64,000 bases of DNA from Roseomonas sp. (GTDB lineage: Bacteria > Pseudomonadota > Alphaproteobacteria > Acetobacterales > Acetobacteraceae), in NCBI GenBank assembly GCA_020249775.1, contig JADCFA010000003.1, positions 1 to 64,000 of the forward strand, in the 5' to 3' direction. The notes beneath the pieces are model-generated. The model had not been told where the DNA came from and made no database searches. It saw nothing but the letters and a program-made list of their open reading frames with translations. Of this stretch, positions 1 to 64,000 are shown one piece after another. Position 1 is the stretch's first letter. Each line of letters starts with the position of its first letter. A program made the position numbers and the translations under genes.

Positions 1-79
1 AACGCCGGATAACGCTCAATAAAGCCATGTCCAACACTCCAGCTGCACCCGCCCAAAGGGCCGAGGCTAGCGTCCGAAC

Positions 80-868
80 ATGGGTCAAATCTCAGCAGCA
101 ACTTCACCCCAAACCGGGTCACTTCTCAGCGGCATTCAACACCATAACCTATTGACCAAGCACGAAAGGCTGCTGCGGTTGGAAAAGGCAACCGCTGAGC
201 GCACGATCACGCTGACCGAGGAACAAACCCGCGTGCTGGAACGCTTCAGCCAGGAATTCCGCGAGCGCCACATCGAGGCACCCCATACCGGCGCGCTTGT
301 CGCGGTGGACACCTTCTTTGTCGGCACGCTGAAGGGTGTCGGCAAGATCTTTCTGCAGACCGCGATTGACTGCCATTCCCGCTACGCTTGGGCCAGGCTC
401 TACCCATCCAAGCTGCCGGTTACCGCGGTGCATCTGATGAATAATGATGTCCTACCCACGTTCGAGGCGCACGAAGTGAAGATTGAGACGGTGCTTTCCG
501 ACAATGGCCGGGAGTTCTGCGGCAGGCCCGACCAGCATCCCTATGAGTTATTCCTGCAACTTGAGGACATTGCCCATCGCACCACCCGCGTGAGGCGCCC
601 GCAATCCAACGGTATCCTTGAACTCTTCCATCGCACGCTGCTTGATGAGCATTTCCGGGTCGAGGGGCGGCGCACCTGGTTTGAAAGCATTGAGGAAATG
701 CAGGCGGCGCTCGATGACTACCTCGAGCCCTACAATACCAAGCGGCCCCATCAGGGCCGCGGCATGAATGGCCGCACACCCATCCGCGCATTCACCGAGG
801 GCATGCCAAAAACCAGCAACACGGAGGTGACCAGCCAGACAAAAACTGCCAAACTCAAAGCCGCCTGA
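80..868 (+). pseudogene. IS481-type transposase, N-terminally truncated
   Basis: This is a DDE transposase of the IS481/IS3-like integrase-core group. The catalytic residues are visible: Asp77 (in VAVDTFF), Asp141 (in LSDNGREF) and Glu181 (in NGILELFHRT), followed by the YNTKRPHQGRGMNGRTP tail typical of these enzymes. Family members normally have an N-terminal helix-turn-helix region of about 100 residues, which is missing here. The first 20 codons look like non-coding DNA read through, and recognisable transposase sequence starts only near 142 (HHNLLTKHERLLRLEK). An in-frame stop lies just upstream of the ATG. The element is therefore probably a dead remnant. It lies inside the region ending at the tRNA-Asn fragment at 1415, so it is likely cargo of an integrated island. 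Confidence 0.8.
82..135. repeat. two imperfect direct repeats, 34-bp period
   Basis: The 20-mers at 82-101 and 116-135 share about 15 of 20 positions (GGGTCA, CTCAGC core). They sit at the breakpoint where transposase homology begins. Repeated short units of this look occur at termini of some insertion sequences (IS21-type ends are one example), so this may be the end of another element joined to the transposase fragment. That assignment is inference only. Confidence 0.35.
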
Positions 869-1414
869 AGCCTGCTTCAAATGCGGTCACTGTCAGGGGA
901 ATATCGTAGGTGTACACGCATGATTTGCGAAACTTAAGATTACACATCAGCTCGATCATCATGCCTAACCCGCGATCTCTTGTTTGGCCCAGAACACAAG
1001 CATGTCCGCTCATTCAGGGCCTCCAAACGCTGTAACAGCGTACAAATCCAAACTGAAACCAAAGTAGTGAATTATCGGCAAGAAGTGAAACTTGAAAATG
1101 AAAGACTTCTAACGTCATGCCCGCCTAGAAAAGGCCCGTGGATAGCTGGTGAGCGACCTGAACACCAGCCTTGCCTGGCTCCAAAGTCCGAAAATGAGCC
1201 CACCACCAGCAATACCCTGCTCCCCCACCCCCAACCGCGCTCCGGCGGGGGCAATAGCCCCCCCTCAGGTCCGATTCCAAGCTGCCACTATGGTGCCAAA
1301 CCATGCGCGGTGCAGATGGGCGCCATCAGACGCCAAGAGAGATGAATATAAATAAATCTGCAAGTTAAACACATCCCTGAGACGCCGCGAAACGCCCCAA
1401 AACGCCTTGCGCGC
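869..1414. other. gene-poor end of an integrated island
   Basis: No convincing gene is seen in this 546-bp stretch; the open frames present are short and have no recognisable domain. It separates the transposase remnant from the tRNA-Asn fragment. A 17-bp motif at 1282-1298 (CTGCCACTATGGTGCCA) recurs with two changes at 1521-1537, on the other side of the tRNA fragment. This is consistent with junction debris around an attachment site. Confidence 0.45.
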
Positions 1415-1462
1415 GGACTGTTAATCCCTAGGTCGTTGGTTCGAGTCCAACTCGGGGAGCCA
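1415..1462 (+). other. tRNA-Asn 3'-fragment, probable att site
   Basis: These 48 bases are identical to the 3' part of the intact tRNA-Asn(GUU) gene at 20745-20820. They run from the anticodon stem (GGACTGTTAATCC) through the T-arm and acceptor strand to the encoded CCA. The 5' half is absent: identity stops abruptly at 1415. Tyrosine-recombinase elements that integrate into a tRNA 3' end leave exactly such a displaced copy at their far end. On this strand the element would extend to the left, so bases before 1415 should be island DNA and a restored tRNA-Asn should lie upstream of this window. No integrase is visible within the window. Confidence 0.8.
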
Positions 1463-1665
1463 GATATTTCAGAGACTTACGTGCTTCTTACCTTCCAAAA
1501 AACTCGAAATTTTCTCTGTGGTGCCGCTATGGTGCCAGATTGGTTGGGCTTGGTGACGTTCGCCCTGCCCGGAAATACCTCGGCGTCTCTCTGGTGATCG
1601 TCGCGTCTAGCTTGGACCAGGGTCCGGCGTCAGCAGCTATGGGACCAAATGGCGATTTGAGGTAG

Positions 1666-1723
1666 GGAGGATTTCTGGCTCATCGTAACCCCAAGGAGAG
1701 TGATGATGAGCCAGAAATCCTCC
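1666..1723. repeat. 19-bp perfect inverted repeat over IS orfA start
   Basis: The arms 1666-1684 and 1705-1723 are perfect reverse complements (GGAGGATTTCTGGCTCATC). The right arm overlaps the start codon region of the IS3-type orfA remnant, and the ribosome-binding region GGAGAG lies in the loop. A transcript entering from the left would fold its start region into the stem. Other insertion sequences use such structures to block translation from readthrough transcripts; this function is inferred. Confidence 0.7.
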
Positions 1724-1795
1724 GCCCCACCCGTTCGGGTGCCAGCCGAAAAGCTGGTTCGAGATATACCTCGTGCCACGCGCAAGCACCATGGA
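1700..1795 (+). pseudogene. IS3-family orfA remnant (5' end only)
   Basis: The frame encodes MSQKSSAPPVRVPAEKLV followed by RDIPRATRKHH. This matches my recollection of the N-terminus of IS3-family orfA proteins, which continue into a helix-turn-helix (KIRIVL...). Homology ends near 1795, where an unrelated sequence begins, so only about 30 codons of orfA survive. The preceding DNA (about 1636-1699) probably represents the left end of the element. It sits just before the crotonase gene and could carry that gene's promoter region. Confidence 0.55.
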
Positions 1796-1878
1796 CCTGT
1801 CATGGTTTTGTGCCAGCCTTCTGCCCATGGCGCGGCAGGCCGAAATCCGAGTAAACAAGCGCCCATGAGAGGAACGCC

Positions 1879-2658
1879 ATGACTGAAGATACCCGCCTTG
1901 ATCCGCCGAGCCTCGAGATCGCCGGCAATCGCGCCACCATCCGGCTGCATCGCTCCCGCCACCGCAATCGTGTTGAGCCTGGCGATATCATTCGCATCAT
2001 GGAGTATCTGGAACAGGTGGATGCCAACCCCTCGCTCCGTGTGCTGATCCTGGCCGCAAGCGGGCCGGCCTTCAGTGCGGGCTTTCATTTGGGCGGCTTC
2101 GCGGAAGACAAGGAAGCCGCTGCCCGCGCGCCGAGCTTTGAAGCCATGGTGGATCGGTTTGAAGCCGTGCGCGTGCCAACGATCTGCCGCTTGCAGGGTG
2201 GGGTTTATGGTGGCTCCACGGATTTGGCGCTGACGGCGGATTTCCGCATCGGTGTGACGGGGATGGAAATGTTCATGCCGGCCGCAAGGCTTGGCGTGCA
2301 TTACTACCCGACGGGGCTCTCGCGCTACGTCTCCCGCCTTGGGCTGAATACTGCCAAGCGCCTGTTCATGACGGCGGAAAAGCTGGGGGCAGAGGAATTG
2401 CTCCGCATCGGTTACCTCACGCATTTGGTGGCGCCTTCGGAACTGGATGCGGCGGTGGATCAGCTGGCGACCACGCTGGCCAATGGTGCGCCGCTGGCCA
2501 TTCAGGGCATGAAGCAGGCGCTGAATGAAATCGGCCATGGCAGGCTGGATGTGGCGGCCTGTGCCGAACGCGCGCGGCTTTGCAAGGAAAGTGAGGATAT
2601 CCAGGAAGGCCTTGCCGCCTTCCGCGAAAAAAGAGCGCCCGTGTTTCGCGGGCGGTGA
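1879..2658 (+). CDS. crotonase-superfamily protein (enoyl-CoA hydratase-like)
   Basis: This 259-aa protein has the crotonase fold, with typical length. The two oxyanion-hole segments are visible: AFSAGFHLGG at about residues 64-73 and LQGGVYGGSTDLAL at about 105-118. In true hydratases two glutamates activate water, one in GGGxELA and one in PExxLG. Here the first is Asp115 and the second is Ala135 (MPAARLG). Simple hydration is therefore doubtful; another acyl-CoA isomerase, hydrolase or C-C lyase reaction is more likely. The start is chosen from a GAGAGGAACGCC ribosome-binding stretch before the ATG. The gene stands alone and is closed by a strong terminator. Confidence 0.8.
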   Translation: MTEDTRLDPPSLEIAGNRATIRLHRSRHRNRVEPGDIIRIMEYLEQVDANPSLRVLILAASGPAFSAGFHLGGFAEDKEAAARAPSFEAMVDRFEAVRVPTICRLQGGVYGGSTDLALTADFRIGVTGMEMFMPAARLGVHYYPTGLSRYVSRLGLNTAKRLFMTAEKLGAEELLRIGYLTHLVAPSELDAAVDQLATTLANGAPLAIQGMKQALNEIGHGRLDVAACAERARLCKESEDIQEGLAAFREKRAPVFRGR

Positions 2659-2667
2659 ACCTCATCA

Positions 2668-2699
2668 AGGGCGCTGCGCCGGAACGCAGCGCCCTTTTT
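2668..2699 (+). terminator. Rho-independent terminator
   Basis: A perfect 11-bp stem (2668-2678 AGGGCGCTGCG with 2685-2695), a 6-nt loop and a following T tract at 2695-2699. It lies 10 bases after the crotonase stop and should end that transcript. On the minus strand there is no good T tract, so it is weaker for the convergent gene. Confidence 0.85.
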
Positions 2700-2702
2700 G
2701 AT

Positions 2703-4367
2703 TTACGCTTCCCCGTAATGAATGCGGCGATAGGGGCGGGACACCACCGTATCATCGGTGTGCACATCCCAAAGGCTGGCGCTATTGCCGCTTTGGTGGG
2801 CTTCGAACATCGCGCCCATTTGGCCAAGCGCAGTCACGGTCTGGCCGCGCACGCCAAAGCCATTCGCGACACCCGCCAAATCGCCGCGGCCATGGATGAC
2901 AATGCCGGCATCAATATTGCCGGCACGGAATTTATGAATCTCCGCGCCATAGCCGCCATCATTGATGATCGCCATCAGGAATTTGGTGCCATGGCGGCGC
3001 GCGGTTTCCAATTCCTGGATATGCATCAGCAGGCTGCCATCGCCTTCAATCAGCAGCACCTTGCCATCCTTGCGCGCGGCTGCGACGCCAATCGCCGCCG
3101 GCAGGCCATTGCCGATGGCGCCGAAATCACTCACCACATGATAGCGCTCGGCAGCACGACCCTTCAGATAGGTCATGGCAAAGCCAAGGTAATGCCCGCC
3201 GCCAATCACCACATCCCAATCCTTGGGCACCACCGCATCCAATTCCATGATCGCCTTGCGCGGATCAACCGTGCCAGGTGCTATAGTAAATTCCTTGCGG
3301 TCCGGCACATCGGCGGCAATCAGCGCCGCCATTTCATCACTGCGGAAGCGCTTGCCCGAAGCCCCATGGCGCTTGATGGCGGTGGTGACGGCTTCTGCCG
3401 CCGCCTTGGCATCGGCGCGGATATGCAAATCCGCCGTGCGCAGCCCCTGCCAAAGCCCGCGCGGGCCGATGTCAATCTGCACCGTCTGCGCGCCGGGATA
3501 GAGGTAGCCGCTTTCCGTCGTATAGGCGCCAAGCCCAACACCAATACCGATCACCAGGTCGGCCTCGGCAAAGCGTTCGCGGGCGAAATCGCTGGCATAG
3601 GCGCCAGAGATATCCATGGCGAAACGATTGCCAGTGAACAGCCCCTTGGCTTGCAGCGAAGTGGTCAGCAGCGCGCCCATGGCTTCCGCCATTTCCTCAA
3701 TCGCTTCGCGCGCCTTCGAAAGCTTGGCACCACGGCCTGCGATGATGATGGGCTTTTCGGATGCCGCGATCATCTCGACCAGCTTTTCGACCATCAGCGG
3801 ATCGGGCTGCGGGCGCTGCGGTGCTGGCAGATAATCAGCGGATGGGATGTAATCCACCATATGCGGATAGGCCTGCTTTTGCAGGTCCATCGGAATGCTG
3901 ATCACGACCGGCCGGCGTTCCAGTGCGGCGAAGTGAAAAGCTTCGCGCACATTATCCAAAGCGCGGTCCATGGTCTTCACCGAGATATGATGCGCGCCCG
4001 TTGCTTGCGTCAGCGGCGCCATATCAATCTGCTGAATGTAATAGGGTGCCGCGATGGGTGAATCGCCCGCGAACACCACCATTGGCGTATTGGCGCGCGC
4101 GGCAATGGCAAGGCCGGTCATGATTTGCGTAAAGCCTGGCCCGCAGGTGGTGGAAGCGACCCCCACCTTGCCGGTGGCGCGCGCATAAGCATCCGCCATC
4201 GCAACGGCGCAATGTTCATGCCGCGCATGGATGATATTCATCCCCGGCTGGCGCTGCATCGCCTCGGTCCAATACATATTCGCATCACCCATCAGGGTGA
4301 AAAGCGTATCGCAGCCTTCCTGCGCGAAGACATTTGCCAGAACATCAGAAAGCTTGGGCGCTGCCAT
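2703..4367 (-). CDS. ThDP-dependent enzyme, acetolactate synthase-like
   Basis: This 554-aa protein has the three-domain layout of the acetolactate synthase/benzoylformate decarboxylase superfamily: a pyrimidine-binding domain, a central Rossmann-like domain and a pyrophosphate-binding domain. The proton-relay glutamate is Glu51 (in HARHEHCAVAMADAYAR). The ThDP/metal motif starts at about Gly442 (GDGSLL) and ends with INDGGYGAE near 477. It sits 2 nt after the CoxG-like gene, on the same strand as the urt operon. No small regulatory subunit gene (ilvH) is nearby, so a catabolic decarboxylase or ligase role is more likely than branched-chain synthesis. The substrate cannot be told from sequence. 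Confidence 0.85.
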   Translation of the reverse strand: MAAPKLSDVLANVFAQEGCDTLFTLMGDANMYWTEAMQRQPGMNIIHARHEHCAVAMADAYARATGKVGVASTTCGPGFTQIMTGLAIAARANTPMVVFAGDSPIAAPYYIQQIDMAPLTQATGAHHISVKTMDRALDNVREAFHFAALERRPVVISIPMDLQKQAYPHMVDYIPSADYLPAPQRPQPDPLMVEKLVEMIAASEKPIIIAGRGAKLSKAREAIEEMAEAMGALLTTSLQAKGLFTGNRFAMDISGAYASDFARERFAEADLVIGIGVGLGAYTTESGYLYPGAQTVQIDIGPRGLWQGLRTADLHIRADAKAAAEAVTTAIKRHGASGKRFRSDEMAALIAADVPDRKEFTIAPGTVDPRKAIMELDAVVPKDWDVVIGGGHYLGFAMTYLKGRAAERYHVVSDFGAIGNGLPAAIGVAAARKDGKVLLIEGDGSLLMHIQELETARRHGTKFLMAIINDGGYGAEIHKFRAGNIDAGIVIHGRGDLAGVANGFGVRGQTVTALGQMGAMFEAHQSGNSASLWDVHTDDTVVSRPYRRIHYGEA

Positions 4368-4369
4368 GG

Positions 4370-4987
4370 TTATTTATTCCCTTTACCGAAAAGACTGCTG
4401 ATCCAGGATAGAAAGGCCCGCCAGAGCAGGCCGAAAGCATTAAGCTCCGCCGCCGGCGGCGGGGGTGGCGGCGGCGGCGCTGATGCCGCAGGTGCCGCCG
4501 CCGCAGGAGTTTCAGGCGCGGCCTGTTCCGCCGCGGGTGCTGCGGCCATGGCGCGGTTCGCCATATTGTTTGCGAATTCGGCCAGAAGCGCGCGCGCCAC
4601 ATGCACGCCACCGGCATTGGCGAAGGTCTCCAAAGGGCCGGTCACGGTGAAGCTGCCATTCACGGTCAACCGCGTCGCTTCGCCTTCGGCAGCGGCCAAG
4701 ACATCACCATTGGCCAGCGCGCGTGATGCGCCGCGCTGGTCAATCCCGCGCCCTTCAATGCGGCAGCGATGCGCATCATGGTCATATTCAAGCTTCGCCT
4801 CACCACGAAAGGCTGCAGTGGTTGGGCCGAATTTCACCTTGATGGAACCGCGCCAGAGGCCATCCCCGGTAGAAGGCGCCAGCTGCGCGCCGGGGATACA
4901 GGCCGCGACCTCCGCCGGGTCGCTCAGCAAGGGCCAAACCACGCCAAGCGGCGCGGGGATCAGGGTTTGTTCCGAAATATCGGGCAT
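4370..4987 (-). CDS. CoxG-like SRPBCC protein
   Basis: This 205-aa protein has an N-terminal SRPBCC domain (about residues 1-150, starting MPDISEQTLIPAPLGVVWPL with DPAEVAACIPGA) as in CoxG, the carbon monoxide dehydrogenase subunit G family. An Ala/Pro-rich linker follows (about 150-180). The C-terminus is a short hydrophobic/aromatic segment (FGLLWRAFLSWISSLFG) that could sit on the membrane. CoxG is reported to recruit a molybdenum hydroxylase to the membrane, but no cox or xdh genes are in this window. I prefer the ATG at 4987 because the SRPBCC domain begins there; an upstream in-frame start at 5047 adds 20 basic residues. It is followed after 2 nt by the ThDP enzyme gene. Confidence 0.75.
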   Translation of the reverse strand: MPDISEQTLIPAPLGVVWPLLSDPAEVAACIPGAQLAPSTGDGLWRGSIKVKFGPTTAAFRGEAKLEYDHDAHRCRIEGRGIDQRGASRALANGDVLAAAEGEATRLTVNGSFTVTGPLETFANAGGVHVARALLAEFANNMANRAMAAAPAAEQAAPETPAAAAPAASAPPPPPPPPAAELNAFGLLWRAFLSWISSLFGKGNK

Positions 4988-5065
4988 GGTGCTGCGTGGT
5001 ATCCTGCAAGAGGATCGCAGCCTGCGCAAAGCCGGCGCCGGGCGCAAGCCCGGGCATGGGCGCCC

Positions 5066-5758
5066 CTAAACGGTCAGCAGTTTCAGGACATTTTCGCGGG
5101 GCAAATCAGCCACCGGGCCTGCCAGGGCGACTTCGCCCCGCACCATGACGGAAATGGAATCGGCCAATTCCCGGGCGAAGTCGAAATACTGCTCCACCAG
5201 GATCACCCCCATGCCGCGTCCCTTGGCCAGAAGCGCGATCACGCGGGCGATATCCTTGATGACATTGGGCTGGATACCCTCGGTCGGTTCATCCAGGATC
5301 AGCAGGCGGGGCCGCGCGGTCAGCGCACGGGCGATGGCAAGCTGCTGCTGCTGCCCGCCGGAAAGATCGCCCCCGCGCCGCTTGAGGAAATTCTTCAGGA
5401 TCGGGAAAAGATCAAACACATCATCGGGCACGCCCGAACCGCGCGGCGCGGCGGCGAGTGCGGTTTCCAGATTTTCCCGCACGGTGAGGAAGGGAAAAAT
5501 CTCCCGCCCCTGCGGCACATAGCCAATGCCCGCACGGGCGCGTTCGGCGGGGGGCAGGCGCGTAATGTCGCGCCCTTCCCAGGTGATACTGCCGGCAGAG
5601 ACCCGTTCTAGCCCCATGATCGCGCGCATCAGCGATGATTTGCCAACGCCATTCCGCCCAAGCACGCAGGTGATGCGCCCCGGTTCCGCCACCAGATCAA
5701 CCCCGCGCAGGCAGAGCGAGGCGCCGTAGGAAAGCTCAATCCCCTGCGCGCTCAACAT
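5066..5758 (-). CDS. urtE: urea ABC transporter ATP-binding protein UrtE
   Basis: This 230-aa ABC ATPase resembles the LivF/UrtE branch. Walker A is GRNGVGKS (34-41), the Q-loop region contains GYVPQGREIFPFLTV, the signature is LSGGQ (132-136) and Walker B is LLILDEP (152-158), with the TEGIQPNVI continuation typical of UrtE. It energises urea uptake at the inner membrane with UrtD. It is the last gene of urtABCDE; the next gene (CoxG-like) follows after a gap of about 80 bp on the same strand, so readthrough is possible. Confidence 0.92.
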   Translation of the reverse strand: MLSAQGIELSYGASLCLRGVDLVAEPGRITCVLGRNGVGKSSLMRAIMGLERVSAGSITWEGRDITRLPPAERARAGIGYVPQGREIFPFLTVRENLETALAAAPRGSGVPDDVFDLFPILKNFLKRRGGDLSGGQQQQLAIARALTARPRLLILDEPTEGIQPNVIKDIARVIALLAKGRGMGVILVEQYFDFARELADSISVMVRGEVALAGPVADLPRENVLKLLTV

Positions 5759-5761
5759 TGA

Positions 5762-6502
5762 TCAGCGCCCCAGATAGACATCAATCACCCGCGGGTCTTC
5801 CTGCACCTGTTCGATCGGTCCTTCAGACAGCACCGATCCTTCATGCAGCACCGTCACCTTGCGCCCCAAAGCGCGGACGAATTCCAAATCATGTTCCACC
5901 ACCACCACACTATGCTTGCCCGCGATGCGGCGGAGCAATTCGGCCGTGTGCTCGGTTTCCTGATCCGTCATGCCGGCGACAGGTTCATCCACCAGCAGCA
6001 ATTCCGGGTCCTGCATCAGCAGCATGCCGATTTCCAACCATTGCCGCTGCCCGTGGGAGAGGATGCCCGCGCGATCCTTGGCGCGCTCCATCAGGCCGAT
6101 TTCGGCCATGACTTCCTCGATCCGGTCGCGGGCTTCGCCACTGAGCCGCCAATGCAAAGCCGCCAAGGTGCCGCGCGGCGCCTTGAGTGCGAGTTCCAGA
6201 TTCTCGAACACCGTCAGCGCGTCAAACATGGTGGGCTTCTGGAATTTCCGCCCAATGCCAAGATTGGCGATGCGGGTTTCATCCAGCCTGGTCAGGTCAT
6301 GATCGCCAAAGCGCGCCGTGCCGCTATCGGGTTTGGTCTTGCCGGTGATCACATCCATCATGGTGGTCTTGCCCGCGCCATTGGGGCCGATCACGGCGCG
6401 GAGTTCGCCCGGTTCCACGATCAGCGACAGATTATTCAGCGCGCGGAAGCCATCGAAGGTCACGGTGATGCCATCCAGATAAAGGCTTGCTCCCTTTTTC
6501 AT
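5762..6502 (-). CDS. urtD: urea ABC transporter ATP-binding protein UrtD
   Basis: This 246-aa ABC ATPase belongs to the LivG/UrtD branch. Walker A is GPNGAGKTT (39-47), the signature region reads LSHGQRQWLEIGMLL (UrtD has SHGQ rather than SGGQ) and Walker B is LLLVDEPVAGM. The ATG at 6502 overlaps the urtC stop by 4 bases (ATGA), which supports this start over upstream ones. It pairs with UrtE, whose gene begins 3 nt downstream. Confidence 0.93.
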   Translation of the reverse strand: MKKGASLYLDGITVTFDGFRALNNLSLIVEPGELRAVIGPNGAGKTTMMDVITGKTKPDSGTARFGDHDLTRLDETRIANLGIGRKFQKPTMFDALTVFENLELALKAPRGTLAALHWRLSGEARDRIEEVMAEIGLMERAKDRAGILSHGQRQWLEIGMLLMQDPELLLVDEPVAGMTDQETEHTAELLRRIAGKHSVVVVEHDLEFVRALGRKVTVLHEGSVLSEGPIEQVQEDPRVIDVYLGR

Positions 6503-7581
6503 GTGCCGCGTCCTTTGATCAGCCCGATCAAGCCGCGCGGCAGGAAAAGTGTGACAATGATGAACAGCGCCCCCAGCACCAGCAGCCAAAGATCAGGCGC
6601 GAAGGAAGTGAGCCAGGTTTTCAGCGCATTGACCGAAAAGGCGCCAAGGATCGCGCCGATCAGCGTGCCGCGCCCGCCAAAGGCAACCCAGACCACCGCT
6701 TCAATCGAATTACCTGGGCTGAATTCGCCCGGATTGATGATGCCAACAAGCGGCACGTAAAGCGCACCCGCGAGCCCTGCCATCATGGCAGACAGCACAA
6801 AGACAAATAGCTTGAAGGCCGTGACATCATAGCCCAGGAAGCGCACGCGGCTTTCTGCATCGCGAATGGCGATCAGCAGGCGACCGAATTTGGACTGCAC
6901 CACATGGGCGGAAATCAGCAGCGTGATCAGCAAAGCGCCAAGCGCCGCCAGATAAAGCCCCGCCCGCGCGCTTGAGGTATTGAGCGGCACGCCAAGCAAA
7001 TCCTTGAAATCCGTAAAGCCGTTATTGCCGCCAAAGCCCATATCATTGCGGAAGAAGGCCAGCATCAGCGCATAGGTCATGGCCTGGGTGATGATGGAAA
7101 AATAAACCCCGGTGATGCGGCTGCGAAAGGCCAACCAGCCGACCAAGCCTGCCAGCGCGCCCGGCACCAGCAAAGCCATCAGCATGGCGAAGGGGAAATA
7201 CTCGAACCCCAGCCAATACCAGGGCAATTCCTTGTAGCCGAGGAAGACCATGAAATCCGGCAGCACAGGATGCCCATAAACGCCGCGATCACCGATCATG
7301 CGCATCAGATGCATGCCCATGGCATAACCGCCAAGCGCAAAGAAGGCGCCATGCCCAAGGCTAAGGATGCCGGCATAACCCCAGGCGAGATCAATCGAAA
7401 GTGCCAGGATCGCGTAGCAGATCCATTTGCCGGTAACGGCCACGACAAAATCCGAAAGACGCAAGGGATGGCCCGGCGGTAGCGCATTCAGCACCGGCGG
7501 CAGCAGAAGCAGCACGAAAATCAGCGCCATCAGCGCAACGCGCAGATTGAAGCGAAAGGCGGAAATGCCAGGCATGGTCAT
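6499..7581 (-). CDS. urtC: urea ABC transporter permease UrtC
   Basis: This 360-aa polytopic membrane protein is of the LivM/UrtC type, with about ten hydrophobic segments. The family core is visible (YAILALSIDLAWGYAGILSL, then GHGAFFALGGYAMGM). The conserved cytoplasmic loop is also present (IRDAESRVRFLGYDV). It forms the channel with UrtB. The start codon overlaps the urtB stop by 4 bases and its stop overlaps the urtD start, indicating translational coupling. Confidence 0.93.
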   Translation of the reverse strand: MTMPGISAFRFNLRVALMALIFVLLLLPPVLNALPPGHPLRLSDFVVAVTGKWICYAILALSIDLAWGYAGILSLGHGAFFALGGYAMGMHLMRMIGDRGVYGHPVLPDFMVFLGYKELPWYWLGFEYFPFAMLMALLVPGALAGLVGWLAFRSRITGVYFSIITQAMTYALMLAFFRNDMGFGGNNGFTDFKDLLGVPLNTSSARAGLYLAALGALLITLLISAHVVQSKFGRLLIAIRDAESRVRFLGYDVTAFKLFVFVLSAMMAGLAGALYVPLVGIINPGEFSPGNSIEAVVWVAFGGRGTLIGAILGAFSVNALKTWLTSFAPDLWLLVLGALFIIVTLFLPRGLIGLIKGRGT

Positions 7582-9131
7582 TGATCCGCTGCCCGACCCT
7601 TAAGGGCGAATAATCCTTTGGGCCGACGCTGGATGAACAACATGATGCCGACCAGAACGGCAACTTTCGCCAGCACCACCCCGGCATAGGGTTCCAGCAG
7701 CTTGTTCACCACGCCAAGTGTCAGCGCACCGATCAGCGTGCCGGCAAGGCTGCCGACACCGCCAAACACCACCACCATGAAGCTATCCACAATATAGCCG
7801 GTGCCAAGATTGGGGGAGACATTGTCAATCTGCGACAGCGCCACGCCCGCCATGCCGGCAATGCCCGACCCAAAGGCAAAAGTCAGCGCATCCACGCGGC
7901 CCGTGCGAATGCCCATGGTCGCGGCAATGCGCCGGTTCTGCACCACGGCGCGCATATCAAGCCCAAAGCGCGTGAAGCGAATGGCCGCCATGACCAGCAA
8001 CAGCACAGCAATGCCAAAGACGATGATCCAAAGCCGGTTTTGCGTAACGGTGATCTCGCCCGGCAATATCAGCGTGCCCTGCATCCAGCTTGGGCTGGAA
8101 ACTTCCCTGTTTTGCGCGCCAAAGATCAGCCGCACTGCCTGCTGCAACATCATGCCAACACCGAAGGTCATCAGCAGGGTTTCCAGCGGCCGGCCATAGA
8201 GATGCCGGATCAGCCCGCGTTCCATCACCGCGCCCAAGATCGCGGTCACAAGAAAAGCTGCCGGGACCGCCAGCGGTAGCGCCCAGGGCGCCAGCGAGGT
8301 GCCGCGCAAGGCTTCCTGCACCAAAAAGGTCGTGTAGGCGCCGAGCATGACGAATTCGCCATGCGCCATATTGATCACACCCATGACACCAAAGGTCACC
8401 GCCAGACCAAGGGCGGCGAGCAATAATACGGATCCAAGCGACAGCCCCTGAAACAGCAATTCCCCAGCGCGACGAAAGGCCAATTGCCGATCAATGCGCG
8501 CAACCGCGGCATCAATCGCGTCAGTCAGCGCTGCATTGCCGGCGCGTGCTTCCAGCAGCACCGATCGCGCTGCCTCGGACCCCGAAGCGCCCAGGCTTTC
8601 AATACCCGCGCGCTTCAGCGCCTCATCATCCGAAGCAAGACGCGCCGCACCCTGCGCCAGCACCAGTCTTTCGCGAATGCGCGGCACGGTTTCGCGCGCG
8701 AGTGCCGCATCCAAAAGCGGCAAATCCTGCGCGCTGCGGCTACGCAAAATCCCATCCGCCGCGCGTAAGCGTTCCGCCGGATCGGGCGAGACAATCTGCA
8801 AGCGCCCAAGCGCAATGCGCAGCGCCGCGCGCACACGATTATTGATGCGCACAGCGCTGGCCCCTGCGGCATTGGCGGGCGCGCCCGTCAGCGCATCAGC
8901 CTCACCAATGCGCAAGCCCCCATCAGCCATGCGCGTAAGCCGCCCATCAGCCAAAGCCTGCAATAGCGGCAAGGCGCGCGGATCACCACTGAGGCCGAGT
9001 TTTTCAACCGCCTCGGCCTGTTCACCGAAACTGCCGCCAAGCCGCAGCGCGGTTGCGCTGAAATCATTCTGCGCCCAGGCCATGGGCATGAGGCCCAGCA
9101 CCAACAGCAGCGAAAGGATCAGGCGTTTCAT
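7578..9131 (-). CDS. urtB: urea ABC transporter permease UrtB
   Basis: This 517-aa protein has a signal peptide (MKRLILSLLLVLGLMPMAWA) and an N-terminal periplasmic part of about 200 residues built of helical repeats (GDPRALPLLQALAD and similar). The LivH-type permease domain follows (GLSLGSVLLLAALGLAVTFG, then NMAHGEFVMLGAY). This two-part architecture is characteristic of UrtB and separates it from LivH. I place the start at 9131, where the signal peptide begins, rather than 42 bases upstream. It overlaps urtC by 4 bases. Confidence 0.92.
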   Translation of the reverse strand: MKRLILSLLLVLGLMPMAWAQNDFSATALRLGGSFGEQAEAVEKLGLSGDPRALPLLQALADGRLTRMADGGLRIGEADALTGAPANAAGASAVRINNRVRAALRIALGRLQIVSPDPAERLRAADGILRSRSAQDLPLLDAALARETVPRIRERLVLAQGAARLASDDEALKRAGIESLGASGSEAARSVLLEARAGNAALTDAIDAAVARIDRQLAFRRAGELLFQGLSLGSVLLLAALGLAVTFGVMGVINMAHGEFVMLGAYTTFLVQEALRGTSLAPWALPLAVPAAFLVTAILGAVMERGLIRHLYGRPLETLLMTFGVGMMLQQAVRLIFGAQNREVSSPSWMQGTLILPGEITVTQNRLWIIVFGIAVLLLVMAAIRFTRFGLDMRAVVQNRRIAATMGIRTGRVDALTFAFGSGIAGMAGVALSQIDNVSPNLGTGYIVDSFMVVVFGGVGSLAGTLIGALTLGVVNKLLEPYAGVVLAKVAVLVGIMLFIQRRPKGLFALKGRAADQ

Positions 9132-9173
9132 GGAAAATCTGGGGCGATGGAAGGAACCATCGCCCCCAACCAA

Positions 9174-10421
9174 TTAGCGACGACGGCTCGCGTTTTCCGG
9201 AATGAAGGGCGACCAGTTTTCGGCAATAATCGGGCCTGGCGTCCGCCAGACGATATTGAACTGCCCGTTTTCCATCACCTCACCAATCATCACGGGTTTG
9301 GACAAATGATGGTTGCGGTGCATCTCAAGCGTATAGCCGCAGGGCGCATCCACCTTCTGGCCATACATGGCCTCACGCACCGGATCCACCGCCGTGGTGC
9401 CGGCCTTGGCCACCGCCTGCGCCCACATCTTGAAGCCGACAAGCGTTGCTTCCATCGGGTCATTCGTCACGCGGCGCGGGTTCTTGATGAAGGCCTGCCA
9501 CTGATTCTTGAATTCCGTATTGGCGGGGCTGTTCACGCTCATGAAGTAATTCCAGGCGGCCAAATGGCCGACCAGCGGCTTGGTATCAATGCCGGCCAAT
9601 TCTTCCTCACCGACCGAGAAAGCAACAGATGGAATGTCTTCCGCCTTGATCCCCTGATTGCCGAGTTCGCGGTAGAAAGGAACATTCGCATCGCCATTGA
9701 TGGTGGAAACAATCGCGGTGCGCTTGCCTTCACCGGCAAAGCGCTTCACGCGCGCGACAATGCCCTGCCAATCGGAATGGCCGAAGGGCGTGTATTCTTC
9801 CATGATATCGGCATCGGTAATGCCCTTGCTGTTCAGGAAGGCGCGCAGGATGCGGTTGGTGGTGCGCGGATAGACGTAATCCGTGCCAAGCAGCGCAATG
9901 CGGCGCGCTTCACCGCCATCCTTCGACATCAGATATTCCACCGCCGGGATCGCCTGCTGGTTCGGCGCGGCGCCAGTGTAGAAGACATTGCGCGATTGTT
10001 CTTCACCTTCATATTGCACCGGGTAGAACAGCAGGCCGTTCAATTCTTCAAAGACGGGCAATACGGATTTCCGGCTGACCGAAGTCCAGCAGCCAAAGGT
10101 CACATCCACCTTCGCCACTTGCAGCAATTCACGCGCCTTTTCGGCAAAAAGCGGCCAGTTGGAAGCGGGGTCCACCACTACGGCTTCCACGCGCCGCCCA
10201 AGCAGACCGCCACGGCTATTGATGCCTTCCACCATCATCAGCACGGTATCGCGCAGCGCCGTTTCGCTGATCGCCATGGTGCCGGAAAGGGAGTGCAAAA
10301 CGCCAACCTTGATTGGCGCGCCTTGCGCTGAAGCGCCACGAATGGCCGGGGTCGCCAAGGCCGCACCCATGCTCAGCAGGGCCGCGCGACGCGTAAGGCG
10401 GTGGCGGAGGATATCTGTCAT
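9174..10421 (-). CDS. urtA: urea ABC transporter substrate-binding protein UrtA
   Basis: This 415-aa periplasmic binding protein has a twin-arginine-like signal (TRRAALLSMGAALATPAIRG, cleavage probably after GASA). The mature part opens with IKVGVLHSLSGTMAISE and contains the family-typical FGCWTSVSRKSVLPVFEE and LLFYPVQYEGEE blocks found in UrtA/AmiC-like proteins. It delivers urea to UrtBC. The ATG at 10421 is preceded by GGAG at suitable spacing. It is first in the operon, with about 245 bp of regulatory DNA upstream. Confidence 0.93.
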   Translation of the reverse strand: MTDILRHRLTRRAALLSMGAALATPAIRGASAQGAPIKVGVLHSLSGTMAISETALRDTVLMMVEGINSRGGLLGRRVEAVVVDPASNWPLFAEKARELLQVAKVDVTFGCWTSVSRKSVLPVFEELNGLLFYPVQYEGEEQSRNVFYTGAAPNQQAIPAVEYLMSKDGGEARRIALLGTDYVYPRTTNRILRAFLNSKGITDADIMEEYTPFGHSDWQGIVARVKRFAGEGKRTAIVSTINGDANVPFYRELGNQGIKAEDIPSVAFSVGEEELAGIDTKPLVGHLAAWNYFMSVNSPANTEFKNQWQAFIKNPRRVTNDPMEATLVGFKMWAQAVAKAGTTAVDPVREAMYGQKVDAPCGYTLEMHRNHHLSKPVMIGEVMENGQFNIVWRTPGPIIAENWSPFIPENASRRR

Positions 10422-10492
10422 CGCTGATCTCCAGACTTGGGCATGATCCACCGCACCCCATGGCGCTGGACTGCTTGCCTGATCAGTGGTTT

Positions 10493-10508
10493 TGCGAAAT
10501 GCGTGCCA
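10493..10508 (-). promoter_or_regulatory. sigma-54-like promoter for urtA operon
   Basis: On the minus strand the sequence is TGGCACGCATTTCGCA, matching the sigma-54 consensus TGGCACG-N4-TTGCA at all defined positions but one, with correct GG-N10-GC spacing. It lies about 72 bp before the urtA start. Nitrogen-limited (NtrC) control of urea uptake is known in many proteobacteria, so the location fits. No NtrC site was confidently identified. Confidence 0.6.
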
Positions 10509-10601
10509 GGGTTTTCAGCCCGGTAATGGCGCAAAAGACGCGCCTTCGCCCAAATCGGCGGCAAACCCAGCGATGTCGTCCGTGCTTATGCGCCAAAAAA
10601 C

Positions 10602-10617
10602 GGCAATTGTTACGCCA
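10602..10617 (-). promoter_or_regulatory. second sigma-54-like element upstream of urtA
   Basis: On the minus strand the sequence is TGGCGTAACAATTGCC, which keeps the GG-N10-GC spacing and the TTGC element but has a weaker left half. It lies about 180 bp before urtA. It could be an alternative promoter or chance. Confidence 0.3.
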
Positions 10618-10666
10618 AAAGAATATGATTGCCAAAGAATTGCGAATTTTTCACGAAACCCTGCGC

Positions 10667-11920
10667 CTATAGCCCCACCGGCCTACCCGCCACCACTACC
10701 GAAAGTGCCTCGGGCTTCAATAGCCGCCGCGCCACGCGCGCCGCGTCATCGCGGGTAATGGCGCGCAGCCTGTCAGATCGTCCATCCAGCCAATCAATCG
10801 GCCGCCCATTGCGCTGCATGGCGATCAGCGTATTCGCAATCCGCCTGCTATCGGTGAATTGCAGCGCGAGCGATCCGGTCAAAAACGCAATCGCTTCCGC
10901 CATCTCGGCATCGGTTGGCCCGTCAGCCGCCATGCGCGCCCATTCATCGCGCGTGACGCCAAGCGCCTCGGCAATCCTGCCATTATCGCTTGCGACACTG
11001 CCGACCAGCACGCCGCCACCAAATCCGGTATCGAGTCCAACCCCGATGCCATAGGTCAGCCCGCGCTTGACGCGCACGGATTCGGTAAGCCGCGAGGAAA
11101 ACCCACCGCCACCGAAAATGCGCAGCACAATCTGCGCTGCCTCAAATTGCGGATCGCGCGCGCCGATGCCCTCATGGCCAAAGATCGCCTGGGATTGCGG
11201 GCTATCCATGCCGATCACGCGCTGGCCGAAGCTGGTAAAGCCGGGCAGAGGGGCCGGTGTGTCCGGCGCGCCCGCCGGCAGCCCCGCGAAAAGCCGATCC
11301 ATCAGCGCGGCCAGCGCCTCTGGCTTGATGGCACCGGCGGCGGCAATGGTCAGACCCTCTCGCCGCAATTGCTGACCCAATACGCCGCGCAGATCATCGG
11401 TGCTGATGGCAGCCAGGCTCTCCGCGGTGCCGCCGGAAGGCCGCCCCGCCATATGCGTCGGAAAGGCCGCCGCCCAAAAGGCGCGCCCAGCCTGACCGCG
11501 CGGTGTCTCCAGCGCCTGCCGCGCCCCGGCAATGGCCCGCGCCCGCAAGCGTTCAATCGCGGCCTGATCCAGCCGCGGCGCTGTCATTGCCAAGCGTGCC
11601 AGCCGTTCAGCCTCTGGCAGGGCATCAATCAGGCAGCGAAACCCGCCATCCACATCATCGCGCCCTGCGCTGAAGGAAAGCCCAATCCCCGCATCGCGCA
11701 GCGCATCAGCAAAAGCGGCCGCCGGCATATCCCCGGCCCCTTCCGTCAGCAGCGCGGCCGCGAGGCTCGCCGTACCCTCCCGCCCTGAGGCGTCAAGCGC
11801 CGCCCCGCCCGGCCAGGACCAGGAAAGCGAGACCACCGGCACGGAATGATCCTCAACCAGCCAGGCGGTCAGCCCATGCGCCACCACGCGCTGAATGGGC
11901 AGGCGAAATGGCGTGCTCAT
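10667..11920 (-). CDS. M16-family peptidase-like protein, non-catalytic partner
   Basis: This 417-aa protein has two M16 (pitrilysin/processing-peptidase-like) halves. At the position where active M16 peptidases carry HxxEH it has GREGTASLAAALLTEG, with no zinc ligands. The C-terminal half keeps the R/Y-type substrate-binding block (SVRVKRGLTYGIGVGL). It is encoded directly after the HFLEH-containing partner with a 4-base overlap. The pair therefore resembles known heterodimeric M16B enzymes in which one subunit is inactive. It is predicted to be periplasmic or secreted with its partner, although no clear signal peptide is seen in this subunit. Confidence 0.88.
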   Translation of the reverse strand: MSTPFRLPIQRVVAHGLTAWLVEDHSVPVVSLSWSWPGGAALDASGREGTASLAAALLTEGAGDMPAAAFADALRDAGIGLSFSAGRDDVDGGFRCLIDALPEAERLARLAMTAPRLDQAAIERLRARAIAGARQALETPRGQAGRAFWAAAFPTHMAGRPSGGTAESLAAISTDDLRGVLGQQLRREGLTIAAAGAIKPEALAALMDRLFAGLPAGAPDTPAPLPGFTSFGQRVIGMDSPQSQAIFGHEGIGARDPQFEAAQIVLRIFGGGGFSSRLTESVRVKRGLTYGIGVGLDTGFGGGVLVGSVASDNGRIAEALGVTRDEWARMAADGPTDAEMAEAIAFLTGSLALQFTDSRRIANTLIAMQRNGRPIDWLDGRSDRLRAITRDDAARVARRLLKPEALSVVVAGRPVGL

Positions 11921-13281
11921 GCGGCGGGCAGCAGCCAGGCGGCGCTATTGGGGGCGCTGGGCAATACCGCCCGCGCGGCGGCTTCCACCTGATCCCGCGT
12001 CACCGCGCTGATCCGCGCCGGCCAAAATTCCACCGCATCGAGCGGCAAGCCAATGGCAAGCGTCCCGCCCACCATGCGCGGCCCGGCGCCAAAACCATCA
12101 AGTGCCAGCATCGCGCCTGCCGTAAGCTGGCGGATGGACCGCGCCACTTCCGCTTCCGTCGGGCCTTGCTGAACAAGGGTCTCAATCACGCCATTGCCGG
12201 CTTCTTCCAGCCGCTCCGGCGCCACACCTGGGCGCGGCATGGCCGAGAGGAAAAACTCCGTCATGCCCGCCGCATCGCCATCATACCCCGTGCCGGCCGA
12301 AACCGCGAGGCCGCTTTCCACCAGCGCCTTATGCAGCCGGCTGCCCTGGCCACCGCCCAGCAGATGCGAAAGCACTTCCAGCGGCAGCGCATGCGCACGC
12401 TCACCAGCAGTCAGCGAGGGCGCCATCCAGGCCTTCAGGAACAGCGCATCCCGCGTCATCGGATCACGCCGAATCATACGAGGTTCCGCCGCTTGCGCCG
12501 GCGCCGGCGCACGATCCCGCCTTGCCGCTGCCCGCGCTGGAATGGCGCCGTAATGAAGTTCCACCAATCGCCGCACCTCATTCTCCGGCACGGCGCCGCT
12601 GATCACCAGGGTTGCATTGGCCGGCGCATAAAACCGCGCATGGAAACCGACCAGATCATCGCGGGAAATCGCGCGGATTTCATCCTCCCAGCCAATAATG
12701 GGCCTTCCAGCCCAATGCTGCCGGCCCCAAAGCGCGGCCGTGAACGCCTCCCGGAACCGCGCCCTTGGGTTGGAATCTGTCCTTTGCTGGCGTTCTTCCA
12801 GCACCACGCCACGCTCGCTTTCCAGGAATTCCTGCGGGATCAGCGCGGCCGCCATGCGGTCCGCCTCCATTTCCAGGATCATGCCAAGGCGCGAAGCCTC
12901 CACCGCCTGGTGATAGGCCGTGACATCGCGCGATGTGAAGGCATTGTCATTGCCCCCTTCGCGGGCCACCAGCCGCGAAAAATCGCCCACCCCGACCTTC
13001 GGGCTGCCCTTGAACATCATATGTTCCAGAAAATGCGCGACCCCCGAACGCCCCGCCGGGTCTTCCGCACCGCCTGCGGCAAAAAACAAATACTGCGTCA
13101 CCACCGGCGCACGGCTGAAGGGGATGAAGGCAACCTCCAACCCATTGGCCAGCCGCCAATGCTGCGCCCCGAAAAGCGGCCTTTGTGGCGGTGGCGGCGC
13201 GGCATTCTGAGCCATGGCTGGACTTGCCGCGCATAGCGCAGCAGCGGAGGCAAGGGTTTGGCGACGTGTCAAGCGCATCAT
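11917..13281 (-). CDS. M16-family zinc metallopeptidase, catalytic subunit
   Basis: This 454-aa protein has a signal peptide (residues 1-24, ending PAMAQ) and the zinc motif HFLEH at 83-87. The third ligand is expected at Glu162/163 in ERGVVLEER, the usual distance away. The RSGVAHFLEHMMFKG context is the classic M16B signature. It probably degrades peptides in the periplasm together with the inactive partner encoded next. It belongs to the minus-strand run ileS-lspA-DUF3035-M16-M16, a frequently seen alphaproteobacterial order. Confidence 0.92.
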   Translation of the reverse strand: MMRLTRRQTLASAAALCAASPAMAQNAAPPPPQRPLFGAQHWRLANGLEVAFIPFSRAPVVTQYLFFAAGGAEDPAGRSGVAHFLEHMMFKGSPKVGVGDFSRLVAREGGNDNAFTSRDVTAYHQAVEASRLGMILEMEADRMAAALIPQEFLESERGVVLEERQQRTDSNPRARFREAFTAALWGRQHWAGRPIIGWEDEIRAISRDDLVGFHARFYAPANATLVISGAVPENEVRRLVELHYGAIPARAAARRDRAPAPAQAAEPRMIRRDPMTRDALFLKAWMAPSLTAGERAHALPLEVLSHLLGGGQGSRLHKALVESGLAVSAGTGYDGDAAGMTEFFLSAMPRPGVAPERLEEAGNGVIETLVQQGPTEAEVARSIRQLTAGAMLALDGFGAGPRMVGGTLAIGLPLDAVEFWPARISAVTRDQVEAAARAVLPSAPNSAAWLLPAA

Positions 13282-13329
13282 GCCCCCAGAAATGGTATCG
13301 GCCGGGCCGGAATCCAGCCTAACTTCGCT

Positions 13330-13905
13330 TCAGAAACCTAGCCTTTGCCACCAGGTCTGCGCCCGAGGCTGTTGAATCGGCGTATCCCCAGCAGTGCCTT
13401 CAATTCCAAGCGCGGCATTTTCGCGGATGCGCTGCCTTTCGCGCACAGGGTCCACAGCAATCCCCGGCGGCGGAGGGTCACGCCAGAAAATCAAGCGATC
13501 CGCCAAATCACGCGGCGGCCGATCCAGCCTTTGGCTTTCCTCATCCACCTGGCGGCGAATATCGCGCGAAGCCGCGGGGCCGGCCGCCTGCAATAAGGCT
13601 ACCTCACCCACACTACCCCCCGCCGCCCGCGGCTGCTGGCGCGGGTCCTGCAAGGCCAGCGATGGTACCAGAACCGCCTCCGCCTCCTGACGCTGGCTCC
13701 GCTCCATCGGTCGGGCGGCACCCGGACGCGGCTGTGGCAAGCCCCCCGCCATATCCGGCGGCATGGATAGCGGCGCCCGGGTGGTCACGCGGAATTCATC
13801 GGGCGCATCACGAATAAAGCCAAGGGAGCGCGCCGTATTCTCCCCACAGCCGACAAGCAGCAGCAGAGACAGCGCAGGCAAAAAGGTTTTGAGACGCGGA
13901 ATCAT
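13330..13905 (-). CDS. DUF3035-family lipoprotein
   Basis: This 191-aa protein has a lipoprotein signal with lipobox LLVGC, Cys20 being the lipidated residue. The conserved block RDAPDEFRVTTRAPLSMPPD, diagnostic of DUF3035 proteins, follows at about residues 32-51. The C-terminal half is Arg/Pro/Gln-rich and ends WWQRLGF. The gene overlaps the lspA stop, so a lipoprotein is translated next to the peptidase that matures lipoproteins. The function is unknown; an outer-membrane assembly or envelope role is a guess. Confidence 0.85.
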   Translation of the reverse strand: MIPRLKTFLPALSLLLLVGCGENTARSLGFIRDAPDEFRVTTRAPLSMPPDMAGGLPQPRPGAARPMERSQRQEAEAVLVPSLALQDPRQQPRAAGGSVGEVALLQAAGPAASRDIRRQVDEESQRLDRPPRDLADRLIFWRDPPPPGIAVDPVRERQRIRENAALGIEGTAGDTPIQQPRAQTWWQRLGF

Positions 13906-14459
13906 ACGCTATCTTTAGGCGTTCGGCGTGGCGGCAACAAGGCATCCAACAATAGCAGCCCAACCCCGCAGACAATCGCGGCATCCGCCACATTGAACAC
14001 ATACCAGTGCCAACCCCAGGCATAGGTATCCACGAAATCAACCACCGCCCCAAAACGCACGCGATCTACAACATTGCCAAAGGCACCGCCAATCACGGCA
14101 CCCAGCGCCAAGGCCACCATCCGCCCCTCGGCCCGCGCCAGCCAACGCAGCAGAAACACCGCAATCGCGACCGCAAGCCCGGCCAAAATCAAATGATTCC
14201 AAGGGCCATCCCCGGAAAACAGGCCAAACGTGACACCCCGATTCCAGACCATGGTCAGATCAAGGCCAAAAGGGCCAAACGCCAATAAGGGGATGTTCTG
14301 GACCTCGGGCAACCGCACCACATCCAAGACGAACCACTTCGACAATTGGTCGAATACAAAAATCACGGCCGCAAATATCAGACCAAGGCGGAAAAGGCCG
14401 GGGGCGCTGCCCCCGGGCCCCCGCCGGGGAGACAGTGTCTCCCCGGACCCCGCCTTCAT
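13902..14459 (-). CDS. lspA: lipoprotein signal peptidase LspA
   Basis: Signal peptidase II cleaves prolipoproteins in the inner membrane. The 185-aa protein has four hydrophobic segments. The catalytic aspartates are Asp141 (in GAVVDF) and Asp159 (in FNVADAAI), with the GGAFGNVVDR block before them. The start codon shares one base with the ileS stop. The first 21 residues (Gly/Pro/Arg-rich) are an extension not usual for LspA and are encoded by a GC-rich palindrome. The family core starts only at about residue 22. Confidence 0.93.
   Translation of the reverse strand: MKAGSGETLSPRRGPGGSAPGLFRLGLIFAAVIFVFDQLSKWFVLDVVRLPEVQNIPLLAFGPFGLDLTMVWNRGVTFGLFSGDGPWNHLILAGLAVAIAVFLLRWLARAEGRMVALALGAVIGGAFGNVVDRVRFGAVVDFVDTYAWGWHWYVFNVADAAIVCGVGLLLLDALLPPRRTPKDSV
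14424..14446. repeat. perfect palindrome inside lspA 5' end
   Basis: CCGGGGAGACA and its exact reverse complement flank a single central base. Just outside lies a second GC-rich inverted stretch (GGGGGCGCTGCCCCC, about 14400-14414). GC-rich palindromes of this style are common as dispersed intergenic repeats in high-GC alphaproteobacteria. Here the repeat is in frame and encodes part of the unusual LspA N-terminal extension. Confidence 0.7.
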
Positions 14460-17353
14460 TAAAGCGCCTCAACCACCGCGTCACAGCGGCGGCACAGCGT
14501 GGGGTGGGAACTACACTCGCCGACTTCGGGCAAAACACGCCAGCAGCGGTCACACTTTAAACCGGGGGCAGGGCGGAAAACGGCCGCCGCATCGGCCACA
14601 CCATCGGCCACAAAAGCACCCTCCGGCGCCACATCCGAGGAAAGCGCAAAGCCCGAGGTAATGCAAAGCTCCGCCCACAAGTCAGAAGATAAAAGCGAGG
14701 CATCCTCAGGCGCTACATGCAATACCGGCGCAGCCTGCAAGGATGAACCAATCTCCTGCGCAACACGCGCACGCTCAAGCGCACCCGTCACCGCCCGACG
14801 CAATTCCCGCAAGCGCGCCCATTTCGCAGCCAGCGCCTGATCCTTCCAGCCCTCCGGCACAAAGGGGAAGTCGAGCAAATGCACACTCCCCCCCTCATCG
14901 GGGAAACGCGCCAGCCAGGCTTCCTCGGCCGTGAACACCAAGACCGGCGCAAACCAGGCACACAGGCAGCGATGCAGAATATCTAAAACGGTGCGCGCCG
15001 AACGCCTGCGCGACGCATCCGGCGCATCGCAATAGAGACTGTCCTTGCGGATATCGAAATAGAACGCCGAAAGATCAGTCGCGCAGAATTGATGGATCTC
15101 TGGGTAAACCCCGGTCCAGTCATGGGTTTCCACCGCACGCCGGATCTTCGCATCCAATTCCGTCAGGCGATGCAGCAACCAACGTTCCAGCTCCGGCAAT
15201 TCACCATAGGGAACGATCTCATCCTCCGAGAATCCATCCAGATTGCCGAGCAGCCAGCGCAAGGTATTGCGGATGCGCCGATACAATTCCGCCTGCTGTT
15301 TCAGGATTTCCGGGCCGATACGCAGATCAAGCGCGGTATCGGAATTCATCACCCAAAGGCGCAGAATATCCGCGCCATATTGCTTCATCACATCCTGCGG
15401 CGCGGTGACATTGCCCATGGATTTGGACATTTTCCGCCCCTGCTCGTCCAGCACAAAACCATGCGTCAGCACGGCCTTGAAGGGCGCGACACCATTGGTG
15501 CCAACCGATTCCAGCAGCGATGAATGGAACCAGCCACGATGCTGGTCCGAGCCTTCCAGATAAAGATCAGCCGGGAAGGGCAGGCCACGCGGCGGCAGCA
15601 CAAAGGCATGGGTGGAGCCTGATTCAAACCAGACATCCACAATATCCATCACCTGCTCATAGGCCGCCGGGTCACGACCATCACCCAGGAAGCGCGCCGC
15701 AGCACCGGGCTTATACCAGGCATCCGCCCCTTCTGCGGTGAAGGCAGCGACAATGCGGTCCATGATCGCGGGATCACGCAAGGGCTCACCCGTGCGGCGA
15801 TCCACGAATACCGGGATCGGCACGCCCCAGGCGCGCTGGCGGCTGATGCACCAATCCGGCCGCGCCGCCACCATGGAACCGATGCGGTTCCGCCCCGCAT
15901 CCGGCACGAAATGCGTCTTGGCAATGGCATCCAATGATTTGGCGCGGATCGCATTCGCGTCATCCATGGCGATGAACCATTGCGGGGTCGCGCGGAAAAT
16001 CACTGGCTTCTTCGACCGCCAGCTATGCGGGTAGCTATGCGTGAGCTTGCCCTTCGCCACCAGCGTGCCGGCGGCTGAGCAGGCAGCATAGACCGCGTCA
16101 TGCGCCTTGAAGACATGCAAGCCTTCAAACCCCGGCGCTTCATGGGTGAAGGTGCCGTCATCATTGACTGTTTCAGGGATCGGCAGGTTGTGTGCGCGGC
16201 CCAGATTGAAGTCATCCTCACCATGGCCAGGCGCGATATGCACAAACCCCGTGCCGGCTTCGGTGGTAACAAAGTCACCGGGCAGCAAAGGCACATCGAA
16301 TTCATAGCCATGCCCGCGCAGCGGATGCGCCGCGATGGCGCCCGCCAGCTCCGCGCCCTTGAACCGTGCAAGTGGTTGGTGCGCCTCGCTCATGAGGTCG
16401 AGGCCAAAGTCGTCGCGAAGTCGCGTCAACGTGTTGATGTCACCCGCTACGATAAAGCGCTCACCGGGCTTCATGTGCCACCGATTGGGTGGACCCTCGA
16501 TGACGTGCTTGCCTGACTCGATTTCAGTCAATACGGCGTTGACAGGCTGGCCATTCGGCATTTCGTAGAGGCGATACTCGATGTCGGGCCCATAGGCGAC
16601 GGCACGGTTGCCCGGGATGGTCCAGGGCGTCGTCGTCCAGATTACGACGGAGGCGCCAGCCTGCGGGCCGCTCACGATCGGGAAGCGCGCCCAGAGCGTC
16701 GGGCTGACATGGTCGTGATATTCAATCTCAGCTTCGGCCAGCGCGGTTTTCTCAACCGGGCTCCACATCACCGGGCGCAGCCCGCGATAGAGTGACCCAT
16801 TCATCAGAAATTTGCCGATCTCAGCCGCGATGGCGGCTTCCGAGGCAAAATCCATCGTCGCATAGCGATCCGCCCAATCACCTGCGACGCCAAGGCGGAT
16901 GAATTCTTCGCGCTGCACTTCAAGCCAATGTTCGGCATAGGCGCGACATTCGGCGCGGAAATCCAACACCGGCACCGCATCCTTGTCCCGGCCCTTGTTG
17001 CGGTATTCTTCTTCAACCTTCCATTCAATCGGCAGGCCATGGCAATCCCAGCCGGGGACGTAATTCGCATCAAACCCCGCCATTTGCGCGGCGCGATTGA
17101 TCACATCCTTCAGAATCTTGTTGAGCGCATGGCCGATATGCAGATTGCCATTGGCATAGGGCGGGCCGTCATGCAGTACGAAGCTCTCGCGCCCTTTGGA
17201 TTGCGCGCGCAGCCTTTCCCACAGTTTCAGGCGCGCCCAGCGCGCCAGCATATCGGGTTCGCGCTTCGGCAAATCGCCGCGCATGGGAAAGCCGGTCTGC
17301 GGCAGGAAGACGGTGCCGCGATAATCGCGGGCCGCTTGGGGGCTGTCATTCAT
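14459..17353 (-). CDS. ileS: isoleucyl-tRNA synthetase
   Basis: This 964-aa class I synthetase charges tRNA-Ile. The HIGH motif is at 72-75 (NLHIGHALNKILKD) and KMSKS is present in GRKMSKSMGNV. The CP1 editing domain lies between them. The C-terminal zinc-binding region has CDRCWRVLPEVGECSSH followed by LCRRCD. Length is normal for the bacterial type. It is followed by lspA with a one-base overlap, a common arrangement. The upstream 125 bp holds two hairpins. Confidence 0.97.
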   Translation of the reverse strand: MNDSPQAARDYRGTVFLPQTGFPMRGDLPKREPDMLARWARLKLWERLRAQSKGRESFVLHDGPPYANGNLHIGHALNKILKDVINRAAQMAGFDANYVPGWDCHGLPIEWKVEEEYRNKGRDKDAVPVLDFRAECRAYAEHWLEVQREEFIRLGVAGDWADRYATMDFASEAAIAAEIGKFLMNGSLYRGLRPVMWSPVEKTALAEAEIEYHDHVSPTLWARFPIVSGPQAGASVVIWTTTPWTIPGNRAVAYGPDIEYRLYEMPNGQPVNAVLTEIESGKHVIEGPPNRWHMKPGERFIVAGDINTLTRLRDDFGLDLMSEAHQPLARFKGAELAGAIAAHPLRGHGYEFDVPLLPGDFVTTEAGTGFVHIAPGHGEDDFNLGRAHNLPIPETVNDDGTFTHEAPGFEGLHVFKAHDAVYAACSAAGTLVAKGKLTHSYPHSWRSKKPVIFRATPQWFIAMDDANAIRAKSLDAIAKTHFVPDAGRNRIGSMVAARPDWCISRQRAWGVPIPVFVDRRTGEPLRDPAIMDRIVAAFTAEGADAWYKPGAAARFLGDGRDPAAYEQVMDIVDVWFESGSTHAFVLPPRGLPFPADLYLEGSDQHRGWFHSSLLESVGTNGVAPFKAVLTHGFVLDEQGRKMSKSMGNVTAPQDVMKQYGADILRLWVMNSDTALDLRIGPEILKQQAELYRRIRNTLRWLLGNLDGFSEDEIVPYGELPELERWLLHRLTELDAKIRRAVETHDWTGVYPEIHQFCATDLSAFYFDIRKDSLYCDAPDASRRRSARTVLDILHRCLCAWFAPVLVFTAEEAWLARFPDEGGSVHLLDFPFVPEGWKDQALAAKWARLRELRRAVTGALERARVAQEIGSSLQAAPVLHVAPEDASLLSSDLWAELCITSGFALSSDVAPEGAFVADGVADAAAVFRPAPGLKCDRCWRVLPEVGECSSHPTLCRRCDAVVEAL

Positions 17354-17366
17354 GGTTGAGTTCCGG

Positions 17367-17438
17367 GCCTCGCCTGGGCGAGGCTTCTGGCAGGGAAGAA
17401 AAACTGGCCTATCCCGGCCCTCTCGCTAGAGGACCGGG
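17367..17438. other. two hairpins in ileS leader
   Basis: An 8-bp perfect stem lies at 17367-17384 (GCCTCGCC/GGCGAGGC with a 2-nt centre), 14 nt before the ileS start. A second stem at 17413-17438 has 11-bp arms with one mismatch. They lie between the ileS start and the stop of the upstream methyltransferase-like gene. They may terminate the upstream transcript or act in the ileS leader; no T tract or leader peptide was seen. Confidence 0.4.
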
Positions 17439-17478
17439 CAGTTAATTCGACGTACCAAAAGCCGTTTCATACCGTGCC

Positions 17479-18468
17479 TTATGGGGAAGGCCCGGGGTAT
17501 GGGTCAAGCATCGTCATTTCGGCTGCCTGGGCCCAGCGGCGGGCCTCCCGGGACACTGCATGACCTGTGTGGGCCAAAAGGGCATAGCTGGCCGGCTGAA
17601 AATGTGTCTCAGCATTGAATGGGGCACGAAAACGGCCTTCGGTTTCATCCGCCGTCACAAAAAAAGCATTGACCCCGACTATGTCACAGCCGACCAAATG
17701 CATCCCCTTGGCGGCGCCGATTAGTTCCAATACTTTAAGCCCAGCGCCGTACCAATTGCTGCCATCCCATGACTTCATCGGATCGAAGGGTACTTCAAGC
17801 GCCATGCTGGGCGGGATGGACGCATTTTGTTCAATGCATGCTACCCGCGCCTGCCGCTTCATCGCGCGCCAAACGCTATGGGTATGCTGATCAATATCAA
17901 GCGACAGGTAGTCAAACCGCGCCGGAACCCCTAGCTGATCAAGCGCTGTTTCGATATTCTCGGGACCAATAATTCCGACCAGAATCTTCAGTGCGCCGCT
18001 TTCGACAAAGGCGCGAAAACACTGCAATGCTTCCTGGGCCATCTTCTCGCTGCCTTCCAGCCAGACCCCGCGCCAGCCTGCTTCCAGAAGCAAGCGCGTA
18101 TTGCATTGCAGCCCGTTCTCAATACCGATTTCAACGAAAAAGCGGTCGCGGTGCCCGATGCGCCGAAAGATTTCTGCCGTCATCCCATCCTCGCCATTCT
18201 GGCTGTAGACCTGAGCATAAGCGCGGGTCAGGGACAGGGGATCAGAATGGCGCCCATCAGCCGCTGTAACGCTGGCGAGCATGGTGGCGCGTTGAATTTG
18301 AGCCTGCCAGCTGACCAGGCCCAGGAGATTGTTCAAGCTTTGTTCCTGCGCCCGCAGCCTGGCTGACTGTTCTTGTTGCGCCGCGCGCAAGGCGTGCAGC
18401 TCGTCCAGCATCGCCTGCTGCTGCGACAAATGCTTTTGCCAGAAATCTGGGGAGGATTGATCGTTCAT
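17479..18468 (-). CDS. methyltransferase-like protein with N-terminal coiled coil
   Basis: This 329-aa protein begins with a Gln/Leu-rich likely coiled coil (about residues 10-50). It then has YSQNGEDG (88-95) and FFVEIGIENG (110-119), the pattern of a Rossmann-type SAM-binding loop in FkbM-like proteins that use SQxGEDG blocks. An acidic ribose-binding position is plausible at LEGS (137-140), and YLSLDID appears later. No signal peptide is seen. It follows ribF by 9 nt, so it is probably co-transcribed, but no link to flavin synthesis is known to me. Methylation of a surface polysaccharide or glycan is a reasonable guess only. Confidence 0.6.
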   Translation of the reverse strand: MNDQSSPDFWQKHLSQQQAMLDELHALRAAQQEQSARLRAQEQSLNNLLGLVSWQAQIQRATMLASVTAADGRHSDPLSLTRAYAQVYSQNGEDGMTAEIFRRIGHRDRFFVEIGIENGLQCNTRLLLEAGWRGVWLEGSEKMAQEALQCFRAFVESGALKILVGIIGPENIETALDQLGVPARFDYLSLDIDQHTHSVWRAMKRQARVACIEQNASIPPSMALEVPFDPMKSWDGSNWYGAGLKVLELIGAAKGMHLVGCDIVGVNAFFVTADETEGRFRAPFNAETHFQPASYALLAHTGHAVSREARRWAQAAEMTMLDPYPGPSP

Positions 18469-18477
18469 GTGGGTAGT

Positions 18478-19404
18478 TTAGCTCAGAACGCGGCGTGCTG
18501 CCAGCACATCCTGTTCAATCGCGGCTTTCAGCGGCTCGAGCCCGTCAAACTTCGCATCGGGGCGCAGGAACTGCACCAGCCGCACCCCGATTTCCTGTCC
18601 GTAAATATCGCCCGCGAAGTCGAAGATATAAACCTCAAGCCGCGTCACCTTATCGCCGCCGAGTGTCGGCCGGCGCCCGACATTGGCGACCCCCTTCGCC
18701 ATCCCGCCCCCCGGCAGCGCAACCGTCACGGCATAAACCCCGCGCGCCGGTTCCAAATGCCGATCGAGCCAGATATTGGCCGTGGGCCAGCCAAGCACCC
18801 GCCCAAGCTTATCCCCATGCACCACCGTGCCGCGGATTTCCCATGGCCGGCCTAGCTTTTCCGCCGCGCGGTCCGGATAGCCATCCTGCAGCAAGCGGCG
18901 AATGCGGGTGGAGGAAATCGCCTCACCGCCCTGTTCCACCGGGCGCACGATGGAAAGCCCCATGCCGCGGGCGGCAGCCTCCCGCGCCAGAAAGCGCACA
19001 TCGCCGCCGCGCCGATTGCCGAAGGCGAAATCAGGGCCGCTCGCCAGATGCTTCGCCCCCAGCCCCTTATGCAGCACCTGATCCACAAAGGCTTCTGCGG
19101 AAAGTGCGGCGAAATCATCATCAAAGCTGAGCGCATAGACAAAGCGCGCGCCGGCATCAGCAAGGCAAGCCGCCTTGGCCGGTAGCAGGGTCAGCCGAAA
19201 GGGCGGATCATCGGGGCGGAAATGCTCGCGCGGATGGGGCTCAAAAGTCAGTACCGCCAGCGGCAGATCAGGCCGCGCCGCTTGGGCTGCCTTCAACACC
19301 GCGACATGCCCCAGATGCACGCCATCAAAATTGCCAAGTGCGACGGTGGCGCCACGCGCTTCCTTGGGGATGGCGCGCCAATCGGAGAAGATTTGCGCTG
19401 CCAT
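18478..19404 (-). CDS. ribF: bifunctional riboflavin kinase/FAD synthetase
   Basis: This 308-aa enzyme converts riboflavin to FMN and then FAD. The N-terminal nucleotidyltransferase domain shows GNFDGVHLGH (24-33) and the ISSTRIRRLL block. The C-terminal kinase domain shows GDKLGRVLGWPTANI followed by the PARGVYAV and KGVANVGRRPT motifs. Length is typical. Its ATG shares one base with the stop of the LOG-family gene. Confidence 0.96.
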   Translation of the reverse strand: MAAQIFSDWRAIPKEARGATVALGNFDGVHLGHVAVLKAAQAARPDLPLAVLTFEPHPREHFRPDDPPFRLTLLPAKAACLADAGARFVYALSFDDDFAALSAEAFVDQVLHKGLGAKHLASGPDFAFGNRRGGDVRFLAREAAARGMGLSIVRPVEQGGEAISSTRIRRLLQDGYPDRAAEKLGRPWEIRGTVVHGDKLGRVLGWPTANIWLDRHLEPARGVYAVTVALPGGGMAKGVANVGRRPTLGGDKVTRLEVYIFDFAGDIYGQEIGVRLVQFLRPDAKFDGLEPLKAAIEQDVLAARRVLS

Positions 19405-19985
19405 CAGGCTTCCCCAGGTTTCAGCCAGCGCGGCACATCGGGCGGCGTGAAGCCTGCCAGCGCATCCAGCGCCGCCGCGCCATCCGGCGCCAGCATGGCC
19501 GCTTCGCGCATTTCTGACCGTACAAAGCCTTCCGCCACCATGTGATCAAGTGCACCCATCAGCTTCTGCCAATAGCCGAGCGTATCCACGAAAACGATGC
19601 CCTTGCGCTGAATGCCAAGTTGCAACCACGTCAGGGTTTCCACGGCCTCCTCCAGGCTGCCATAGCCGCCGGGCAGCACGATGAAGCCATCGGAAAGCTC
19701 AGCCATCAGCGCCTTGCGTTCATGCATGGAAGCGACCACGCGCATATCCTTGAGCTGCTTGGCGCCGGCTTCGCGCGCCACCAGCCCATGGGGGATGATG
19801 CCAATCACCTCAGCGCCCGCATTCTGTGCGGCAGCGGAAACCGCGCCCATCAGCCCAACCCCGCCCCCGCCATAAACCAGGCCAAGCCCGCGCGCGGCGA
19901 TTTCCCGCCCCAGGGCGGCGGCAGCGGCAGAATATTCCGGGCGGGCACCGGCGGCAGAGCCGGCAAAAACACAAACGCGGCGCAT
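19404..19985 (-). CDS. LOG-family (TIGR00730) nucleotide phosphoribohydrolase-like
   Basis: This 193-aa Rossmann-fold protein starts MRRVCVFAGSAAG and has the diagnostic PGGYGSLEEAVETLTW (PGGxGTxxE type) and YGGGGVGLMGAV motifs. LOG-type enzymes hydrolyse cytokinin riboside 5'-monophosphates in plants. Bacterial homologues cleave AMP or related nucleotides, and the natural substrate here is unknown. The ATG at 19985 is chosen because the conserved domain starts there and it follows the MaoC-like stop by 4 nt. Confidence 0.88.
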   Translation of the reverse strand: MRRVCVFAGSAAGARPEYSAAAAALGREIAARGLGLVYGGGGVGLMGAVSAAAQNAGAEVIGIIPHGLVAREAGAKQLKDMRVVASMHERKALMAELSDGFIVLPGGYGSLEEAVETLTWLQLGIQRKGIVFVDTLGYWQKLMGALDHMVAEGFVRSEMREAAMLAPDGAAALDALAGFTPPDVPRWLKPGEA

Positions 19986-19989
19986 GGGC

Positions 19990-20433
19990 TTACTCCGCTG
20001 CCTTGGTGATGGAAGTGCGGGAGGGGACGGAGACAAATGCCTCCCCCTCCAGCACTGGTTCACCCTTGACCAGGCAGACGGTTTTGAGCGTCGCGCGGTG
20101 CTTTTCGGGATGGAGTGCAGCGACTTCGACAATGGCGGTGACGGTCTCCCCGATTTTCACCGGGGCGCGGAATTTCAGCGTTTGCGACATATAGATGGTG
20201 CCCGGCCCGGGGAGTTGCGTGCCGAGCACCTTGGTGATCAGCCCGGCGGCCAACATCCCATGCGCGATGCGTTCCTTGAAGATGGAGGTCGCGGCATATT
20301 CCGCATCCAGATGCATGGGGTTGGTATCGCCGGTGACGGCGGCGAACAGCACGATATCGGCTTCCGTGATGGTTTTGGAAAATTTGGCGGTCAGCCCGAC
20401 CGTCAGGTCTTCAAAGAAATAGATTTCCGCCAT
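19990..20433 (-). CDS. MaoC-like (R)-specific enoyl-CoA hydratase
   Basis: This 147-aa hotdog-fold protein resembles PhaJ-type hydratases, which make (R)-3-hydroxyacyl-CoA. The hydratase motif has Asp36 and His41 (in AAVTGDTNPMHLD), and RIAHGML follows at about 55-61. Length is normal. It heads a minus-strand run with the LOG-family gene and ribF. A role in polyhydroxyalkanoate precursor supply or fatty-acid oxidation is possible; no pha gene is nearby. Confidence 0.85.
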   Translation of the reverse strand: MAEIYFFEDLTVGLTAKFSKTITEADIVLFAAVTGDTNPMHLDAEYAATSIFKERIAHGMLAAGLITKVLGTQLPGPGTIYMSQTLKFRAPVKIGETVTAIVEVAALHPEKHRATLKTVCLVKGEPVLEGEAFVSVPSRTSITKAAE

Positions 20434-20744
20434 GGATTGACCCCCTGCTTTGCCGTGCTGCGCTGCGAAAGGGTGTTAGAGCAGATTGGCGCCGGGTGGA
20501 ATGACCCCGGAGTGGCGGCGGGCGCCTGGCTTCTGTGTTTGCGGGTTTTTCTTGCGGGGCGCCGGGCGCGGCGGTGTAATTCCCGCAGAAGCTGTTGACT
20601 CGGACTGAGGTCGAGTCTTCCCCGCCAGGGCAAATTCAAGCCAAGCGCAATTCCATGGCGACAAGAAAACGCCAAAGGAGCGTTACCGCGCCGAATGTGG
20701 GTCGCATATGTGCGCGTCAGATGTGGTCCAAGCGGCAGAAACAT
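20434..20744. other. intergenic region between maoC-like gene and tRNA-Asn
   Basis: This 311-bp region has no supported gene. It should hold the promoter for the maoC-LOG-ribF run (minus strand) and the terminator of the tRNA pair. I could not pick out a convincing stem with T tract or promoter boxes. Confidence 0.4.
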
Positions 20745-20820
20745 TGGCTCCCCGAGTTGGACTCGAACCAACGACCTAGGGATTAACAGTCCCGCGCTCT
20801 ACCAGCTGAGCTATCGGGGA
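20745..20820 (-). tRNA. tRNA-Asn (GUU)
   Basis: A complete 76-nt tRNA with encoded CCA (complement of 20745-20747). The acceptor strands TCCCCGA and TCGGGGA pair perfectly. The D-arm TAGCTCAGCTGGTAGAGC, anticodon loop CTGTTAA (GUU) and T-arm GGTTCGAGTCC are all present. Its 3' 48 bases recur at 1415-1462, so this tRNA species appears to be an integration target. Confidence 0.96.
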
Positions 20821-20894
20821 TCAGGAGCCGGGCGGCGTAATAGCAGCGCTGCGGCGCTTGTCAAAGCCCCATGCGAAAACGCCACTGCGCCGCG

Positions 20895-20968
20895 TGGAGG
20901 TCCGGAGCGGAATCGAACCGCTGTAGAGGGTTTTGCAGACCCTTGCCTGACCACTCGGCCACCGGACC
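20895..20968 (-). tRNA. tRNA-Cys (GCA)
   Basis: A complete 74-nt tRNA with encoded CCA (complement of 20895-20897). The acceptor GGTCCGG pairs with CCGGACC, the anticodon loop reads CTGCAAA (GCA) and the T-arm GGTTCGATTCC is normal. It lies 74 nt upstream of tRNA-Asn on the same strand; the two are likely co-transcribed. Confidence 0.96.
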
Positions 20969-21093
20969 CTTCAGAGTCTCTATCGGGCCGCGCCGGTTTC
21001 GGGTCAAGCGCTAGCGGTGCGATTCATGCTGACCTTTCTTGATCCAAAACCGCCCCCGCGCACCACTAGCCCTGTATTTGATGGGCCGATGCA

Positions 21094-21133
21094 CGCTGCT
21101 GTCGGGAACCGCCCGCAGCGACCGCACCACTAG
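21094..21133. repeat. dispersed palindromic repeat, copy 1
   Basis: CGCTGCTGTCGGGAACCGCC followed by CGCAGCGACCGCACCACTAG forms a hairpin. It shares its core and the terminal ACTAG with copies near 33675 and 53715. A further CACCACTAG lies at 21061-21069. It occupies the gap between tRNA-Cys and the Pcm-like gene. Confidence 0.6.
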
Positions 21134-21193
21134 CTTGGCGGCATGGTGGCTGCGGAGGTATAAGGGGGCGTCAAAGGTTGAAGGAACGGCGAT

Positions 21194-21850
21194 ATGGATT
21201 TCGCGCGCGCCAGGCGTTTCATGCTGGATGGCCAGTTGCGGCCTAATCAGGTGCAGGATCCGCGTATTTTGGCGGCTTTCGGGGAATTGGCGCGCGAAGC
21301 CTTTCTGCCGCCGGATCTTGCCCCGCGCGCTTATGCGGATGCCGATGTGCCCCTGCCTGGCGGGCGGTTTCTGATGCAGCCCATGGTCATGGCCAGGCTT
21401 TTCCAGCTGGCCGAACTCCGTCGCGGGGACAGGACGCTGGTTTTGGGCGCGGGCTGCGGTTATGGCGCTGCCATTCTCGCTTCCATGGGGGCTAATGTTA
21501 CCGCGCTGGAAAATGACCCGAGCTTGCTTGGCTTGGCGCAAAGCGGTTTGGCGCGGTGCTTGCCGGAAGCCTCGGTCCGGTTGCTGCGCGAAGACCCGGC
21601 GCATCCGCCGGCGGGGCTCGGGCCCTTTGATGTGATTGTCATTGAAGGCGGCGTGCCCGCCATTCCGCGCCCGATCGAAACCCTTTTGGCCGAAGGCGGC
21701 CGATTGGTGGCGCTGGTCACGGCCGGGGGCCCTCCGGCGCGGGCAAGGCTGGTGCGCCATATAGGGGGCAGCTTTACGCCGCGCACGGCCTTTGAGGCTC
21801 ATGCGGCGCCCCTGCCCGCCTTTCAGCCAAGTGCCAGCTTCGCTTTTTGA
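21194..21850 (+). CDS. protein-L-isoaspartate O-methyltransferase-family protein
   Basis: This 218-aa protein of the Pcm family has a SAM-binding motif LVLGAGCGYGAAILA (about residues 82-96) and an acidic residue after strand 2 (ALENDP). The N-terminal region MLDGQLRPNQVQDPRILAAF is the form found in alphaproteobacterial Pcm-like proteins encoded beside TolC. Repair of isoaspartyl damage is the known family role, but this subgroup diverges from E. coli Pcm and activity is uncertain. AAGGA precedes the ATG. The tolC-like gene follows after 135 bp. Confidence 0.82.
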   Translation: MDFARARRFMLDGQLRPNQVQDPRILAAFGELAREAFLPPDLAPRAYADADVPLPGGRFLMQPMVMARLFQLAELRRGDRTLVLGAGCGYGAAILASMGANVTALENDPSLLGLAQSGLARCLPEASVRLLREDPAHPPAGLGPFDVIVIEGGVPAIPRPIETLLAEGGRLVALVTAGGPPARARLVRHIGGSFTPRTAFEAHAAPLPAFQPSASFAF

Positions 21851-21985
21851 TCGCGTCGCGGTTGCACTCACTCTTGGGCTGGCGCAACTGCCCGCGCATG
21901 CTGTAGTTTCAACTGCGACTCACCCTGCGGGTTTCGGGGTGAGGGTTAACCTGGGGGGTTGGCCAGGGTTTGGGGGTTGCAGTTG

Positions 21986-23440
21986 ATGACGCGTTTTCGT
22001 GCATCGCTTTTTCTGTCTGCGGCGCTGGCAACAGCGCCCCTTGCCAATGCTTCGGCGCAGTCCCTGCAGGAAGCCCTGGCGGCGGCCTATGCTAATAATC
22101 CCGCCCTCCTTGCCGCGCGGGCGCAACTGCGCGCGGTTGATGAAAACCTGCCCCAGGCTTTGGCCGGCTGGCGGCCCAGTGTCACCTTCTCTGGCGCGGG
22201 CGGTTATACGGATGCCACGACGCGTTCTCGCGTGGATGGCGATAATGGACCCTTTTCACGCTTTACGGATGTTGAGCGAAATACGGGAAATCTTACCGGC
22301 GCGGTGACGCAGCCCATCTATCGCGGAGGCCGCACCGTGGCCGGCACCAGGCGGGCGGAGCACCAGATTTACGCTCAGCGTTCCCGCCTGATCGCCTCCG
22401 AACAACAAGTCATGTTGGATTCGGTTGCCGCTTACGTCGCCGTCATTCGCGATACGGAAGTTGTGCGCCTGAACACCAACAATGTTCAGGTTTTGACGCG
22501 CCAATTGCAGGCCACCAACGAGCGTTTCCGCGTGGGTGAAATCACCCGCACGGATGTCGCGCAGGCCGAATCGCGCTTGGCTGGGGCAAGGGCTTCGCTC
22601 GAACAGGCGGATGGCAACCGCGAATCCTCGCGCGCCGTATTCCAGCGCCTGATCGGCATGGCGCCCAATGCGGTGACGCCACCGCAACCCTTGGTGCCGC
22701 CAGTGCGTTCCGCGCAGGAAGCGGTGCAAAAGGCCAGCACCAATAATCCGACCGTCATCGCCGCCATGTTTGATGAGGCCGCGGCGATTGAGAACATTGA
22801 CCTGCAATTTGGCGCCTTGTTGCCGACAGTCAGCGTTCAGGGTCAAACTTTTCGTATTGACAACAACATAAATCGCGGCACACGCCAGACCGGCTCGCAA
22901 GTCACCGCCAATCTATCCGTGCCACTCTATCAGGGTGGCTCCGAACATTCTGCGGTGCGCCAGGCACGCCAGCAGGCGCAGCAGCAGCGCCAATTGGTGG
23001 AAGATGCAAGGCGCCTTGCTGGCCAGCAAGCCGCGCAGGCCTGGGAAACGCTGCGCACCGCCCGCGCCCAGGTCGAAAGCGTGCGCGCCCAGATCCGCGC
23101 CCAGGAAATCGCCCTTGATGGCGTGCAGCGGGAAGCCATCGTCGGCAGCCGCACCACGCTTGATGTGCTGAACGCCGAACAGGAATTGCTCAACGCCCGT
23201 GTCAGCCTGGTGCAGGCGCTGGCAACCCTGGTCAATGCTTCTTATTCATTAACGGCCACCATCGGCCGCCTGACGGCGCAGGATCTTGGGCTGCCGGTGC
23301 AGCTTTATGATCCCAAGGCGTATCACCAGGCCGTTCGCAACCTTTGGGTTGGAACGGGCGATTATAGCGATCTTGCAACCCGTCCATCGGCGGTTTCGGC
23401 CACGCCCCCGCCCCAGACGCCTTCGAGAGGAACACCATGA
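21986..23440 (+). CDS. tolC: TolC-family outer-membrane efflux protein
   Basis: This 484-aa protein has a signal peptide (cleavage near NASA-QS, residue 24) and the internal duplication of TolC proteins. Two long helical hairpin halves each contain the family block, ANNPALLAARAQLRAVDENL in the first and NAEQELLNARVSLVQALATL in the second. It forms the outer-membrane channel for type I secretion or RND efflux, but no partner pump is encoded nearby. I start at 21986, where the signal peptide begins. Its stop overlaps the next gene's start (ATGA). Confidence 0.9.
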   Translation: MTRFRASLFLSAALATAPLANASAQSLQEALAAAYANNPALLAARAQLRAVDENLPQALAGWRPSVTFSGAGGYTDATTRSRVDGDNGPFSRFTDVERNTGNLTGAVTQPIYRGGRTVAGTRRAEHQIYAQRSRLIASEQQVMLDSVAAYVAVIRDTEVVRLNTNNVQVLTRQLQATNERFRVGEITRTDVAQAESRLAGARASLEQADGNRESSRAVFQRLIGMAPNAVTPPQPLVPPVRSAQEAVQKASTNNPTVIAAMFDEAAAIENIDLQFGALLPTVSVQGQTFRIDNNINRGTRQTGSQVTANLSVPLYQGGSEHSAVRQARQQAQQQRQLVEDARRLAGQQAAQAWETLRTARAQVESVRAQIRAQEIALDGVQREAIVGSRTTLDVLNAEQELLNARVSLVQALATLVNASYSLTATIGRLTAQDLGLPVQLYDPKAYHQAVRNLWVGTGDYSDLATRPSAVSATPPPQTPSRGTP

Positions 23441-24063
23441 GCGGTACCGCCCCGCCCCCCGCCGGGGGACAGGATCAATCCATGGATGATATTCTGGCGT
23501 CCATCCGGCGGATCCTTAATGAGGATGAAACAGCGGCCGCTGAGGTTGTGGAAGCTGCCGAAGCAAAATCTGCGGCCCCTGAGGCGCCATTGCCCGCCGA
23601 CCCGCCCGCTACGCCAGTCCGGGAGCCTCCGCAGCCCCCGATCGCTGCGGCGCCGGTGGTGGCACCCGTGCTTGACCGACAGCCGCCCCCAGCAACGCCT
23701 AAGCCAGACCCTGTTGAACTGACTTCAGATATGCTGGTGACCCCCCCAACACCTGCGCGCCCTAAGGCGAGCCCTCATGAGACGCAGGTAGCAACACCTT
23801 CAAGGATGGGCATGGAAGACACATCAGACCTCATCGCTCCAGCCACTGCGGCCGCTGCCGCTGCCTCGGTTGGCTCCCTGTTACGCGCGGTCAGTTCCGA
23901 GCGTGGCTCACCAGTTTATCGCGGCGGCCCAAGTATCGAAGATTTGGTACGTGAGGAAATCCGCCCGGTCCTTAAGCATTGGCTGGACAACCACCTGCCG
24001 TCTTTGGTCGAGCGTTTGGTCCGTGCCGAAATCGAGAAGGTCGTCAACCGCGCTTTGACATGA
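23437..24063 (+). CDS. PopZ-like DUF2497 polar-organizing protein
   Basis: This 208-aa protein has the two conserved ends of PopZ: an N-terminal helix with MDDILASIRRILNEDE (about 16-31) and a C-terminal oligomerisation domain (165-208). The latter contains IEDLVREEIRPVLKHWLDNH and then LPSLVERLVRAEIEKV. The middle is a Pro/Ala/Glu-rich disordered linker, as in Caulobacter PopZ. PopZ forms a polar microdomain anchoring the ParB-origin complex. The gene overlaps tolC by 4 bases. In many relatives valS follows; here an IS110 remnant follows instead. Confidence 0.82.
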   Translation: MSGTAPPPAGGQDQSMDDILASIRRILNEDETAAAEVVEAAEAKSAAPEAPLPADPPATPVREPPQPPIAAAPVVAPVLDRQPPPATPKPDPVELTSDMLVTPPTPARPKASPHETQVATPSRMGMEDTSDLIAPATAAAAAASVGSLLRAVSSERGSPVYRGGPSIEDLVREEIRPVLKHWLDNHLPSLVERLVRAEIEKVVNRALT

Positions 24064-24223
24064 ACTGGGCACTCGGCCGAGGTTATTCACAAAGCCGGCA
24101 GATCACCTTGGCTGGCGCTGGCGGGAAGGCTCGGCCAAGTTCTTCCGGGACCGCCACCACCAGCCAAAACGGGTGCTGACGTAAGCTTCAGATCGCCTCG
24201 CCCTTCTGGCGTAACCGTGATGG

Positions 24224-24532
24224 TCAAGCCACCCATGGCTGCCATCTTCCACCTTTTTTGAGTAGAGCGTTTGCGGGGATGATGAACTGTCGCAAGACGT
24301 CATTGATGGCCTGTTTTGGGGCTTTTCCTGCGGTGATGAGTTGCTCGTATTTTGCCCTGAATTCTGCATTGAAGCGGATGGCGACCGGGGCCGGCATGTA
24401 AAGCCCCTGCCGGAATTGTTGCCGCCCGCCCCGCATAAAGGCCTTCCCTTTCCAAGTGCCGGATTGTCGACCGATGGGGGCAAGGCCTCCCAAGGCCGCG
24501 ACCTGCTATTCGTTGCGAGTGCCGAGCCCTGG
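24224..24532 (-). pseudogene. IS110-family transposase remnant (C-terminus)
   Basis: The minus frame reads VAALGGLAPIGRQSGTWKGK and continues through RGGRQQFRQGLYMPAPVAIR to FNAEFRAKYEQLITAGKAPK. This is the conserved C-terminal end of IS110-family (DEDD-type) transposases. An in-frame TAG interrupts the upstream part (LGTRNE-stop-QVAAL) and nothing recognisable lies further upstream, so only about 100 codons survive. It fills most of the 580-bp gap between the popZ-like gene and the GntR regulator. The rest of that gap (24064-24223) shows nothing I can support. Confidence 0.8.
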
Positions 24533-24582
24533 CCTCTCACTTCAGCGCGCGTCAGACGCATGGCGCCAAATTAAGAATGTGG

Positions 24583-24612
24583 ATTGCATACATTGCGCCA
24601 AGCATTGTATGA
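24583..24612. promoter_or_regulatory. probable GntR/FCD operator upstream of regulator
   Basis: ATTGCATACATT at 24583-24594 is an 11/12 match to the reverse complement of the site inside the amidase gene at 25326. An oppositely oriented ATTGTATGA half follows at 24604-24612. Together they form CATACATTGC-N5-GCATTGTATG with 9 of 10 arm positions pairing. Sites of this look (ATTGTATAC-like palindromes) are typical for FCD-domain GntR regulators. It lies 33 to 62 bp before the regulator start, so autoregulation is likely. Confidence 0.6.
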
Positions 24613-24644
24613 GAAGTGGTTCGAGAATGCTTACTGGATAACCA

Positions 24645-25307
24645 ATGACAACTGCCTGGGAACAGGCCTATCTGGCACTGCGCCGCTGCCTTGCGGATGG
24701 AACCTTTGCGCCGGGTGCGCATCTGCGTGAGGAAGATTTGGCGTCCCAGCTTGGCGTCAGCCGCACCCCAATCCGTGAAGCGCTAAGGCGGCTTGATGCT
24801 GAGGGTTGGTTGCGTGTTGTTCCCAACCAGGGAGCCTTCGCGGCCGAATGGTCGCTTGCGGAAATGGTGGAGATCTTTGACCTGCGCGCCATGCTGGAGG
24901 CCCATGCGGCCGAGCACGCCGCCATGGCGCCAACAGCGCAAGGCTTGGCCGCGCTGCGGGCCGCTTGTGAGGCTGGGGAAGCCGTTATGCCTGGTACTGA
25001 TCTGGCCTCGATTGAGCGGATTTCGGAGGCGAATGTGCGCTTCCATCAAACGCTTTGGGAAATGAGCGGGCAAAGCCGTACCCGTGCCAGCCTCATCAGT
25101 TTGGCGGTGCCGCCCATGATCCTGCGCAATTTCCGTAAATTCAGTGAGGCCAATTTGCGCCGCAGCCTGGCGCAGCATCGCGAAATGATCGAGGCCATCG
25201 CAGCGCGTAACCCTGCCTGGGCCGGGGCGGTGATGCGTGCACATGTGGAAGCCGGCAAAGCGGTATTCCTGGCCGCCGCGGCGCAACCCGGGCAGGAGGC
25301 CGCATGA
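24645..25307 (+). CDS. GntR-family transcriptional regulator, FCD domain
   Basis: This 220-aa protein has an N-terminal winged helix (LREEDLASQLGVSRTPIREAL, about residues 26-47, with EGWLRVVPNQGAFAAEW as wing) and a C-terminal all-helical FCD effector domain. FCD regulators bind small organic acids or amino-acid derivatives and usually repress nearby catabolic genes. It overlaps the amidase start by 4 bases. Matching operator-like palindromes occur before it and inside the amidase 5' end. It most likely controls the whole 24.6-33.7 kb locus in response to the imported compound. Confidence 0.9.
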   Translation: MTTAWEQAYLALRRCLADGTFAPGAHLREEDLASQLGVSRTPIREALRRLDAEGWLRVVPNQGAFAAEWSLAEMVEIFDLRAMLEAHAAEHAAMAPTAQGLAALRAACEAGEAVMPGTDLASIERISEANVRFHQTLWEMSGQSRTRASLISLAVPPMILRNFRKFSEANLRRSLAQHREMIEAIAARNPAWAGAVMRAHVEAGKAVFLAAAAQPGQEAA

Positions 25308-26653
25308 AAAGCGCTTTGTCTATTCATTGTATGCAATCTGAAGTCATGACCGTTGCGGGCGCCCTTGCCGCAATGGCGGAAGGAAGGGCCAAGGCGGAGG
25401 ATATCCTTGAAGCCTGCCTCGCACGTATTGCTGCCCTCAATAACACGCTACACGCGGTGCATTACCTGGACGCAGCGGGCGCGCGAGCCGCGCGCAACCC
25501 TGGCCCGCTTGCAGGCATTCCCTGGGGCATCAAGGATAACTTTGATGTGGCCGGGCAGCCCTGCATCGCCAATTCCAGGCTGCGCGCTGGACGGATCGCG
25601 ACATCGGATGCGCCCATTGTCTCCATGCTGCGCAAGACGGGTGCGCCTTTGCTCGGCAAGCTCGCCACCTGGGAATACGGCACAGGCACAGGGGCCGAGC
25701 ATTTCGACCTGCCCAACCCACCCGCGCGCAACCCTTGGGACAGGGCGCGCTTCACCGGCGGTTCTTCCACCGGTGCCGGCGTTGCTGTCGCGACCGGCAT
25801 GGCGCTTTTCGCGATTGGGTCAGACACCACCGGTTCAGTGCGCCTGCCCGCCGCGGCTACGGGATGCTGCGGCGTGTTGATGACACCAAACGTGCTGCCC
25901 ATGGAAGGCGGTTTGCCGAATACCTACTCCATGGACCGCCCCGGCCCCATCACCTGGACCGCCAAGGATGCCGCGTTGGTGCTTGATGCCATGCTGGGCA
26001 CGCAATTGCGCGCCGCCGGCAGTGCTGGTGCCAAGGGGCTGAGGGTGGCTGTGGTGCGCGATCCCGGCCCAGGATTGCCCGCCGCACAGCCTGAACTCGC
26101 CGCCGCTTTTGAAGCGGGGCTCTCGGTTCTGTCGCGGCTTGGGGCGCGCCTCACTGAGGCAAAGCTGCCCTGGCCGGCCTCAACTTGCCTGGATGCGGCG
26201 CGGGTGATTGGCGCGGCTGAATCCGCCTCCATCCATGAAGACGAATTGCGCAGGGCGCCGGAATTGATGGGCGCTGCGCTGCGCGACAAATTGCTCGCCG
26301 GCATGGGCGTGAGCGCGGTGGATTATCTGGCGGCGCAACGCTTTCGTCGTGCCTTCACGACTGAAATGGAGCGCTTCTGGGATGCGTATGATGTGGTGCT
26401 GTGCTTCGGCACGCTGCATCTGCCGCCGCGCCTTGGCGTGGAACCGGAATCCTCAAACTACACCATGGAAACCATGTTAACGCCCGCAAGCCTCGCAGGG
26501 TTGCCGGCGCTCGTGCAATGCAATGGCTTTTCTGAAACAGGGCTGCCGCTGCATTGGCAGATCATGACGCGCCAGGGGAATGAGGCAGCGATGTTCCGCG
26601 CCGCCATGGCCTTTGAGGGCGCGACCGATTGGCGCAGCAGGAGGCCCGCATGA
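25304..26653 (+). CDS. amidase-signature family hydrolase
   Basis: This 449-aa serine amidase has the Ser-cisSer-Lys triad visible: Lys77 (GIPWGIKDNFD), cis-Ser154/155 (FTGGSSTGAG) and nucleophile Ser178 (SDTTGSVRLPA). It hydrolyses an amide bond; AtzE/AtzF-like, indole-acetamide and other specificities cannot be separated by eye. The ATG at 25304 is supported by AGGAGG six bases before it and by the overlap with the regulator stop. An operator-like palindrome sits within codons 8-12. The next small gene overlaps its stop. Confidence 0.9.
   Translation: MKSALSIHCMQSEVMTVAGALAAMAEGRAKAEDILEACLARIAALNNTLHAVHYLDAAGARAARNPGPLAGIPWGIKDNFDVAGQPCIANSRLRAGRIATSDAPIVSMLRKTGAPLLGKLATWEYGTGTGAEHFDLPNPPARNPWDRARFTGGSSTGAGVAVATGMALFAIGSDTTGSVRLPAAATGCCGVLMTPNVLPMEGGLPNTYSMDRPGPITWTAKDAALVLDAMLGTQLRAAGSAGAKGLRVAVVRDPGPGLPAAQPELAAAFEAGLSVLSRLGARLTEAKLPWPASTCLDAARVIGAAESASIHEDELRRAPELMGAALRDKLLAGMGVSAVDYLAAQRFRRAFTTEMERFWDAYDVVLCFGTLHLPPRLGVEPESSNYTMETMLTPASLAGLPALVQCNGFSETGLPLHWQIMTRQGNEAAMFRAAMAFEGATDWRSRRPA
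25326..25337. promoter_or_regulatory. second GntR/FCD operator, inside amidase gene
   Basis: ATTGTATGCAAT is palindromic at 10 of 12 positions and closely matches the site at 24583-24594. It lies 22 bp after the amidase start codon. Bound regulator could block elongation or an internal promoter serving the transport genes. Confidence 0.55.
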
Positions 26654-26814
26654 TTCCACCGCAATACGCCGCGCGTGCGGTTGAATTGGCTAAGGGCATT
26701 ACCGCCATCGCGGCGCGTCTGCCGCGCGATTGGCCGAAGGAGCATCCGCCGGCGAACCCCGCCTGCGAAGCAACAACAGCGTCAGCAAAAACGGGAGAGC
26801 AAAAGAATGGCTGA
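26650..26814 (+). CDS. small protein between amidase and transporter (AtzG-like?)
   Basis: This 54-aa frame (MIPPQYAARAVELAKGITAI...) starts in an ATGA overlap with the amidase stop and ends overlapping the binding-protein start, so its position is that of a translated gene. Some amidases such as AtzE need a small helical partner (AtzG, DUF4089) encoded beside them. The size, the Ala/Leu-rich helix and the acidic/proline tail (WPKEHPPANPAC) are compatible, but conserved DUF4089 residues are not clearly present. The alternative is a chance frame. Confidence 0.4.
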   Translation: MIPPQYAARAVELAKGITAIAARLPRDWPKEHPPANPACEATTASAKTGEQKNG

Positions 26815-28363
26815 GACGAGTATGGCGCCGGGTTTTGGTCGGCGTGCCTGGATGGGCGGCGCAGCGGCGATTGCCTTGAGTGCAGGCTTTGGCGTGCCAG
26901 TAATGGCGCAAGGGGCGCGCACGCTGCGTGTGCGTTTCGGGTCCGATATTTCAGTGCTGGATCCAGCACGGATTTTCCAGATCGAAAACCAATCCATCGC
27001 CGGGCATGTCTATAACGGCCTGGTGCAATATGATCAGCGCACCAATGAAATCGTGCCCGACCTCTCCTCAGGGCATGAGGTTTCCGCCGATGGTACCGTC
27101 TGGACCTTCAGGTTGCGGCCCAATGTCACCTGGCACAAGAATTACGGACCCTTCACATCCGATGATGTGAAATTCTCTTTTGAACGTGTGTTGGATCCGG
27201 CCACCGGCAGCCTCTATCGCGGTCAGCTTGCGGGGCTTAAGGAAATCCAGACACCTGACCCGCTGACAGTACGCCTGGTGCTGGAAGCGCCGAATTCCGG
27301 CTTCCTGCATAAGCTTTGCGCCTTCAATCAGGGCTGGATCGTCTCTCGTCGTGCGGTGACGGAAATCGGTGAACGATACACGATGAACCCGATCGGCACC
27401 GGGCCATTCATGTTTGATCGTTGGACGACGGGCAATGAAGTGCGTCTCGTGGCGAACCCAGCCTATTTTGGTGGTGCGCCGGCACTGACGGACATCATCT
27501 TCCGCGTGGTGCGCGATGAAACAGCCGCGGCGATTGCGCTGGAAAACCGTGAATTGGATGTGTTTTTTGCGCTGCAATCACCCGATGTGATTGAAAGGCT
27601 GCGCCGCGCCAATGGCGTGACCTTGCTTGATCGCCCGGCGAACAACACCGCCAATCTGGTGCTGAACACCACCGCAGGGCCTTTGGCAGATGTGCGGGTG
27701 CGGCGCGCCATGATCCATGCGCTGAACCGTAAGGCGCTGATTGATGGTTTCTTCCGCGGCACCAAGTTTGAAGCGACCAGCGTGCTGACCTCCACCTTCC
27801 AGGAATTCAGCGATGAAGGCGTGCCGCGCTATCCCTATGATCCCGATCGCGCGCGCGCCCTGTTGCGGGAAGCGGGTGTTTCCAATTTCCGCTTTGAGAT
27901 CACGACGGTGGGGCTTAACCCCTTCGACCGTTTTCCTGTGCCGCTCGCGAATGATTTGCAGCAGGTCGGCATTCAGGCGACGGTGCGCGTATTGGAACGC
28001 GGCGCCTATGTGCAGGCGCGGTCTTCGGGCAATCTGCAATCCTGCGTGACGGCGGTGGTCGGCCCGCCTGATCCGGATAGCCCACTGGTCACACTGTATC
28101 ACACGCGTTCCCACCCGCCGGGGCTGAATACATCGCGCTATGATCGTGCAGATGCGTTGCTTGCGGAAGCGGCGCGCGCCCCTGATCTGGCGGGACGCCG
28201 AGCGGTCTATAACCGCCTGCTGCGCCAGACCATGGAAGATGTGCCGGTGATTCCGCTTTACGCGGATAGGCTTTTTGTTGCCCACGGGCCGAATGTACAG
28301 GGCTTCGTGCAGAACAGCCTGTTCACGGTGAATGCTTCACCGGTGACGCTGCGCGGCGCCTGA
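26807..28363 (+). CDS. ABC transporter substrate-binding protein, family 5
   Basis: This 518-aa periplasmic solute-binding protein is of the oligopeptide/dipeptide (DppA/OppA) type. A twin-arginine-like signal is present (GFGRRAWMGGAAAIALSAGF, cleavage near VMAQGA). The mature domain starts TLRVRFGSDISVLDPARIF, the usual family-5 opening, and has the RVRRAMIHALNRKALIDGFF block. I start at 26807, after GGGAGAG, where the signal begins. It delivers the substrate to the two permeases that follow; the stop shares one base with the next start. Confidence 0.92.
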   Translation: MAETSMAPGFGRRAWMGGAAAIALSAGFGVPVMAQGARTLRVRFGSDISVLDPARIFQIENQSIAGHVYNGLVQYDQRTNEIVPDLSSGHEVSADGTVWTFRLRPNVTWHKNYGPFTSDDVKFSFERVLDPATGSLYRGQLAGLKEIQTPDPLTVRLVLEAPNSGFLHKLCAFNQGWIVSRRAVTEIGERYTMNPIGTGPFMFDRWTTGNEVRLVANPAYFGGAPALTDIIFRVVRDETAAAIALENRELDVFFALQSPDVIERLRRANGVTLLDRPANNTANLVLNTTAGPLADVRVRRAMIHALNRKALIDGFFRGTKFEATSVLTSTFQEFSDEGVPRYPYDPDRARALLREAGVSNFRFEITTVGLNPFDRFPVPLANDLQQVGIQATVRVLERGAYVQARSSGNLQSCVTAVVGPPDPDSPLVTLYHTRSHPPGLNTSRYDRADALLAEAARAPDLAGRRAVYNRLLRQTMEDVPVIPLYADRLFVAHGPNVQGFVQNSLFTVNASPVTLRGA

Positions 28364-29304
28364 TGCTGTTCTACCTCGCCCGCTGCGCGGCGCAGCTTGT
28401 TGTTGCGCTGGTCGGGATCGTCACGGTGGCCTTTTTTTTGATGCGGGCTATTCCAGGCGATCCCGCCCTTTACATGCTGGGCGATTTCGCAACGGCCGAG
28501 GCGCTGGCCATGTTACGCGCGCGCCTCGGCCTTGATCTGCCGGTTTGGCAGCAATATGGCGTTTTCCTGTTGCGCGCGGCGCAGGGTGACATGGGTGTGT
28601 CAGTAGTGACTGGGCAGCCTGCCCTGGCCGAGATTTGGGCCGCCGTGCCGCCTTCAGCCACGCTGGCGGTGGCAGGCATGGCGATTGCCATTTGCTTTGG
28701 TGTGCCCTTGGGCATCATTGCCGCCGTGCGGCAGGGCAGCGTGATTGATCTTGCTGTGATGCTGCTGGCCTTGGGCGGCATTTCCTTTCCAGTGTTCTGG
28801 CTTGGGCTGGTGGCCATCCTGACGCTATCCCATGCGCTTGGTCTTTTCCCGGCGCTTGGCGCAACGAGTGAATCAGGCTTCTGGAAGGGCCTGCATCATT
28901 TGGCTTTGCCCGCGCTGGTTTTGGGGCTTTCGGTTGCCGCCTACATCGCGCGGCTCACGCGTTCGGCCATGCTGGAAATTCTGGGCCAGGATCACATTCG
29001 TGTGGCGCGCGCCATGGGTGTGCCGGAACGGCGCATTGTTTGGCATTTGGCCTTCCGCAATGCGTTGATCCCGGTACTGGCAGTGATTGGCGTAACCTTT
29101 GCGTGGTCCTTGGGCAACGCCATTTTGGTGGAGGCGGTGTTTAGCCGCCCTGGGCTTGGTTCCACCATTCTGAAGGCCATTTTGGCGCGCGATTACCAAC
29201 TGGTGCAGGCAGGGGTTCTGGTTCTGGCGGCGGCGGTGGTGCTGCTGAATACCGCGCTCGACCTGATTTACGGCGCGATCGACCCAAGGCTACGACGCAC
29301 ATGA
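28363..29304 (+). CDS. ABC transporter permease, DppB-type
   Basis: This 313-aa membrane protein has six hydrophobic segments. The first periplasmic loop begins RAIPGDPALYMLGDFA, as in DppB/OppB. The cytoplasmic EAA loop is YIARLTRSAMLEILGQDHIR followed by VARAMGVPERRIVW. It forms the channel with the DppC-type partner, whose gene overlaps by 4 bases. Confidence 0.93.
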   Translation: MLFYLARCAAQLVVALVGIVTVAFFLMRAIPGDPALYMLGDFATAEALAMLRARLGLDLPVWQQYGVFLLRAAQGDMGVSVVTGQPALAEIWAAVPPSATLAVAGMAIAICFGVPLGIIAAVRQGSVIDLAVMLLALGGISFPVFWLGLVAILTLSHALGLFPALGATSESGFWKGLHHLALPALVLGLSVAAYIARLTRSAMLEILGQDHIRVARAMGVPERRIVWHLAFRNALIPVLAVIGVTFAWSLGNAILVEAVFSRPGLGSTILKAILARDYQLVQAGVLVLAAAVVLLNTALDLIYGAIDPRLRRT

Positions 29305-30200
29305 CAGTGACGACCGAAGCCGAGGAGGCGCTAGAGGACAATGCCGCACGCAAGCGCGCTACGCTGCGCCGCTATCTGCGGCATCCAGGCTTTATGATCG
29401 GGGTGATTGGTATTGGCTTGTTGGTTTTGGTAGCACTGTTCGCGCCCTGGATTTCGCCCCATTCACCGACGCGCACGGATTTGATGAATACGCTGGCCCA
29501 GCCCTCGGCCACCTATTGGCTGGGGACGGATCAATTTGGCCGTTGCGTGCTTTCGCGCCTGATCCATGGTGCGCAGGTTTCCCTGCAAGTCGGGTTTTTC
29601 ATTGTTCTGATCTCGCTTACTGCTGGCACTTTGCTTGGCGCCATTGCGGGCTATGCGGGCGGCTTTTTGGAGCGTGCGCTGGTTGCCATTATTGATATCC
29701 TGCTGGCTTTTCCTTCCTTCCTGCTTGCTTTGGCGCTGGTGGCAGCACGCGGCAACACACTCGATTCGATCATCCTGGCGGTTGCCATTGCCTATACGCC
29801 GCGTGTGGCGGCGGTGATGCGCTCAGTCGTGCTCACCATTCGCCCGCGGCCTTTCATCGAAGCATCGCGCGCGATTGGACTTTCCACCTGGACCATCATC
29901 ATCCGCCATGTGATCCCAAATGCGCTCCCGCCGGTCATTGTGGTGGCAACTGTCAGCGCCGCGACTGCCATTCTGGCGGAAGCGGGGCTTTCCTTCCTTG
30001 GTCTTGGTGTGCAGCCGCCAACGCCAACCTGGGGCAATGTGATTGCGGAAGGCCAAACCGCCATTACCACCAATCCGCTGATTTCGCTTTCCGCCGGGCT
30101 CTGTATCGCTTTTACCGTCATTGTCCTTAATCTGTTGGGCGATGGGCTGCGCGATACGCTGGACCCGCAAATGCGTCGCAATACGGGCAAGCTGCTATGA
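29301..30200 (+). CDS. ABC transporter permease, DppC-type
   Basis: This 299-aa permease has a cytoplasmic N-terminus with a basic stretch and then the DppC-type motif (APWISPHSPTRTDLMNTLAQ, WLGTDQFGRCVLSRLIHGAQ). The EAA loop is RSVVLTIRPRPFIEASRAIG. It pairs with the upstream DppB-type subunit. The start and stop both overlap neighbouring genes by 4 bases, showing a tightly coupled operon. Confidence 0.93.
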   Translation: MTVTTEAEEALEDNAARKRATLRRYLRHPGFMIGVIGIGLLVLVALFAPWISPHSPTRTDLMNTLAQPSATYWLGTDQFGRCVLSRLIHGAQVSLQVGFFIVLISLTAGTLLGAIAGYAGGFLERALVAIIDILLAFPSFLLALALVAARGNTLDSIILAVAIAYTPRVAAVMRSVVLTIRPRPFIEASRAIGLSTWTIIIRHVIPNALPPVIVVATVSAATAILAEAGLSFLGLGVQPPTPTWGNVIAEGQTAITTNPLISLSAGLCIAFTVIVLNLLGDGLRDTLDPQMRRNTGKLL

Positions 30201-31180
30201 CCGCGATGTTTGAATTGCGGAACCTGACCGCTGCCGTACCTGGTGAAGCAGGCCCGGTCCGTCTGGTTGAAGATGTATCGCTTCACGTGCACGCGGGTGA
30301 AACACTCGCCATTGTTGGCGAAAGCGGCTCAGGCAAGACAGTGACCTTCACTTCGGCGCTTGGCCTTTTGCCGAAGCCAGGCCGCGTCATCGCCGGGCAG
30401 GCGCTGCTTGGGGCCGAGGATTTGTTGCAGCTCTCGCCTCAGGAATTGCGCCGGCGCCGCGGCGCGCGGATTGGTATGGTGTTTCAGGATCCGCTGACGG
30501 GCCTAAACCCGGTGTTTCGCATCGGTGATCAGATCACCGAGGTCCTGCGCGCCCATCTGCCGATTTCCCGTGCGGAGGCGCGTGAAAGAGCCATCACGTT
30601 GCTCGCGCGGGTGCAAATCCCCGACCCGGCGCGCCGCGTGGATGATTACCCGCATCAATTCTCGGGCGGTATGCGCCAGCGTGTGCTGATTGCGATGGCG
30701 ATCGCACTCGGCCCGCGCGTCCTGATCGCCGATGAACCGACCACCGCGCTGGATGTGACGGTTCAGGCGCAGGTACTCGATCTGCTCACGGATTTGCGGC
30801 AGGCGGATGGCATGGCGATGGTGCTGATCACGCATGATCTTGGCGTGGTGGCGCGACAAGCAGATCGCGTTGCGGTGATGTATGCCGGGCGCGTGGTGGA
30901 AACCGGCACGGTTGAGGAAGTGTTTCGCGCCCCGCGCCACCCCTATACCATCTCGCTCTTTCGCAGCATTCCAGATTTGGAATCGCCTGCTGGGGCGAAG
31001 CTTGCGCCCATTTCCGGTGCGCCGCCTGATCCTGCGCGGCGGCCAGCGGGGTGCGCCTTCGCCCCGCGCTGCTTTGCCATGCGTGAAGATGCCGGCTGCC
31101 TGCGCAAACGCCCAAGCCTGACCGCGGATCACCACTCGGTAGCCTGCCACAGGGCAGAGCTGCTGGAGGCCGCATCATGA
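30197..31180 (+). CDS. oligopeptide-type ABC ATPase, DppD-like
   Basis: This 327-aa ATPase has Walker A GESGSGKT (41-48), signature [15 protein letters not shown], Walker [13 protein letters not shown] and the C-terminal oligopeptide-transporter extension with [16 protein letters not shown]. Cysteines in that extension may bind an iron-sulfur cluster, as reported for some DppD/OppD proteins. It partners the following ATPase; the genes overlap by 4 bases. Confidence 0.93.
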
Positions 31181-32208
31181 CCGCCCTTCTGGAAGTTGAA
31201 GCGCTGCACAAGAATTTTGGTGGCGGCAGCAGCCTCTTTGGCGCCAACCGCGCCGTGGTCCGCGCGGTGGATTGTGTTTCCTTCACCCTCGCCGCCGGTG
31301 AAACGCTCGGCCTTGTAGGGGAAACCGGCAGCGGTAAGTCCACGCTCGGCCGCCTGGTGCTGCGCCTGATTGAACCAAGCAGCGGGCGGGTGCGCTTTGA
31401 AGGACGAGATGTGATCAGCGCTTCCGCTGGCGCGTTGCGCGCGATGCGCCCGCGCATGCAAATGGTGTTTCAGGATCCCTATGGTTCGCTGGATCCACGC
31501 ATGACAGCAGGTCAGATCATCGCGGAACCCATGACCACGCAGGGCATGTCGCGGCATGAGGCGCGTGAACGTGTTGCTGCCTTGCTGACCCTGGTTGGAT
31601 TGCGCGCAACGATGGCGGGGCGCTATCCGCATGAATTTTCTGGCGGACAACGTCAACGGATCGGTATTGCGCGCGCCATTGCGCTGGATCCGCCACTAGT
31701 GGTACTGGATGAACCGGTCTCGGCACTGGATGTCTCGGTGCAGGCGCAAATTCTCAATCTTCTGGCGGAAATTCAGGCACGCTCATCCATTTCATACCTG
31801 TTCATCGCGCATGATCTGGCCGTGGTGCGGCACGTCAGTGATCGCGTGGCGGTGATGTATCTGGGGCGTATCGTGGAAATCGCGCCGCGCGATGCGCTCT
31901 ATCGCACACCGCGCCATCCCTATACGGTATCCTTGCTTTCCGCCGTGCCGCATGCTGACCCGGTGCGCGAAAGATCGCGCGAACGTATCCGCCCGATTGG
32001 GGAGATCGGCTCGGCCGCTGCCTTGCCCTCAGGTTGTCGCTTTCATCCACGTTGCCCACGCGCGCGTATCATCGCAGGGCGTGGAGGTGACACAATCGCG
32101 GCCGCTGGCACGCGCCTACCTGCGGCTTGCGTGACGGTGGGCCCCGTGCTTACGCCCGCCGGCGGCGGCCAGCATCTCATAGCCTGTCATTTCCCTGAAG
32201 AAAATTGA
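31177..32208 (+). CDS. oligopeptide-type ABC ATPase, DppF-like
   Basis: This 343-aa ATPase has Walker [10 protein letters not shown] (48-56), signature [15 protein letters not shown], Walker [13 protein letters not shown] and a C-terminal extension beginning [13 protein letters not shown]. An N-terminal insert [18 protein letters not shown] is typical for DppF/OppF. It completes the five-component importer. The isochorismatase gene starts 12 nt later with GAGGAG before it. Confidence 0.93.
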
Positions 32209-32220
32209 GGAGTATCGCCG

Positions 32221-32862
32221 ATGTCGCTCTCTCGCGAAGAAAACTATACGGGTGTTTTCGATGGCAAGGTTGGCTTCGGGCGACACCCCGCGGTTGTGGT
32301 GATTGATTTCACCCTTGCCTATACCACGCCAGGCTCACCGTTTTTTGCTGAAGGAGTGGTGCGCGCAGTCGCGGATACCGTGCCGCTACTGCAAGCCGCG
32401 CGCGCGGCGGGCATTCCGGTAATCCATACCAAGGTGATGTATCACCCCTCAGGTGCGGATGGCGGCTGGTTCGTGCGCAAGGTGCCGGCGCTGCGCAAGC
32501 TGATACCCGGTGAACCGCTTGTTGAAATAGACCCGAAGGTAGCGCCGCTTGATGAGGAGGTTGTGATGGTCAAGCAATACCCGAGCCCCTTCTTCGGCAC
32601 ACCGCTTGCGCCCATGCTGGCGACACTTGGCGTTGACACCTTGATCCTGGCTGGTTGTTCCACCAGCGGCTGCGTTCGCGCCGGCGCGCTGGACGGCGTG
32701 CAGCATGGCTACCGCGTAATCGTGCCGCGCGAATGCGTGGGAGATAGGCATGACGGCCCGCATGACGCCAATCTTTTCGACATCAACGCCAAATACGGCG
32801 ATGTTGTCGGACGCGATGAAGTGATCCACTATCTTGCCAATCTTGCCAAGCGCAATGACTGA
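32221..32862 (+). CDS. isochorismatase-family amidohydrolase
   Basis: This 213-aa cysteine hydrolase has the Asp-Lys-Cys triad: Asp29 (VVVIDF), Lys118 (VMVKQYPSPF) and Cys151 (GCSTSGCVRAGALD), with Gly145-Cys146 before it. The family includes nicotinamidase, N-carbamoylsarcosine amidohydrolase and ureidoacrylate hydrolase. The N-terminal extension NYTGVFDGKVGFG and the FGTPLAPML block resemble the N-carbamoylsarcosine amidase subgroup as I recall it. In this operon it could remove ammonia or a carbamoyl group from the product of the amidase. Confidence 0.87.
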   Translation: MSLSREENYTGVFDGKVGFGRHPAVVVIDFTLAYTTPGSPFFAEGVVRAVADTVPLLQAARAAGIPVIHTKVMYHPSGADGGWFVRKVPALRKLIPGEPLVEIDPKVAPLDEEVVMVKQYPSPFFGTPLAPMLATLGVDTLILAGCSTSGCVRAGALDGVQHGYRVIVPRECVGDRHDGPHDANLFDINAKYGDVVGRDEVIHYLANLAKRND

Positions 32863-32874
32863 GGAAAAACGTCC

Positions 32875-33678
32875 ATGAACAATATCACCGCACCGGATGA
32901 TGCCATTCGTGTCTATTGGATGACCGGATGTTCTTCTTGCCTCAGGACCAAGGAATTCCTAACGCGTCATGGCGTGCCCTTCATTTCCCGCAATGTGCTG
33001 GAAGATGAAGGCGCTTATGATGAACTCGCACGCTTCGGCCTGCGGCAAGTGCCAATTGTAACGCGCGGAGATGCCTGGGCCAATGGTCAGGTGCTGCGTG
33101 ATATCGCCAGGCTTTGTGACATCACGCTCGGTGAGCAGCGGATGCTGTCGGTGAATGAAATGCGCCGCCGACTTGACGCGATATTGGCCGGCAGCGCGCG
33201 GTTTCTGGCGCAAATGCCTGATGCGGCGCTTGCGCAAATGCTTCCGAGACGCCCGCGTTCTTTCGCGCAGCTCGGCTGGCATATCGCCAATATCGCAGAT
33301 GCGTTCCTGGAACACGAAAACGGTATCCCGCTGACCTTTGATAGTTACATGCGCGTCCCGGAGGAAAAAGACGCGACGCGGGAAAAGCTGATCGGCTATT
33401 GTAAAGAAATGCGTCAGCGTATGTCGAATTGGTTTGATGGCCCAGGCCGCACGCGGGACTGGTCAGCGCGCGCTGATGTCTATTACGGTGAACAGACCAT
33501 GCATGAATTCTTGGAACGCACCGTTTGGCATGCGGGCCAGCATTCGCGGCAATTGATGTGGGTGCTTGAAGGCTTGGGTATTGCGCCGGACCAGCCCCTG
33601 GGCCCGGATGTTTTCGCGGGCCTGCCCATGCCGGAAAGTGTTTGGGACGATGCAGATCCGGCGAAGCTGAAGCGCTAG
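32875..33678 (+). CDS. glutaredoxin-DinB fusion protein
   Basis: This 267-aa protein joins two domains. Residues 10-85 are glutaredoxin-like, with the redox pair CSSC (19-22) and a cis-proline in RQVPIV. Residues about 95-240 are DinB-like, a four-helix bundle with three metal-ligand histidines His136, His219 and His223 (WHIANI, WHAGQH). DinB proteins include thiol-dependent metal enzymes, so a glutathione-dependent transferase or isomerase is plausible. It is last in the amidase/importer operon, 12 nt after the isochorismatase gene. Its stop codon lies within a palindromic repeat. Confidence 0.75.
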   Translation: MNNITAPDDAIRVYWMTGCSSCLRTKEFLTRHGVPFISRNVLEDEGAYDELARFGLRQVPIVTRGDAWANGQVLRDIARLCDITLGEQRMLSVNEMRRRLDAILAGSARFLAQMPDAALAQMLPRRPRSFAQLGWHIANIADAFLEHENGIPLTFDSYMRVPEEKDATREKLIGYCKEMRQRMSNWFDGPGRTRDWSARADVYYGEQTMHEFLERTVWHAGQHSRQLMWVLEGLGIAPDQPLGPDVFAGLPMPESVWDDADPAKLKR

Positions 33679-33713
33679 TCGTCCGATTGCTGCTGCCCGT
33701 TCCCGGCAGCAGC
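33675..33713. repeat. dispersed palindromic repeat, copy 2
   Basis: CTAGTCGTCCGATTGCTGCT begins the copy, and GCTGCTGCC (33689-33697) pairs with GGCAGCAGC (33705-33713). The first bases include the stop codon of the Grx-DinB gene. The right end lacks the terminal ACTAG seen in copy 3. Confidence 0.6.
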
Positions 33714-34099
33714 GTGAATCGCCCCCCCCAACAGGCTGCTTGTGTTGCGCGGGGACATTCCGGGAGAGGAAAGACCCACATGAATCGCATCACGAGGCCC
33801 AAGTACAACTGCGTCAGGAAGGCGATGTCCGGTTGGCGCGCAGGGCCTAGCAAGCGCTTGGCCAGATACGGTTGTGGCTGGCTTACTTTGCCACTGCGCG
33901 CTTGATGCAGACAGTTCCAGACCCGTTGATTGCGCCTTGCACCACTTGCCCGTGTTTTGGTAGGCTGATTTTGGCTAGTTTGCGCAGCGAAGGCAACAAT
34001 ATGGCTACCAGATGGTTGCTTCGTTAACGCTTTTATTTGGCTCAATCGCTATATAAATCGCTTGAAGTTTCCCCGCGCAGTGACGGATTCTTTTGCCGG
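33714..34099. other. intergenic region before TPR-glycosyltransferase gene
   Basis: About 390 bp without a supported gene. The right part (about 34015-34070) is AT-richer than its surroundings and contains ATATAAAT, so it may hold the promoter of the following gene. No operator or RNA structure was recognised. Confidence 0.35.
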
Positions 34100-35959
34100 A
34101 TGCAGAAACCACCCCAGACTAGTGAGTCACAATTTGCTGCAGCGCTTGCCCTGTTGCGACAGGGCGAAGTGGCGGCGGCTGAAGCAATGTGTCTCGCCAT
34201 TATTGAGGACGACCCAAACCATTTCGAAGCGTTGCATCTATCTGGCTTGGCCGCCACGCAGGCAGGGCACGTGGCTGAGGGCGTCAGCCGACTACGCCAA
34301 GCGGCGCAGATCAAACCAAAAGACCCGACCGTGCATGGCAACCTAGCGCTTGCCTTTATGAAGCAGGGGCTCGATGCGGATGCGGCGGCCAGTTTTGAAA
34401 CCGTGCTTGCCTTGGATACCGAGGCTGTAGAGGCGCGATTGAATTATGCTTCTCTTCTCAACAAAATGGGCCGTTATGCTGAAGCCATCACGGCTCTTGA
34501 CTTCCTTATCGCCCGCCAGCCGGGCCTTGCAGAAGCCTTTTTCTACCGTGGCCAGGCCCTGCTTGAAGTGGATAGGCTTGAGGAAGCCTACGCAGCCTAT
34601 GAGGCTGCGCATAAGCTGCAATCAACGTCACCCGGTTATCTTGCGAGTATGGCGCTAGCGCTCAGTTTAATGAAGCGGTACGACGAAGCCGAGCCAATCA
34701 TCCAAAAGGCGCTTGAGATCAAGCCAGGTTTTGAGCAGGCTCTCTTGTGTCGCATTGAGAGACTTGTCTCCCTCAACCGTTTTCAGGAAAGTCTTGCCGC
34801 CACTGAGGAGTTGATCGCGGCAAATCCGCAATCACTTCAAGGTCATTTTTGGCGTAGTAAAATATTGGTTTTTCTTGGCCAACCGGAACGCGCCTTACAA
34901 ATGTCCGCGGCGTCACGCCAAATTGGCCTCAATGATCCGAATACCTTCATCAACCACGGCTTCATGCTGGCCGCACTGAATCGACTTGAAGAAGCATTGA
35001 TCTTCTATGACCGCGCTTTGAAGCTGAAACCGGATCACGCCGACGCGCATTATAATCGTTCCTTTGCCCTGCTGGCACTTGGGCGCTTTGAGGAGGGTTG
35101 GCGCGCTTATGAGTATCGAAATCTTCGACGTAGGACGCTGGCAGTGCGCAAATATCCCCAGCCACTCTGGTGGGGCAAGGAACCGCTCAAGGATCAACGA
35201 CTCTTTATCTATTGTGAGCAGGGATTTGGCGATACCATTCAGTTCGGCCGATATGTGCTGCTGGCCGCTGAGGCGGGCGCGCGTGTTGTGTTTAAGGTAC
35301 AAAATCCGCTGCGTCGGGTCTTCAAGGATTTTCACCCTCAAGTAACCGTTATTGGCCAGAATGAAGAGCCGGCGGAATTCGATTTGCATTGCCCGATTCT
35401 CAGCCTGCCGCTTGCTTTTGGTACTAGGCTTGAAACCATCCCAGCCTGGCCCCACGGCTACATCAAGGCACCGGCGGAAGAGGTGGCACATTGGCAGCAG
35501 CGCCTTCCCGCAGGCCGCCGGCGAATAGGCTTGGTCTGGAGTGGCAGCGCCATCCACACCAACGACTTCAATCGTTCCTTGGCATTGGCGAAACTTTCGC
35601 CATTATTCCAATCCGCTGACGTCTGGGTTTCCTTGCAAAAGGATGTGAGGGAAGCAGATCAACCCGCGCTGCAGGTCGCAGGCTTATGCGATTGGACTAC
35701 CGAGCTTGATGATTTTGCGGATACAGCCGCGCTGATTGCCGCGCTTGACCTGGTGATTGCGGTTGATACTTCGGTCGCTCATCTGGCGGCTGCGCTGGGC
35801 AAGCCCGTCTGGTTGATGGTGCCGTTCTCGCCAGATTTTCGTTGGATGCTGAAGCGCGAAGACTCGCCCTGGTATCCCAGCATCCGGCTGTTTCGCCAGC
35901 AGCGCCCTGGTGATTGGAATGGCGTCATTGCTCGGATCAGCGCGGCGCTTGAGGGGTAA
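34100..35959 (+). CDS. TPR protein with GT9-like glycosyltransferase domain
   Basis: This protein of about 619 aa starts with seven to nine tetratricopeptide repeats (about residues 10-330; for example HADAHYNRSFALLALGRFEE). It ends with a region resembling family 9/heptosyltransferase domains (RRIGLVWSGSAIHTNDFNRS, then DTAALIAALDLVIAVDTSVA with HLAAALGKPVWLM). Such TPR-transferase proteins are thought to glycosylate proteins or surface polymers; the acceptor is unknown. I choose the ATG at 34100; a TTG at 34037 would add 21 residues. No signal peptide is seen, so it is probably cytoplasmic. It stands alone. Confidence 0.75.
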   Translation: MQKPPQTSESQFAAALALLRQGEVAAAEAMCLAIIEDDPNHFEALHLSGLAATQAGHVAEGVSRLRQAAQIKPKDPTVHGNLALAFMKQGLDADAAASFETVLALDTEAVEARLNYASLLNKMGRYAEAITALDFLIARQPGLAEAFFYRGQALLEVDRLEEAYAAYEAAHKLQSTSPGYLASMALALSLMKRYDEAEPIIQKALEIKPGFEQALLCRIERLVSLNRFQESLAATEELIAANPQSLQGHFWRSKILVFLGQPERALQMSAASRQIGLNDPNTFINHGFMLAALNRLEEALIFYDRALKLKPDHADAHYNRSFALLALGRFEEGWRAYEYRNLRRRTLAVRKYPQPLWWGKEPLKDQRLFIYCEQGFGDTIQFGRYVLLAAEAGARVVFKVQNPLRRVFKDFHPQVTVIGQNEEPAEFDLHCPILSLPLAFGTRLETIPAWPHGYIKAPAEEVAHWQQRLPAGRRRIGLVWSGSAIHTNDFNRSLALAKLSPLFQSADVWVSLQKDVREADQPALQVAGLCDWTTELDDFADTAALIAALDLVIAVDTSVAHLAAALGKPVWLMVPFSPDFRWMLKREDSPWYPSIRLFRQQRPGDWNGVIARISAALEG

Positions 35960-35974
35960 GGCGCCCTGCCCCAC

Positions 35975-36352
35975 CTACTGGCCACGCCAATGCACAACTT
36001 TCTCCGCCAGGAATAGCGTTGCCACCACGCTACCTGCGAAAATCAGCAGATGATTGCGCATGGCATCGCGGCGCGGAACCATATCCACATGATGCCCTGG
36101 CGCGGGCGCAACCAACTCCGCAGAAGCAGCCACTTCGGCCGGGGTGAGCGCCGGACCCAAATAGCGATAGCGCCGTGCAGCTTCTTCTGGCGCCAAGGCG
36201 GTGCCATCCCAGGAGAGCCACTGTCGCGCCGCAGGGTTCCAGCCCAGTGGTACTGGCGCCTGCCCGCCATCATCCAAACGCGCCAACCAATGCCAGGGTC
36301 GGGCGGTATCATCGGGCTCTCCTGGGCGGGCAGCATTGGGCCAAGCGGTCAT
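35975..36352 (-). CDS. hypothetical protein with C-terminal membrane segment
   Basis: This 125-aa protein is Trp/Pro/Ala-rich at its N-terminus (WHWLARLDDGGQAPVPLGW, DPTARQ-like WNPAARQWLSWDGT). It has one C-terminal hydrophobic segment (HLLIFAGSVVATLFLAEKVV) and a short basic tail. No family recognised. The ATG at 36352 has AAGGG about ten bases upstream, better than the in-frame GTG at 36361. The 156 bp before it separate it from hemN on the same strand. Confidence 0.6.
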   Translation of the reverse strand: MTAWPNAARPGEPDDTARPWHWLARLDDGGQAPVPLGWNPAARQWLSWDGTALAPEEAARRYRYLGPALTPAEVAASAELVAPAPGHHVDMVPRRDAMRNHLLIFAGSVVATLFLAEKVVHWRGQ

Positions 36353-36508
36353 GGTGTTCACCCTTACTGTTCAGGGAATGATTCCCGATCCGAGGGAAGG
36401 ATGCAATCACTGTCTCAGTGTTGCCGGTCCCCCTCCGGCGCTACAAGCCAATGCGGAGAGGATAAGCCTCGGAAACGGCAATTCGAAATCAGTTTCACCC
36501 GCGCCCGT

Positions 36509-37858
36509 CTAGACCGCCGCGCTATGACGCGTGGCGGCCGGCGCCAGATAGGCGTCAAAACACGCGGCAAAATGGCGGAGGAAGCGTGCGCCACGCGTGG
36601 TCATCGCCAACCTGCCCGCGCTTTCCACCACCAGCCCGTCGCTCATCAGCGGATCAAGTTTTGCGCGCGCGCTTGCCAGCAGGTCGGTCGGCACCAGCGC
36701 CAGATCCAAAGCCTGATCGCACATGATGCGCTCAATAATCTGCGCGCGTATCAGGTCTTCATGGGTAAAGGCACGCCCGCGCGCAATGGGTAGCCGCCCG
36801 GCTTCCACCGCCGCAAGCCAACCGCGTTCATCAGCGATATTCTGAAAGAAACCGGCGCGGCAGCGGCCAATCGCCGAAGCACCAAGCCCAAGCAATACCG
36901 GCGCATCATCTGTTGTATAGCCCTGAAAATTACGCCGCAGCCGACCCGATGCCGCAGCGCGCGCCATGGCATCTTCCTGTCGCGCGAAATGATCAAGCCC
37001 AATCGCGACATAGCCCGCATCGGTCAGCACGCGCTCAGCCGCTTCGGCCTGCGCCATGCGGAGCGCCGCATCCGGTAAATCCTCGACCTTGATCGCCTTT
37101 TGGTGCGACTTCATCCAAGGCACATGCGCATAGCCGAAAACCGCCACACGATCCGCACCATTTTCCGCGGCAAAACGGGCTGAAGCGGCAACTTCCTCCA
37201 CCCCCTGCCCCGGCAGGCCATAGATCAAATCCATATTGATCCCGCCAATACCCGCAGCGCGCAGCCTTTCGACAGCCACCGCCACTTGCTCAGCCGGCTG
37301 CACCCGCCCGATCAGCCGCTGCACCTTGGGCGAAATATCCTGCACGCCAAGGCTCGCGCGCGTCAGGCCCATGCCGGCCAGCGCATCAATCATGCGGGTA
37401 TCGAGCGTGCGCGGATCAAGCTCAGCCGCGATTTCCGCTTGAGGCTGAAACGGGAAATACCGACGCAGCGCCACACCAAGCGCGATCAGCCCTTCCGCGC
37501 CCAGCGCCGTTGGCGTACCGCCCCCCAAATGCAACGCCGCCACACCGCCATGCGCGGGCAGCGCCGCGCGCAAAAGCCGCGCTTCTTCCGCCAATGCCGC
37601 ACCATAGCGCGCAATGCGCGCGGCGGAGCGCGTCACCGCCGTATGGCAGCCGCAATACCAGCAAAGCGATGCGCAAAACGGCACATGCACGTAAAGCGAG
37701 AGTGCATCATCCGGCTTGGTTTCGGCCAACCAGCCGCGCAACTGCGCCTCCGTCAACGGCATGAAATGCGGCGCGGTCGGGTAGCTGGTGTAGCGCGGCA
37801 GATTGGCGCTGGCATAGGCGAGCAGGCCGGAATCCGGCGCTTGGGCGGCTTGGGTCAT
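36509..37858 (-). CDS. hemN: oxygen-independent coproporphyrinogen III oxidase
   Basis: This 449-aa radical-SAM enzyme decarboxylates coproporphyrinogen III in haem synthesis without oxygen. The cluster motif is CASLCWYC (Cys62, Cys66, Cys69) in VHVPFCASLCWYCGC. The N-terminal PRYTSYPTAPHF and the GGGTPTAL block are HemN-type. Full HemN length and the PRYTSYP trip-wire region favour HemN over the HemW paralogue. It may allow haem synthesis under low oxygen; no FNR box was confidently found. Confidence 0.92.
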   Translation of the reverse strand: MTQAAQAPDSGLLAYASANLPRYTSYPTAPHFMPLTEAQLRGWLAETKPDDALSLYVHVPFCASLCWYCGCHTAVTRSAARIARYGAALAEEARLLRAALPAHGGVAALHLGGGTPTALGAEGLIALGVALRRYFPFQPQAEIAAELDPRTLDTRMIDALAGMGLTRASLGVQDISPKVQRLIGRVQPAEQVAVAVERLRAAGIGGINMDLIYGLPGQGVEEVAASARFAAENGADRVAVFGYAHVPWMKSHQKAIKVEDLPDAALRMAQAEAAERVLTDAGYVAIGLDHFARQEDAMARAAASGRLRRNFQGYTTDDAPVLLGLGASAIGRCRAGFFQNIADERGWLAAVEAGRLPIARGRAFTHEDLIRAQIIERIMCDQALDLALVPTDLLASARAKLDPLMSDGLVVESAGRLAMTTRGARFLRHFAACFDAYLAPAATRHSAAV

Positions 37859-37868
37859 GCCTCGCAAC

Positions 37869-37895
37869 AAAGCCTGGGCAGCTAGCCCAGGCTTT
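37869..37895. terminator. hairpin between rhlE and hemN
   Basis: A perfect 11-bp stem (AAAGCCTGGGC with GCCCAGGCTTT) around a 5-nt loop lies between the helicase stop and the hemN start. Both genes read on the minus strand, so it could end the helicase transcript. The T tract is only three bases beyond the stem, so termination may be partial. Confidence 0.6.
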
Positions 37896-37921
37896 GCGGT
37901 GGCGCAAAAGCGCCGTTCAGA

Positions 37922-39253
37922 TCAGCGCGGCAAGCGCCCGAACTGTCCCGATCCAGGGGTGGAGCCAGCGCGGCGGCGCGATGCTTCGCCCGCACCTCCA
38001 CCACTACGGGCCTCGCCAGCTCGGCGCGGGCGTTGCTGTTGCTGCGCCTGGCGCGGCTTTTGCGCAGCGCGCTGCGGGCGGGGCTGGCGCGGTGGGCGGG
38101 CGGGGGCGGCTTCCTCAGCCTCTCCGGTGCGGCGGTCTTCCGACGGGATTTGCGTGCGGATCAGTTTTTCAATCGCGCGCAGCTTGTCGCGGTCTTCGCC
38201 AGAACACAGCGCAACCGCAATCCCCGCCGCGCCGGCGCGTGCGGTGCGGCCAATGCGATGCACATAGGTTTCCGGCACTTCGGGAAGATCAAACTGAATG
38301 ACATGCGTCACACCATCCACATCAATGCCGCGCGCCGCGATATCAGTCGCAACCAGCACCGGCGCGCGCCCATCACGAAACGCTGCCAAAGCCGCTTCGC
38401 GCGCATTCTGGGATTTATTGCCATGGATCGCATTGGCCTTGATGCCATCCTGGTCCAACTGATTAACGATGCGGTCCGCGCCATGCTTGGTGCGGCTGAA
38501 AATCAGCGCGCGGCCAACGCCTTCGCCACGCAGCAATTCCGCCAAGACGCGGCGCTTATCCTGCCGATTGGCGTGGATGACGCGCTGCGCCACTTTCTCG
38601 GCCGTGGTCGCCACCGGCGCCACCGCCACGCGCACGGGTGATTTCAGCATCTCATCCGCCAGGCGGTTGATTTCCGTGGGCATGGTCGCGCTGAAAAACA
38701 GCGTCTGGCGTTCCGCCGGCACGGCGCGGATCAGGCGGCGAATGGCCGGCAGAAAGCCCTTATCGAGCATCTGATCGGCTTCATCCAACACCAGCGTGCT
38801 GACATGATCCAGCCGCGCAGAGCCCTGTTCAAGATGGTCCTGCAAACGGCCAGGGGTTGCCACCAGCACATCAATGCCGCGGCCAAGCGCCTGGCGCTGA
38901 CCGCCAAAGCCAACGCCGCCGAAAATGGTGGCAATGGAAAAGCCGAGATGCTTGCCATAGGCGCGGAAGCTTTCGGCGATTTGCGTCGCCAATTCGCGCG
39001 TTGGGCTCAGCACCAGCACGCGGCAGCCGCCACGCGGCGGGCGGCCCTTCAGCAGGGCAAGCTTATGCAGCAAGGGCAGCGCGAAGGCCGCAGTCTTGCC
39101 GGTGCCGGTTTGGGCAATGCCAAGCAGGTCACGCCCTTCCAGCACGGCCGGAATGGCCTGGGCCTGGATGGGGGTGGGGGTCTTGTAGCCCTCATCCTTC
39201 AAAGCCTGAAGGATAAGCGGGTTGAGGCGCAGAGCCTCGAAATGTTCGGTCAC
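37922..39253 (-). CDS. rhlE: DEAD-box RNA helicase, RhlE-type
   Basis: This 443-aa helicase shows all core motifs: Q-motif (GYKTPTPIQAQAIP), motif I AQTGTGKT (47-54), PTRELATQI, GG, TPGR, motif II DEAD (157-160), motif III SAT (188-190) and motif VI HRIGRTARAG. The C-terminal tail (about 375-443) is Arg/Gln/Pro-rich and disordered, as in RhlE proteins, and probably binds RNA. It likely remodels ribosomal or mRNA structures, for example in cold. The upstream 304 bp hold no gene. Confidence 0.93.
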   Translation of the reverse strand: MTEHFEALRLNPLILQALKDEGYKTPTPIQAQAIPAVLEGRDLLGIAQTGTGKTAAFALPLLHKLALLKGRPPRGGCRVLVLSPTRELATQIAESFRAYGKHLGFSIATIFGGVGFGGQRQALGRGIDVLVATPGRLQDHLEQGSARLDHVSTLVLDEADQMLDKGFLPAIRRLIRAVPAERQTLFFSATMPTEINRLADEMLKSPVRVAVAPVATTAEKVAQRVIHANRQDKRRVLAELLRGEGVGRALIFSRTKHGADRIVNQLDQDGIKANAIHGNKSQNAREAALAAFRDGRAPVLVATDIAARGIDVDGVTHVIQFDLPEVPETYVHRIGRTARAGAAGIAVALCSGEDRDKLRAIEKLIRTQIPSEDRRTGEAEEAAPARPPRQPRPQRAAQKPRQAQQQQRPRRAGEARSGGGAGEASRRRAGSTPGSGQFGRLPR

Positions 39254-39557
39254 GATGAATCCTAGATCAGCCGCGCGCAGCCTTCCGGGCCAAGCGCGGC
39301 TTGGGGCAGAAAGCCCCGCGGGATTGGGACCGTCCTAAGTGGGAAAAGCGATCTGGCCGACCCGGGCCCGCACCGCGCTTCCTGGGAAGCGGCGGGGACC
39401 GATCACGCAGCCGGCAGGGCGCGAGGCGCGCGGAAAAGCGCGCTGACCAAAGTCACATGGGCGCCCTTCGAGGCGAAAGCAAGGCGGCCGCGCCCCTACC
39501 TACTGTGTTTGATCGCATTTTCCGAGTCGCCAAGTGTTCCACTTGGCTTGAAAATGC
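39254..39557. other. intergenic region with a short hairpin
   Basis: No gene is supported here. It should hold the rhlE promoter. A 7-bp inverted repeat CCAAGTG-TTC-CACTTGG at 39530-39546 lies just past the stop of the M20 gene and may help end its transcript, though no T tract follows. Confidence 0.4.
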
Positions 39558-40976
39558 TCAGGCCGACATCTTGATCGGCGGTTCCACATCCGGCGGCAGC
39601 GGGCAGACATAGGGGGTCGCGGCTATGCGCTTCTGGTGATCCGCCTTGGCAGCGGCGAGGATTTCCGGATTGGTGATGGCATCCACCGCCGTGCCGGCCA
39701 TGATCTTCGCCACATGCACCAGCCCCTTATGCGCAATGCCGGATTTGCCCTGCGCCGTGAGCTGCCAGGAATGCCCCGGCGTGCCGACCGCACATGTCGC
39801 ACCACGCGCCTGCACGGTTGGCACCGCCCAGGAAACATCGCCAACATCGGTGGACCCCACCCCGCCAAAACCCTTGTTTTCCAGCGGCACGATCTTGTCA
39901 CAAAGCGGCAAATCCATCTCCGGCGTCAAACCATGGCGGCGAAAGGCGGAGATGATGTCCTCGGGCTTCAGCGTCGCCTGGATTTCGCGCGCATAGCGGC
40001 GATCATCCTCATCGAATTGCGGCGGGCCCAGGCGCTGGAAATTGTCAAACATCGCCTTTTCCAAAGGCGTATTGCCGAGCAGGTTGGACACGGCGCTGAC
40101 TACCTTGGTGGAGACACTGGTTTCCGTCATCAGCGCGGCGCCATCGGCAATCTTGCGCACGCGCGCGACCAGGCCATTCAATTCCACCAAATCCCGCGCG
40201 CGGATCAAATAGCGCACCTTGGCCGTGCCCTGCACCACATTGGGCGCAATGCCGCCAGCATCGAGATAGGCGTAATGGATACGCGCATCGGATGGCATGT
40301 GTTCGCGCATGTAATTGACGCCGACATTCATGAGTTCCACCGCATCCAAGGCGCTGCGGCCCAAATGCGGCGCGGCGGCGGCGTGGGAAGACCGGCCCGT
40401 GAAGGCGAAATCAATGCGCGTATTGGCGAGCGAGATCGGTTCATTCACCGCGGAGAACGCCGCCGGGTGCCAGCAAATCGCCATATCCACATCATCAAAG
40501 CAGCCTGCGCGCACCATAAAACCCTTGGCCGCGCCGCCTTCTTCCGCCGGGCAGCCATAATAGCGCACACGCCCCTTGATGCCGTTTTGCGCGAGCCAAT
40601 CCTTCACCGCACTGGCCGCCAAAAGCGAAGCCGCACCAAGCAGATTATGCCCGCAGCCATGCCCGCTGCCATCGCCCGGCAGGGGACGCGGTTCTGCGAC
40701 ACCCGCTTCCTGGGAGAGCCCCGGCAGCGCATCATATTCACCAAGGATCGCGATGACAGGGCCTTCTTCGCCGGCTTCGCCCATCACTGCGGTGGGGATG
40801 CCCGCGACATTCTTGGTCACGCGAAAGCCATGGGCTTCCAGCATGGTGGTGTGTTCGGCGCAGGAACGGTGTTCGGCATAGCAGAGTTCCGGCATGCCCC
40901 AGACGCGGTCGCTGAGTTCAATCGCCTCAGGCGCTTTGGCATCCACCAGCCGCCAGATTTCTTCCGTATTGCGCAT
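39558..40976 (-). CDS. M20D-family amidohydrolase (AbgB-like)
   Basis: This 472-aa metal-dependent amidohydrolase has ligand motifs GDGSGHGCGHNLLGAA (Cys/His block of M20D enzymes) and PAEEGGAAKG. The central dimerisation domain carries FAFTGRSSHAAAAPHLGRSA. It resembles p-aminobenzoyl-glutamate hydrolase subunit B and related N-acyl-amino-acid hydrolases; the substrate is unknown. The start at 40976 has AGGAG nine bases upstream. It is divergently oriented to the AhpD-like gene (117 bp between starts). Confidence 0.87.
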   Translation of the reverse strand: MRNTEEIWRLVDAKAPEAIELSDRVWGMPELCYAEHRSCAEHTTMLEAHGFRVTKNVAGIPTAVMGEAGEEGPVIAILGEYDALPGLSQEAGVAEPRPLPGDGSGHGCGHNLLGAASLLAASAVKDWLAQNGIKGRVRYYGCPAEEGGAAKGFMVRAGCFDDVDMAICWHPAAFSAVNEPISLANTRIDFAFTGRSSHAAAAPHLGRSALDAVELMNVGVNYMREHMPSDARIHYAYLDAGGIAPNVVQGTAKVRYLIRARDLVELNGLVARVRKIADGAALMTETSVSTKVVSAVSNLLGNTPLEKAMFDNFQRLGPPQFDEDDRRYAREIQATLKPEDIISAFRRHGLTPEMDLPLCDKIVPLENKGFGGVGSTDVGDVSWAVPTVQARGATCAVGTPGHSWQLTAQGKSGIAHKGLVHVAKIMAGTAVDAITNPEILAAAKADHQKRIAATPYVCPLPPDVEPPIKMSA

Positions 40977-41092
40977 TGCTTTAGGCTCCTGATTGATCGC
41001 TTTAAGTGTCGCGCGGCGCCCCAGCCAAGTCCAGGGGTGGACGGGAAGCGGCTGGCAGCGCAAGCTTGACGCCTTCAGGAAAGGAAACCGCC

Positions 41093-41641
41093 ATGGCCCG
41101 TGTGCGTGAGCTCTCGCCCGAGGAATTGACGCCCGAACTCCGCGATATCTGGCATCGCTATGTTACTGGTTATGGCCCGTTTGAGGAGCAATTGGCGGTC
41201 TTTGCCCATGTGCCGGCGGCGCTCAGGCATTTGATGCCGATGCTGATGGAATTGCGCGCGGCGGGCACACTGCCGCGGCGCTATCTGGAATTGGCGATTG
41301 TGGTGGTCTCAAAGCTCAATGCCTGTAATTACTGCGTGGATCATCACGGGCCGTTCCTGGCCGTGGAAGGCATCCCGACCGAGGCTTTGGAAGGCCTGCC
41401 GGGGCGGATTGATCATCCATCCCTGACGCCGATTGACCGCTTGGTGGCGGAATATTCAGTGGCCGCCTGGGAAAACAGCCACCGCGTGCCCGAACGCCTG
41501 TTCCGCGCGCTGCGGGAGCATTTTTCCGAGGCTCAGATTGTGGAACTGACCTTGCGGATCACGCTTTGCGGTTTCTTCAATCGCTTCACCGGCGCGCTTG
41601 GGATTGATGCGGCGGCGCATAATCAGGCAGCGGCGGAATAG
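41093..41641 (+). CDS. AhpD/carboxymuconolactone decarboxylase-family protein
   Basis: This 182-aa helical protein has the thiol motif CNYC (Cys78, Cys81) followed by His85 (CVDHH), the CxxCxxxH arrangement of AhpD-like peroxidase/reductase proteins. A second region, DRLVAEYSVAAWENSHRV, fits the CMD fold. It could reduce peroxides or protect a neighbouring pathway. AGGAAAGGA before the ATG supports the start. Confidence 0.82.
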   Translation: MARVRELSPEELTPELRDIWHRYVTGYGPFEEQLAVFAHVPAALRHLMPMLMELRAAGTLPRRYLELAIVVVSKLNACNYCVDHHGPFLAVEGIPTEALEGLPGRIDHPSLTPIDRLVAEYSVAAWENSHRVPERLFRALREHFSEAQIVELTLRITLCGFFNRFTGALGIDAAAHNQAAAE

Positions 41642-41648
41642 TATCGGG

Positions 41649-42506
41649 TTACGCCCCCTTCACGCCACCCGCCGTCAACCCGGCAACAATCTGCTTTTGC
41701 GCGACCAGAGTCAGGATCAGCACCGGCGCCGTCACCAAAAGCGCCGCCGCTGAAAGCGGCCCCCAAGCCACTTGCTCAAAAGTCAGCATGTTATTCACCG
41801 CGACCGGCAAGGTGCGGGTTTCGCGCCCGGCCAGCACCATGGCGAAGATGAAATTATTCCAGGAGAAAATGAAGGACAGGATGGTGGCAACGGTGATCCC
41901 AGGCCGCGCCAGTGGCATCGCCACATAACGAAATGCCTGCCAGATGGTCGCGCCATCCACCAGCGCCGCTTCTTCCAATTCCGGCGGCAGGCCCTCAAAA
42001 AACGAAATCATCACCCAAACCACAATCGGCACCGTAATCACCAAATGCGTGATGACAATCGGCGTCAGGCTGCCGGTCATGCCAAGCCATTGGAACAGCA
42101 AAAACAGCGGAATCAGATAGGAAAGCCCTGGCGTGATGCGCGCAATCAGGATCAGCGCCGCGGCGCGCATCGCATGCATCTTCGCAATGCCATAACCCGC
42201 CGGCACGCCAATCAGCAGTGCAATGCCGGTCGCGCCGAAGGACACCACAATGGAATTCCAGGCAAAGCGCAGGAAATCATTGCGCGCAAAAACTTCGCGG
42301 TAATTGTCCAAGGTCGGCGCTTGCGGAATGAAGACCGGCGGCCAATCGGTATTGTCCAGCTCATTCTTGAAGGACAGCGACAGCATCCACAGGAAAAACA
42401 GGATGGCCGGCGAAACCAGTACCAGCACCGAAAAGCCAAAGCCGATATTGCCCATCAGCCGGCGCAGCCGATACTGCGCGGGGCTGCGCTTTGCTTCCAC
42501 ACTCAT
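41649..42506 (-). CDS. sugar-type ABC transporter permease (MalG/UgpE-like)
   Basis: This 285-aa membrane protein has about six hydrophobic segments and the MalG-type EAA loop (EGLPPELEEAALVDGATIWQ). It pairs with the MalF-like permease upstream; the start overlaps that gene's stop by 4 bases. No ATPase gene follows: the next gene is the convergent AhpD-like gene 7 bp away. Confidence 0.9.
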   Translation of the reverse strand: MSVEAKRSPAQYRLRRLMGNIGFGFSVLVLVSPAILFFLWMLSLSFKNELDNTDWPPVFIPQAPTLDNYREVFARNDFLRFAWNSIVVSFGATGIALLIGVPAGYGIAKMHAMRAAALILIARITPGLSYLIPLFLLFQWLGMTGSLTPIVITHLVITVPIVVWVMISFFEGLPPELEEAALVDGATIWQAFRYVAMPLARPGITVATILSFIFSWNNFIFAMVLAGRETRTLPVAVNNMLTFEQVAWGPLSAAALLVTAPVLILTLVAQKQIVAGLTAGGVKGA

Positions 42507-43414
42507 GTCATTTTCACCCGCTGACGCGTCCATAACAGCAGCGCAGCCAGCGCCAGAATGATCACAAAGAACACCACCACCACGGCCGACGCATAACCGA
42601 CATTATAGAAGGCAAAGGCTTGCAGATAGAGGAAGATATTGATCGTCTCGCTCGCTGAGCCCGGCCCGCCCTGGGTGATGACGTAGATCGTATCAAAGGC
42701 CTTCAGCGCATCAATGCAGCGGATGATCAGCGCCACGACGATGAAGGGCATCAGCAAAGGCAGCGTGATATGGCGAAAGGCCTGCCAACCATTGGCGCCA
42801 TCAATCTTCGCGGCCTCATAAGGATCAACCGGCAAGGAAGCGAGGCCACCCAGGATCAGCAGCATCACCAAGGGTGTCCAATGCCAGACCTCAATCATCA
42901 CCAGCGTCGGGATGACGGTATTCGCGCTATAGATCCACATGCTGGGCGGCAGACCCACCTGACCCAGAAGCCAATTCAGCACGCCAAGCTGCGGGTGGAA
43001 GGTCATGGTCCAAACCAGCGCTACCGCCACCGGCGTTGCCATCATGGGCAGGATGAAAATGGTGCGTGCCAGGCCACGCAGTGGGAATTTGCGATTGAAG
43101 GCCAGCGCCGCCGCCAAGCCCAGCAGCATCGGAAAAACCACCGCCAGCACCGTATAGAATAGCGTGCGCAGCATGGCCCAGCCGAAGCGGGAATCGGAAA
43201 ACAGCTTCGTGTAATTGGCGAAGCCCACCCAGCTACGTTCCCCGCCCAGATGCCAATCATGGGCGGATACATAAATCGTGAAAATCCAGGGAAAGATGAT
43301 GACCGCAAGCACCACCACCGCGGCAGGGACGATGAACCAGCCATAATGCCTGGCGTAATTGCGTGTCCGCTGAGCCCCTGCTGGACTCGCGGTGATGGTT
43401 TCAGCTTGCTGCAT
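42503..43414 (-). CDS. sugar-type ABC transporter permease (MalF/UgpA-like)
   Basis: This 303-aa membrane protein has six hydrophobic segments and the EAA loop LASLPVDPYEAAKIDGANGW followed by QAFRHITLPLL. The GGPGSASETINIFLYLQAF block is typical for CUT1 permeases. It forms a heterodimer with the MalG-like protein. It follows the binding-protein gene after 15 nt. Confidence 0.92.
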   Translation of the reverse strand: MQQAETITASPAGAQRTRNYARHYGWFIVPAAVVVLAVIIFPWIFTIYVSAHDWHLGGERSWVGFANYTKLFSDSRFGWAMLRTLFYTVLAVVFPMLLGLAAALAFNRKFPLRGLARTIFILPMMATPVAVALVWTMTFHPQLGVLNWLLGQVGLPPSMWIYSANTVIPTLVMIEVWHWTPLVMLLILGGLASLPVDPYEAAKIDGANGWQAFRHITLPLLMPFIVVALIIRCIDALKAFDTIYVITQGGPGSASETINIFLYLQAFAFYNVGYASAVVVVFFVIILALAALLLWTRQRVKMT

Positions 43415-43429
43415 CAGTCTGCGATAGCC

Positions 43430-44767
43430 TCAGCTTTCCCTTTCGCTTTGCTCCAGCACGGGGCGGAATTCAGCCGTGGCGCGGCGCAATTCGGTCGCCA
43501 CATCCGCACCGCTGATGGTGTTGGTAAGCGCCGTGCCGATCACATCGCGGAATTGCGTCACCGGCACAATTTCCGGCAGGCCGGCGCGCGCGATTTTGGC
43601 ACTTTCATTGAGCGTATTGAAGAATTCACGCGGGAAGGTGCTGGCGGCAATCGCCGCTTCATTGCCGAAGGGGCTGCTGCGTGCCGGCACGCCGGCACCG
43701 CTGGTCAGGAAGCGAAGCTGGTTTTCCTTGCCAAGCGCCCATTGCAGATAAAGCCAGGCCGCGCCCTTTTTGCGTGACGCTTCGGGAATGCCATAGCCTG
43801 CGCCGAACAGGCAGCAATGGTGATTGGGCCCGCGCCCCTTCGGCACCAGCGCATAGCCAACCTTGCCCGCCACGCGGGAACGCTGACGATCTTCCAGCGG
43901 CGCCGCAAAGCCGATGCCATCAATCCACATGGCCGCGCGGCCCTGCATGAAGGTGGTTTGGCATTCATTCCAATTGAAGCCGATGGACCCGGGCGGGGAG
44001 ACATCACGCAGGAACTTCTTATACATCTCGCCAGCCCAGATCGCGTCATCCGTATCCGTGATCAATTGGCGATTGGCGTTGATCATGTCGCGCTGCGCGG
44101 TGCCGAGCAGATAGCTGGACCACAACACCACATTGGCGTTCTTCAGCCCGCGCCCGACATGGCCATAGATCTGGCGTGACGGATCGGTCAGCGCGCGGGC
44201 CGCTTCGAACATGCCATCAAAGGTCGTCGGCACGGCGATATTCTTCGCCGCCAACAATTCCTTGTTGTAGTAAAGAATGAAGTAATCCGCGAAGGCCGGC
44301 AGCGAATCCATCCGCCCATCGGTCTGGGTTGCATATTCCACCATGCCCGCGCCAAAATCGGCGAAATCAAAATCCGGCGCGGTAATGGATTGGTCCGCGA
44401 TCAGCGCCTTGATATCCGTATTCCAGCGCGCCTTGCCGACCTGGCGTTTGTTCACATGCAGGCTCAATTCCGCCACATCAAAGGAAGGCCGGCCAGAAGC
44501 ATATTCCACGATGATCTTCTGGCGATGCTGCTGTTCCGGCACCACTTCAATGCCGCAGCGAATCCCCGTCAGGTCTTCGAATTCCTTGTTCTGGCGTTGC
44601 AGCAGCAAGCCGCGCGGCGAAGTTTGCAGCGTGACTTCAATACGTTCCCCCGCGAAGCGCTTCCAATCGAAGCGGCTTTGCGCATTGGCCTGCCGCACAA
44701 AGGCAGGCGCGGCAAGCAAGGCAGCAGTTGCGCCAAGCGCCTGGCGGCGCGTGATGTGATTGGCCAT
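43430..44767 (-). CDS. ABC transporter substrate-binding protein, family 1
   Basis: This 445-aa periplasmic protein has a twin-arginine-like signal (ITRRQALGATAALLAAPAFV, cleavage near ANAQS). The CUT1-type mature fold includes YFILYYNKELLAAKNI and FMQGRAAMWIDGIGFAAPLE. It should bind a sugar, polyol or glycerol-phosphate-like solute; specificity is unknown. It is first of the binding-protein/permease/permease set. The cupin gene lies 89 nt upstream on the same strand. Confidence 0.92.
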   Translation of the reverse strand: MANHITRRQALGATAALLAAPAFVRQANAQSRFDWKRFAGERIEVTLQTSPRGLLLQRQNKEFEDLTGIRCGIEVVPEQQHRQKIIVEYASGRPSFDVAELSLHVNKRQVGKARWNTDIKALIADQSITAPDFDFADFGAGMVEYATQTDGRMDSLPAFADYFILYYNKELLAAKNIAVPTTFDGMFEAARALTDPSRQIYGHVGRGLKNANVVLWSSYLLGTAQRDMINANRQLITDTDDAIWAGEMYKKFLRDVSPPGSIGFNWNECQTTFMQGRAAMWIDGIGFAAPLEDRQRSRVAGKVGYALVPKGRGPNHHCCLFGAGYGIPEASRKKGAAWLYLQWALGKENQLRFLTSGAGVPARSSPFGNEAAIAASTFPREFFNTLNESAKIARAGLPEIVPVTQFRDVIGTALTNTISGADVATELRRATAEFRPVLEQSERES

Positions 44768-44788
44768 TTCCTGGTCCCTCCCGATTCC

Positions 44789-44808
44789 GGGCGGCTTCGG
44801 CGCCGCCC
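44789..44808. other. hairpin before the binding-protein gene
   Basis: GGGCGGC and GCCGCCC pair around TTCGGC, 22 bp upstream of the binding-protein start. It may separate the cupin transcript from the more highly needed binding-protein mRNA. There is no T tract on the minus strand. Confidence 0.35.
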
Positions 44809-44856
44809 TTTCAGGAGTGATCCTTCACGCAACCGCGCCGCACTGCAAGCGGGGAA

Positions 44857-45420
44857 TTACAGGGCTTCCCGCCGCTGGGCCTCCAACACCGCCGGATCGG
44901 TGATCGGGCTTGTGTCCCAGGGCGGCGGCGGGGGTGGGTCGAGCGTCTCAAATACAGTGGATAGTTCGATATTGCCGGCATCGGCCGGGCGTGGGTAAGG
45001 GGTCGGGTCCGGCGCGCCCGCCACTTTGGGCCGCCCAATGCCGATGAAAAAATCTTCAAGCCCAGCCGGAATCAGCAGCCAGAGGAAGCGAAAGGGATGC
45101 GCGCCATCATTGATAAAGCCATGGCGGATATGGGGTGGTGCGACCATGAAGCTGCCGGTCGCGATGCGCCGCACCACGCCGTCAAGCCGCCCGAGCGCTT
45201 CGCCGGCCACCACCCAGAAAATCTCCGTCTGGGCCGGGTGAGCATGTTCGCGAATTTTGCCAAGCGGCGGCAATTCCTGAAGCCCCGCCGAAAACCCCGC
45301 CGGCATGCCCGTCATGCGGGGGGAGGTCAGTACCTCGATCCAGCCATTGGCCGGTTGAGGCTGCCAATGCTGCGCCCCGCCGCCCGGCGGGATGAGAATG
45401 AAACCACCGGCTTGGGACAT
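44857..45420 (-). CDS. cupin-domain protein
   Basis: This 187-aa protein has a cupin beta-barrel (about 40-125). Motif 1 contains REHAHPAQTEIFWVVAGEAL (His, His and Glu ligands) and motif 2 contains APPHIRHGFINDG (His). The C-terminal 50 residues are Pro/Asp-rich and lack a fold I recognise. It may be an isomerase, dioxygenase or sensor. It lies 11 nt after the pseudoprotease gene and upstream of the sugar ABC set on the same strand. Confidence 0.8.
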   Translation of the reverse strand: MSQAGGFILIPPGGGAQHWQPQPANGWIEVLTSPRMTGMPAGFSAGLQELPPLGKIREHAHPAQTEIFWVVAGEALGRLDGVVRRIATGSFMVAPPHIRHGFINDGAHPFRFLWLLIPAGLEDFFIGIGRPKVAGAPDPTPYPRPADAGNIELSTVFETLDPPPPPPWDTSPITDPAVLEAQRREAL

Positions 45421-45431
45421 GAACTATCCTT

Positions 45432-46400
45432 TCAATGCAGGCGTGGGCGCTTCAGAAACTGCACCCGATCAGCCGAGGTTATGGTCACATCACGCCGCGC
45501 CTTGCCCCGGCTGACCTGCAGGTGAAGATTCACCCCAGCCGGCCCCATCGCCCAAATGGCGCGCCAAAAATCCGCCAATTCGCTGATCGCCGTGCCTTCC
45601 ACCGCCAGGATACGATCCCCATTGCGCAGCCCCGCTGCCTCGGCCGGGCCACCAGGGGCGAGGGAGGCTACCGAAATCCCCTCCTCATCCTCGGTCGCGT
45701 AAAGGCCGAGCCAGGGGCGGGGCGGGCCGGAACGGCGGCCCTGGGTGATCAATTCATCCAAAACAGCGGTCAACTGATGCACCGGAATGACCATGTTCAA
45801 ATCAAGCCGGCGGCCTTCCTCGCCTTGCTGCAAAATCAAGGAACCAATCCCCACCAGCTTGCCATCCGGGCCGAACAGCCCGGCACCGCCCCAGGAAGGA
45901 TGGGCGGGTGCCACAAAGAGCGCATCTTCCATCAGATATTCCCAATAGCCGGCGAAGGGCTGGCGCGCGACCAGCTTGCCCGCCACCGCATGGGTGCGCC
46001 CGCCCGCCGCTGCCATCACCGTGGCGGCGCCGATTTTCAGCTTGTCACTGTCACCCAAAACCGCCGGCTTCAAAGGAATCTTGCCCAAGGCCTGCACCAG
46101 GGCAAAGCCGGTTTCCTGATCCACCGCCAGCGCATGGCCAGGCACGGCGCGGCCTTCAGCGGTGGTGATCCAGATGCTCTCTGCCTCGCTCACCAGATAG
46201 CCCACGGTCAACACCAGGCCATCGCCAATCAGCACACCGCTGCCCTCGCGTTCCGTGCCAAGCACCCGCGCGGTAAAGGCATCCGGCGGCACTTGGCTCC
46301 GCAAGCCGACCACGGCGCGATAGGCCTGTTCCAGGTCGAAGCCATGCTCCGATGGGTCGGGCTGCAAATGCTCGGGGATGTCCCAGTCTTCTTCCGCCAT
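45432..46400 (-). CDS. HtrA-like S1C protein with PDZ domain, catalytic triad lost
   Basis: This 322-aa protein has a trypsin-like domain (about 25-210) and a C-terminal PDZ domain (about 225-310; ISVASLAPGGPAEAAGLRNG). By alignment to HtrA motifs all three catalytic residues appear replaced: His by Tyr68 (LTVGYLV), Asp by Gly98 (ETGFALVQ) and Ser by Trp170 (HPSWGGAGLFG). No signal peptide is seen. It is therefore predicted to be a cytoplasmic binding or scaffold protein rather than a protease. It starts the minus-strand run leading to the cupin and sugar-transport genes and is divergent from the Bug gene. Confidence 0.78.
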   Translation of the reverse strand: MAEEDWDIPEHLQPDPSEHGFDLEQAYRAVVGLRSQVPPDAFTARVLGTEREGSGVLIGDGLVLTVGYLVSEAESIWITTAEGRAVPGHALAVDQETGFALVQALGKIPLKPAVLGDSDKLKIGAATVMAAAGGRTHAVAGKLVARQPFAGYWEYLMEDALFVAPAHPSWGGAGLFGPDGKLVGIGSLILQQGEEGRRLDLNMVIPVHQLTAVLDELITQGRRSGPPRPWLGLYATEDEEGISVASLAPGGPAEAAGLRNGDRILAVEGTAISELADFWRAIWAMGPAGVNLHLQVSRGKARRDVTITSADRVQFLKRPRLH

Positions 46401-46536
46401 GATCTCTCGGCTCTGTGGAATGGCCTTTATACCATAGGCCGCAGTTTGGGTCAGGTTACAGGGTTTGGCAGCGGCGCCAAGGCCGGGCAGGATAAGCGCG
46501 GATGGGCCGCAAGGACCGGGACATAAGGGGGGAAAG
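46401..46536. promoter_or_regulatory. divergent promoter region
   Basis: This 136-bp gap separates divergent starts of the HtrA-like gene (minus) and the Bug-protein operon (plus), so it must contain promoters for both. No operator palindrome was recognised. GGGGGGAAAG directly precedes the plus-strand ATG. Confidence 0.45.
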
Positions 46537-47478
46537 ATGCGTATGCGCTGGATTGTTTCCGTTGCGGCGTTGCTGCTGGCACCATGGGCGCCGGCCAGTG
46601 CCTATCCCGAAAGGCCCATTCGCGTGATCGTGCCCTATGCGGCGGGCGGGGCGACGGATGTGGTGGCCCGCGTGCTGGCGGAAGCCATGGCGCCTATTCT
46701 GCCGCAGCCCCTGATTATCGAAAATCGCGGCGGTGCGGGCGGCATGGTGGGGGCCGAGGTCGTGGCCCGCGCGCCGGCCGATGGCCACACCCTGCTGTTC
46801 AACAATACCGGCCATGCCGCCTTGCGCGTGCTGGTCCCCAATCCGCCGATTGATCCCATCGCCAGCCTGCAGGCAATTGCGGTGGTCGCCGAATCACCCA
46901 TTGTGATGTTGGTTGCGAATAATGTGCCGGCCAATAATCTCCGCGAATTCACAGCACTTGCGCAGGCGCGGCCCGGACAATTGGATTACGGCAGCTCCGG
47001 CGGTGGCGGCATTCTGCAAATGGCCGCGCTGCTTTATCTGAAGGCAACGGGGGTGCAGTTGAATGAAGTGCCCTATCGCGGCGGCGCGCCGGCAACACTC
47101 GATCTTGCCGCCGGGCGCATTGCCATGATGTTCGATGCCGGGCTTACCGGGTTTCAGACCGCACGCGGCAATCAGGCGCGCGCCTTTGCGGTCACCACGC
47201 CACAACGCAATGCCGCCAATCCTGATGTGCCCACCTGGCGCGAGGGCGGTGTGGATGCGGAAATGAGCGTCTGGCAGGCGGTTTTCGTGCCAAGTGCCAC
47301 GCCGCGCGACAGGCGCGACATACTGAACGCCGCCATCAACCGCGCCCTTGGGCAGGAAGCGCTTCGCAAGCGCTTGGGGGATTTGGGCGCTGACCGCATC
47401 CTCAGCCTGAATGTCGCCGAAAGCGAAGCCTATCTGGCCGCCGAGGTGACGCGCTGGGAAGCGCTGCTGAAGCGCTGA
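46537..47478 (+). CDS. Bug-family (TctC-like) substrate-binding protein
   Basis: This 313-aa periplasmic protein has a signal peptide (about 1-22, ending APASA) and the family start YPERPIRVIVPYAAGGATDV. ENRGGAGGMVGAEVVARAPA and the later VPYRGGAPATLDLAAGRI are diagnostic of Bug proteins of tripartite tricarboxylate transporters. They bind carboxylates. The TctA/TctB membrane subunits are not in the window. The kinase gene begins 3 nt after its stop, so the bound carboxylate is probably the substrate of the following enzymes. Confidence 0.92.
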   Translation: MRMRWIVSVAALLLAPWAPASAYPERPIRVIVPYAAGGATDVVARVLAEAMAPILPQPLIIENRGGAGGMVGAEVVARAPADGHTLLFNNTGHAALRVLVPNPPIDPIASLQAIAVVAESPIVMLVANNVPANNLREFTALAQARPGQLDYGSSGGGGILQMAALLYLKATGVQLNEVPYRGGAPATLDLAAGRIAMMFDAGLTGFQTARGNQARAFAVTTPQRNAANPDVPTWREGGVDAEMSVWQAVFVPSATPRDRRDILNAAINRALGQEALRKRLGDLGADRILSLNVAESEAYLAAEVTRWEALLKR

Positions 47479-47481
47479 GCC

Positions 47482-48492
47482 ATGCCAGAGCCTTTGCCAA
47501 AAACCATCGAAGCCGCGCTTGTCTCCATGGGGCTGCTCGCCCCCGGGCAGCCCGTGCAGGGTGAGGCGCTGGCGGGTGGCGTTTCTTCCGATATCTGGCG
47601 CCTCACGCTGCCCGATGGGCGAGAGATTTGCGTCAAGCGCGCGCTACCCAAGCTGAAGGTGGTCGCCGATTGGCGCGCGCCGGTGGTGCGCAACATTTAT
47701 GAAGCGCGCTGGCTGAAGGAGGCTGATCGCGCTTTGCCCGGCGCTGTGCCGAAACTGCTCGGCCAGGATGATGCAACGGGCGCGCTCGCCATGGAATTCC
47801 TTTCGCCAGCGGACCACCCGGTCTGGAAGGCGCGGCTGCGTGACGGCCATGCGGATGCGGCGTTTGCGGCTGAGATCGGGCGCCGCATCGCCGCCATCCA
47901 TGCCCATGCCGCGGTGAATCCCGGCTTGGCGAAAGCCTTCCCCACCGATGAGATTTTCCACGCCATTCGGCTGGAACCCTATCTGCTGGCGACCGCGCGC
48001 GTGCATCAAGATTTGGTGGCGGCGTTGGAAGATATGGCGGCGGTCACCGCGCGCAGCAAACGCACTTTGGTCCATGGTGATGTCAGCCCGAAGAATATCC
48101 TCTGCGGCCCATCCGGCCCGGTGTTTCTGGATGCGGAATGCGCCTGGTGGGGCGACCCCGCTTTCGATCTTGCCTTTTGTCTCAATCATCTTTTGCTGAA
48201 ATGCCTATGGACGCCGCGCGCTGCCGCCGGCTTCATGAACTGCTTTGAAGCGCTTGCAACGCACTATCTGGCGGGCATTACCTGGGAAGCGGCGGATGCG
48301 CTGGAAGCGCGCGCGGCGCGGCTGCTGCCGGGGCTTTTTCTCGCGCGGGTGGACGGCAAAAGCCCGGTCGAATACCTGACCGAAGAGGCTGACAGGAACC
48401 GCGTGCGCCGAGTGGCGCGCTCCTTGTTGATGCGGCCCGCAGATCGCCTGATGGCGGTGCGCGCGGCCTGGGGGGAAGAAATCGGCGCATGA
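47482..48492 (+). CDS. APH-type small-molecule kinase
   Basis: This 336-aa protein has the aminoglycoside-phosphotransferase/choline-kinase fold. An ATP-binding lysine is likely Lys52 (ICVKRALP). The catalytic loop is VHGDVSPKNIL (Asp200, Asn205) and the metal Asp is 217 (FLDAECAWWGDPAFDLAF). MTR kinase-like and other metabolite kinases share this pattern. Its position between a carboxylate-binding protein and an enolase-like enzyme suggests it phosphorylates a hydroxy-acid or related metabolite, giving the enolase homologue a phosphorylated substrate. The stop overlaps the next start (ATGA). Confidence 0.75.
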   Translation: MPEPLPKTIEAALVSMGLLAPGQPVQGEALAGGVSSDIWRLTLPDGREICVKRALPKLKVVADWRAPVVRNIYEARWLKEADRALPGAVPKLLGQDDATGALAMEFLSPADHPVWKARLRDGHADAAFAAEIGRRIAAIHAHAAVNPGLAKAFPTDEIFHAIRLEPYLLATARVHQDLVAALEDMAAVTARSKRTLVHGDVSPKNILCGPSGPVFLDAECAWWGDPAFDLAFCLNHLLLKCLWTPRAAAGFMNCFEALATHYLAGITWEAADALEARAARLLPGLFLARVDGKSPVEYLTEEADRNRVRRVARSLLMRPADRLMAVRAAWGEEIGA

Positions 48493-49778
48493 GTAGCACC
48501 AGCATTACCGCCATTCGCGGCCGCCGCGTCTGGGACAGCCGAGGCCGGCCGACGGTGGAAGCGGAAATCACCTTGGCCGGCGGGGCGACCGGCCGCGCCA
48601 TGGCCCCGGCAGGGGCGAGCACCGGCAGTGGTGAGGCTTTGGACAAGCGCGATGGTGGTGCTGCCTTTGGCGGTTATGATGTGACAAGCGCGGTGGATGC
48701 CGTGAACCGCGAATTGGCCCCTGCCCTGCTTGGCATGGATGCGCGCGCTCAGGCCGCTTTGGATGCGCGGCTGATCGCGCGCGATGGGACGCCGCAAAAA
48801 ACCCGCCTTGGCGCCAATGCGACACTCGCCGTTTCCATGGCCGCCGCCCATGCCGCCGCTGCGGCAGATGGCGTGTCGCTGTGGCGCTATCTGGGCGGCG
48901 ATACGCCCAATGTTTTGCCTTTGCCGCAAATCCAAATTCTGGGCGGCGGTGCCCATGCCGGGCGGCGCGTGGATATCCAGGATTTCCTGGTGATGTGTCC
49001 CGCCGCCACCAGCTTTGCCGAGGCGCTCGATTGGACCGCCGAGGTCTATCGCTCAGCCGGCGCCATCATGAAGCAGCGCGGCCTGTTGCAGGGTGTGGCG
49101 GATGAGGGTGGCTGGTGGCCCGCCTTCACCGCCAATGAACAAGCCCTGGAAACCCTTGTCGCCGCCATCGAAAAAGCCGGCTTCGCACCGGGCCGACAAG
49201 TGGCGATTGCGCTTGATATTGCCGCGACGGATTTCGGCAAGGGCGGACGATACAAGCTTGGCCTGGAAGGCCGCGAACTCGGCACTGATGAGATGATCCG
49301 CATGTTGCTTGGCTGGATCGCAGCCTATCCGATCGCGTCCATCGAAGACCCGCTGGCCGAAGATGACGCAGCGGGCTTTGCTGCCTTCACCCGCGAAGTG
49401 GGTGGGCGCATCCAGGTGGTTGGCGATGATTTCCTGGTGACGGATGCCGCGCGGGTGCGCCGCGCGGCGGCTATCGGTGCCGCCAATACGGTGCTGATCA
49501 AGCCCAATCAGCGCGGCACGCTGACTGAAACCAAAGCCGCCTGGGACGCCGCGCGGGAAGTGGGCTTCGCCGGCATTGTCAGCGCCCGTTCTGGCGAGAC
49601 GGAGGATGTCACCATTGTGCACCTGGCCATGGGCTGGGGTGTGGGGCAATTGAAGGTCGGTTCCTTTGCGCGGTCTGAACGCATGGCAAAATGGAACGAA
49701 GCCTTGCGCGTGGAAGAAAGCCTGGGCGCACGGGCGCGCTTTGCCGGCAGCGCCTATCTTGGTCGGTCCCGGCCATGA
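48489..49778 (+). CDS. divergent enolase paralogue
   Basis: This 429-aa enolase-superfamily member is clearly closest to true enolase. It keeps metal ligands Asp243, Glu286 and Asp313, Glu206 (ADEGG), Lys338 (LIKPNQRGTLTET) and Lys389 (QLKVGS). Compared with yeast enolase, Glu168 corresponds to Asp165 and His373 of SHRSGETED is Ala366 (SARSGETED). QIKTGAP is changed to QLKVGSF. The housekeeping function is therefore unlikely; a related dehydration of another phosphorylated or carboxylate substrate is inferred. It is translated in overlap with both neighbours. Confidence 0.85.
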   Translation: MSSTSITAIRGRRVWDSRGRPTVEAEITLAGGATGRAMAPAGASTGSGEALDKRDGGAAFGGYDVTSAVDAVNRELAPALLGMDARAQAALDARLIARDGTPQKTRLGANATLAVSMAAAHAAAAADGVSLWRYLGGDTPNVLPLPQIQILGGGAHAGRRVDIQDFLVMCPAATSFAEALDWTAEVYRSAGAIMKQRGLLQGVADEGGWWPAFTANEQALETLVAAIEKAGFAPGRQVAIALDIAATDFGKGGRYKLGLEGRELGTDEMIRMLLGWIAAYPIASIEDPLAEDDAAGFAAFTREVGGRIQVVGDDFLVTDAARVRRAAAIGAANTVLIKPNQRGTLTETKAAWDAAREVGFAGIVSARSGETEDVTIVHLAMGWGVGQLKVGSFARSERMAKWNEALRVEESLGARARFAGSAYLGRSRP

Positions 49779-50713
49779 AGGTGCTGCTCCATTACGATGC
49801 CGGGCCGGGCTTGGCTGCCCGATTGGCCGCGCTGCCCGGCATTGACCTGACCATCTGCGCGGAAGCCGATACAGCGCTTTACGCCCGCCTGCTGCCGGAG
49901 CTTGAGGCGATCTGGCATGTGCTCCGGCCCATCAGCGCCGCCGATATCGCCGCCGCGCCAAAGCTTCGCCTGATCCAGAAAATCGGTGTGGGTGTGAACA
50001 CAATTGACCTTGAAGCCGCCCGCGCGCGCGGCATTGCCGTGTGCAATTTGCCGGGGACCAATAGCCGGGCAGTGGCGGAAATGACCCTGCTGCTGATGCT
50101 GGGCGCGCTCCGCCGCATTGCCTATTTTGATGGGGAAACCCGCGCCGGGCGCGGCTGGTCCCAGCCCCCTGCCCTGCAGGATGGGCTGTTTGAACTTGCC
50201 GGGCGCAAGGTGGGCCTGGTGGGCTATGGCGCGGTGCCAAAGCTGCTTGCCCCCATATTGCAGGCCATGGGGTGTGAGGTCTTGTATGCCGCCCACGCCC
50301 CAAAGCCAGAGGCGATTGGTAGCTTCCGCCCGTTGGAGGCGCTTTTGGCGGAAGCCGATGTGATTTCTCTTCATATACCCGAAACGGCGGAAACCCGGGG
50401 CCTGATCAGTGCAAAAGCGATTGCCAGCATGAAGCCGGGCGCGGTTCTGGTGAATACGGCGCGCGGCGGGTTGGTGGATCAGGCCGCGCTGGTGGCCGCA
50501 CTTCGATCGGGCCATTTGGCCGCGGCAGGGCTTGATGTATTCGCCGCCGAGCCGCTGGACCCTGCCGACCCCTTGCTTGGCCTGCCAAATGTGGTGCTGG
50601 TGCCGCATGTGGCCTGGCTTTCCACCGGCACCTTTGCTCGTTCCTTCAGCATCGCGGCGGAGAATTGCCGGCGGCTTCAACGCGGTGAGGTTCTGTTGCA
50701 CCGGGTAATGTGA
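49775..50713 (+). CDS. D-isomer-type 2-hydroxyacid dehydrogenase
   Basis: This 312-aa NAD(P)-dependent oxidoreductase has the active-site Arg, Glu and His in NTARGGLVDQ, FAAEPLDPAD and VLVPHVAW. The nucleotide motif is VGLVGYGAVPKLLAPIL, where the third glycine of GxGxxG is replaced by Pro. This is unusual and may alter cofactor binding. NSRAVAEMTLLLMLGALR is the family signature 1 region. The ATG at 49775 overlaps the enolase-like stop by 4 bases. It probably reduces the keto-acid formed after the enolase-type step, or oxidises the incoming hydroxy-acid. Confidence 0.87.
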   Translation: MKVLLHYDAGPGLAARLAALPGIDLTICAEADTALYARLLPELEAIWHVLRPISAADIAAAPKLRLIQKIGVGVNTIDLEAARARGIAVCNLPGTNSRAVAEMTLLLMLGALRRIAYFDGETRAGRGWSQPPALQDGLFELAGRKVGLVGYGAVPKLLAPILQAMGCEVLYAAHAPKPEAIGSFRPLEALLAEADVISLHIPETAETRGLISAKAIASMKPGAVLVNTARGGLVDQAALVAALRSGHLAAAGLDVFAAEPLDPADPLLGLPNVVLVPHVAWLSTGTFARSFSIAAENCRRLQRGEVLLHRVM

Positions 50714-51083
50714 TATTTACCCTTCCCCGCCGATCTTTCACGATTCCTTCGTGCATTTCCGCTGGGCATTCGCTAAGAGAAACTCTACTTAACCCTTGTT
50801 CGAAGATTCCTCCTGAGCCGCGAATCGGGTCAACTTGATCCGGCTCTTTCCTGGTCTCTATGCGGTTCACTTTACTGCGCTAAACATGCTTTATACCTTT
50901 GCATGACCCCATGCGCTGAGCCGCCAAATGGTTCCACTTGGACCCGGCTTTCAATAACCTAAAAGTTGAATTTTATCACTTGCCTTTTGCGCATTTGGCG
51001 CAAGGGCGGGCTAAATTATGCATTCCTTGAGAAAATGAGAATAACACTTTCCTAAGAGATACTTGTTCTGTTAAACTCTCACC
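50714..51083. other. AT-richer intergenic region before the 847-aa gene
   Basis: This 370-bp region has no supported gene and is visibly lower in GC than its surroundings (for example 50870-51080). It should contain the promoter of the following gene. No terminator with a clear T tract was found after the dehydrogenase. Confidence 0.4.
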
Positions 51084-53627
51084 ATGTCAAACTCGATTTC
51101 CGAACTCGACCGTTTTAGGTCAGATTCCTTTGAGCCAAAGAGCTTTCGTGAAAGGGGAGCGACGGTCCCCTTCACGACGCCATTATTGCTCAATGCGCGT
51201 ATTCGCGACGCCAGTTCGGGCCGTGGATTTGAGATCGTTATAGCCAACCCCTCGGGCGGGCGCGGGGCCCTCATATTGCCTTGGTTATCACTGCCAGAAA
51301 TTTGCTCACCCACACTTTTCGATCGCCATCTCTGGGAGGGCTTAGCCGATACCAGCGTCATCTCGCCAATAGGCATCCGACATGAAGCGCAAAGGCTTGC
51401 TGCACAGGGCCTTGCGGGACGCGGCGCAGCGGTTGCGGCCAAGGACGCCCAAAGGCGCGACCAAACTGGTCAGCGGCTCATGCGCTCCATGCTGCTGGAG
51501 AGCCTGATCACGGCCGTAGAAGCCCCGATCGAAGCTGCGGGACGGTCCAATGTGGCTGGGGGAGAGTCTTTCGTAAAACGTGCAGAGCGCGCCGTTGCGC
51601 GTTCAGCCACCATAGCGCGAATGCCAGTTGCAGCTTTCACCACTGACCTAGAGGCGCTTGCGGTTGCCTTAAGCGGAGCTGCACCGAAGATTGCCGGGGA
51701 AGACGCCCGGCTACGGGAAATGCTTTCAAATTTGGAAGATTTGGTAACTGAAGTCACTGATTGGGCTAAAGACCAGCAGCAGGAAGCTACCCATGTCATG
51801 GCTGCGAAATTTATCGTGGAGACCGCTTCACAGACCCTTGAGTGTGCCGAAATTGCCCTGGCAACTACCGATGCATTGATTGCCGATCTTGGTTTGTTGT
51901 TACCGAGATGGCGGACTGAAAAGGAAAATATTCTTGAACGCGCCAGGGGTCCTGAATGGGTGCTGGATGGGTGGAAAACGCCAATCGCGCTCTGGAAAGC
52001 CGCTGATACGCATCAGCGCCAGGCAGCGATCTGGGAAATCGCGCTGATCGCGCCAATCCTGCCGCGTGAGGCAAAAGCTTGGCTCGGAAAAGTAAGCGAT
52101 TGGCGTGATACGCCGCGACGCATCACCCAGGTGGTGCGCGACAAGGCGGATTGGCGCAACGGCAATGTCATGGAAGTAGTCGCTCGCAATGAAAATCTGA
52201 TTGGTGCGTCGATCGCTTATGAAAACCGCGTTTCCCCTATGGTTCTTCCGCGCAACAAGAACTACCTGATGCGGCGCCGCGGAGCTGCGGTGATGAATTC
52301 CAAGCAAATCATTCCAAAGGAGATGTTAGCAGGCATTGCGCCTAATCAGTCTTTAGAGTCTCTCGCAAAAACCGAAAAAATCAGACCAGGGGACGAGCGA
52401 AGCGCCCTGACAACAACCAGGGCGCTTGGAGCCCTGATCGAAGGCGCGTCCGATTCCGCCCTTGAAAAGATCGTTGCTCTGGTCGATCGGCTTGCCATGC
52501 CGGAAATTCACGATCGCCTTCTGGGAACTTCACTGCGGCGCCTGAAGCGTTTGCGTCCCCCTCGACCCGCCAGTCTGATGCGTCTGCTTTTCATGCCCAT
52601 GTCGGGCGCATTGGTCGATCCGCTGCAATGGCGCCGCTCGGACGAACGGATTCCCCGCTCGGCGCTGGGGCCCTTGCTCGAATCGCTCACCGTCGCAGTC
52701 GGGCCGCAGTTAGAAACAATTTCGCTACAACTGCGCGGTGGAAGTCTTGATGACCCTAAGCTGATCGATAGTGCTGGTCGCAAGTTATGGCGTCTGGCGG
52801 CTGAGGCAGTGCCACGCCTGCGCTTGGATGCCTCCTGGTCGCGTGCGGGATTGGACGAACAGGATTTCGAAACGATTACAAATCTGGCTGGTTCCCTTTG
52901 GCGTCATTCAGGTCCCTTATGGGATGGTATGCAACTCGTTAGCGGTGAGTGCCCACCTGAAATGCTGCGTGCCTCCCTTATCGGACCGGCCCAGGAAAGC
53001 CGGGGTGTTTTTAGCGCTGCTCTGGAAACACTCTTGCTACGCGCTTCCCGACCCTCAGTTTTCTTGAGCCTCACTCGCGATTTGCCACATCAGGTGAGCG
53101 GCGTGGTTGAGGGGGCTATGAAATTATGGGTCAGCGTTACCTTACCGGAACTCGCCGAAGATGATTTCATCACCGGAGCCCGGCTTGCGGGCGAAATCGG
53201 CCTTGTGATTGCCGCACTGGAAGATCAGCCGCGGAACGCCTCAAAAACCGATACGAAAGAACTCGTCATCCATCGGCGCAATCTGGACCAGTTTTGCAGG
53301 TCAAGCTATCGAGAGATGGTCTCCGTTCATGTCACGAGAGCGTTAGTTGAATTGACCCCTGAGCATTCCGCGGAACTGGGCGAGATCGAGGCCATGGCAA
53401 GGGCTGCACGAAGCCTTGAGGAAACGGGCAGGCGCTTCGGCCCGCCGCAAACCTACACCACCATTCAGGATGAGTTCCGTTCCCACATGGAAAAGCTTAT
53501 TCAGGGTGGGTCGGATGCTGCTGTAACCCCCATGGAAATTGCCCGTATTGAAGAAATCCTCATTGGACGAGAATCGGCCGAACGCTCCCTGGGTCGCTAT
53601 CAGCGCAAAAGTCTAATGGTGTCATGA
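51084..53627 (+). CDS. unknown 847-aa protein
   Basis: I do not recognise this protein. It has no signal peptide or membrane segment and appears mostly helical. It contains an Ala/Arg-rich segment (about 105-200), a Trp/Arg-rich middle (DWRDTPRRITQVVRDKADWR near 345) and an MRRRGAAV stretch near 395. The C-terminal region is again helical (EIEAMARAARSLEETGRRF). No nucleotide-binding, nuclease or transferase motif is evident. The frame is open for 2.5 kb, uses codons less GC-biased than the neighbours and is bounded by AT-richer DNA and a palindromic repeat, which suggests acquisition. No good ribosome-binding site precedes the ATG. It is a single-gene unit. Confidence 0.75.
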   Translation: MSNSISELDRFRSDSFEPKSFRERGATVPFTTPLLLNARIRDASSGRGFEIVIANPSGGRGALILPWLSLPEICSPTLFDRHLWEGLADTSVISPIGIRHEAQRLAAQGLAGRGAAVAAKDAQRRDQTGQRLMRSMLLESLITAVEAPIEAAGRSNVAGGESFVKRAERAVARSATIARMPVAAFTTDLEALAVALSGAAPKIAGEDARLREMLSNLEDLVTEVTDWAKDQQQEATHVMAAKFIVETASQTLECAEIALATTDALIADLGLLLPRWRTEKENILERARGPEWVLDGWKTPIALWKAADTHQRQAAIWEIALIAPILPREAKAWLGKVSDWRDTPRRITQVVRDKADWRNGNVMEVVARNENLIGASIAYENRVSPMVLPRNKNYLMRRRGAAVMNSKQIIPKEMLAGIAPNQSLESLAKTEKIRPGDERSALTTTRALGALIEGASDSALEKIVALVDRLAMPEIHDRLLGTSLRRLKRLRPPRPASLMRLLFMPMSGALVDPLQWRRSDERIPRSALGPLLESLTVAVGPQLETISLQLRGGSLDDPKLIDSAGRKLWRLAAEAVPRLRLDASWSRAGLDEQDFETITNLAGSLWRHSGPLWDGMQLVSGECPPEMLRASLIGPAQESRGVFSAALETLLLRASRPSVFLSLTRDLPHQVSGVVEGAMKLWVSVTLPELAEDDFITGARLAGEIGLVIAALEDQPRNASKTDTKELVIHRRNLDQFCRSSYREMVSVHVTRALVELTPEHSAELGEIEAMARAARSLEETGRRFGPPQTYTTIQDEFRSHMEKLIQGGSDAAVTPMEIARIEEILIGRESAERSLGRYQRKSLMVS

Positions 53628-53714
53628 TCAACGGATCAAGCAAGTCTTCCCGACCACTATGATAGCCGCCCGACCAATATCTGAAGAATGGATACCAAGC
53701 TCGCGATGATCCCT

Positions 53715-53767
53715 CTAGTGGTCCGATCGCTGCTGTCGGGAATCGACAGCAGCGACCGGAGTACTAG
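53715..53767. repeat. dispersed palindromic repeat, copy 3 (most complete)
   Basis: CTAGT at 53715 and ACTAG ending at 53767 bound a long near-palindrome. The inner 12-bp arms TCGCTGCTGTCG and CGACAGCAGCGA pair perfectly around GGAAT. The outer GGTCC/CCGGAGT part pairs with few mismatches. Copies 1 and 2 share the core. It lies between the 847-aa gene and soxY. Confidence 0.7.
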
Positions 53768-53814
53768 CAGGCCGGATCAACAATATGATATAAAAACCTT
53801 GTCCGGAGGTTGTC

Positions 53815-54270
53815 ATGGAAGTGCCTGAGACATCATCGCGACGCGCCGTGCTGGCCCTGACCTTCACCGGTACGGTTCTCGTGCCGCGCTACGGCTTCGC
53901 CAACCTGCCTGAGAATGTCCAGAGCGCGCTTGACAAGCTACGTGCCGGGCGCACCGCGCAGGAAGGTCGACTGACGCTGCGCCTGCCCGCCATTGCAGAA
54001 AACGGGAATACAGTGCCGCTGAATGTCTCGGCTGAAAGCCCCATGACGGCGACCGACCATGTGAAGGTGATCCATGTCTTCGCAATCGGCAATCCCACAC
54101 CCGAGGTCGCGGTGTTTCACCTGACGCCGGCGCTCGGCCGCGCCGCGGTGGATACGCGCATTCGGCTCGGGCAGACCCAGGATGTGCTTGCCTTCGCGGA
54201 AATGGCTGATGGCAGCCTGCACATGGCGCGCGCCGAGGTGAAGGTCACCATCGGTGGCTGCGGCGGTTGA
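53815..54270 (+). CDS. soxY: sulfur carrier protein SoxY
   Basis: This 151-aa periplasmic carrier holds thiosulfate-derived sulfur on a C-terminal cysteine. The diagnostic GGCGG tail ends the protein (VTIGGCGG, Cys149). A twin-arginine signal is present (SSRRAVLALTFTGTVLVPRY, cleavage near YGFA). GGAGG lies before the ATG. soxZ follows after 18 nt and SoxY and SoxZ form a heterodimer. It is first in the local sox run. Confidence 0.95.
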   Translation: MEVPETSSRRAVLALTFTGTVLVPRYGFANLPENVQSALDKLRAGRTAQEGRLTLRLPAIAENGNTVPLNVSAESPMTATDHVKVIHVFAIGNPTPEVAVFHLTPALGRAAVDTRIRLGQTQDVLAFAEMADGSLHMARAEVKVTIGGCGG

Positions 54271-54288
54271 CGGAAAGGACGATACGTC

Positions 54289-54621
54289 ATGTCTTCCCCT
54301 ATCGGACAACCCCGGCTTCGCCTTCCCGCCCAGGTCAAGGCAGGAGATATCATCGAAATCCGCACCCTGATCACCCATGCCATGGAGACCGGGCAGCGCC
54401 GCACGGCGGAAGGCCAGGAAATTCCCCGCGACATCATCAAGCGATTCGAAGTGCGCTTTGAAGGTGAATTGATCTTCGCCATGGATCTGGCACCAGCGAT
54501 AGCCGCCAACCCATACATCGCCTTTCCCTTCAGGGCGGAGCGTCCGGGACGTTTTGAAATGGTCTGGACCAATGATGCCGGCGAGACGCGCCGCGCCAGT
54601 GCCGAATTGAAGCTTGGCTGA
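54289..54621 (+). CDS. soxZ: sulfur carrier subunit SoxZ
   Basis: This 110-aa immunoglobulin-like protein has the typical SoxZ start PRLRLPAQVKAGDIIEIRTL and the TGQRRTAEGQEIPRDIIKRF block. It lacks a signal peptide and is exported with SoxY as a complex through the Tat system. It sits between soxY and soxB. Confidence 0.95.
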   Translation: MSSPIGQPRLRLPAQVKAGDIIEIRTLITHAMETGQRRTAEGQEIPRDIIKRFEVRFEGELIFAMDLAPAIAANPYIAFPFRAERPGRFEMVWTNDAGETRRASAELKLG

Positions 54622-54667
54622 AGGGCGCCGCGCCCATGCGGCCGGTCCTGCTTTCCTGGCGTGATGC

Positions 54668-56329
54668 ATGATCACGCGGCGGGATTTGTTGGCAGCCAGT
54701 GCCGCGCTCGCGGCCTTGTCAGTGGCCAAAGCTGATGCGCCAAGCCAGACGGAGCTTTTGCGTTTTACGCCGCTCGGGCAAGTCACGCTGATCCATATCA
54801 CGGATTTGCACGGCCAATTGATGCCGATGTTCTTCCGCGAAGCCTCGGCCAAGATTGGCGTGGGTGAGGCGCGCGGTAGGCCGCCGCATGTCGCCGGTGA
54901 GGCGTTCCTGGCTGAATTCGGCTTGGCACGCGGCACGCCGCTCGCCCATGCGCTGACGGATCTCGATTTTACTGATCTCGCCAGGCACTTTGGACCAATG
55001 GGTGGGGTGGATCGAATGGCGACCATCATCAAGGCGATCCGCGCGGAACGCCCCGGGCGGTGCCTGTTGTTGGACGGCGGCGATAGTTGGCAGGGCGCCT
55101 GGACCAATTTGCAGACACAAGCCGCCGATATGGTTGCAGTGCAGAAGGCGCTCGGCGTTGACGCCATGGTCGGCCATTGGGAATTCACCTATGGCGCTGA
55201 TCGCGTAACGGAACTTATCAAGGAGCTTGGCTTTCCATTCCTTGGCGGCAATGTCCAGGATCGTGAATGGAATGAGGAGATCTTTTCAGCAAACGCGATG
55301 TTTGAACGCGGTGGCGTCAAGGTGGCGGTGATCGGCCAGGCGTTTCCCTATACGCCGATCGCCAATCCGCGCTGGATGTTTCCCGATTGGGAATTCGGCA
55401 TCAAGGAAGAAAAAATCGCTGCCCGAGTGCAGGCAGCGCGCGATGCGGGGGCTGGGCTGATCATCCTGCTTTCGCATAATGGTTTTGAGCTTGATCGGAA
55501 GCTCGCCGCACGGGTGCCTGGCATTGATGTGATCCTGACCGGACATACGCATGATGCGCTGCCACGCCCCGTCCAGGTGGGGCGCACAGTTTTGCTGGCA
55601 ACCGGTGCCTCTGGCAAATTTATCAGCCGGCTCGATCTTGATGTGCAAGGCGGGCAGATTTCTGACTATCGTCACGCGCTCATTCCCGTATTCAGCAATA
55701 TGATTTCGCCCGATGCTGACATGGCAGCGCTGGTGCGCAGCCTGCGTGAGCCCCATGCGGCGGATCTGGCGCGGGTGGTGGGCCGCACCGAAAGCCTGCT
55801 CTGGCGGCGTGGCAATACCGGCGGCACTTGGGATGACGTGATCTGTGATGCGCTGCTTGAGCAACGTGATGCCGAGATTGCTCTCTCACCGGGCTTTCGT
55901 TGGGGCACCACCCTGCTGCCAGATACGGACATCACCGCTGAGGATGTCTGGGCACAAACGGCCATCACCTATCCGGCGGCCTATCGCAATGTAATGAAGG
56001 GGGCAGCGATCAAGGCATTGCTGGAAGATATTGCCGATAACCTGTTTCATCCTGATCCATTTTACCAACAGGGTGGGGATATGGTGCGCAGCGGTGGCGT
56101 TACCTTCACGCTGGATGTTGCGGCGGCATCGGGCCAGCGCATTTCCGATCTGCGGCTGAAGCGAAGCGGGCAGCCGATTGAAGCTTCACATGATTACGTG
56201 GTGGCCGGCTGGGCCAGCATCAATCAGGGGGTGGAAGGCCCGCCGATCTGGGATTTGGTGTTTCGCCATTTGGCCAAGGGGCCATTGAAGGTCATGCCGC
56301 GCCATGACATTGAATTGCGCGGCATCTGA
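54668..56329 (+). CDS. soxB: SoxB thiosulfohydrolase
   Basis: This 553-aa enzyme releases sulfate from the sulfonate on SoxY. The dimanganese 5'-nucleotidase-like core shows ITDLHGQLMPMFFREASAKI, LLLDGGDSWQGAW, GHWEFTYG, LSHNGFELDRKL and LTGHTHDALPRP. A twin-arginine signal (ITRRDLLAASAALAALSVAK) directs it to the periplasm. The cytochrome gene follows after a 200-bp gap. Confidence 0.96.
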   Translation: MITRRDLLAASAALAALSVAKADAPSQTELLRFTPLGQVTLIHITDLHGQLMPMFFREASAKIGVGEARGRPPHVAGEAFLAEFGLARGTPLAHALTDLDFTDLARHFGPMGGVDRMATIIKAIRAERPGRCLLLDGGDSWQGAWTNLQTQAADMVAVQKALGVDAMVGHWEFTYGADRVTELIKELGFPFLGGNVQDREWNEEIFSANAMFERGGVKVAVIGQAFPYTPIANPRWMFPDWEFGIKEEKIAARVQAARDAGAGLIILLSHNGFELDRKLAARVPGIDVILTGHTHDALPRPVQVGRTVLLATGASGKFISRLDLDVQGGQISDYRHALIPVFSNMISPDADMAALVRSLREPHAADLARVVGRTESLLWRRGNTGGTWDDVICDALLEQRDAEIALSPGFRWGTTLLPDTDITAEDVWAQTAITYPAAYRNVMKGAAIKALLEDIADNLFHPDPFYQQGGDMVRSGGVTFTLDVAAASGQRISDLRLKRSGQPIEASHDYVVAGWASINQGVEGPPIWDLVFRHLAKGPLKVMPRHDIELRGI

Positions 56330-56529
56330 TCATGCCTTTCGTTCGGCTGTCATTTTTCCGCCGAAGTCGAACCGACAGAAAAACATTCCTCTTCTGATTT
56401 CCATTGGGCGATAATATCGCTCTGCCTTGACACGCTGGTTTTATGATTGACCTGCAGAATTTTGCTGGATAGGGTTTCTTCAACGCTCAAAAAAAGCAAT
56501 TCTTCAAGTCGGTTGGGAGACGGAATTTC

Positions 56530-56823
56530 ATGAAACTCAGGCTTAGCCTCTGCCTATTATTGGCAACAGCCAGCCCGGCTTTCGCGCAGGCGACTGATGT
56601 GCCCCTCCTGATCGGCGGCTGTCAGGGCTGCCACGGCGTCAGCGGTCAAGGCGGGCATGGCATTCCTTCCATCAAGGCCAATCACAGCCGCGATGAATTC
56701 ATCGCGCTCATGCGAGCTTTCAGCGCCAATGAACGGCCCGCAACTGTGATGGGCCGCATCAGCCGCGGCTATACGCCGGAACAAATCGCGCTTCTGGCCG
56801 CGCATTACGCGCGCCCGCAATAA
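56530..56823 (+). CDS. small monohaem cytochrome c of the sox cluster
   Basis: This 97-aa protein has a signal peptide (1-19, ending PAFA-Q) and one haem motif CQGCH (Cys31, Cys34, His35). A probable axial Met is Met74 (ATVMGRISRGY). It is encoded 16 nt before the flavocytochrome flavoprotein gene and should be its electron acceptor, corresponding to FccA/SoxE. SoxE of Paracoccus is larger and dihaem, so this is a reduced form. Confidence 0.87.
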   Translation: MKLRLSLCLLLATASPAFAQATDVPLLIGGCQGCHGVSGQGGHGIPSIKANHSRDEFIALMRAFSANERPATVMGRISRGYTPEQIALLAAHYARPQ

Positions 56824-56839
56824 GCCGGAGGAAAACGCC

Positions 56840-58132
56840 ATGACCCTTTCCCGCCGCGCCTTCCTCGCTGCTGCCGCGCTTCCAGCGTCCCTCGCCGCGC
56901 CAAGCATCGCCCACGCCCAGGCCGGTGCCGGGCGCGTTGTTATCATTGGCGGTGGCTTTGGTGGGGCTTCCGCCGCGCGTTTCGCGCGCGACAATTTCCC
57001 CGCGCTCGACATTACGCTTATCGAAAGAAGCCGGAACTTCACCACCTGCCCCTATGGCAATCTTGTCCTGGCCGGACGGCGGGACATGAACAGCATCACC
57101 TTCGGCTATGAAAAACTCGCAGCGCGCGGGGTGCGTGTGGTGCATCAAAGCGTCGTGGCAGTGGATGCGGCCACCAAGCAAGTCCGGCTCGCGGATGGGG
57201 CGCAGGTGCCATATGACAGGTTGATCATGTCGCCCGGCATTGATCTCCGCTGGGGTGCGATTGAAGGCTATGATGAGGCCGCCAGCGAACGCATGCCACA
57301 TGGCTGGGTGCCGTCCTTGCAGCCGATTTCATTGCTGCGTCGCCAACTTGAAGCCATGCCCGATGGCGGCAATTTCATCATGGTGATTCCAGATAATCCC
57401 TTCCGCTGCCCACCCGGCCCATATGAGCGGATCAGCATGGTGGCGGAATATCTGAAGCGCGCAAAACCGCGCAGCAAGCTGATCGCGCTTGACGCCAAGA
57501 ACGGCTTTTCCAAGCAGCCGCTATTTCAGGACGCCTGGGCAGAGCTTTATCCCGGCATCATCGAATGGCGCGGCGCTTCCAGCGATGGCCGCGTGACACG
57601 GGTGAACGCCGCTGCCATGGAAGTGGAAACGGAATTCGGCGAAAAGCTGAAGGGCGCCGTGATCAATGTCATCCCGCCGCAAATGGCCGCGAAGATCGCG
57701 CGCGATGCCGGGCTTGCCAATCAATCCGGCTGGTGTCCTATCAAGCCCGCCACCCTGGAAAGCGCCCAGGTGGAAGGCATCCATGTGCTGGGCGATGCGA
57801 CCATCGCCGCGCCCATGCCAAAATCGGGTTTTGTCGCATCATCACATGCCAAGCATGCGGTAGCCTGCATCGCGGCTTCGCTGGCGGGGCGCGCGCCACC
57901 GGCCGCGACCTTCTTCAATACCTGCTACAGTCATGTCGGGCGGGATTACGGCATTTCCATTGTTGGCGTTTTCCGCCCCGGCCCCAATGGCTTCGCCGAG
58001 GTTGAAGGCTCCGGCGGGATAAGCCCGCGTAATGCGTCCCTGGCGGCGGAACGGCGCAAGGAACATCGCCAGCTTGAAGCGCTTTATGCCGATGGTTGGT
58101 ATGACAGCATCACGGATGAAATGTTTGGGTGA
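56840..58132 (+). CDS. soxF: flavocytochrome c sulfide dehydrogenase flavoprotein (SoxF/FccB)
   Basis: This 430-aa FAD protein has a twin-arginine signal (LSRRAFLAAAALPASLAAPS, cleavage near AHAQ) and a dinucleotide fold (VVIIGGGFGGASAARFA, about 33-49). Cys70 (TTCPYGN) aligns with the cysteine that links FAD in flavocytochrome c. FRCPPGPYER and GWCPIKP supply the likely redox cysteine pair. It oxidises sulfide or reactivates the Sox system, passing electrons to the small cytochrome encoded just upstream. Confidence 0.92.
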   Translation: MTLSRRAFLAAAALPASLAAPSIAHAQAGAGRVVIIGGGFGGASAARFARDNFPALDITLIERSRNFTTCPYGNLVLAGRRDMNSITFGYEKLAARGVRVVHQSVVAVDAATKQVRLADGAQVPYDRLIMSPGIDLRWGAIEGYDEAASERMPHGWVPSLQPISLLRRQLEAMPDGGNFIMVIPDNPFRCPPGPYERISMVAEYLKRAKPRSKLIALDAKNGFSKQPLFQDAWAELYPGIIEWRGASSDGRVTRVNAAAMEVETEFGEKLKGAVINVIPPQMAAKIARDAGLANQSGWCPIKPATLESAQVEGIHVLGDATIAAPMPKSGFVASSHAKHAVACIAASLAGRAPPAATFFNTCYSHVGRDYGISIVGVFRPGPNGFAEVEGSGGISPRNASLAAERRKEHRQLEALYADGWYDSITDEMFG

Positions 58133-58219
58133 ATTCGGCCAAAGGGGCAAAGGCCTGATCATGCGGGCGATGCTCAATGGCCAATAAGCTGTGATAGGCT
58201 CTCTCCAGTGGAGGCCACA

Positions 58220-59500
58220 ATGAGTCTTGAAAAAGACCCTAAATCATCCTCGCGGCGCGGTTTGCTGCGCGCCGCTGGTGTGGGTGCGGCAAGTCTTGCG
58301 AGTGCAGGCAGCATTGCGCAAGCGGCGGGCAATACCGAAAACCAACCACCCAACCTGCCGGAATGGTCGCGCAGCCTTGGCCCCGGCGTGATCGAGGAAA
58401 CCTATGGCACTCGCAGCCGGCACGAAACCGCGGTGCGCCGCTATGTGCCCTGGCTGACGCCGGATCGGGTCTCTTCGGTTTCCTTCACGCCGCTTGCGGA
58501 TATGCATGGCATCATCACGCCATCAGGGCTACATTTTGAGCGGCATCATGGCGGTGTGCCGGATATAGACCCTTCAGATTATCGGCTGATGATCCATGGC
58601 ATGGTGGAACGTCCGTTGATTTTCACACTCGAAGATCTGAAGCGCCTGCCATCAGTTTCGCGCATTCATTTTATCGAATGCCCGGCCAATGGCGGCATGG
58701 AATGGCGCGGCGCGCAAATGTCTGGCGTGCAATTCACCCATGGCATGCTTTCCTGTTCGGAATGGACTGGCGTGCCCTTGAAGATATTGCTCGCCCAGAC
58801 AGGGCTGCGTGCCGGGGCTTCCTGGCTATTGGCGGAAGCATCCGATGCAGCGCACTTGGCGCGGTCCATTCCACTTTCAAAGGCGCTGGATGATGCGATC
58901 ATCGCTTTCGGACAGAATGGTGAAGCGGTGCGCCCACAGCAGGGTTATCCCGTGCGCCTCGTGCTTCCCGGCTATGAAGGCAATATGTGGATCAAATGGT
59001 TGCGCCGCATCGAAATTGGGGATCGGCCCTGGTTCACCCGCTGGGAAACGCGCACCTATACGGATTTGATGCCTGATGGCCTGGCCCGCCAATTCACCTT
59101 TGTGAATGAGGTGAATTCCGTGATCACCGCGCCCTGCCCGGAAAAACATCTGCGCGGGCGCCCGGGCTTTGTGGAAATCTCAGGCCTGGCCTGGTCGGGC
59201 GCAGGACGCATCACGCGCGTGGATGTGAGTGTGGATGGCGGCGATAATTGGCGCAGCGCTACGCTACAGGACCCGGTATTGCCCAAGGCGCTGACGCGGT
59301 TTCGCATTCCCTGGGAATGGGCCGAAGGCCAGACTGCCTTTCTGCAAAGCCGCGCCATGGATGAAACTGGGCGCGTGCAGCCGACCATCACCGCGCTGCG
59401 CCGAGCGCGCGGGGTAGAAAGCATCTATCACAAGAACAGCATCCATACCTGGCTGGTTGATCGCGACGGGACGGTGGTGAATGTCCAGATTGATGCTTAG
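58220..59500 (+). CDS. soxC: SoxC sulfur dehydrogenase, molybdenum subunit
   Basis: This 426-aa sulfite-oxidase-family protein has a twin-arginine signal (SSRRGLLRAAGVGAASLASA). The molybdenum-ligand cysteine is Cys154 (HFIECPANGGMEWRG). The C-terminal dimerisation domain shows VDVSVDGGDNWRSATLQDP. With SoxD it oxidises the outer sulfur on SoxY by six electrons. GGAGG six bases before the ATG at 58220 decides the start. soxD begins inside its last codons. Confidence 0.95.
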   Translation: MSLEKDPKSSSRRGLLRAAGVGAASLASAGSIAQAAGNTENQPPNLPEWSRSLGPGVIEETYGTRSRHETAVRRYVPWLTPDRVSSVSFTPLADMHGIITPSGLHFERHHGGVPDIDPSDYRLMIHGMVERPLIFTLEDLKRLPSVSRIHFIECPANGGMEWRGAQMSGVQFTHGMLSCSEWTGVPLKILLAQTGLRAGASWLLAEASDAAHLARSIPLSKALDDAIIAFGQNGEAVRPQQGYPVRLVLPGYEGNMWIKWLRRIEIGDRPWFTRWETRTYTDLMPDGLARQFTFVNEVNSVITAPCPEKHLRGRPGFVEISGLAWSGAGRITRVDVSVDGGDNWRSATLQDPVLPKALTRFRIPWEWAEGQTAFLQSRAMDETGRVQPTITALRRARGVESIYHKNSIHTWLVDRDGTVVNVQIDA

Positions 59501-60257
59501 GATCGCGGGCTGTGCTGCCGCCATCATGCTGATGGCTGAGCTTGTGCAAGCACAGCAGACACCAAGTCCTGCCTCTACAATTACTGATCTCTACCGCCCC
59601 TTCGCGGCACCTCCTGGCGAGAGAACCCGCGCCGATGCCGCCTGGCCAGCGGCAAATCTCGGCGCCTTGGCGCTTCCGGCCCCCATCCCCGGCATTGGTC
59701 GCCCTGCAACAAGTGCCGAGATTGCCGGCTGGGATATCGCCGTGCGTGGCGATGGCCATAACCTGCCGCCCGGCAGCGGTACAGCCCGTCAGGGTGAGGA
59801 ACTTTACGTCACACATTGCGCTGCCTGCCATGGCGATTTTGGCGAAGGCTTGGACCGCTGGCCCGCGCTGATGGGCGGGCGCGGCAGCCTGCGGTCTGAC
59901 CAGCCGAAGCGCACTGTTGGGTCTTTCTGGCAGCATGCGCCGAGTGTCTTTGACTATATCCGCCGCGCGATGCCCTATGCCGCGCCGCAGAGCCTTACCA
60001 ATGATGAGTATTACGCCATCACCGCCTATGTCCTCTTCCTGAATGAGCTGATTGGCGAAGACGACAAAATGGATGCGACGCGCCTACCCAAAATCGCCAT
60101 GCCCAATCGTGATGGATTTGTGCTGGAAGCAAGACCCGATACGGAAGACAACGCCTGCATGAGCAATTGCCGTCAAGGCCGCAGGGTGAATGTCACCATG
60201 GATAGCCGACGCTTTGTGGAGCCCGGTTCAGGGTCTGGCACGGATAAGCCGGAATAG
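59481..60257 (+). CDS. soxD: SoxD cytochrome c subunit of sulfur dehydrogenase
   Basis: This 258-aa periplasmic cytochrome has a signal peptide (about 1-24) and one haem motif CAACH (Cys113, Cys116, His117) followed by GDFGEGLDRWPALMGGRG. MPYAAPQSLTNDEYYAITAY is the conserved SoxD/SorB block, with a likely axial Met in it. It takes electrons from SoxC. Paracoccus SoxD is dihaem and larger, so this is the monohaem type. The gene overlaps soxC by 20 bases; an alternative ATG lies at 59493. Confidence 0.92.
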   Translation: MSRLMLRIAGCAAAIMLMAELVQAQQTPSPASTITDLYRPFAAPPGERTRADAAWPAANLGALALPAPIPGIGRPATSAEIAGWDIAVRGDGHNLPPGSGTARQGEELYVTHCAACHGDFGEGLDRWPALMGGRGSLRSDQPKRTVGSFWQHAPSVFDYIRRAMPYAAPQSLTNDEYYAITAYVLFLNELIGEDDKMDATRLPKIAMPNRDGFVLEARPDTEDNACMSNCRQGRRVNVTMDSRRFVEPGSGSGTDKPE

Positions 60258-60259
60258 GC

Positions 60260-62017
60260 TCAAGCCCCGCGCGCGGCGCTGCGCAATTCTTCAGCAAAAT
60301 CGGCGCGTTTCTGGTGGATGGAGGCAATCACGCGCCCTATCGGCACACCAAGTGACACCAGCGCCGCTTCGGATAATTGCAGGCTCGCTTCAATCGTCTC
60401 GGGCACAGTATCACTGACACCTTGCGCATAAAGATGGCGCGCATGTGCCGCATCCCGCGCACGGGAGATGATGGGCAAATCCGGCCGCAGTGAACGGATG
60501 GCCGCGATGATCTTGTCCATCTGCGGCGTGACACTGATGGTGATGATGACACTCTGCGCCGAAGCGAGACCGCAGGCCTGCAAAAAGGCCGTGCGCGCGG
60601 CATCGCCGAAAAACACCCCCTCACCCGCACGACGCGCGCGAGAGACCGTGGCGGGGTCATTATCCACCGCAATCTGACTAAGCCCATGTTGCCGCAGCAG
60701 CGCCGCCACGGTTTTGCCGACGCGGCCATAGCCGATGATGATGGCATGGCCCTGCTGCGCCCCGGGCAGTGCCTCAAGCTCCAGGTCCCTGGGGCGGGCT
60801 TCTTCCAGTAATGGTGCAAGCCGCCGCGCCAGCGCAGAAAGCAGCGGCAGCATGGCCATGGTCAGGCTGATCGCCGCCAGGATAAAGCCGGCAAGCCTCG
60901 GTTCAATCAGCGCAAGCCCGGTCGCAAGCCCGATCCCAACAAAGGCGAATTCGCCACCGGGGCCGAGCAGCAACGCGGATTCCAAGGCCGCCGCGCGGGT
61001 CAGGGCGAAATGCCGCGCCAGCCCATAGACAATGCCGGCCTTCAGCACCACCAAGCCGAAGGCCAGCCCAAACAGCAGCACCGGTTCCCTCGCCACTTCA
61101 CGGAAATCAATGCTCATGCCCACACTGAAGAAGAAAATGCCCAACAGCAGGCCCTTGAAGGGTTCAATCGTCGCCTGTACCGCGCGGCGATATTCGGTCT
61201 CGGCCAGCAAAAGCCCGGCGACAAAGGCGCCAATCGCCATGGAAAGCCCGGCCATCGCGGCCATGATGCCGGTCGCGACAATCACGAACAACACGGCAGC
61301 GATAAAGAGTTCCTCAGAACGCTGCCCGCCCACCAAGCGAAACAGCGGGCGCAGCACCACGCGCCCCACCAGCACAATCAGCGCCAGCACCAGCAAGGCC
61401 TGCCCCAAGGCGATGGCGATGCTGAGCAATACGGAACTGCCCCCCTTGGCGCCCAGGATACCGATGAAGAGCAGGATCGGCACCACCGCCACATCTTGCG
61501 CGAGCAATACGGAAAAGCTCGCGCGCCCGCCGCTGGTCAGCAGCCTTTCCTGCTGCGCCAGCAATTCCAGCACAATGGCAGTGGAGGAAAGTGCCAGGCA
61601 GGCCGCCAGCACCGCGGCAATGCCTGGGCTGAAGCCAAGCAGCAGCGCAAGCAGGCTCAGGACCACAAAGGTAATCGCCAATTGCAACCCGCCCAGGCCC
61701 AGCACCAGCCGGCGCATCGCCTTCAGGCGATCAAAGGAAAGCTCAAGCCCAATCAGGAACAGCAGAAAGACAACGCCAAGCTCGGCAATCGCGGTGACGC
61801 TTTTCGCGTCAATCACCGTGAACCAGTAAAGCAGCGGGTATTCCTTGATGAAGGACCCAAGCGCCAGCGGCCCAAGCACGGCCCCGGCACCCAGATAGCC
61901 AAGCACTGGGCTGATGCCCACACGGCGCAATAGGGGCACAATCACGCCCGCCGTGCCAAGCACGACCAGCGCATCGCTATAGGCTTGGATATTGAGCCCC
62001 TCAGCCACCACCAGCAC
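60260..62017 (-). CDS. CPA2 monovalent cation:proton antiporter, KefB/C-type
   Basis: This 585-aa protein has about 12 membrane segments of the Na+/H+ exchanger fold (GLELSFDRLKAMRRLVLGLG, LLAQDVAVVPILLF). A cytoplasmic TrkA-N NAD-binding domain follows (about 405-530; HAIIIGYGRVGKTVAALLRQ). KefC-like proteins move K+ and respond to glutathione or NADH. The start is a GTG; GTG codons at 62011 and 62008 have better distance to ATAAGG and may be the true start. It converges with soxD, 2 bp apart. Confidence 0.92.
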   Translation of the reverse strand: MLVVAEGLNIQAYSDALVVLGTAGVIVPLLRRVGISPVLGYLGAGAVLGPLALGSFIKEYPLLYWFTVIDAKSVTAIAELGVVFLLFLIGLELSFDRLKAMRRLVLGLGGLQLAITFVVLSLLALLLGFSPGIAAVLAACLALSSTAIVLELLAQQERLLTSGGRASFSVLLAQDVAVVPILLFIGILGAKGGSSVLLSIAIALGQALLVLALIVLVGRVVLRPLFRLVGGQRSEELFIAAVLFVIVATGIMAAMAGLSMAIGAFVAGLLLAETEYRRAVQATIEPFKGLLLGIFFFSVGMSIDFREVAREPVLLFGLAFGLVVLKAGIVYGLARHFALTRAAALESALLLGPGGEFAFVGIGLATGLALIEPRLAGFILAAISLTMAMLPLLSALARRLAPLLEEARPRDLELEALPGAQQGHAIIIGYGRVGKTVAALLRQHGLSQIAVDNDPATVSRARRAGEGVFFGDAARTAFLQACGLASAQSVIITISVTPQMDKIIAAIRSLRPDLPIISRARDAAHARHLYAQGVSDTVPETIEASLQLSEAALVSLGVPIGRVIASIHQKRADFAEELRSAARGA

Positions 62018-62080
62018 CCTTATGGTAAATTGACAAGTTGTAATAAGGAGCGCTCGTGGTGATTTTGAGGCAGCGGGTGC

Positions 62081-62434
62081 TTACGTCTTCAATAAGGCCG
62101 CATAGCGCGCGGGATCAAAGCCGATCAGCAGCGTATCGCCCTTGGTCAACACCGGGCGCTTGATCATGCTCGGATTTGCAAGCATCAGCGCCACGGCACG
62201 GGCCTCATCCAGCCCTTGCTTCTGATCTTCGGCCAATTTGCGGAAGGTGGTGCCGGCGCGGTTCAACAACGCCTCCCACCCCGCCTTGCGGACCCAGGCT
62301 TGCAGCGTGACCGGGGTGATGCCGACGGTTTTATAGTCATGGAACTCATGCGTAACACCCTCAGCGTCGAGCCAAGCGCGCGCCTTTTTCATGGTGTCGC
62401 AATTCTTGATACCATGAATGGTGACGCGCATCAT
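62081..62434 (-). CDS. ArsC/Spx-family protein, YffB-like
   Basis: This 117-aa thioredoxin-fold protein has IHGIKNCDTMKKARAWLDAE, matching YffB rather than true arsenate reductase, and the Spx/ArsC C-terminal KRPVLTKGDTLLIGFD. It has the single Cys12 of the N-terminal motif. YffB function is unclear; glutathione-dependent thiol reduction has been proposed. The start may be the second ATG at 62431. Confidence 0.88.
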   Translation of the reverse strand: MMRVTIHGIKNCDTMKKARAWLDAEGVTHEFHDYKTVGITPVTLQAWVRKAGWEALLNRAGTTFRKLAEDQKQGLDEARAVALMLANPSMIKRPVLTKGDTLLIGFDPARYAALLKT

Positions 62435-62593
62435 TACCCTCTTTGGTCACGCCAAAAAGCCGAAAATAAGTCGGCACTTAAAGGCAACACATCTTCGCAA
62501 CCGCCCCTGCCCTCTTGGCCATTCGTTTCACCCTGCGGGATCGGGGCCGTTACCAAACCGAAAATCTGGATGGGTAGCTATGGCGCGCTCCGC

Positions 62594-62845
62594 TCAGCCA
62601 GCCGCTGAGCCATTGCGCGGCGCGCGGTTGCGATTGGCCTTATTGGAGCTGCTGCTGCGATTCTGCCGATTGGCCTTCTGGCCCTGCGAAGCGCTTCTGT
62701 TGCGCGTGGATTGGCTGCGCTGCGTGCTGCTGGCAGCGGCTTCCGTGCCATCCGCGGCACGGCGCGGCGCGGCTTCGGCCGGCGCCATGCTGGTGGCAAA
62801 AACCAAGCCGCCAATGGCGGCCAGAAGCAAAAATCGTTTCATCAT
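62594..62845 (-). CDS. small secreted Ser/Arg/Asn-rich protein
   Basis: This 83-aa protein has a clear signal peptide (MMKRFLLLAAIGGLVFATSM, cleavage near AEA) and a low-complexity mature part rich in Ser, Arg, Asn and Gln (SQSTRNRSASQGQKANRQNR), strongly basic and probably disordered. AGGAAGG before the ATG supports translation. No family recognised. It might bind nucleic acid or surface polymers. Confidence 0.6.
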   Translation of the reverse strand: MMKRFLLLAAIGGLVFATSMAPAEAAPRRAADGTEAAASSTQRSQSTRNRSASQGQKANRQNRSSSSNKANRNRAPRNGSAAG

Positions 62846-62986
62846 GGGGTCAACCTTCCTGAGCGAATCGGGTTATTGTCTAGCATGATTTCTCCATGCC
62901 CTGGCCATGCAAATCACGCTCAAAGGCTTTTCCGACAGCCACCCGCCCAAAGATGAAGTTTTTGTCATGCGCGAAAGGCCGCGCAA

Positions 62987-63709
62987 TCATTCACCGGATG
63001 CTTTGCCCTTGGCTTCTTCCGCGCTGCCAATCCCGCCATTGGCCTTGGACCATTGCACCGGGTCTTCCAGAAATTTCCGCACTTCCTTGAGCGCGCCTTC
63101 GCTGAAATAGGGGCGTTCCCGGCAGACCTCCAGCACATCCCACCAGGTGCAAAGATGGTGCAGGTTCAGCCCCATACCCTTCATGGTCTCAAAGGAACCG
63201 GGGAAAACACCGTAATAGAAAACCACGAAGGTATGATCACAAACAGCGCCCGCATCACGCAAAGCCGTGGCAAAACGGATTTTGGAGGCGCCATCGGTGG
63301 TCAAATCTTCCACCAGCAGCGTGCGCTGACCCACCGGCACCTCGCCTTCAATCAGCGCATTGCGCCCGAAACCCTTCGGCTTCTTCCGCACATAGGCCAT
63401 GGGCGCCAACATGCGATCCGCGATCCAGGCGCCGAAGGGAATCCCCGCCGTCTCCCCCCCAACCACCACATCAATCGATTCATAACCGACATGCCGGCCG
63501 ATCTTTTCCACACCCAAATCGCAAATCCGGTTGCGCGCCCGCGGGAAGGAGATGATCTTCCGGCAGTCAATATAAACGGGGCTCTTCCAACCGCTGGTAA
63601 AGGTGTAGGGCTCTTCCGGGCGGAAATTCACCGCCTTGATTTCAAGCAGGATGCGCGCGGTGGTGAGCGCCGCGTCGCGGTCCCAGTCGGAGGCATGAAG
63701 GGCGGGCAT
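62987..63709 (-). CDS. pyrE: orotate phosphoribosyltransferase
   Basis: This 240-aa enzyme makes OMP from orotate and PRPP in pyrimidine synthesis. The PRPP motif is [13 protein letters not shown] (about 133-145). The N-terminal block [20 protein letters not shown] is the alphaproteobacterial long-form PyrE. The C-terminal tail ([18 protein letters not shown]) extends past the usual core. It is divergent from the ELM1-family gene, 54 bp between starts. Confidence 0.95.
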
Positions 63710-63763
63710 GGATAGGGCTCCTCTCTTTCCGGGCTTTGGTAATGCGGCGGGCGGGCGGCGTCC

Positions 63764-64000
63764 ATGACCCTGCCCGAGTCGCCCAGGATTTGGGTGCTGG
63801 CGGACCCGCGCGCTGGCACGGCAGCGCAGGCCTTGGGCATTGCCGAACGGCTGGGTGAACCCTTCCGCCGCATGGATTTGGCCTGGGGCGCGCTGGCGCG
63901 GCTGCCTTTGCCTTTCCCTAGCCTGACGGGCCTTTCGCCCGAAGCCCGCGCCGCTTTCGCGCCCCCCTGGCCGGCATTGGTGATATCGGCGGGGCGGCGC
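63764..64000 (+). CDS. ELM1-family protein (5' part, cut by window end)
   Basis: The visible 79 codons read [20 protein letters not shown], then [11 protein letters not shown] and [11 protein letters not shown]. These match the N-terminus of the ELM1 (mitochondrial-fission ELM1/DUF1022) family common in alphaproteobacteria, whose bacterial role is unknown; a nucleotide-sugar-transferase-like fold is often suggested. The ATG at 63764 begins the conserved domain. The rest lies outside the window. Confidence 0.75.

Follow-up and report, generated by a model that had tools for sequence, protein, structure and literature searches.

A kinase-paired enolase paralogue in Roseomonas and distant bacteria, and a proposed phosphorylation–elimination module for 2-hydroxy acids

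Enolases, glycerate kinases and related enolate chemistry

To our knowledge, enolase proper (EC 4.2.1.11) is usually treated as a single-function enzyme. Enolase-like chemistry with a non-water group is accomplished by carboxyphosphonoenolpyruvate synthase and phosphosulfolactate synthase, which act in other pathways. For the MR/MLE-type 3,6-anhydrogalactonate cycloisomerases, PMC5698469 and PMC5385347 likewise describe an enolate mechanism, acting on a hydroxy acid that has its leaving group at C3. This resembles what we propose below for an enolase paralogue of Roseomonas; however, the cycloisomerases use unphosphorylated acids and the paralogue belongs to the enolase branch. Three classes of glycerate kinases, I, II/MOFRL and III, are described in the excerpted part of PMC2063504. 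The kinase encoded next to the paralogue shares with them the proposed phosphorylation of a hydroxy acid, but it is an APH-family protein that falls into none of the three classes given there, and a MOFRL-type gene is present separately. Among the matches listed in the open-access literature, none described a kinase-paired enolase paralogue in its title or the start of its abstract.

A four-gene locus in Roseomonas

The window, the whole stretch of 64,000 nucleotides that was analysed, contains four co-directional genes coding for a TctC/Bug carboxylate-binding protein, an APH-fold kinase, an enolase paralogue and a D-2-hydroxyacid dehydrogenase (Table 1). The open reading frames are in place and all Pfam matches quoted for the four genes exceed the curated cut-offs, in agreement with the identities and positions given in an earlier, sequence-only reading. 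The genes had also been described as overlapping, which holds for kinase and paralogue (4 bases) and for paralogue and dehydrogenase (between 4 and 88 bases, according to which start is used), whereas Bug and kinase genes are separated by a 3-base gap. The dehydrogenase possesses the catalytic and NAD-binding domains of D-2-hydroxyacid dehydrogenases, and the first protein the Bug/TctC domain PF03401. Among same-genus loci whose paralogues are at least 95% identical, 12 of 18 contain a Bug gene, four others are cut by contig ends and two carry HtrA instead; at 84–86% paralogue identity it is found in 0 of 6 loci. It is conserved only locally and is not part of the recurrent unit described below, leaving the uptake step previously assigned to it unsupported.

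Table 1. Features of the locus, with positions in the window
Feature	Position	Strand	Evidence
TctC/Bug carboxylate-binding protein	46537..47478	+	Pfam TctC 167.7 bits; close relatives only; outside conserved unit
APH-fold kinase, proposed 2-hydroxyacid 2-kinase	47482..48492	+	Pfam APH 57 bits; AlphaFold model; relative in 74/80 named loci (best 80 of 439)
Kinase catalytic motif HGDVSPKN, residues 198–205	48073..48096	+	row conservation
Enolase paralogue, 429 aa, proposed phospho-hydroxyacid lyase	48489..49778	+	Enolase_N 153.8, Enolase_C 280.1 bits; TIGR01060
Asp165 codon of paralogue (yeast Glu168)	48981..48983	+	row comparisons
Ala204 codon of paralogue (Gly in canonical enolases)	49098..49100	+	row comparisons
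Lys338 codon, retained catalytic base of paralogue (yeast Lys345)	49500..49502	+	115/115 rows
Ala366 codon of paralogue (yeast His373)	49584..49586	+	row comparisons
Val390 codon of paralogue, beside retained Lys389 (Thr in canonical enolases)	49656..49658	+	row comparisons
D-2-hydroxyacid dehydrogenase	start 49691, 49766 or 49775, end 50713	+	Pfam 2-Hacid_dh 83.5, 2-Hacid_dh_C 180.6 bits

The enolase paralogue and the ordinary enolase

The enolase fold of the paralogue is clear from its sequence. Like enolase, it contains Enolase_N and Enolase_C domains, and it is 45% identical to the other enolase of the same genome and 45–48% identical to the canonical rows aligned; its MR_MLE_C match falls just under the cut-off. 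It reaches 470 bits against a cut-off of 300 with TIGR01060, an equivalog model that names it phosphopyruvate hydratase, the name also carried by the annotated records of its relatives that were examined; this model assignment counts against the function proposed below. Positions Glu168, His373 and Lys345, for which we assume the yeast numbering, were mapped onto the paralogue by motif. The replacements Glu168 to Asp165 and His373 to Ala366, pointed out in the sequence-only reading, are both present, and Asp165 and Ala366 occur in 240 of 240 top database matches and in 115 of 115 rows, which were assigned to the paralogue by identity (at least 54%) and not by residue, and which are not independent, the window being counted twice and many rows coming from one genus. 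Glu and His are found in 18 of the 19 rows below 54% identity, the 19th being another kinase-paired paralogue, from Persicobacter. Judged by these comparisons, Asp165 and Ala366 are not due to chance.

The remaining active-site positions are largely those of enolase. The metal ligands Asp243, Glu286 and Asp313 are kept together with Lys338 and Lys389 (the latter in 114/115 rows, with one gap), as are Ser44, Arg367, Ser368, His156, Gln164 and Glu206, so that the base and the ligands of metal and phosphate are all preserved; Arg160 is absent from some members of deeper branches. Asp165, Ala204, Ala366 and Val390 are common to three paralogue branches, in which the tested ligand and base positions are unchanged. 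These four changed residues, the kinase partner and the coexisting normal enolase set the paralogue apart from EC 4.2.1.11. Glu168 and His373 presumably line the C3 hydroxyl site of enolase, and changes at positions 168 and 373 cripple the yeast enzyme. Since the substrate-holding machinery is kept and two catalytic residues are replaced, the paralogue probably performs the enolase reaction on a compound other than 2-phosphoglycerate. In Trypanosoma brucei enolase, Ala39, Ser40, Gln164, Lys343, Arg372, Ser373 and Lys394 contact phosphoenolpyruvate (PEP) and an inhibitor, according to PMC10675445, and the paralogue has counterparts of the contacts named there, as mapped by motif rather than by alignment.

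The sequence-only reading had left room for the paralogue to be the only, glycolytic, enolase of its genome. This is ruled out, as the same genome carries a second, ordinary enolase gene along with a MOFRL glycerate-kinase gene. In a survey of the genus, the paralogue was present in 35/35 genomes and two enolases were seen in 33/35. The MOFRL domain was detected in 31/33 genus genomes, including this one, and the class I glycerate kinase domain PF02595 in 3/33 (one a short match) and not in this genome. These counts bear on a salvage of D-glycerate as in the serine cycle, in which the dehydrogenase would convert hydroxypyruvate to D-glycerate, the kinase would form 2-phosphoglycerate and the paralogue PEP. 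The three enzyme types match this sequence of reactions, the paralogue passes the TIGR01060 cut-off, and a PEP carboxylase gene is found in Rhizobium clusters. However, with MOFRL in most of the genus, a D-glycerate route exists without the locus genes, a normal enolase is already at hand, and Asp165 and Ala366, constant in the examined rows, correspond to changes that cripple yeast enolase. Ordinary D-glycerate salvage is thus disfavoured, and we regard it as quite improbable.

The kinase

APH is the only domain above cut-off in the kinase (PF01636), which has the HGDxxxxN and DxE motifs of that family; the glycerate kinase domains PF02595 and PF05161 (classes I and II) gave no match at E<=0.001. 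Residues H198, G199, D200, S202, P203, K204 and N205 of the HGDVSPKN motif, which we take to be catalytic, are conserved to at least 97% in 54 rows and invariant in 28. The best PDB matches of the AlphaFold model (pLDDT 95.6) are methylthioribose kinases, the closest solved folds with TM-scores over the query of 0.70–0.82 and weak sequence matches. However, identity to those structures is 14–16%, and the NCBIfam methylthioribose kinase model MTRK scores 59 bits, below its cut-off of 275.

Distribution of the kinase–paralogue pair

Among the named loci, the best 80 of 439 confirmed relatives, a kinase relative is present in 74 and is the same-strand neighbour of the paralogue in 66, a dehydrogenase relative in 28, a ketopantoate-reductase-like gene in 7 and either of the latter two in 33, with neither in 47, many of the stretches being short. 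The relatives were fetched by two patterns, one with Ala204 and one with Pro288; these two residues are therefore partly built into the 80 loci, in contrast to Asp165, Ala366 and Val390. The kinase also adjoins the paralogue in three Rhodococcus-type loci and one Persicobacter-type locus examined, the latter context being a single plasmid. Hence, the recurrent unit consists of kinase and paralogue and is found far beyond the genus, in distant bacteria. The expectation that the four neighbours would be conserved together holds for this pair and in part for the dehydrogenase, not for Bug. At E<=1e-150, a search of 396 Actinomycetota genomes returned 1, the query genome itself; the more divergent Rhodococcus type lies outside that search.

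In a tree of 52 rows, the paralogues form three well-separated branches, all of which include kinase-paired members. Each of these, and likewise the set of 17 canonical rows, is one side of a branch with support of 100/99 to 100/100. In the midpoint drawing, the Persicobacter- and Rhodococcus-type rows lie on the canonical side, and the residue changes may therefore have arisen more than once. The neighbouring genes are diverse, with sugar-acid, aromatic-type and PEP-carboxylase neighbours pointing to different substrates; in five loci of Rhizobium type (L063, L112, L118, L121 and L179), the kinase and dehydrogenase genes have a PEP carboxylase gene as neighbour. This diversity fits one common small acid with many sources and, equally, a family with several substrates.

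Proposed mechanism and alternatives

Our preferred reading, held with moderate confidence and built on retained and changed residues and gene linkage, is a two-enzyme catabolic module in which a 2-hydroxy-acid kinase is followed by enolase-type elimination on a 2-phospho acid altered at C3. The APH-fold kinase would use ATP to phosphorylate the 2-hydroxyl of a 2-hydroxy acid. As in enolase, two Mg2+ in the paralogue would then hold the carboxylate and the phosphate, Lys338 would take the C2 proton and a group at C3 would be eliminated, giving PEP or a C3-substituted PEP. Because the C3 site is rebuilt (Glu168 to Asp, His373 to Ala, Gly to Ala204 and Thr to Val390), the substrate would not be plain D-2-phosphoglycerate but differ from it at C3, by an additional substituent or by the group that leaves. 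Lastly, a link between the hydroxy acid and its 2-oxo acid may be provided by the 2-hydroxyacid dehydrogenase, a role that the ketopantoate-reductase-like protein would take in some lineages. The recurrence of the pair and the dehydrogenase relatives fit phosphorylation, elimination and a redox step, the last three of the four steps (uptake being the first) suggested in the sequence-only reading. If correct, this scattered yet widespread kinase-paired branch with two replaced catalytic residues would extend the enolase branch by a new function and provide a new, ATP-primed entry into PEP, and such "second enolases" would be misannotated.

More tentatively, and in our view with only a limited chance of being right, the paralogue may be a phosphorylation-primed lyase: the group leaving C3 of the 2-phospho acid would not be water but, for example, an alkoxide, sulfite or a unit of aryl or catechol type, and the product would be PEP itself. 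Such ATP-primed bond breaking would be a new strategy for the enolase branch. Clusters of Rhizobium, Streptomyces and Rhodococcus encode an extradiol-type dioxygenase, which would act on the released group; the PEP formed would supply PEP carboxylase in Rhizobium.

That PEP carboxylase would also fit an L-glycerate route, in which the paralogue would act as enolase on the enantiomer L-(S)-2-phosphoglycerate made by the kinase, yielding plain PEP; a hydrogen would then sit where normal enolase accommodates the C3 hydroxyl, accounting for the lost polar residues. In Persicobacter, an isomerase, kinase and class II aldolase set beside ALDH > kinase > paralogue could yield an L-C3 acid, and several near relatives of this paralogue are named from genera known for algal polymer degradation. 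Also, a diketo-deoxy-acid-hydrolase-like gene, through which a hexonate could yield a C3 hydroxy acid, adjoins the pair in six loci (L024, L090, L113, L114, L119 and L184). We nevertheless consider the route improbable: an inverted substrate needs the base and acid sides to be swapped, yet Lys338 and Glu206 are unchanged, no L-sugar transporter or enzyme was identified, and the dehydrogenase and ketopantoate-reductase families normally yield (R)-2-hydroxy acids. A role in 3,6-anhydrogalactose use is not needed for the Persicobacter branch, as a Flammeovirga genome paper assigns a known cycloisomerase to that sugar there (PMC5385347).

A special case within the preferred module is that kinase and paralogue jointly replace an aldonate dehydratase in pathways for sugar acids, the paralogue acting as a phosphoaldonate dehydratase. 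Four of the loci above (L024, L090, L113 and L114) carry a sugar ABC transporter, SDRs and the diketo-acid-hydrolase-like genes, with no other dehydratase among the genes named there (a subset of the ORFs was scanned), and an HpaI-like aldolase follows in Enterobacter. However, mannonate- or galactonate-dehydratase-like genes are found near the pair in L119 and L184 and a galactarate-dehydratase-like gene in L055, a long polyol chain does not obviously fit a closed enolase site with Ala and Val changes, and PEP carboxylase is left unexplained. We judge this special case to have little chance of being correct.

Least probable, and hardly to be expected, is a sulfolactate route, in which 2-phospho-3-sulfolactate formed by the kinase would lose sulfite on the paralogue and become PEP; phosphosulfolactate synthase catalyses the opposite reaction. 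It was suggested by Arg160, the TctC genes, Sox genes downstream and the Persicobacter isomerase, which at E<=1e-30 matches a single NCBIfam model, sulfoquinovose isomerase, with 159 bits where the cut-off is 700; TTT or TRAP transporters also lie nearby in some loci. However, the Sox genes beside the window locus are present at that place in only 1/7 relatives examined, and TauE-type sulfite exporters were found in 0/100 neighbourhoods (of varying length, window excluded, E<=1e-5) with a home-made profile built from 29 proteins of TauE loci that recovers 28 of them. None of the conserved changes introduces a cationic residue, the new residues being Asp, Ala and Val, and some members lack Arg160. 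In Persicobacter psychrovividus, the isomerase–kinase–aldolase set lies in a SusCD/glycoside hydrolase locus, with the pair absent from the stretch shown. Sugar-binding proteins near the pair give no sulfoquinovose signal: that of the window (43433-44767) is matched better by three other sugar-binding proteins than by the sulfoquinovosyl-binding SmoF, and that of Paracoccus matches ABC sugar-binding proteins, one of them glucose-binding.

Gene organization at the locus

The four genes described by the sequence-only reading as overlapping do so in part: the kinase and enolase paralogue genes share 4 bases, as do the paralogue and dehydrogenase genes if the latter starts at its likely ATG, whereas 3 bases separate the Bug and kinase genes. 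Its expectation of conserved neighbours likewise stands for some members. Among 80 named loci (the best 80 of 439 confirmed paralogue relatives), a kinase relative occurs in 74, adjacent and on the same strand in 66, and was not found in L050 (at a contig end), L053, L057, L073, L082 and L088. A dehydrogenase relative is found in 28, a ketopantoate-reductase-like gene in 7 and one or the other in 33, but comparison of related loci places the Bug gene outside the recurrent kinase–paralogue unit.

Features at the locus and related genes elsewhere (window coordinates unless a genome or locus is named)
Feature	Position	Direction	Family support
ABC transporter, cupin, HtrA-like protease	41649-46400	divergent from operon	
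TctC/Bug protein	46537-47478	co-directional with other three	Pfam family above curated cut-off
APH-fold kinase	47482-48492	co-directional with other three	Pfam family above curated cut-off
Enolase paralogue	48489-49778	co-directional with other three	Pfam families above curated cut-offs
D-2-hydroxyacid dehydrogenase	to 50713, likely ATG 49775	co-directional with other three	Pfam above curated cut-offs
847-residue protein	51084-53627		no Pfam or NCBIfam match
Sox-type sulfur oxidation genes	53815-60257		
Second enolase, own genome	G000:C34:94581-95849		
Kinase relative L138	G038:C1:14193-15134		
Kinase relative L188	8863-9918 (plasmid)		
PhyH-like dioxygenases (named by eye)	L115:8246-9151; L102:6084-6980; L092:16044-16949		

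The sugar-type ABC transporter upstream comprises a binding protein and two permeases, and the gene order of this segment is kept in four loci of the genus (L026, L027, L029, L030). The gene for the 847-residue protein adjoins that for the dehydrogenase; beside the locus in other genus genomes its relatives are duplicated or split into two shorter pieces. Directly after it lies the Sox set, with SoxY-, SoxZ- and SoxB-like proteins, flavocytochrome c and a SoxC-like molybdopterin protein (the names SoxY, SoxZ and SoxD were assigned by eye). Sulfolactate is a weak candidate substrate, since no TauE was found in 100 neighbourhoods scanned and the Sox genes occupy the same place in just one of seven relatives examined (G024), being absent there in the other six.

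A second enolase with an altered active site

That the paralogue is not the glycolytic enolase is borne out by another enolase in the same genome, 45% identical to it. Roseomonas/Neoroseomonas are the closest named relatives of the window's alphaproteobacterial genome. The paralogue is present in 35/35 genomes of the genus, and two enolases are visible in 33; the two genomes with one are 77% and 96% complete. Paralogue-type matches occur in 3 of 24 genomes from other genera of the class, in 9 of 398 evenly sampled genomes of the phylum (own included; E <= 1e-130) and in 1 of 396 Actinomycetota genomes, the query genome itself (E <= 1e-150). A MOFRL glycerate-kinase domain is widespread in the genus (31/33 genomes, own included) and a normal enolase is already present, which makes ordinary D-glycerate salvage unlikely. 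In the genome of L138, which has a 49% identical kinase, the only enolase match is canonical-like and 46% identical to the window protein.

Compared with canonical enolases, the paralogue retains Ser44, His156, Gln164, Glu206, Asp243, Glu286, Asp313, Lys338, Arg367, Ser368 and Lys389 (window numbering), while Glu is replaced by Asp165 and His by Ala366, as initially read. Every one of the 115 rows at 54% identity or more has both replacements and also Arg160 and Trp210; these rows are not independent, the window being counted twice and one genus supplying many of them. Below 54%, 18 of 19 rows have Glu/His; the exception, with Asp/Ala, comes from Persicobacter, where an APH kinase gene overlaps the start of the enolase-like gene. 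Asp165, Ala366 and Trp210 occur in all 240 top database hits (the best 120 of about 8000 scored for the window protein and the best 120 of about 8000 for that of Persicobacter). A third branch, reached via the kinase, comprises kinase and enolase-like pairs in Rhodococcus opacus, R. pseudokoreensis and Methylobacterium nodulans; these enolase-like proteins (46–47% identity to the window protein) have Asp165, Ala204, Ala366 and Val390 without sharing Trp210 or Arg160. Canonical rows (n=18) carry Glu, Gly, His and Thr at positions 165, 204, 366 and 390. What the three observed branches have in common is Asp165/Ala204/Ala366/Val390, not Arg160 or Trp210. Selection of the 80 named loci to some extent presupposed Ala204, since one of two search patterns contains it; the database hits and third branch are unaffected.

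Maximum-likelihood analysis of 52 selected rows (25 paralogue, 8 Persicobacter-type, 2 Rhodococcus-type, 17 canonical) separates each group from the rest by a branch supported at 100/99 to 100/100. A single origin of the residue changes is only possible, because Persicobacter- and Rhodococcus-type rows fall on the canonical side in the midpoint drawing.

Proposed reaction

Ligands for the 2-phospho carboxylate, the two metals and C2-proton removal are kept, and the residues replaced are those that we take to hold the C3 hydroxyl in enolase; on this pattern, the enolase reaction would be retained in its first half and changed in its C3 half. The 2-phosphate would come from the partner kinase, and the paralogue would bind the 2-phospho carboxylate on two metals and take off the C2 proton, elimination then proceeding on an acid modified at C3. 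We hypothesize that such phosphorylation-primed elimination is probably the function, leaving the acid unnamed; L-glycerate is a less likely candidate for the substrate of the kinase–paralogue pair. Both the dehydrogenase and the ketopantoate-reductase-like protein, which belongs to a different family, point to a 2-oxo acid as precursor.

The NCBIfam equivalog model names the paralogue phosphopyruvate hydratase, and such proteins carry that name in the annotated plasmids examined. No description of a kinase-paired enolase paralogue was found in the open literature, judged by titles and abstract openings. The protein would be an enolase-branch enzyme set apart from canonical enolase by its predicted altered C3 site and regular kinase partner.

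The kinase carries HGDxxxxN and DxE motifs and a mostly constant RVDGKSPVEY stretch, and its AlphaFold model (pLDDT 95.6) is closest to methylthioribose kinases, then to PsiK and LxmK. A 38% identical kinase on an Enterobacter chuandaensis plasmid (L188) has no enolase beside it; the genes accompanying it encode a U32 peptidase, an aminotransferase and an iron-containing redox enzyme.

Neighbourhoods in other bacteria

Contents were taken from ORFs called here and annotated plasmids; where a gene lacks family-search support, its name comes from visual inspection of the initial residues. Loci of Rhizobium, Paraburkholderia, Cupriavidus, Streptomyces and Rhodococcus carry an HpaD-like extradiol dioxygenase (290 bits, below the 321-bit cut-off) together with CMD, zinc alcohol dehydrogenase, FAA hydrolase and, in part, cupin and LacI. 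PEP carboxylase lies beside dehydrogenase and kinase in four Rhizobium-type loci (L063, L112, L118, L121) and L179. The usual arrangement in Paracoccus, Roseibium, Oceaniglobus and others is LacI with the order kinase, paralogue, FAA hydrolase (resembling 2,4-diketo-3-deoxyrhamnonate hydrolase) and SDR; a sugar ABC transporter is often present as well. Enterobacter has, in this order, kinase, paralogue, MFS, dehydrogenase, 2-oxopentenoate-hydratase-like and HpaI-like aldolase genes, and in Persicobacter an isomerase–PfkB–class II aldolase set adjoins the series ALDH, kinase, paralogue. Single loci add an SBD_N/NBD_C kinase with PdxA (L095), galactarate-dehydratase-like (L055) and methylisocitrate-lyase-like (L058) genes; mannonate- or galactonate-dehydratase-like and SMP-30-type genes occur in L119 and L184.

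The catabolic cluster of extradiol dioxygenase, CMD, zinc alcohol dehydrogenase, FAA hydrolase and others is common to Rhizobium, Paraburkholderia, Streptomyces and Rhodococcus, and in L112, L121, L118, L116, L057 and L191 it includes the paralogue and mostly the kinase. PhyH-like dioxygenases lie near the pair in three loci.
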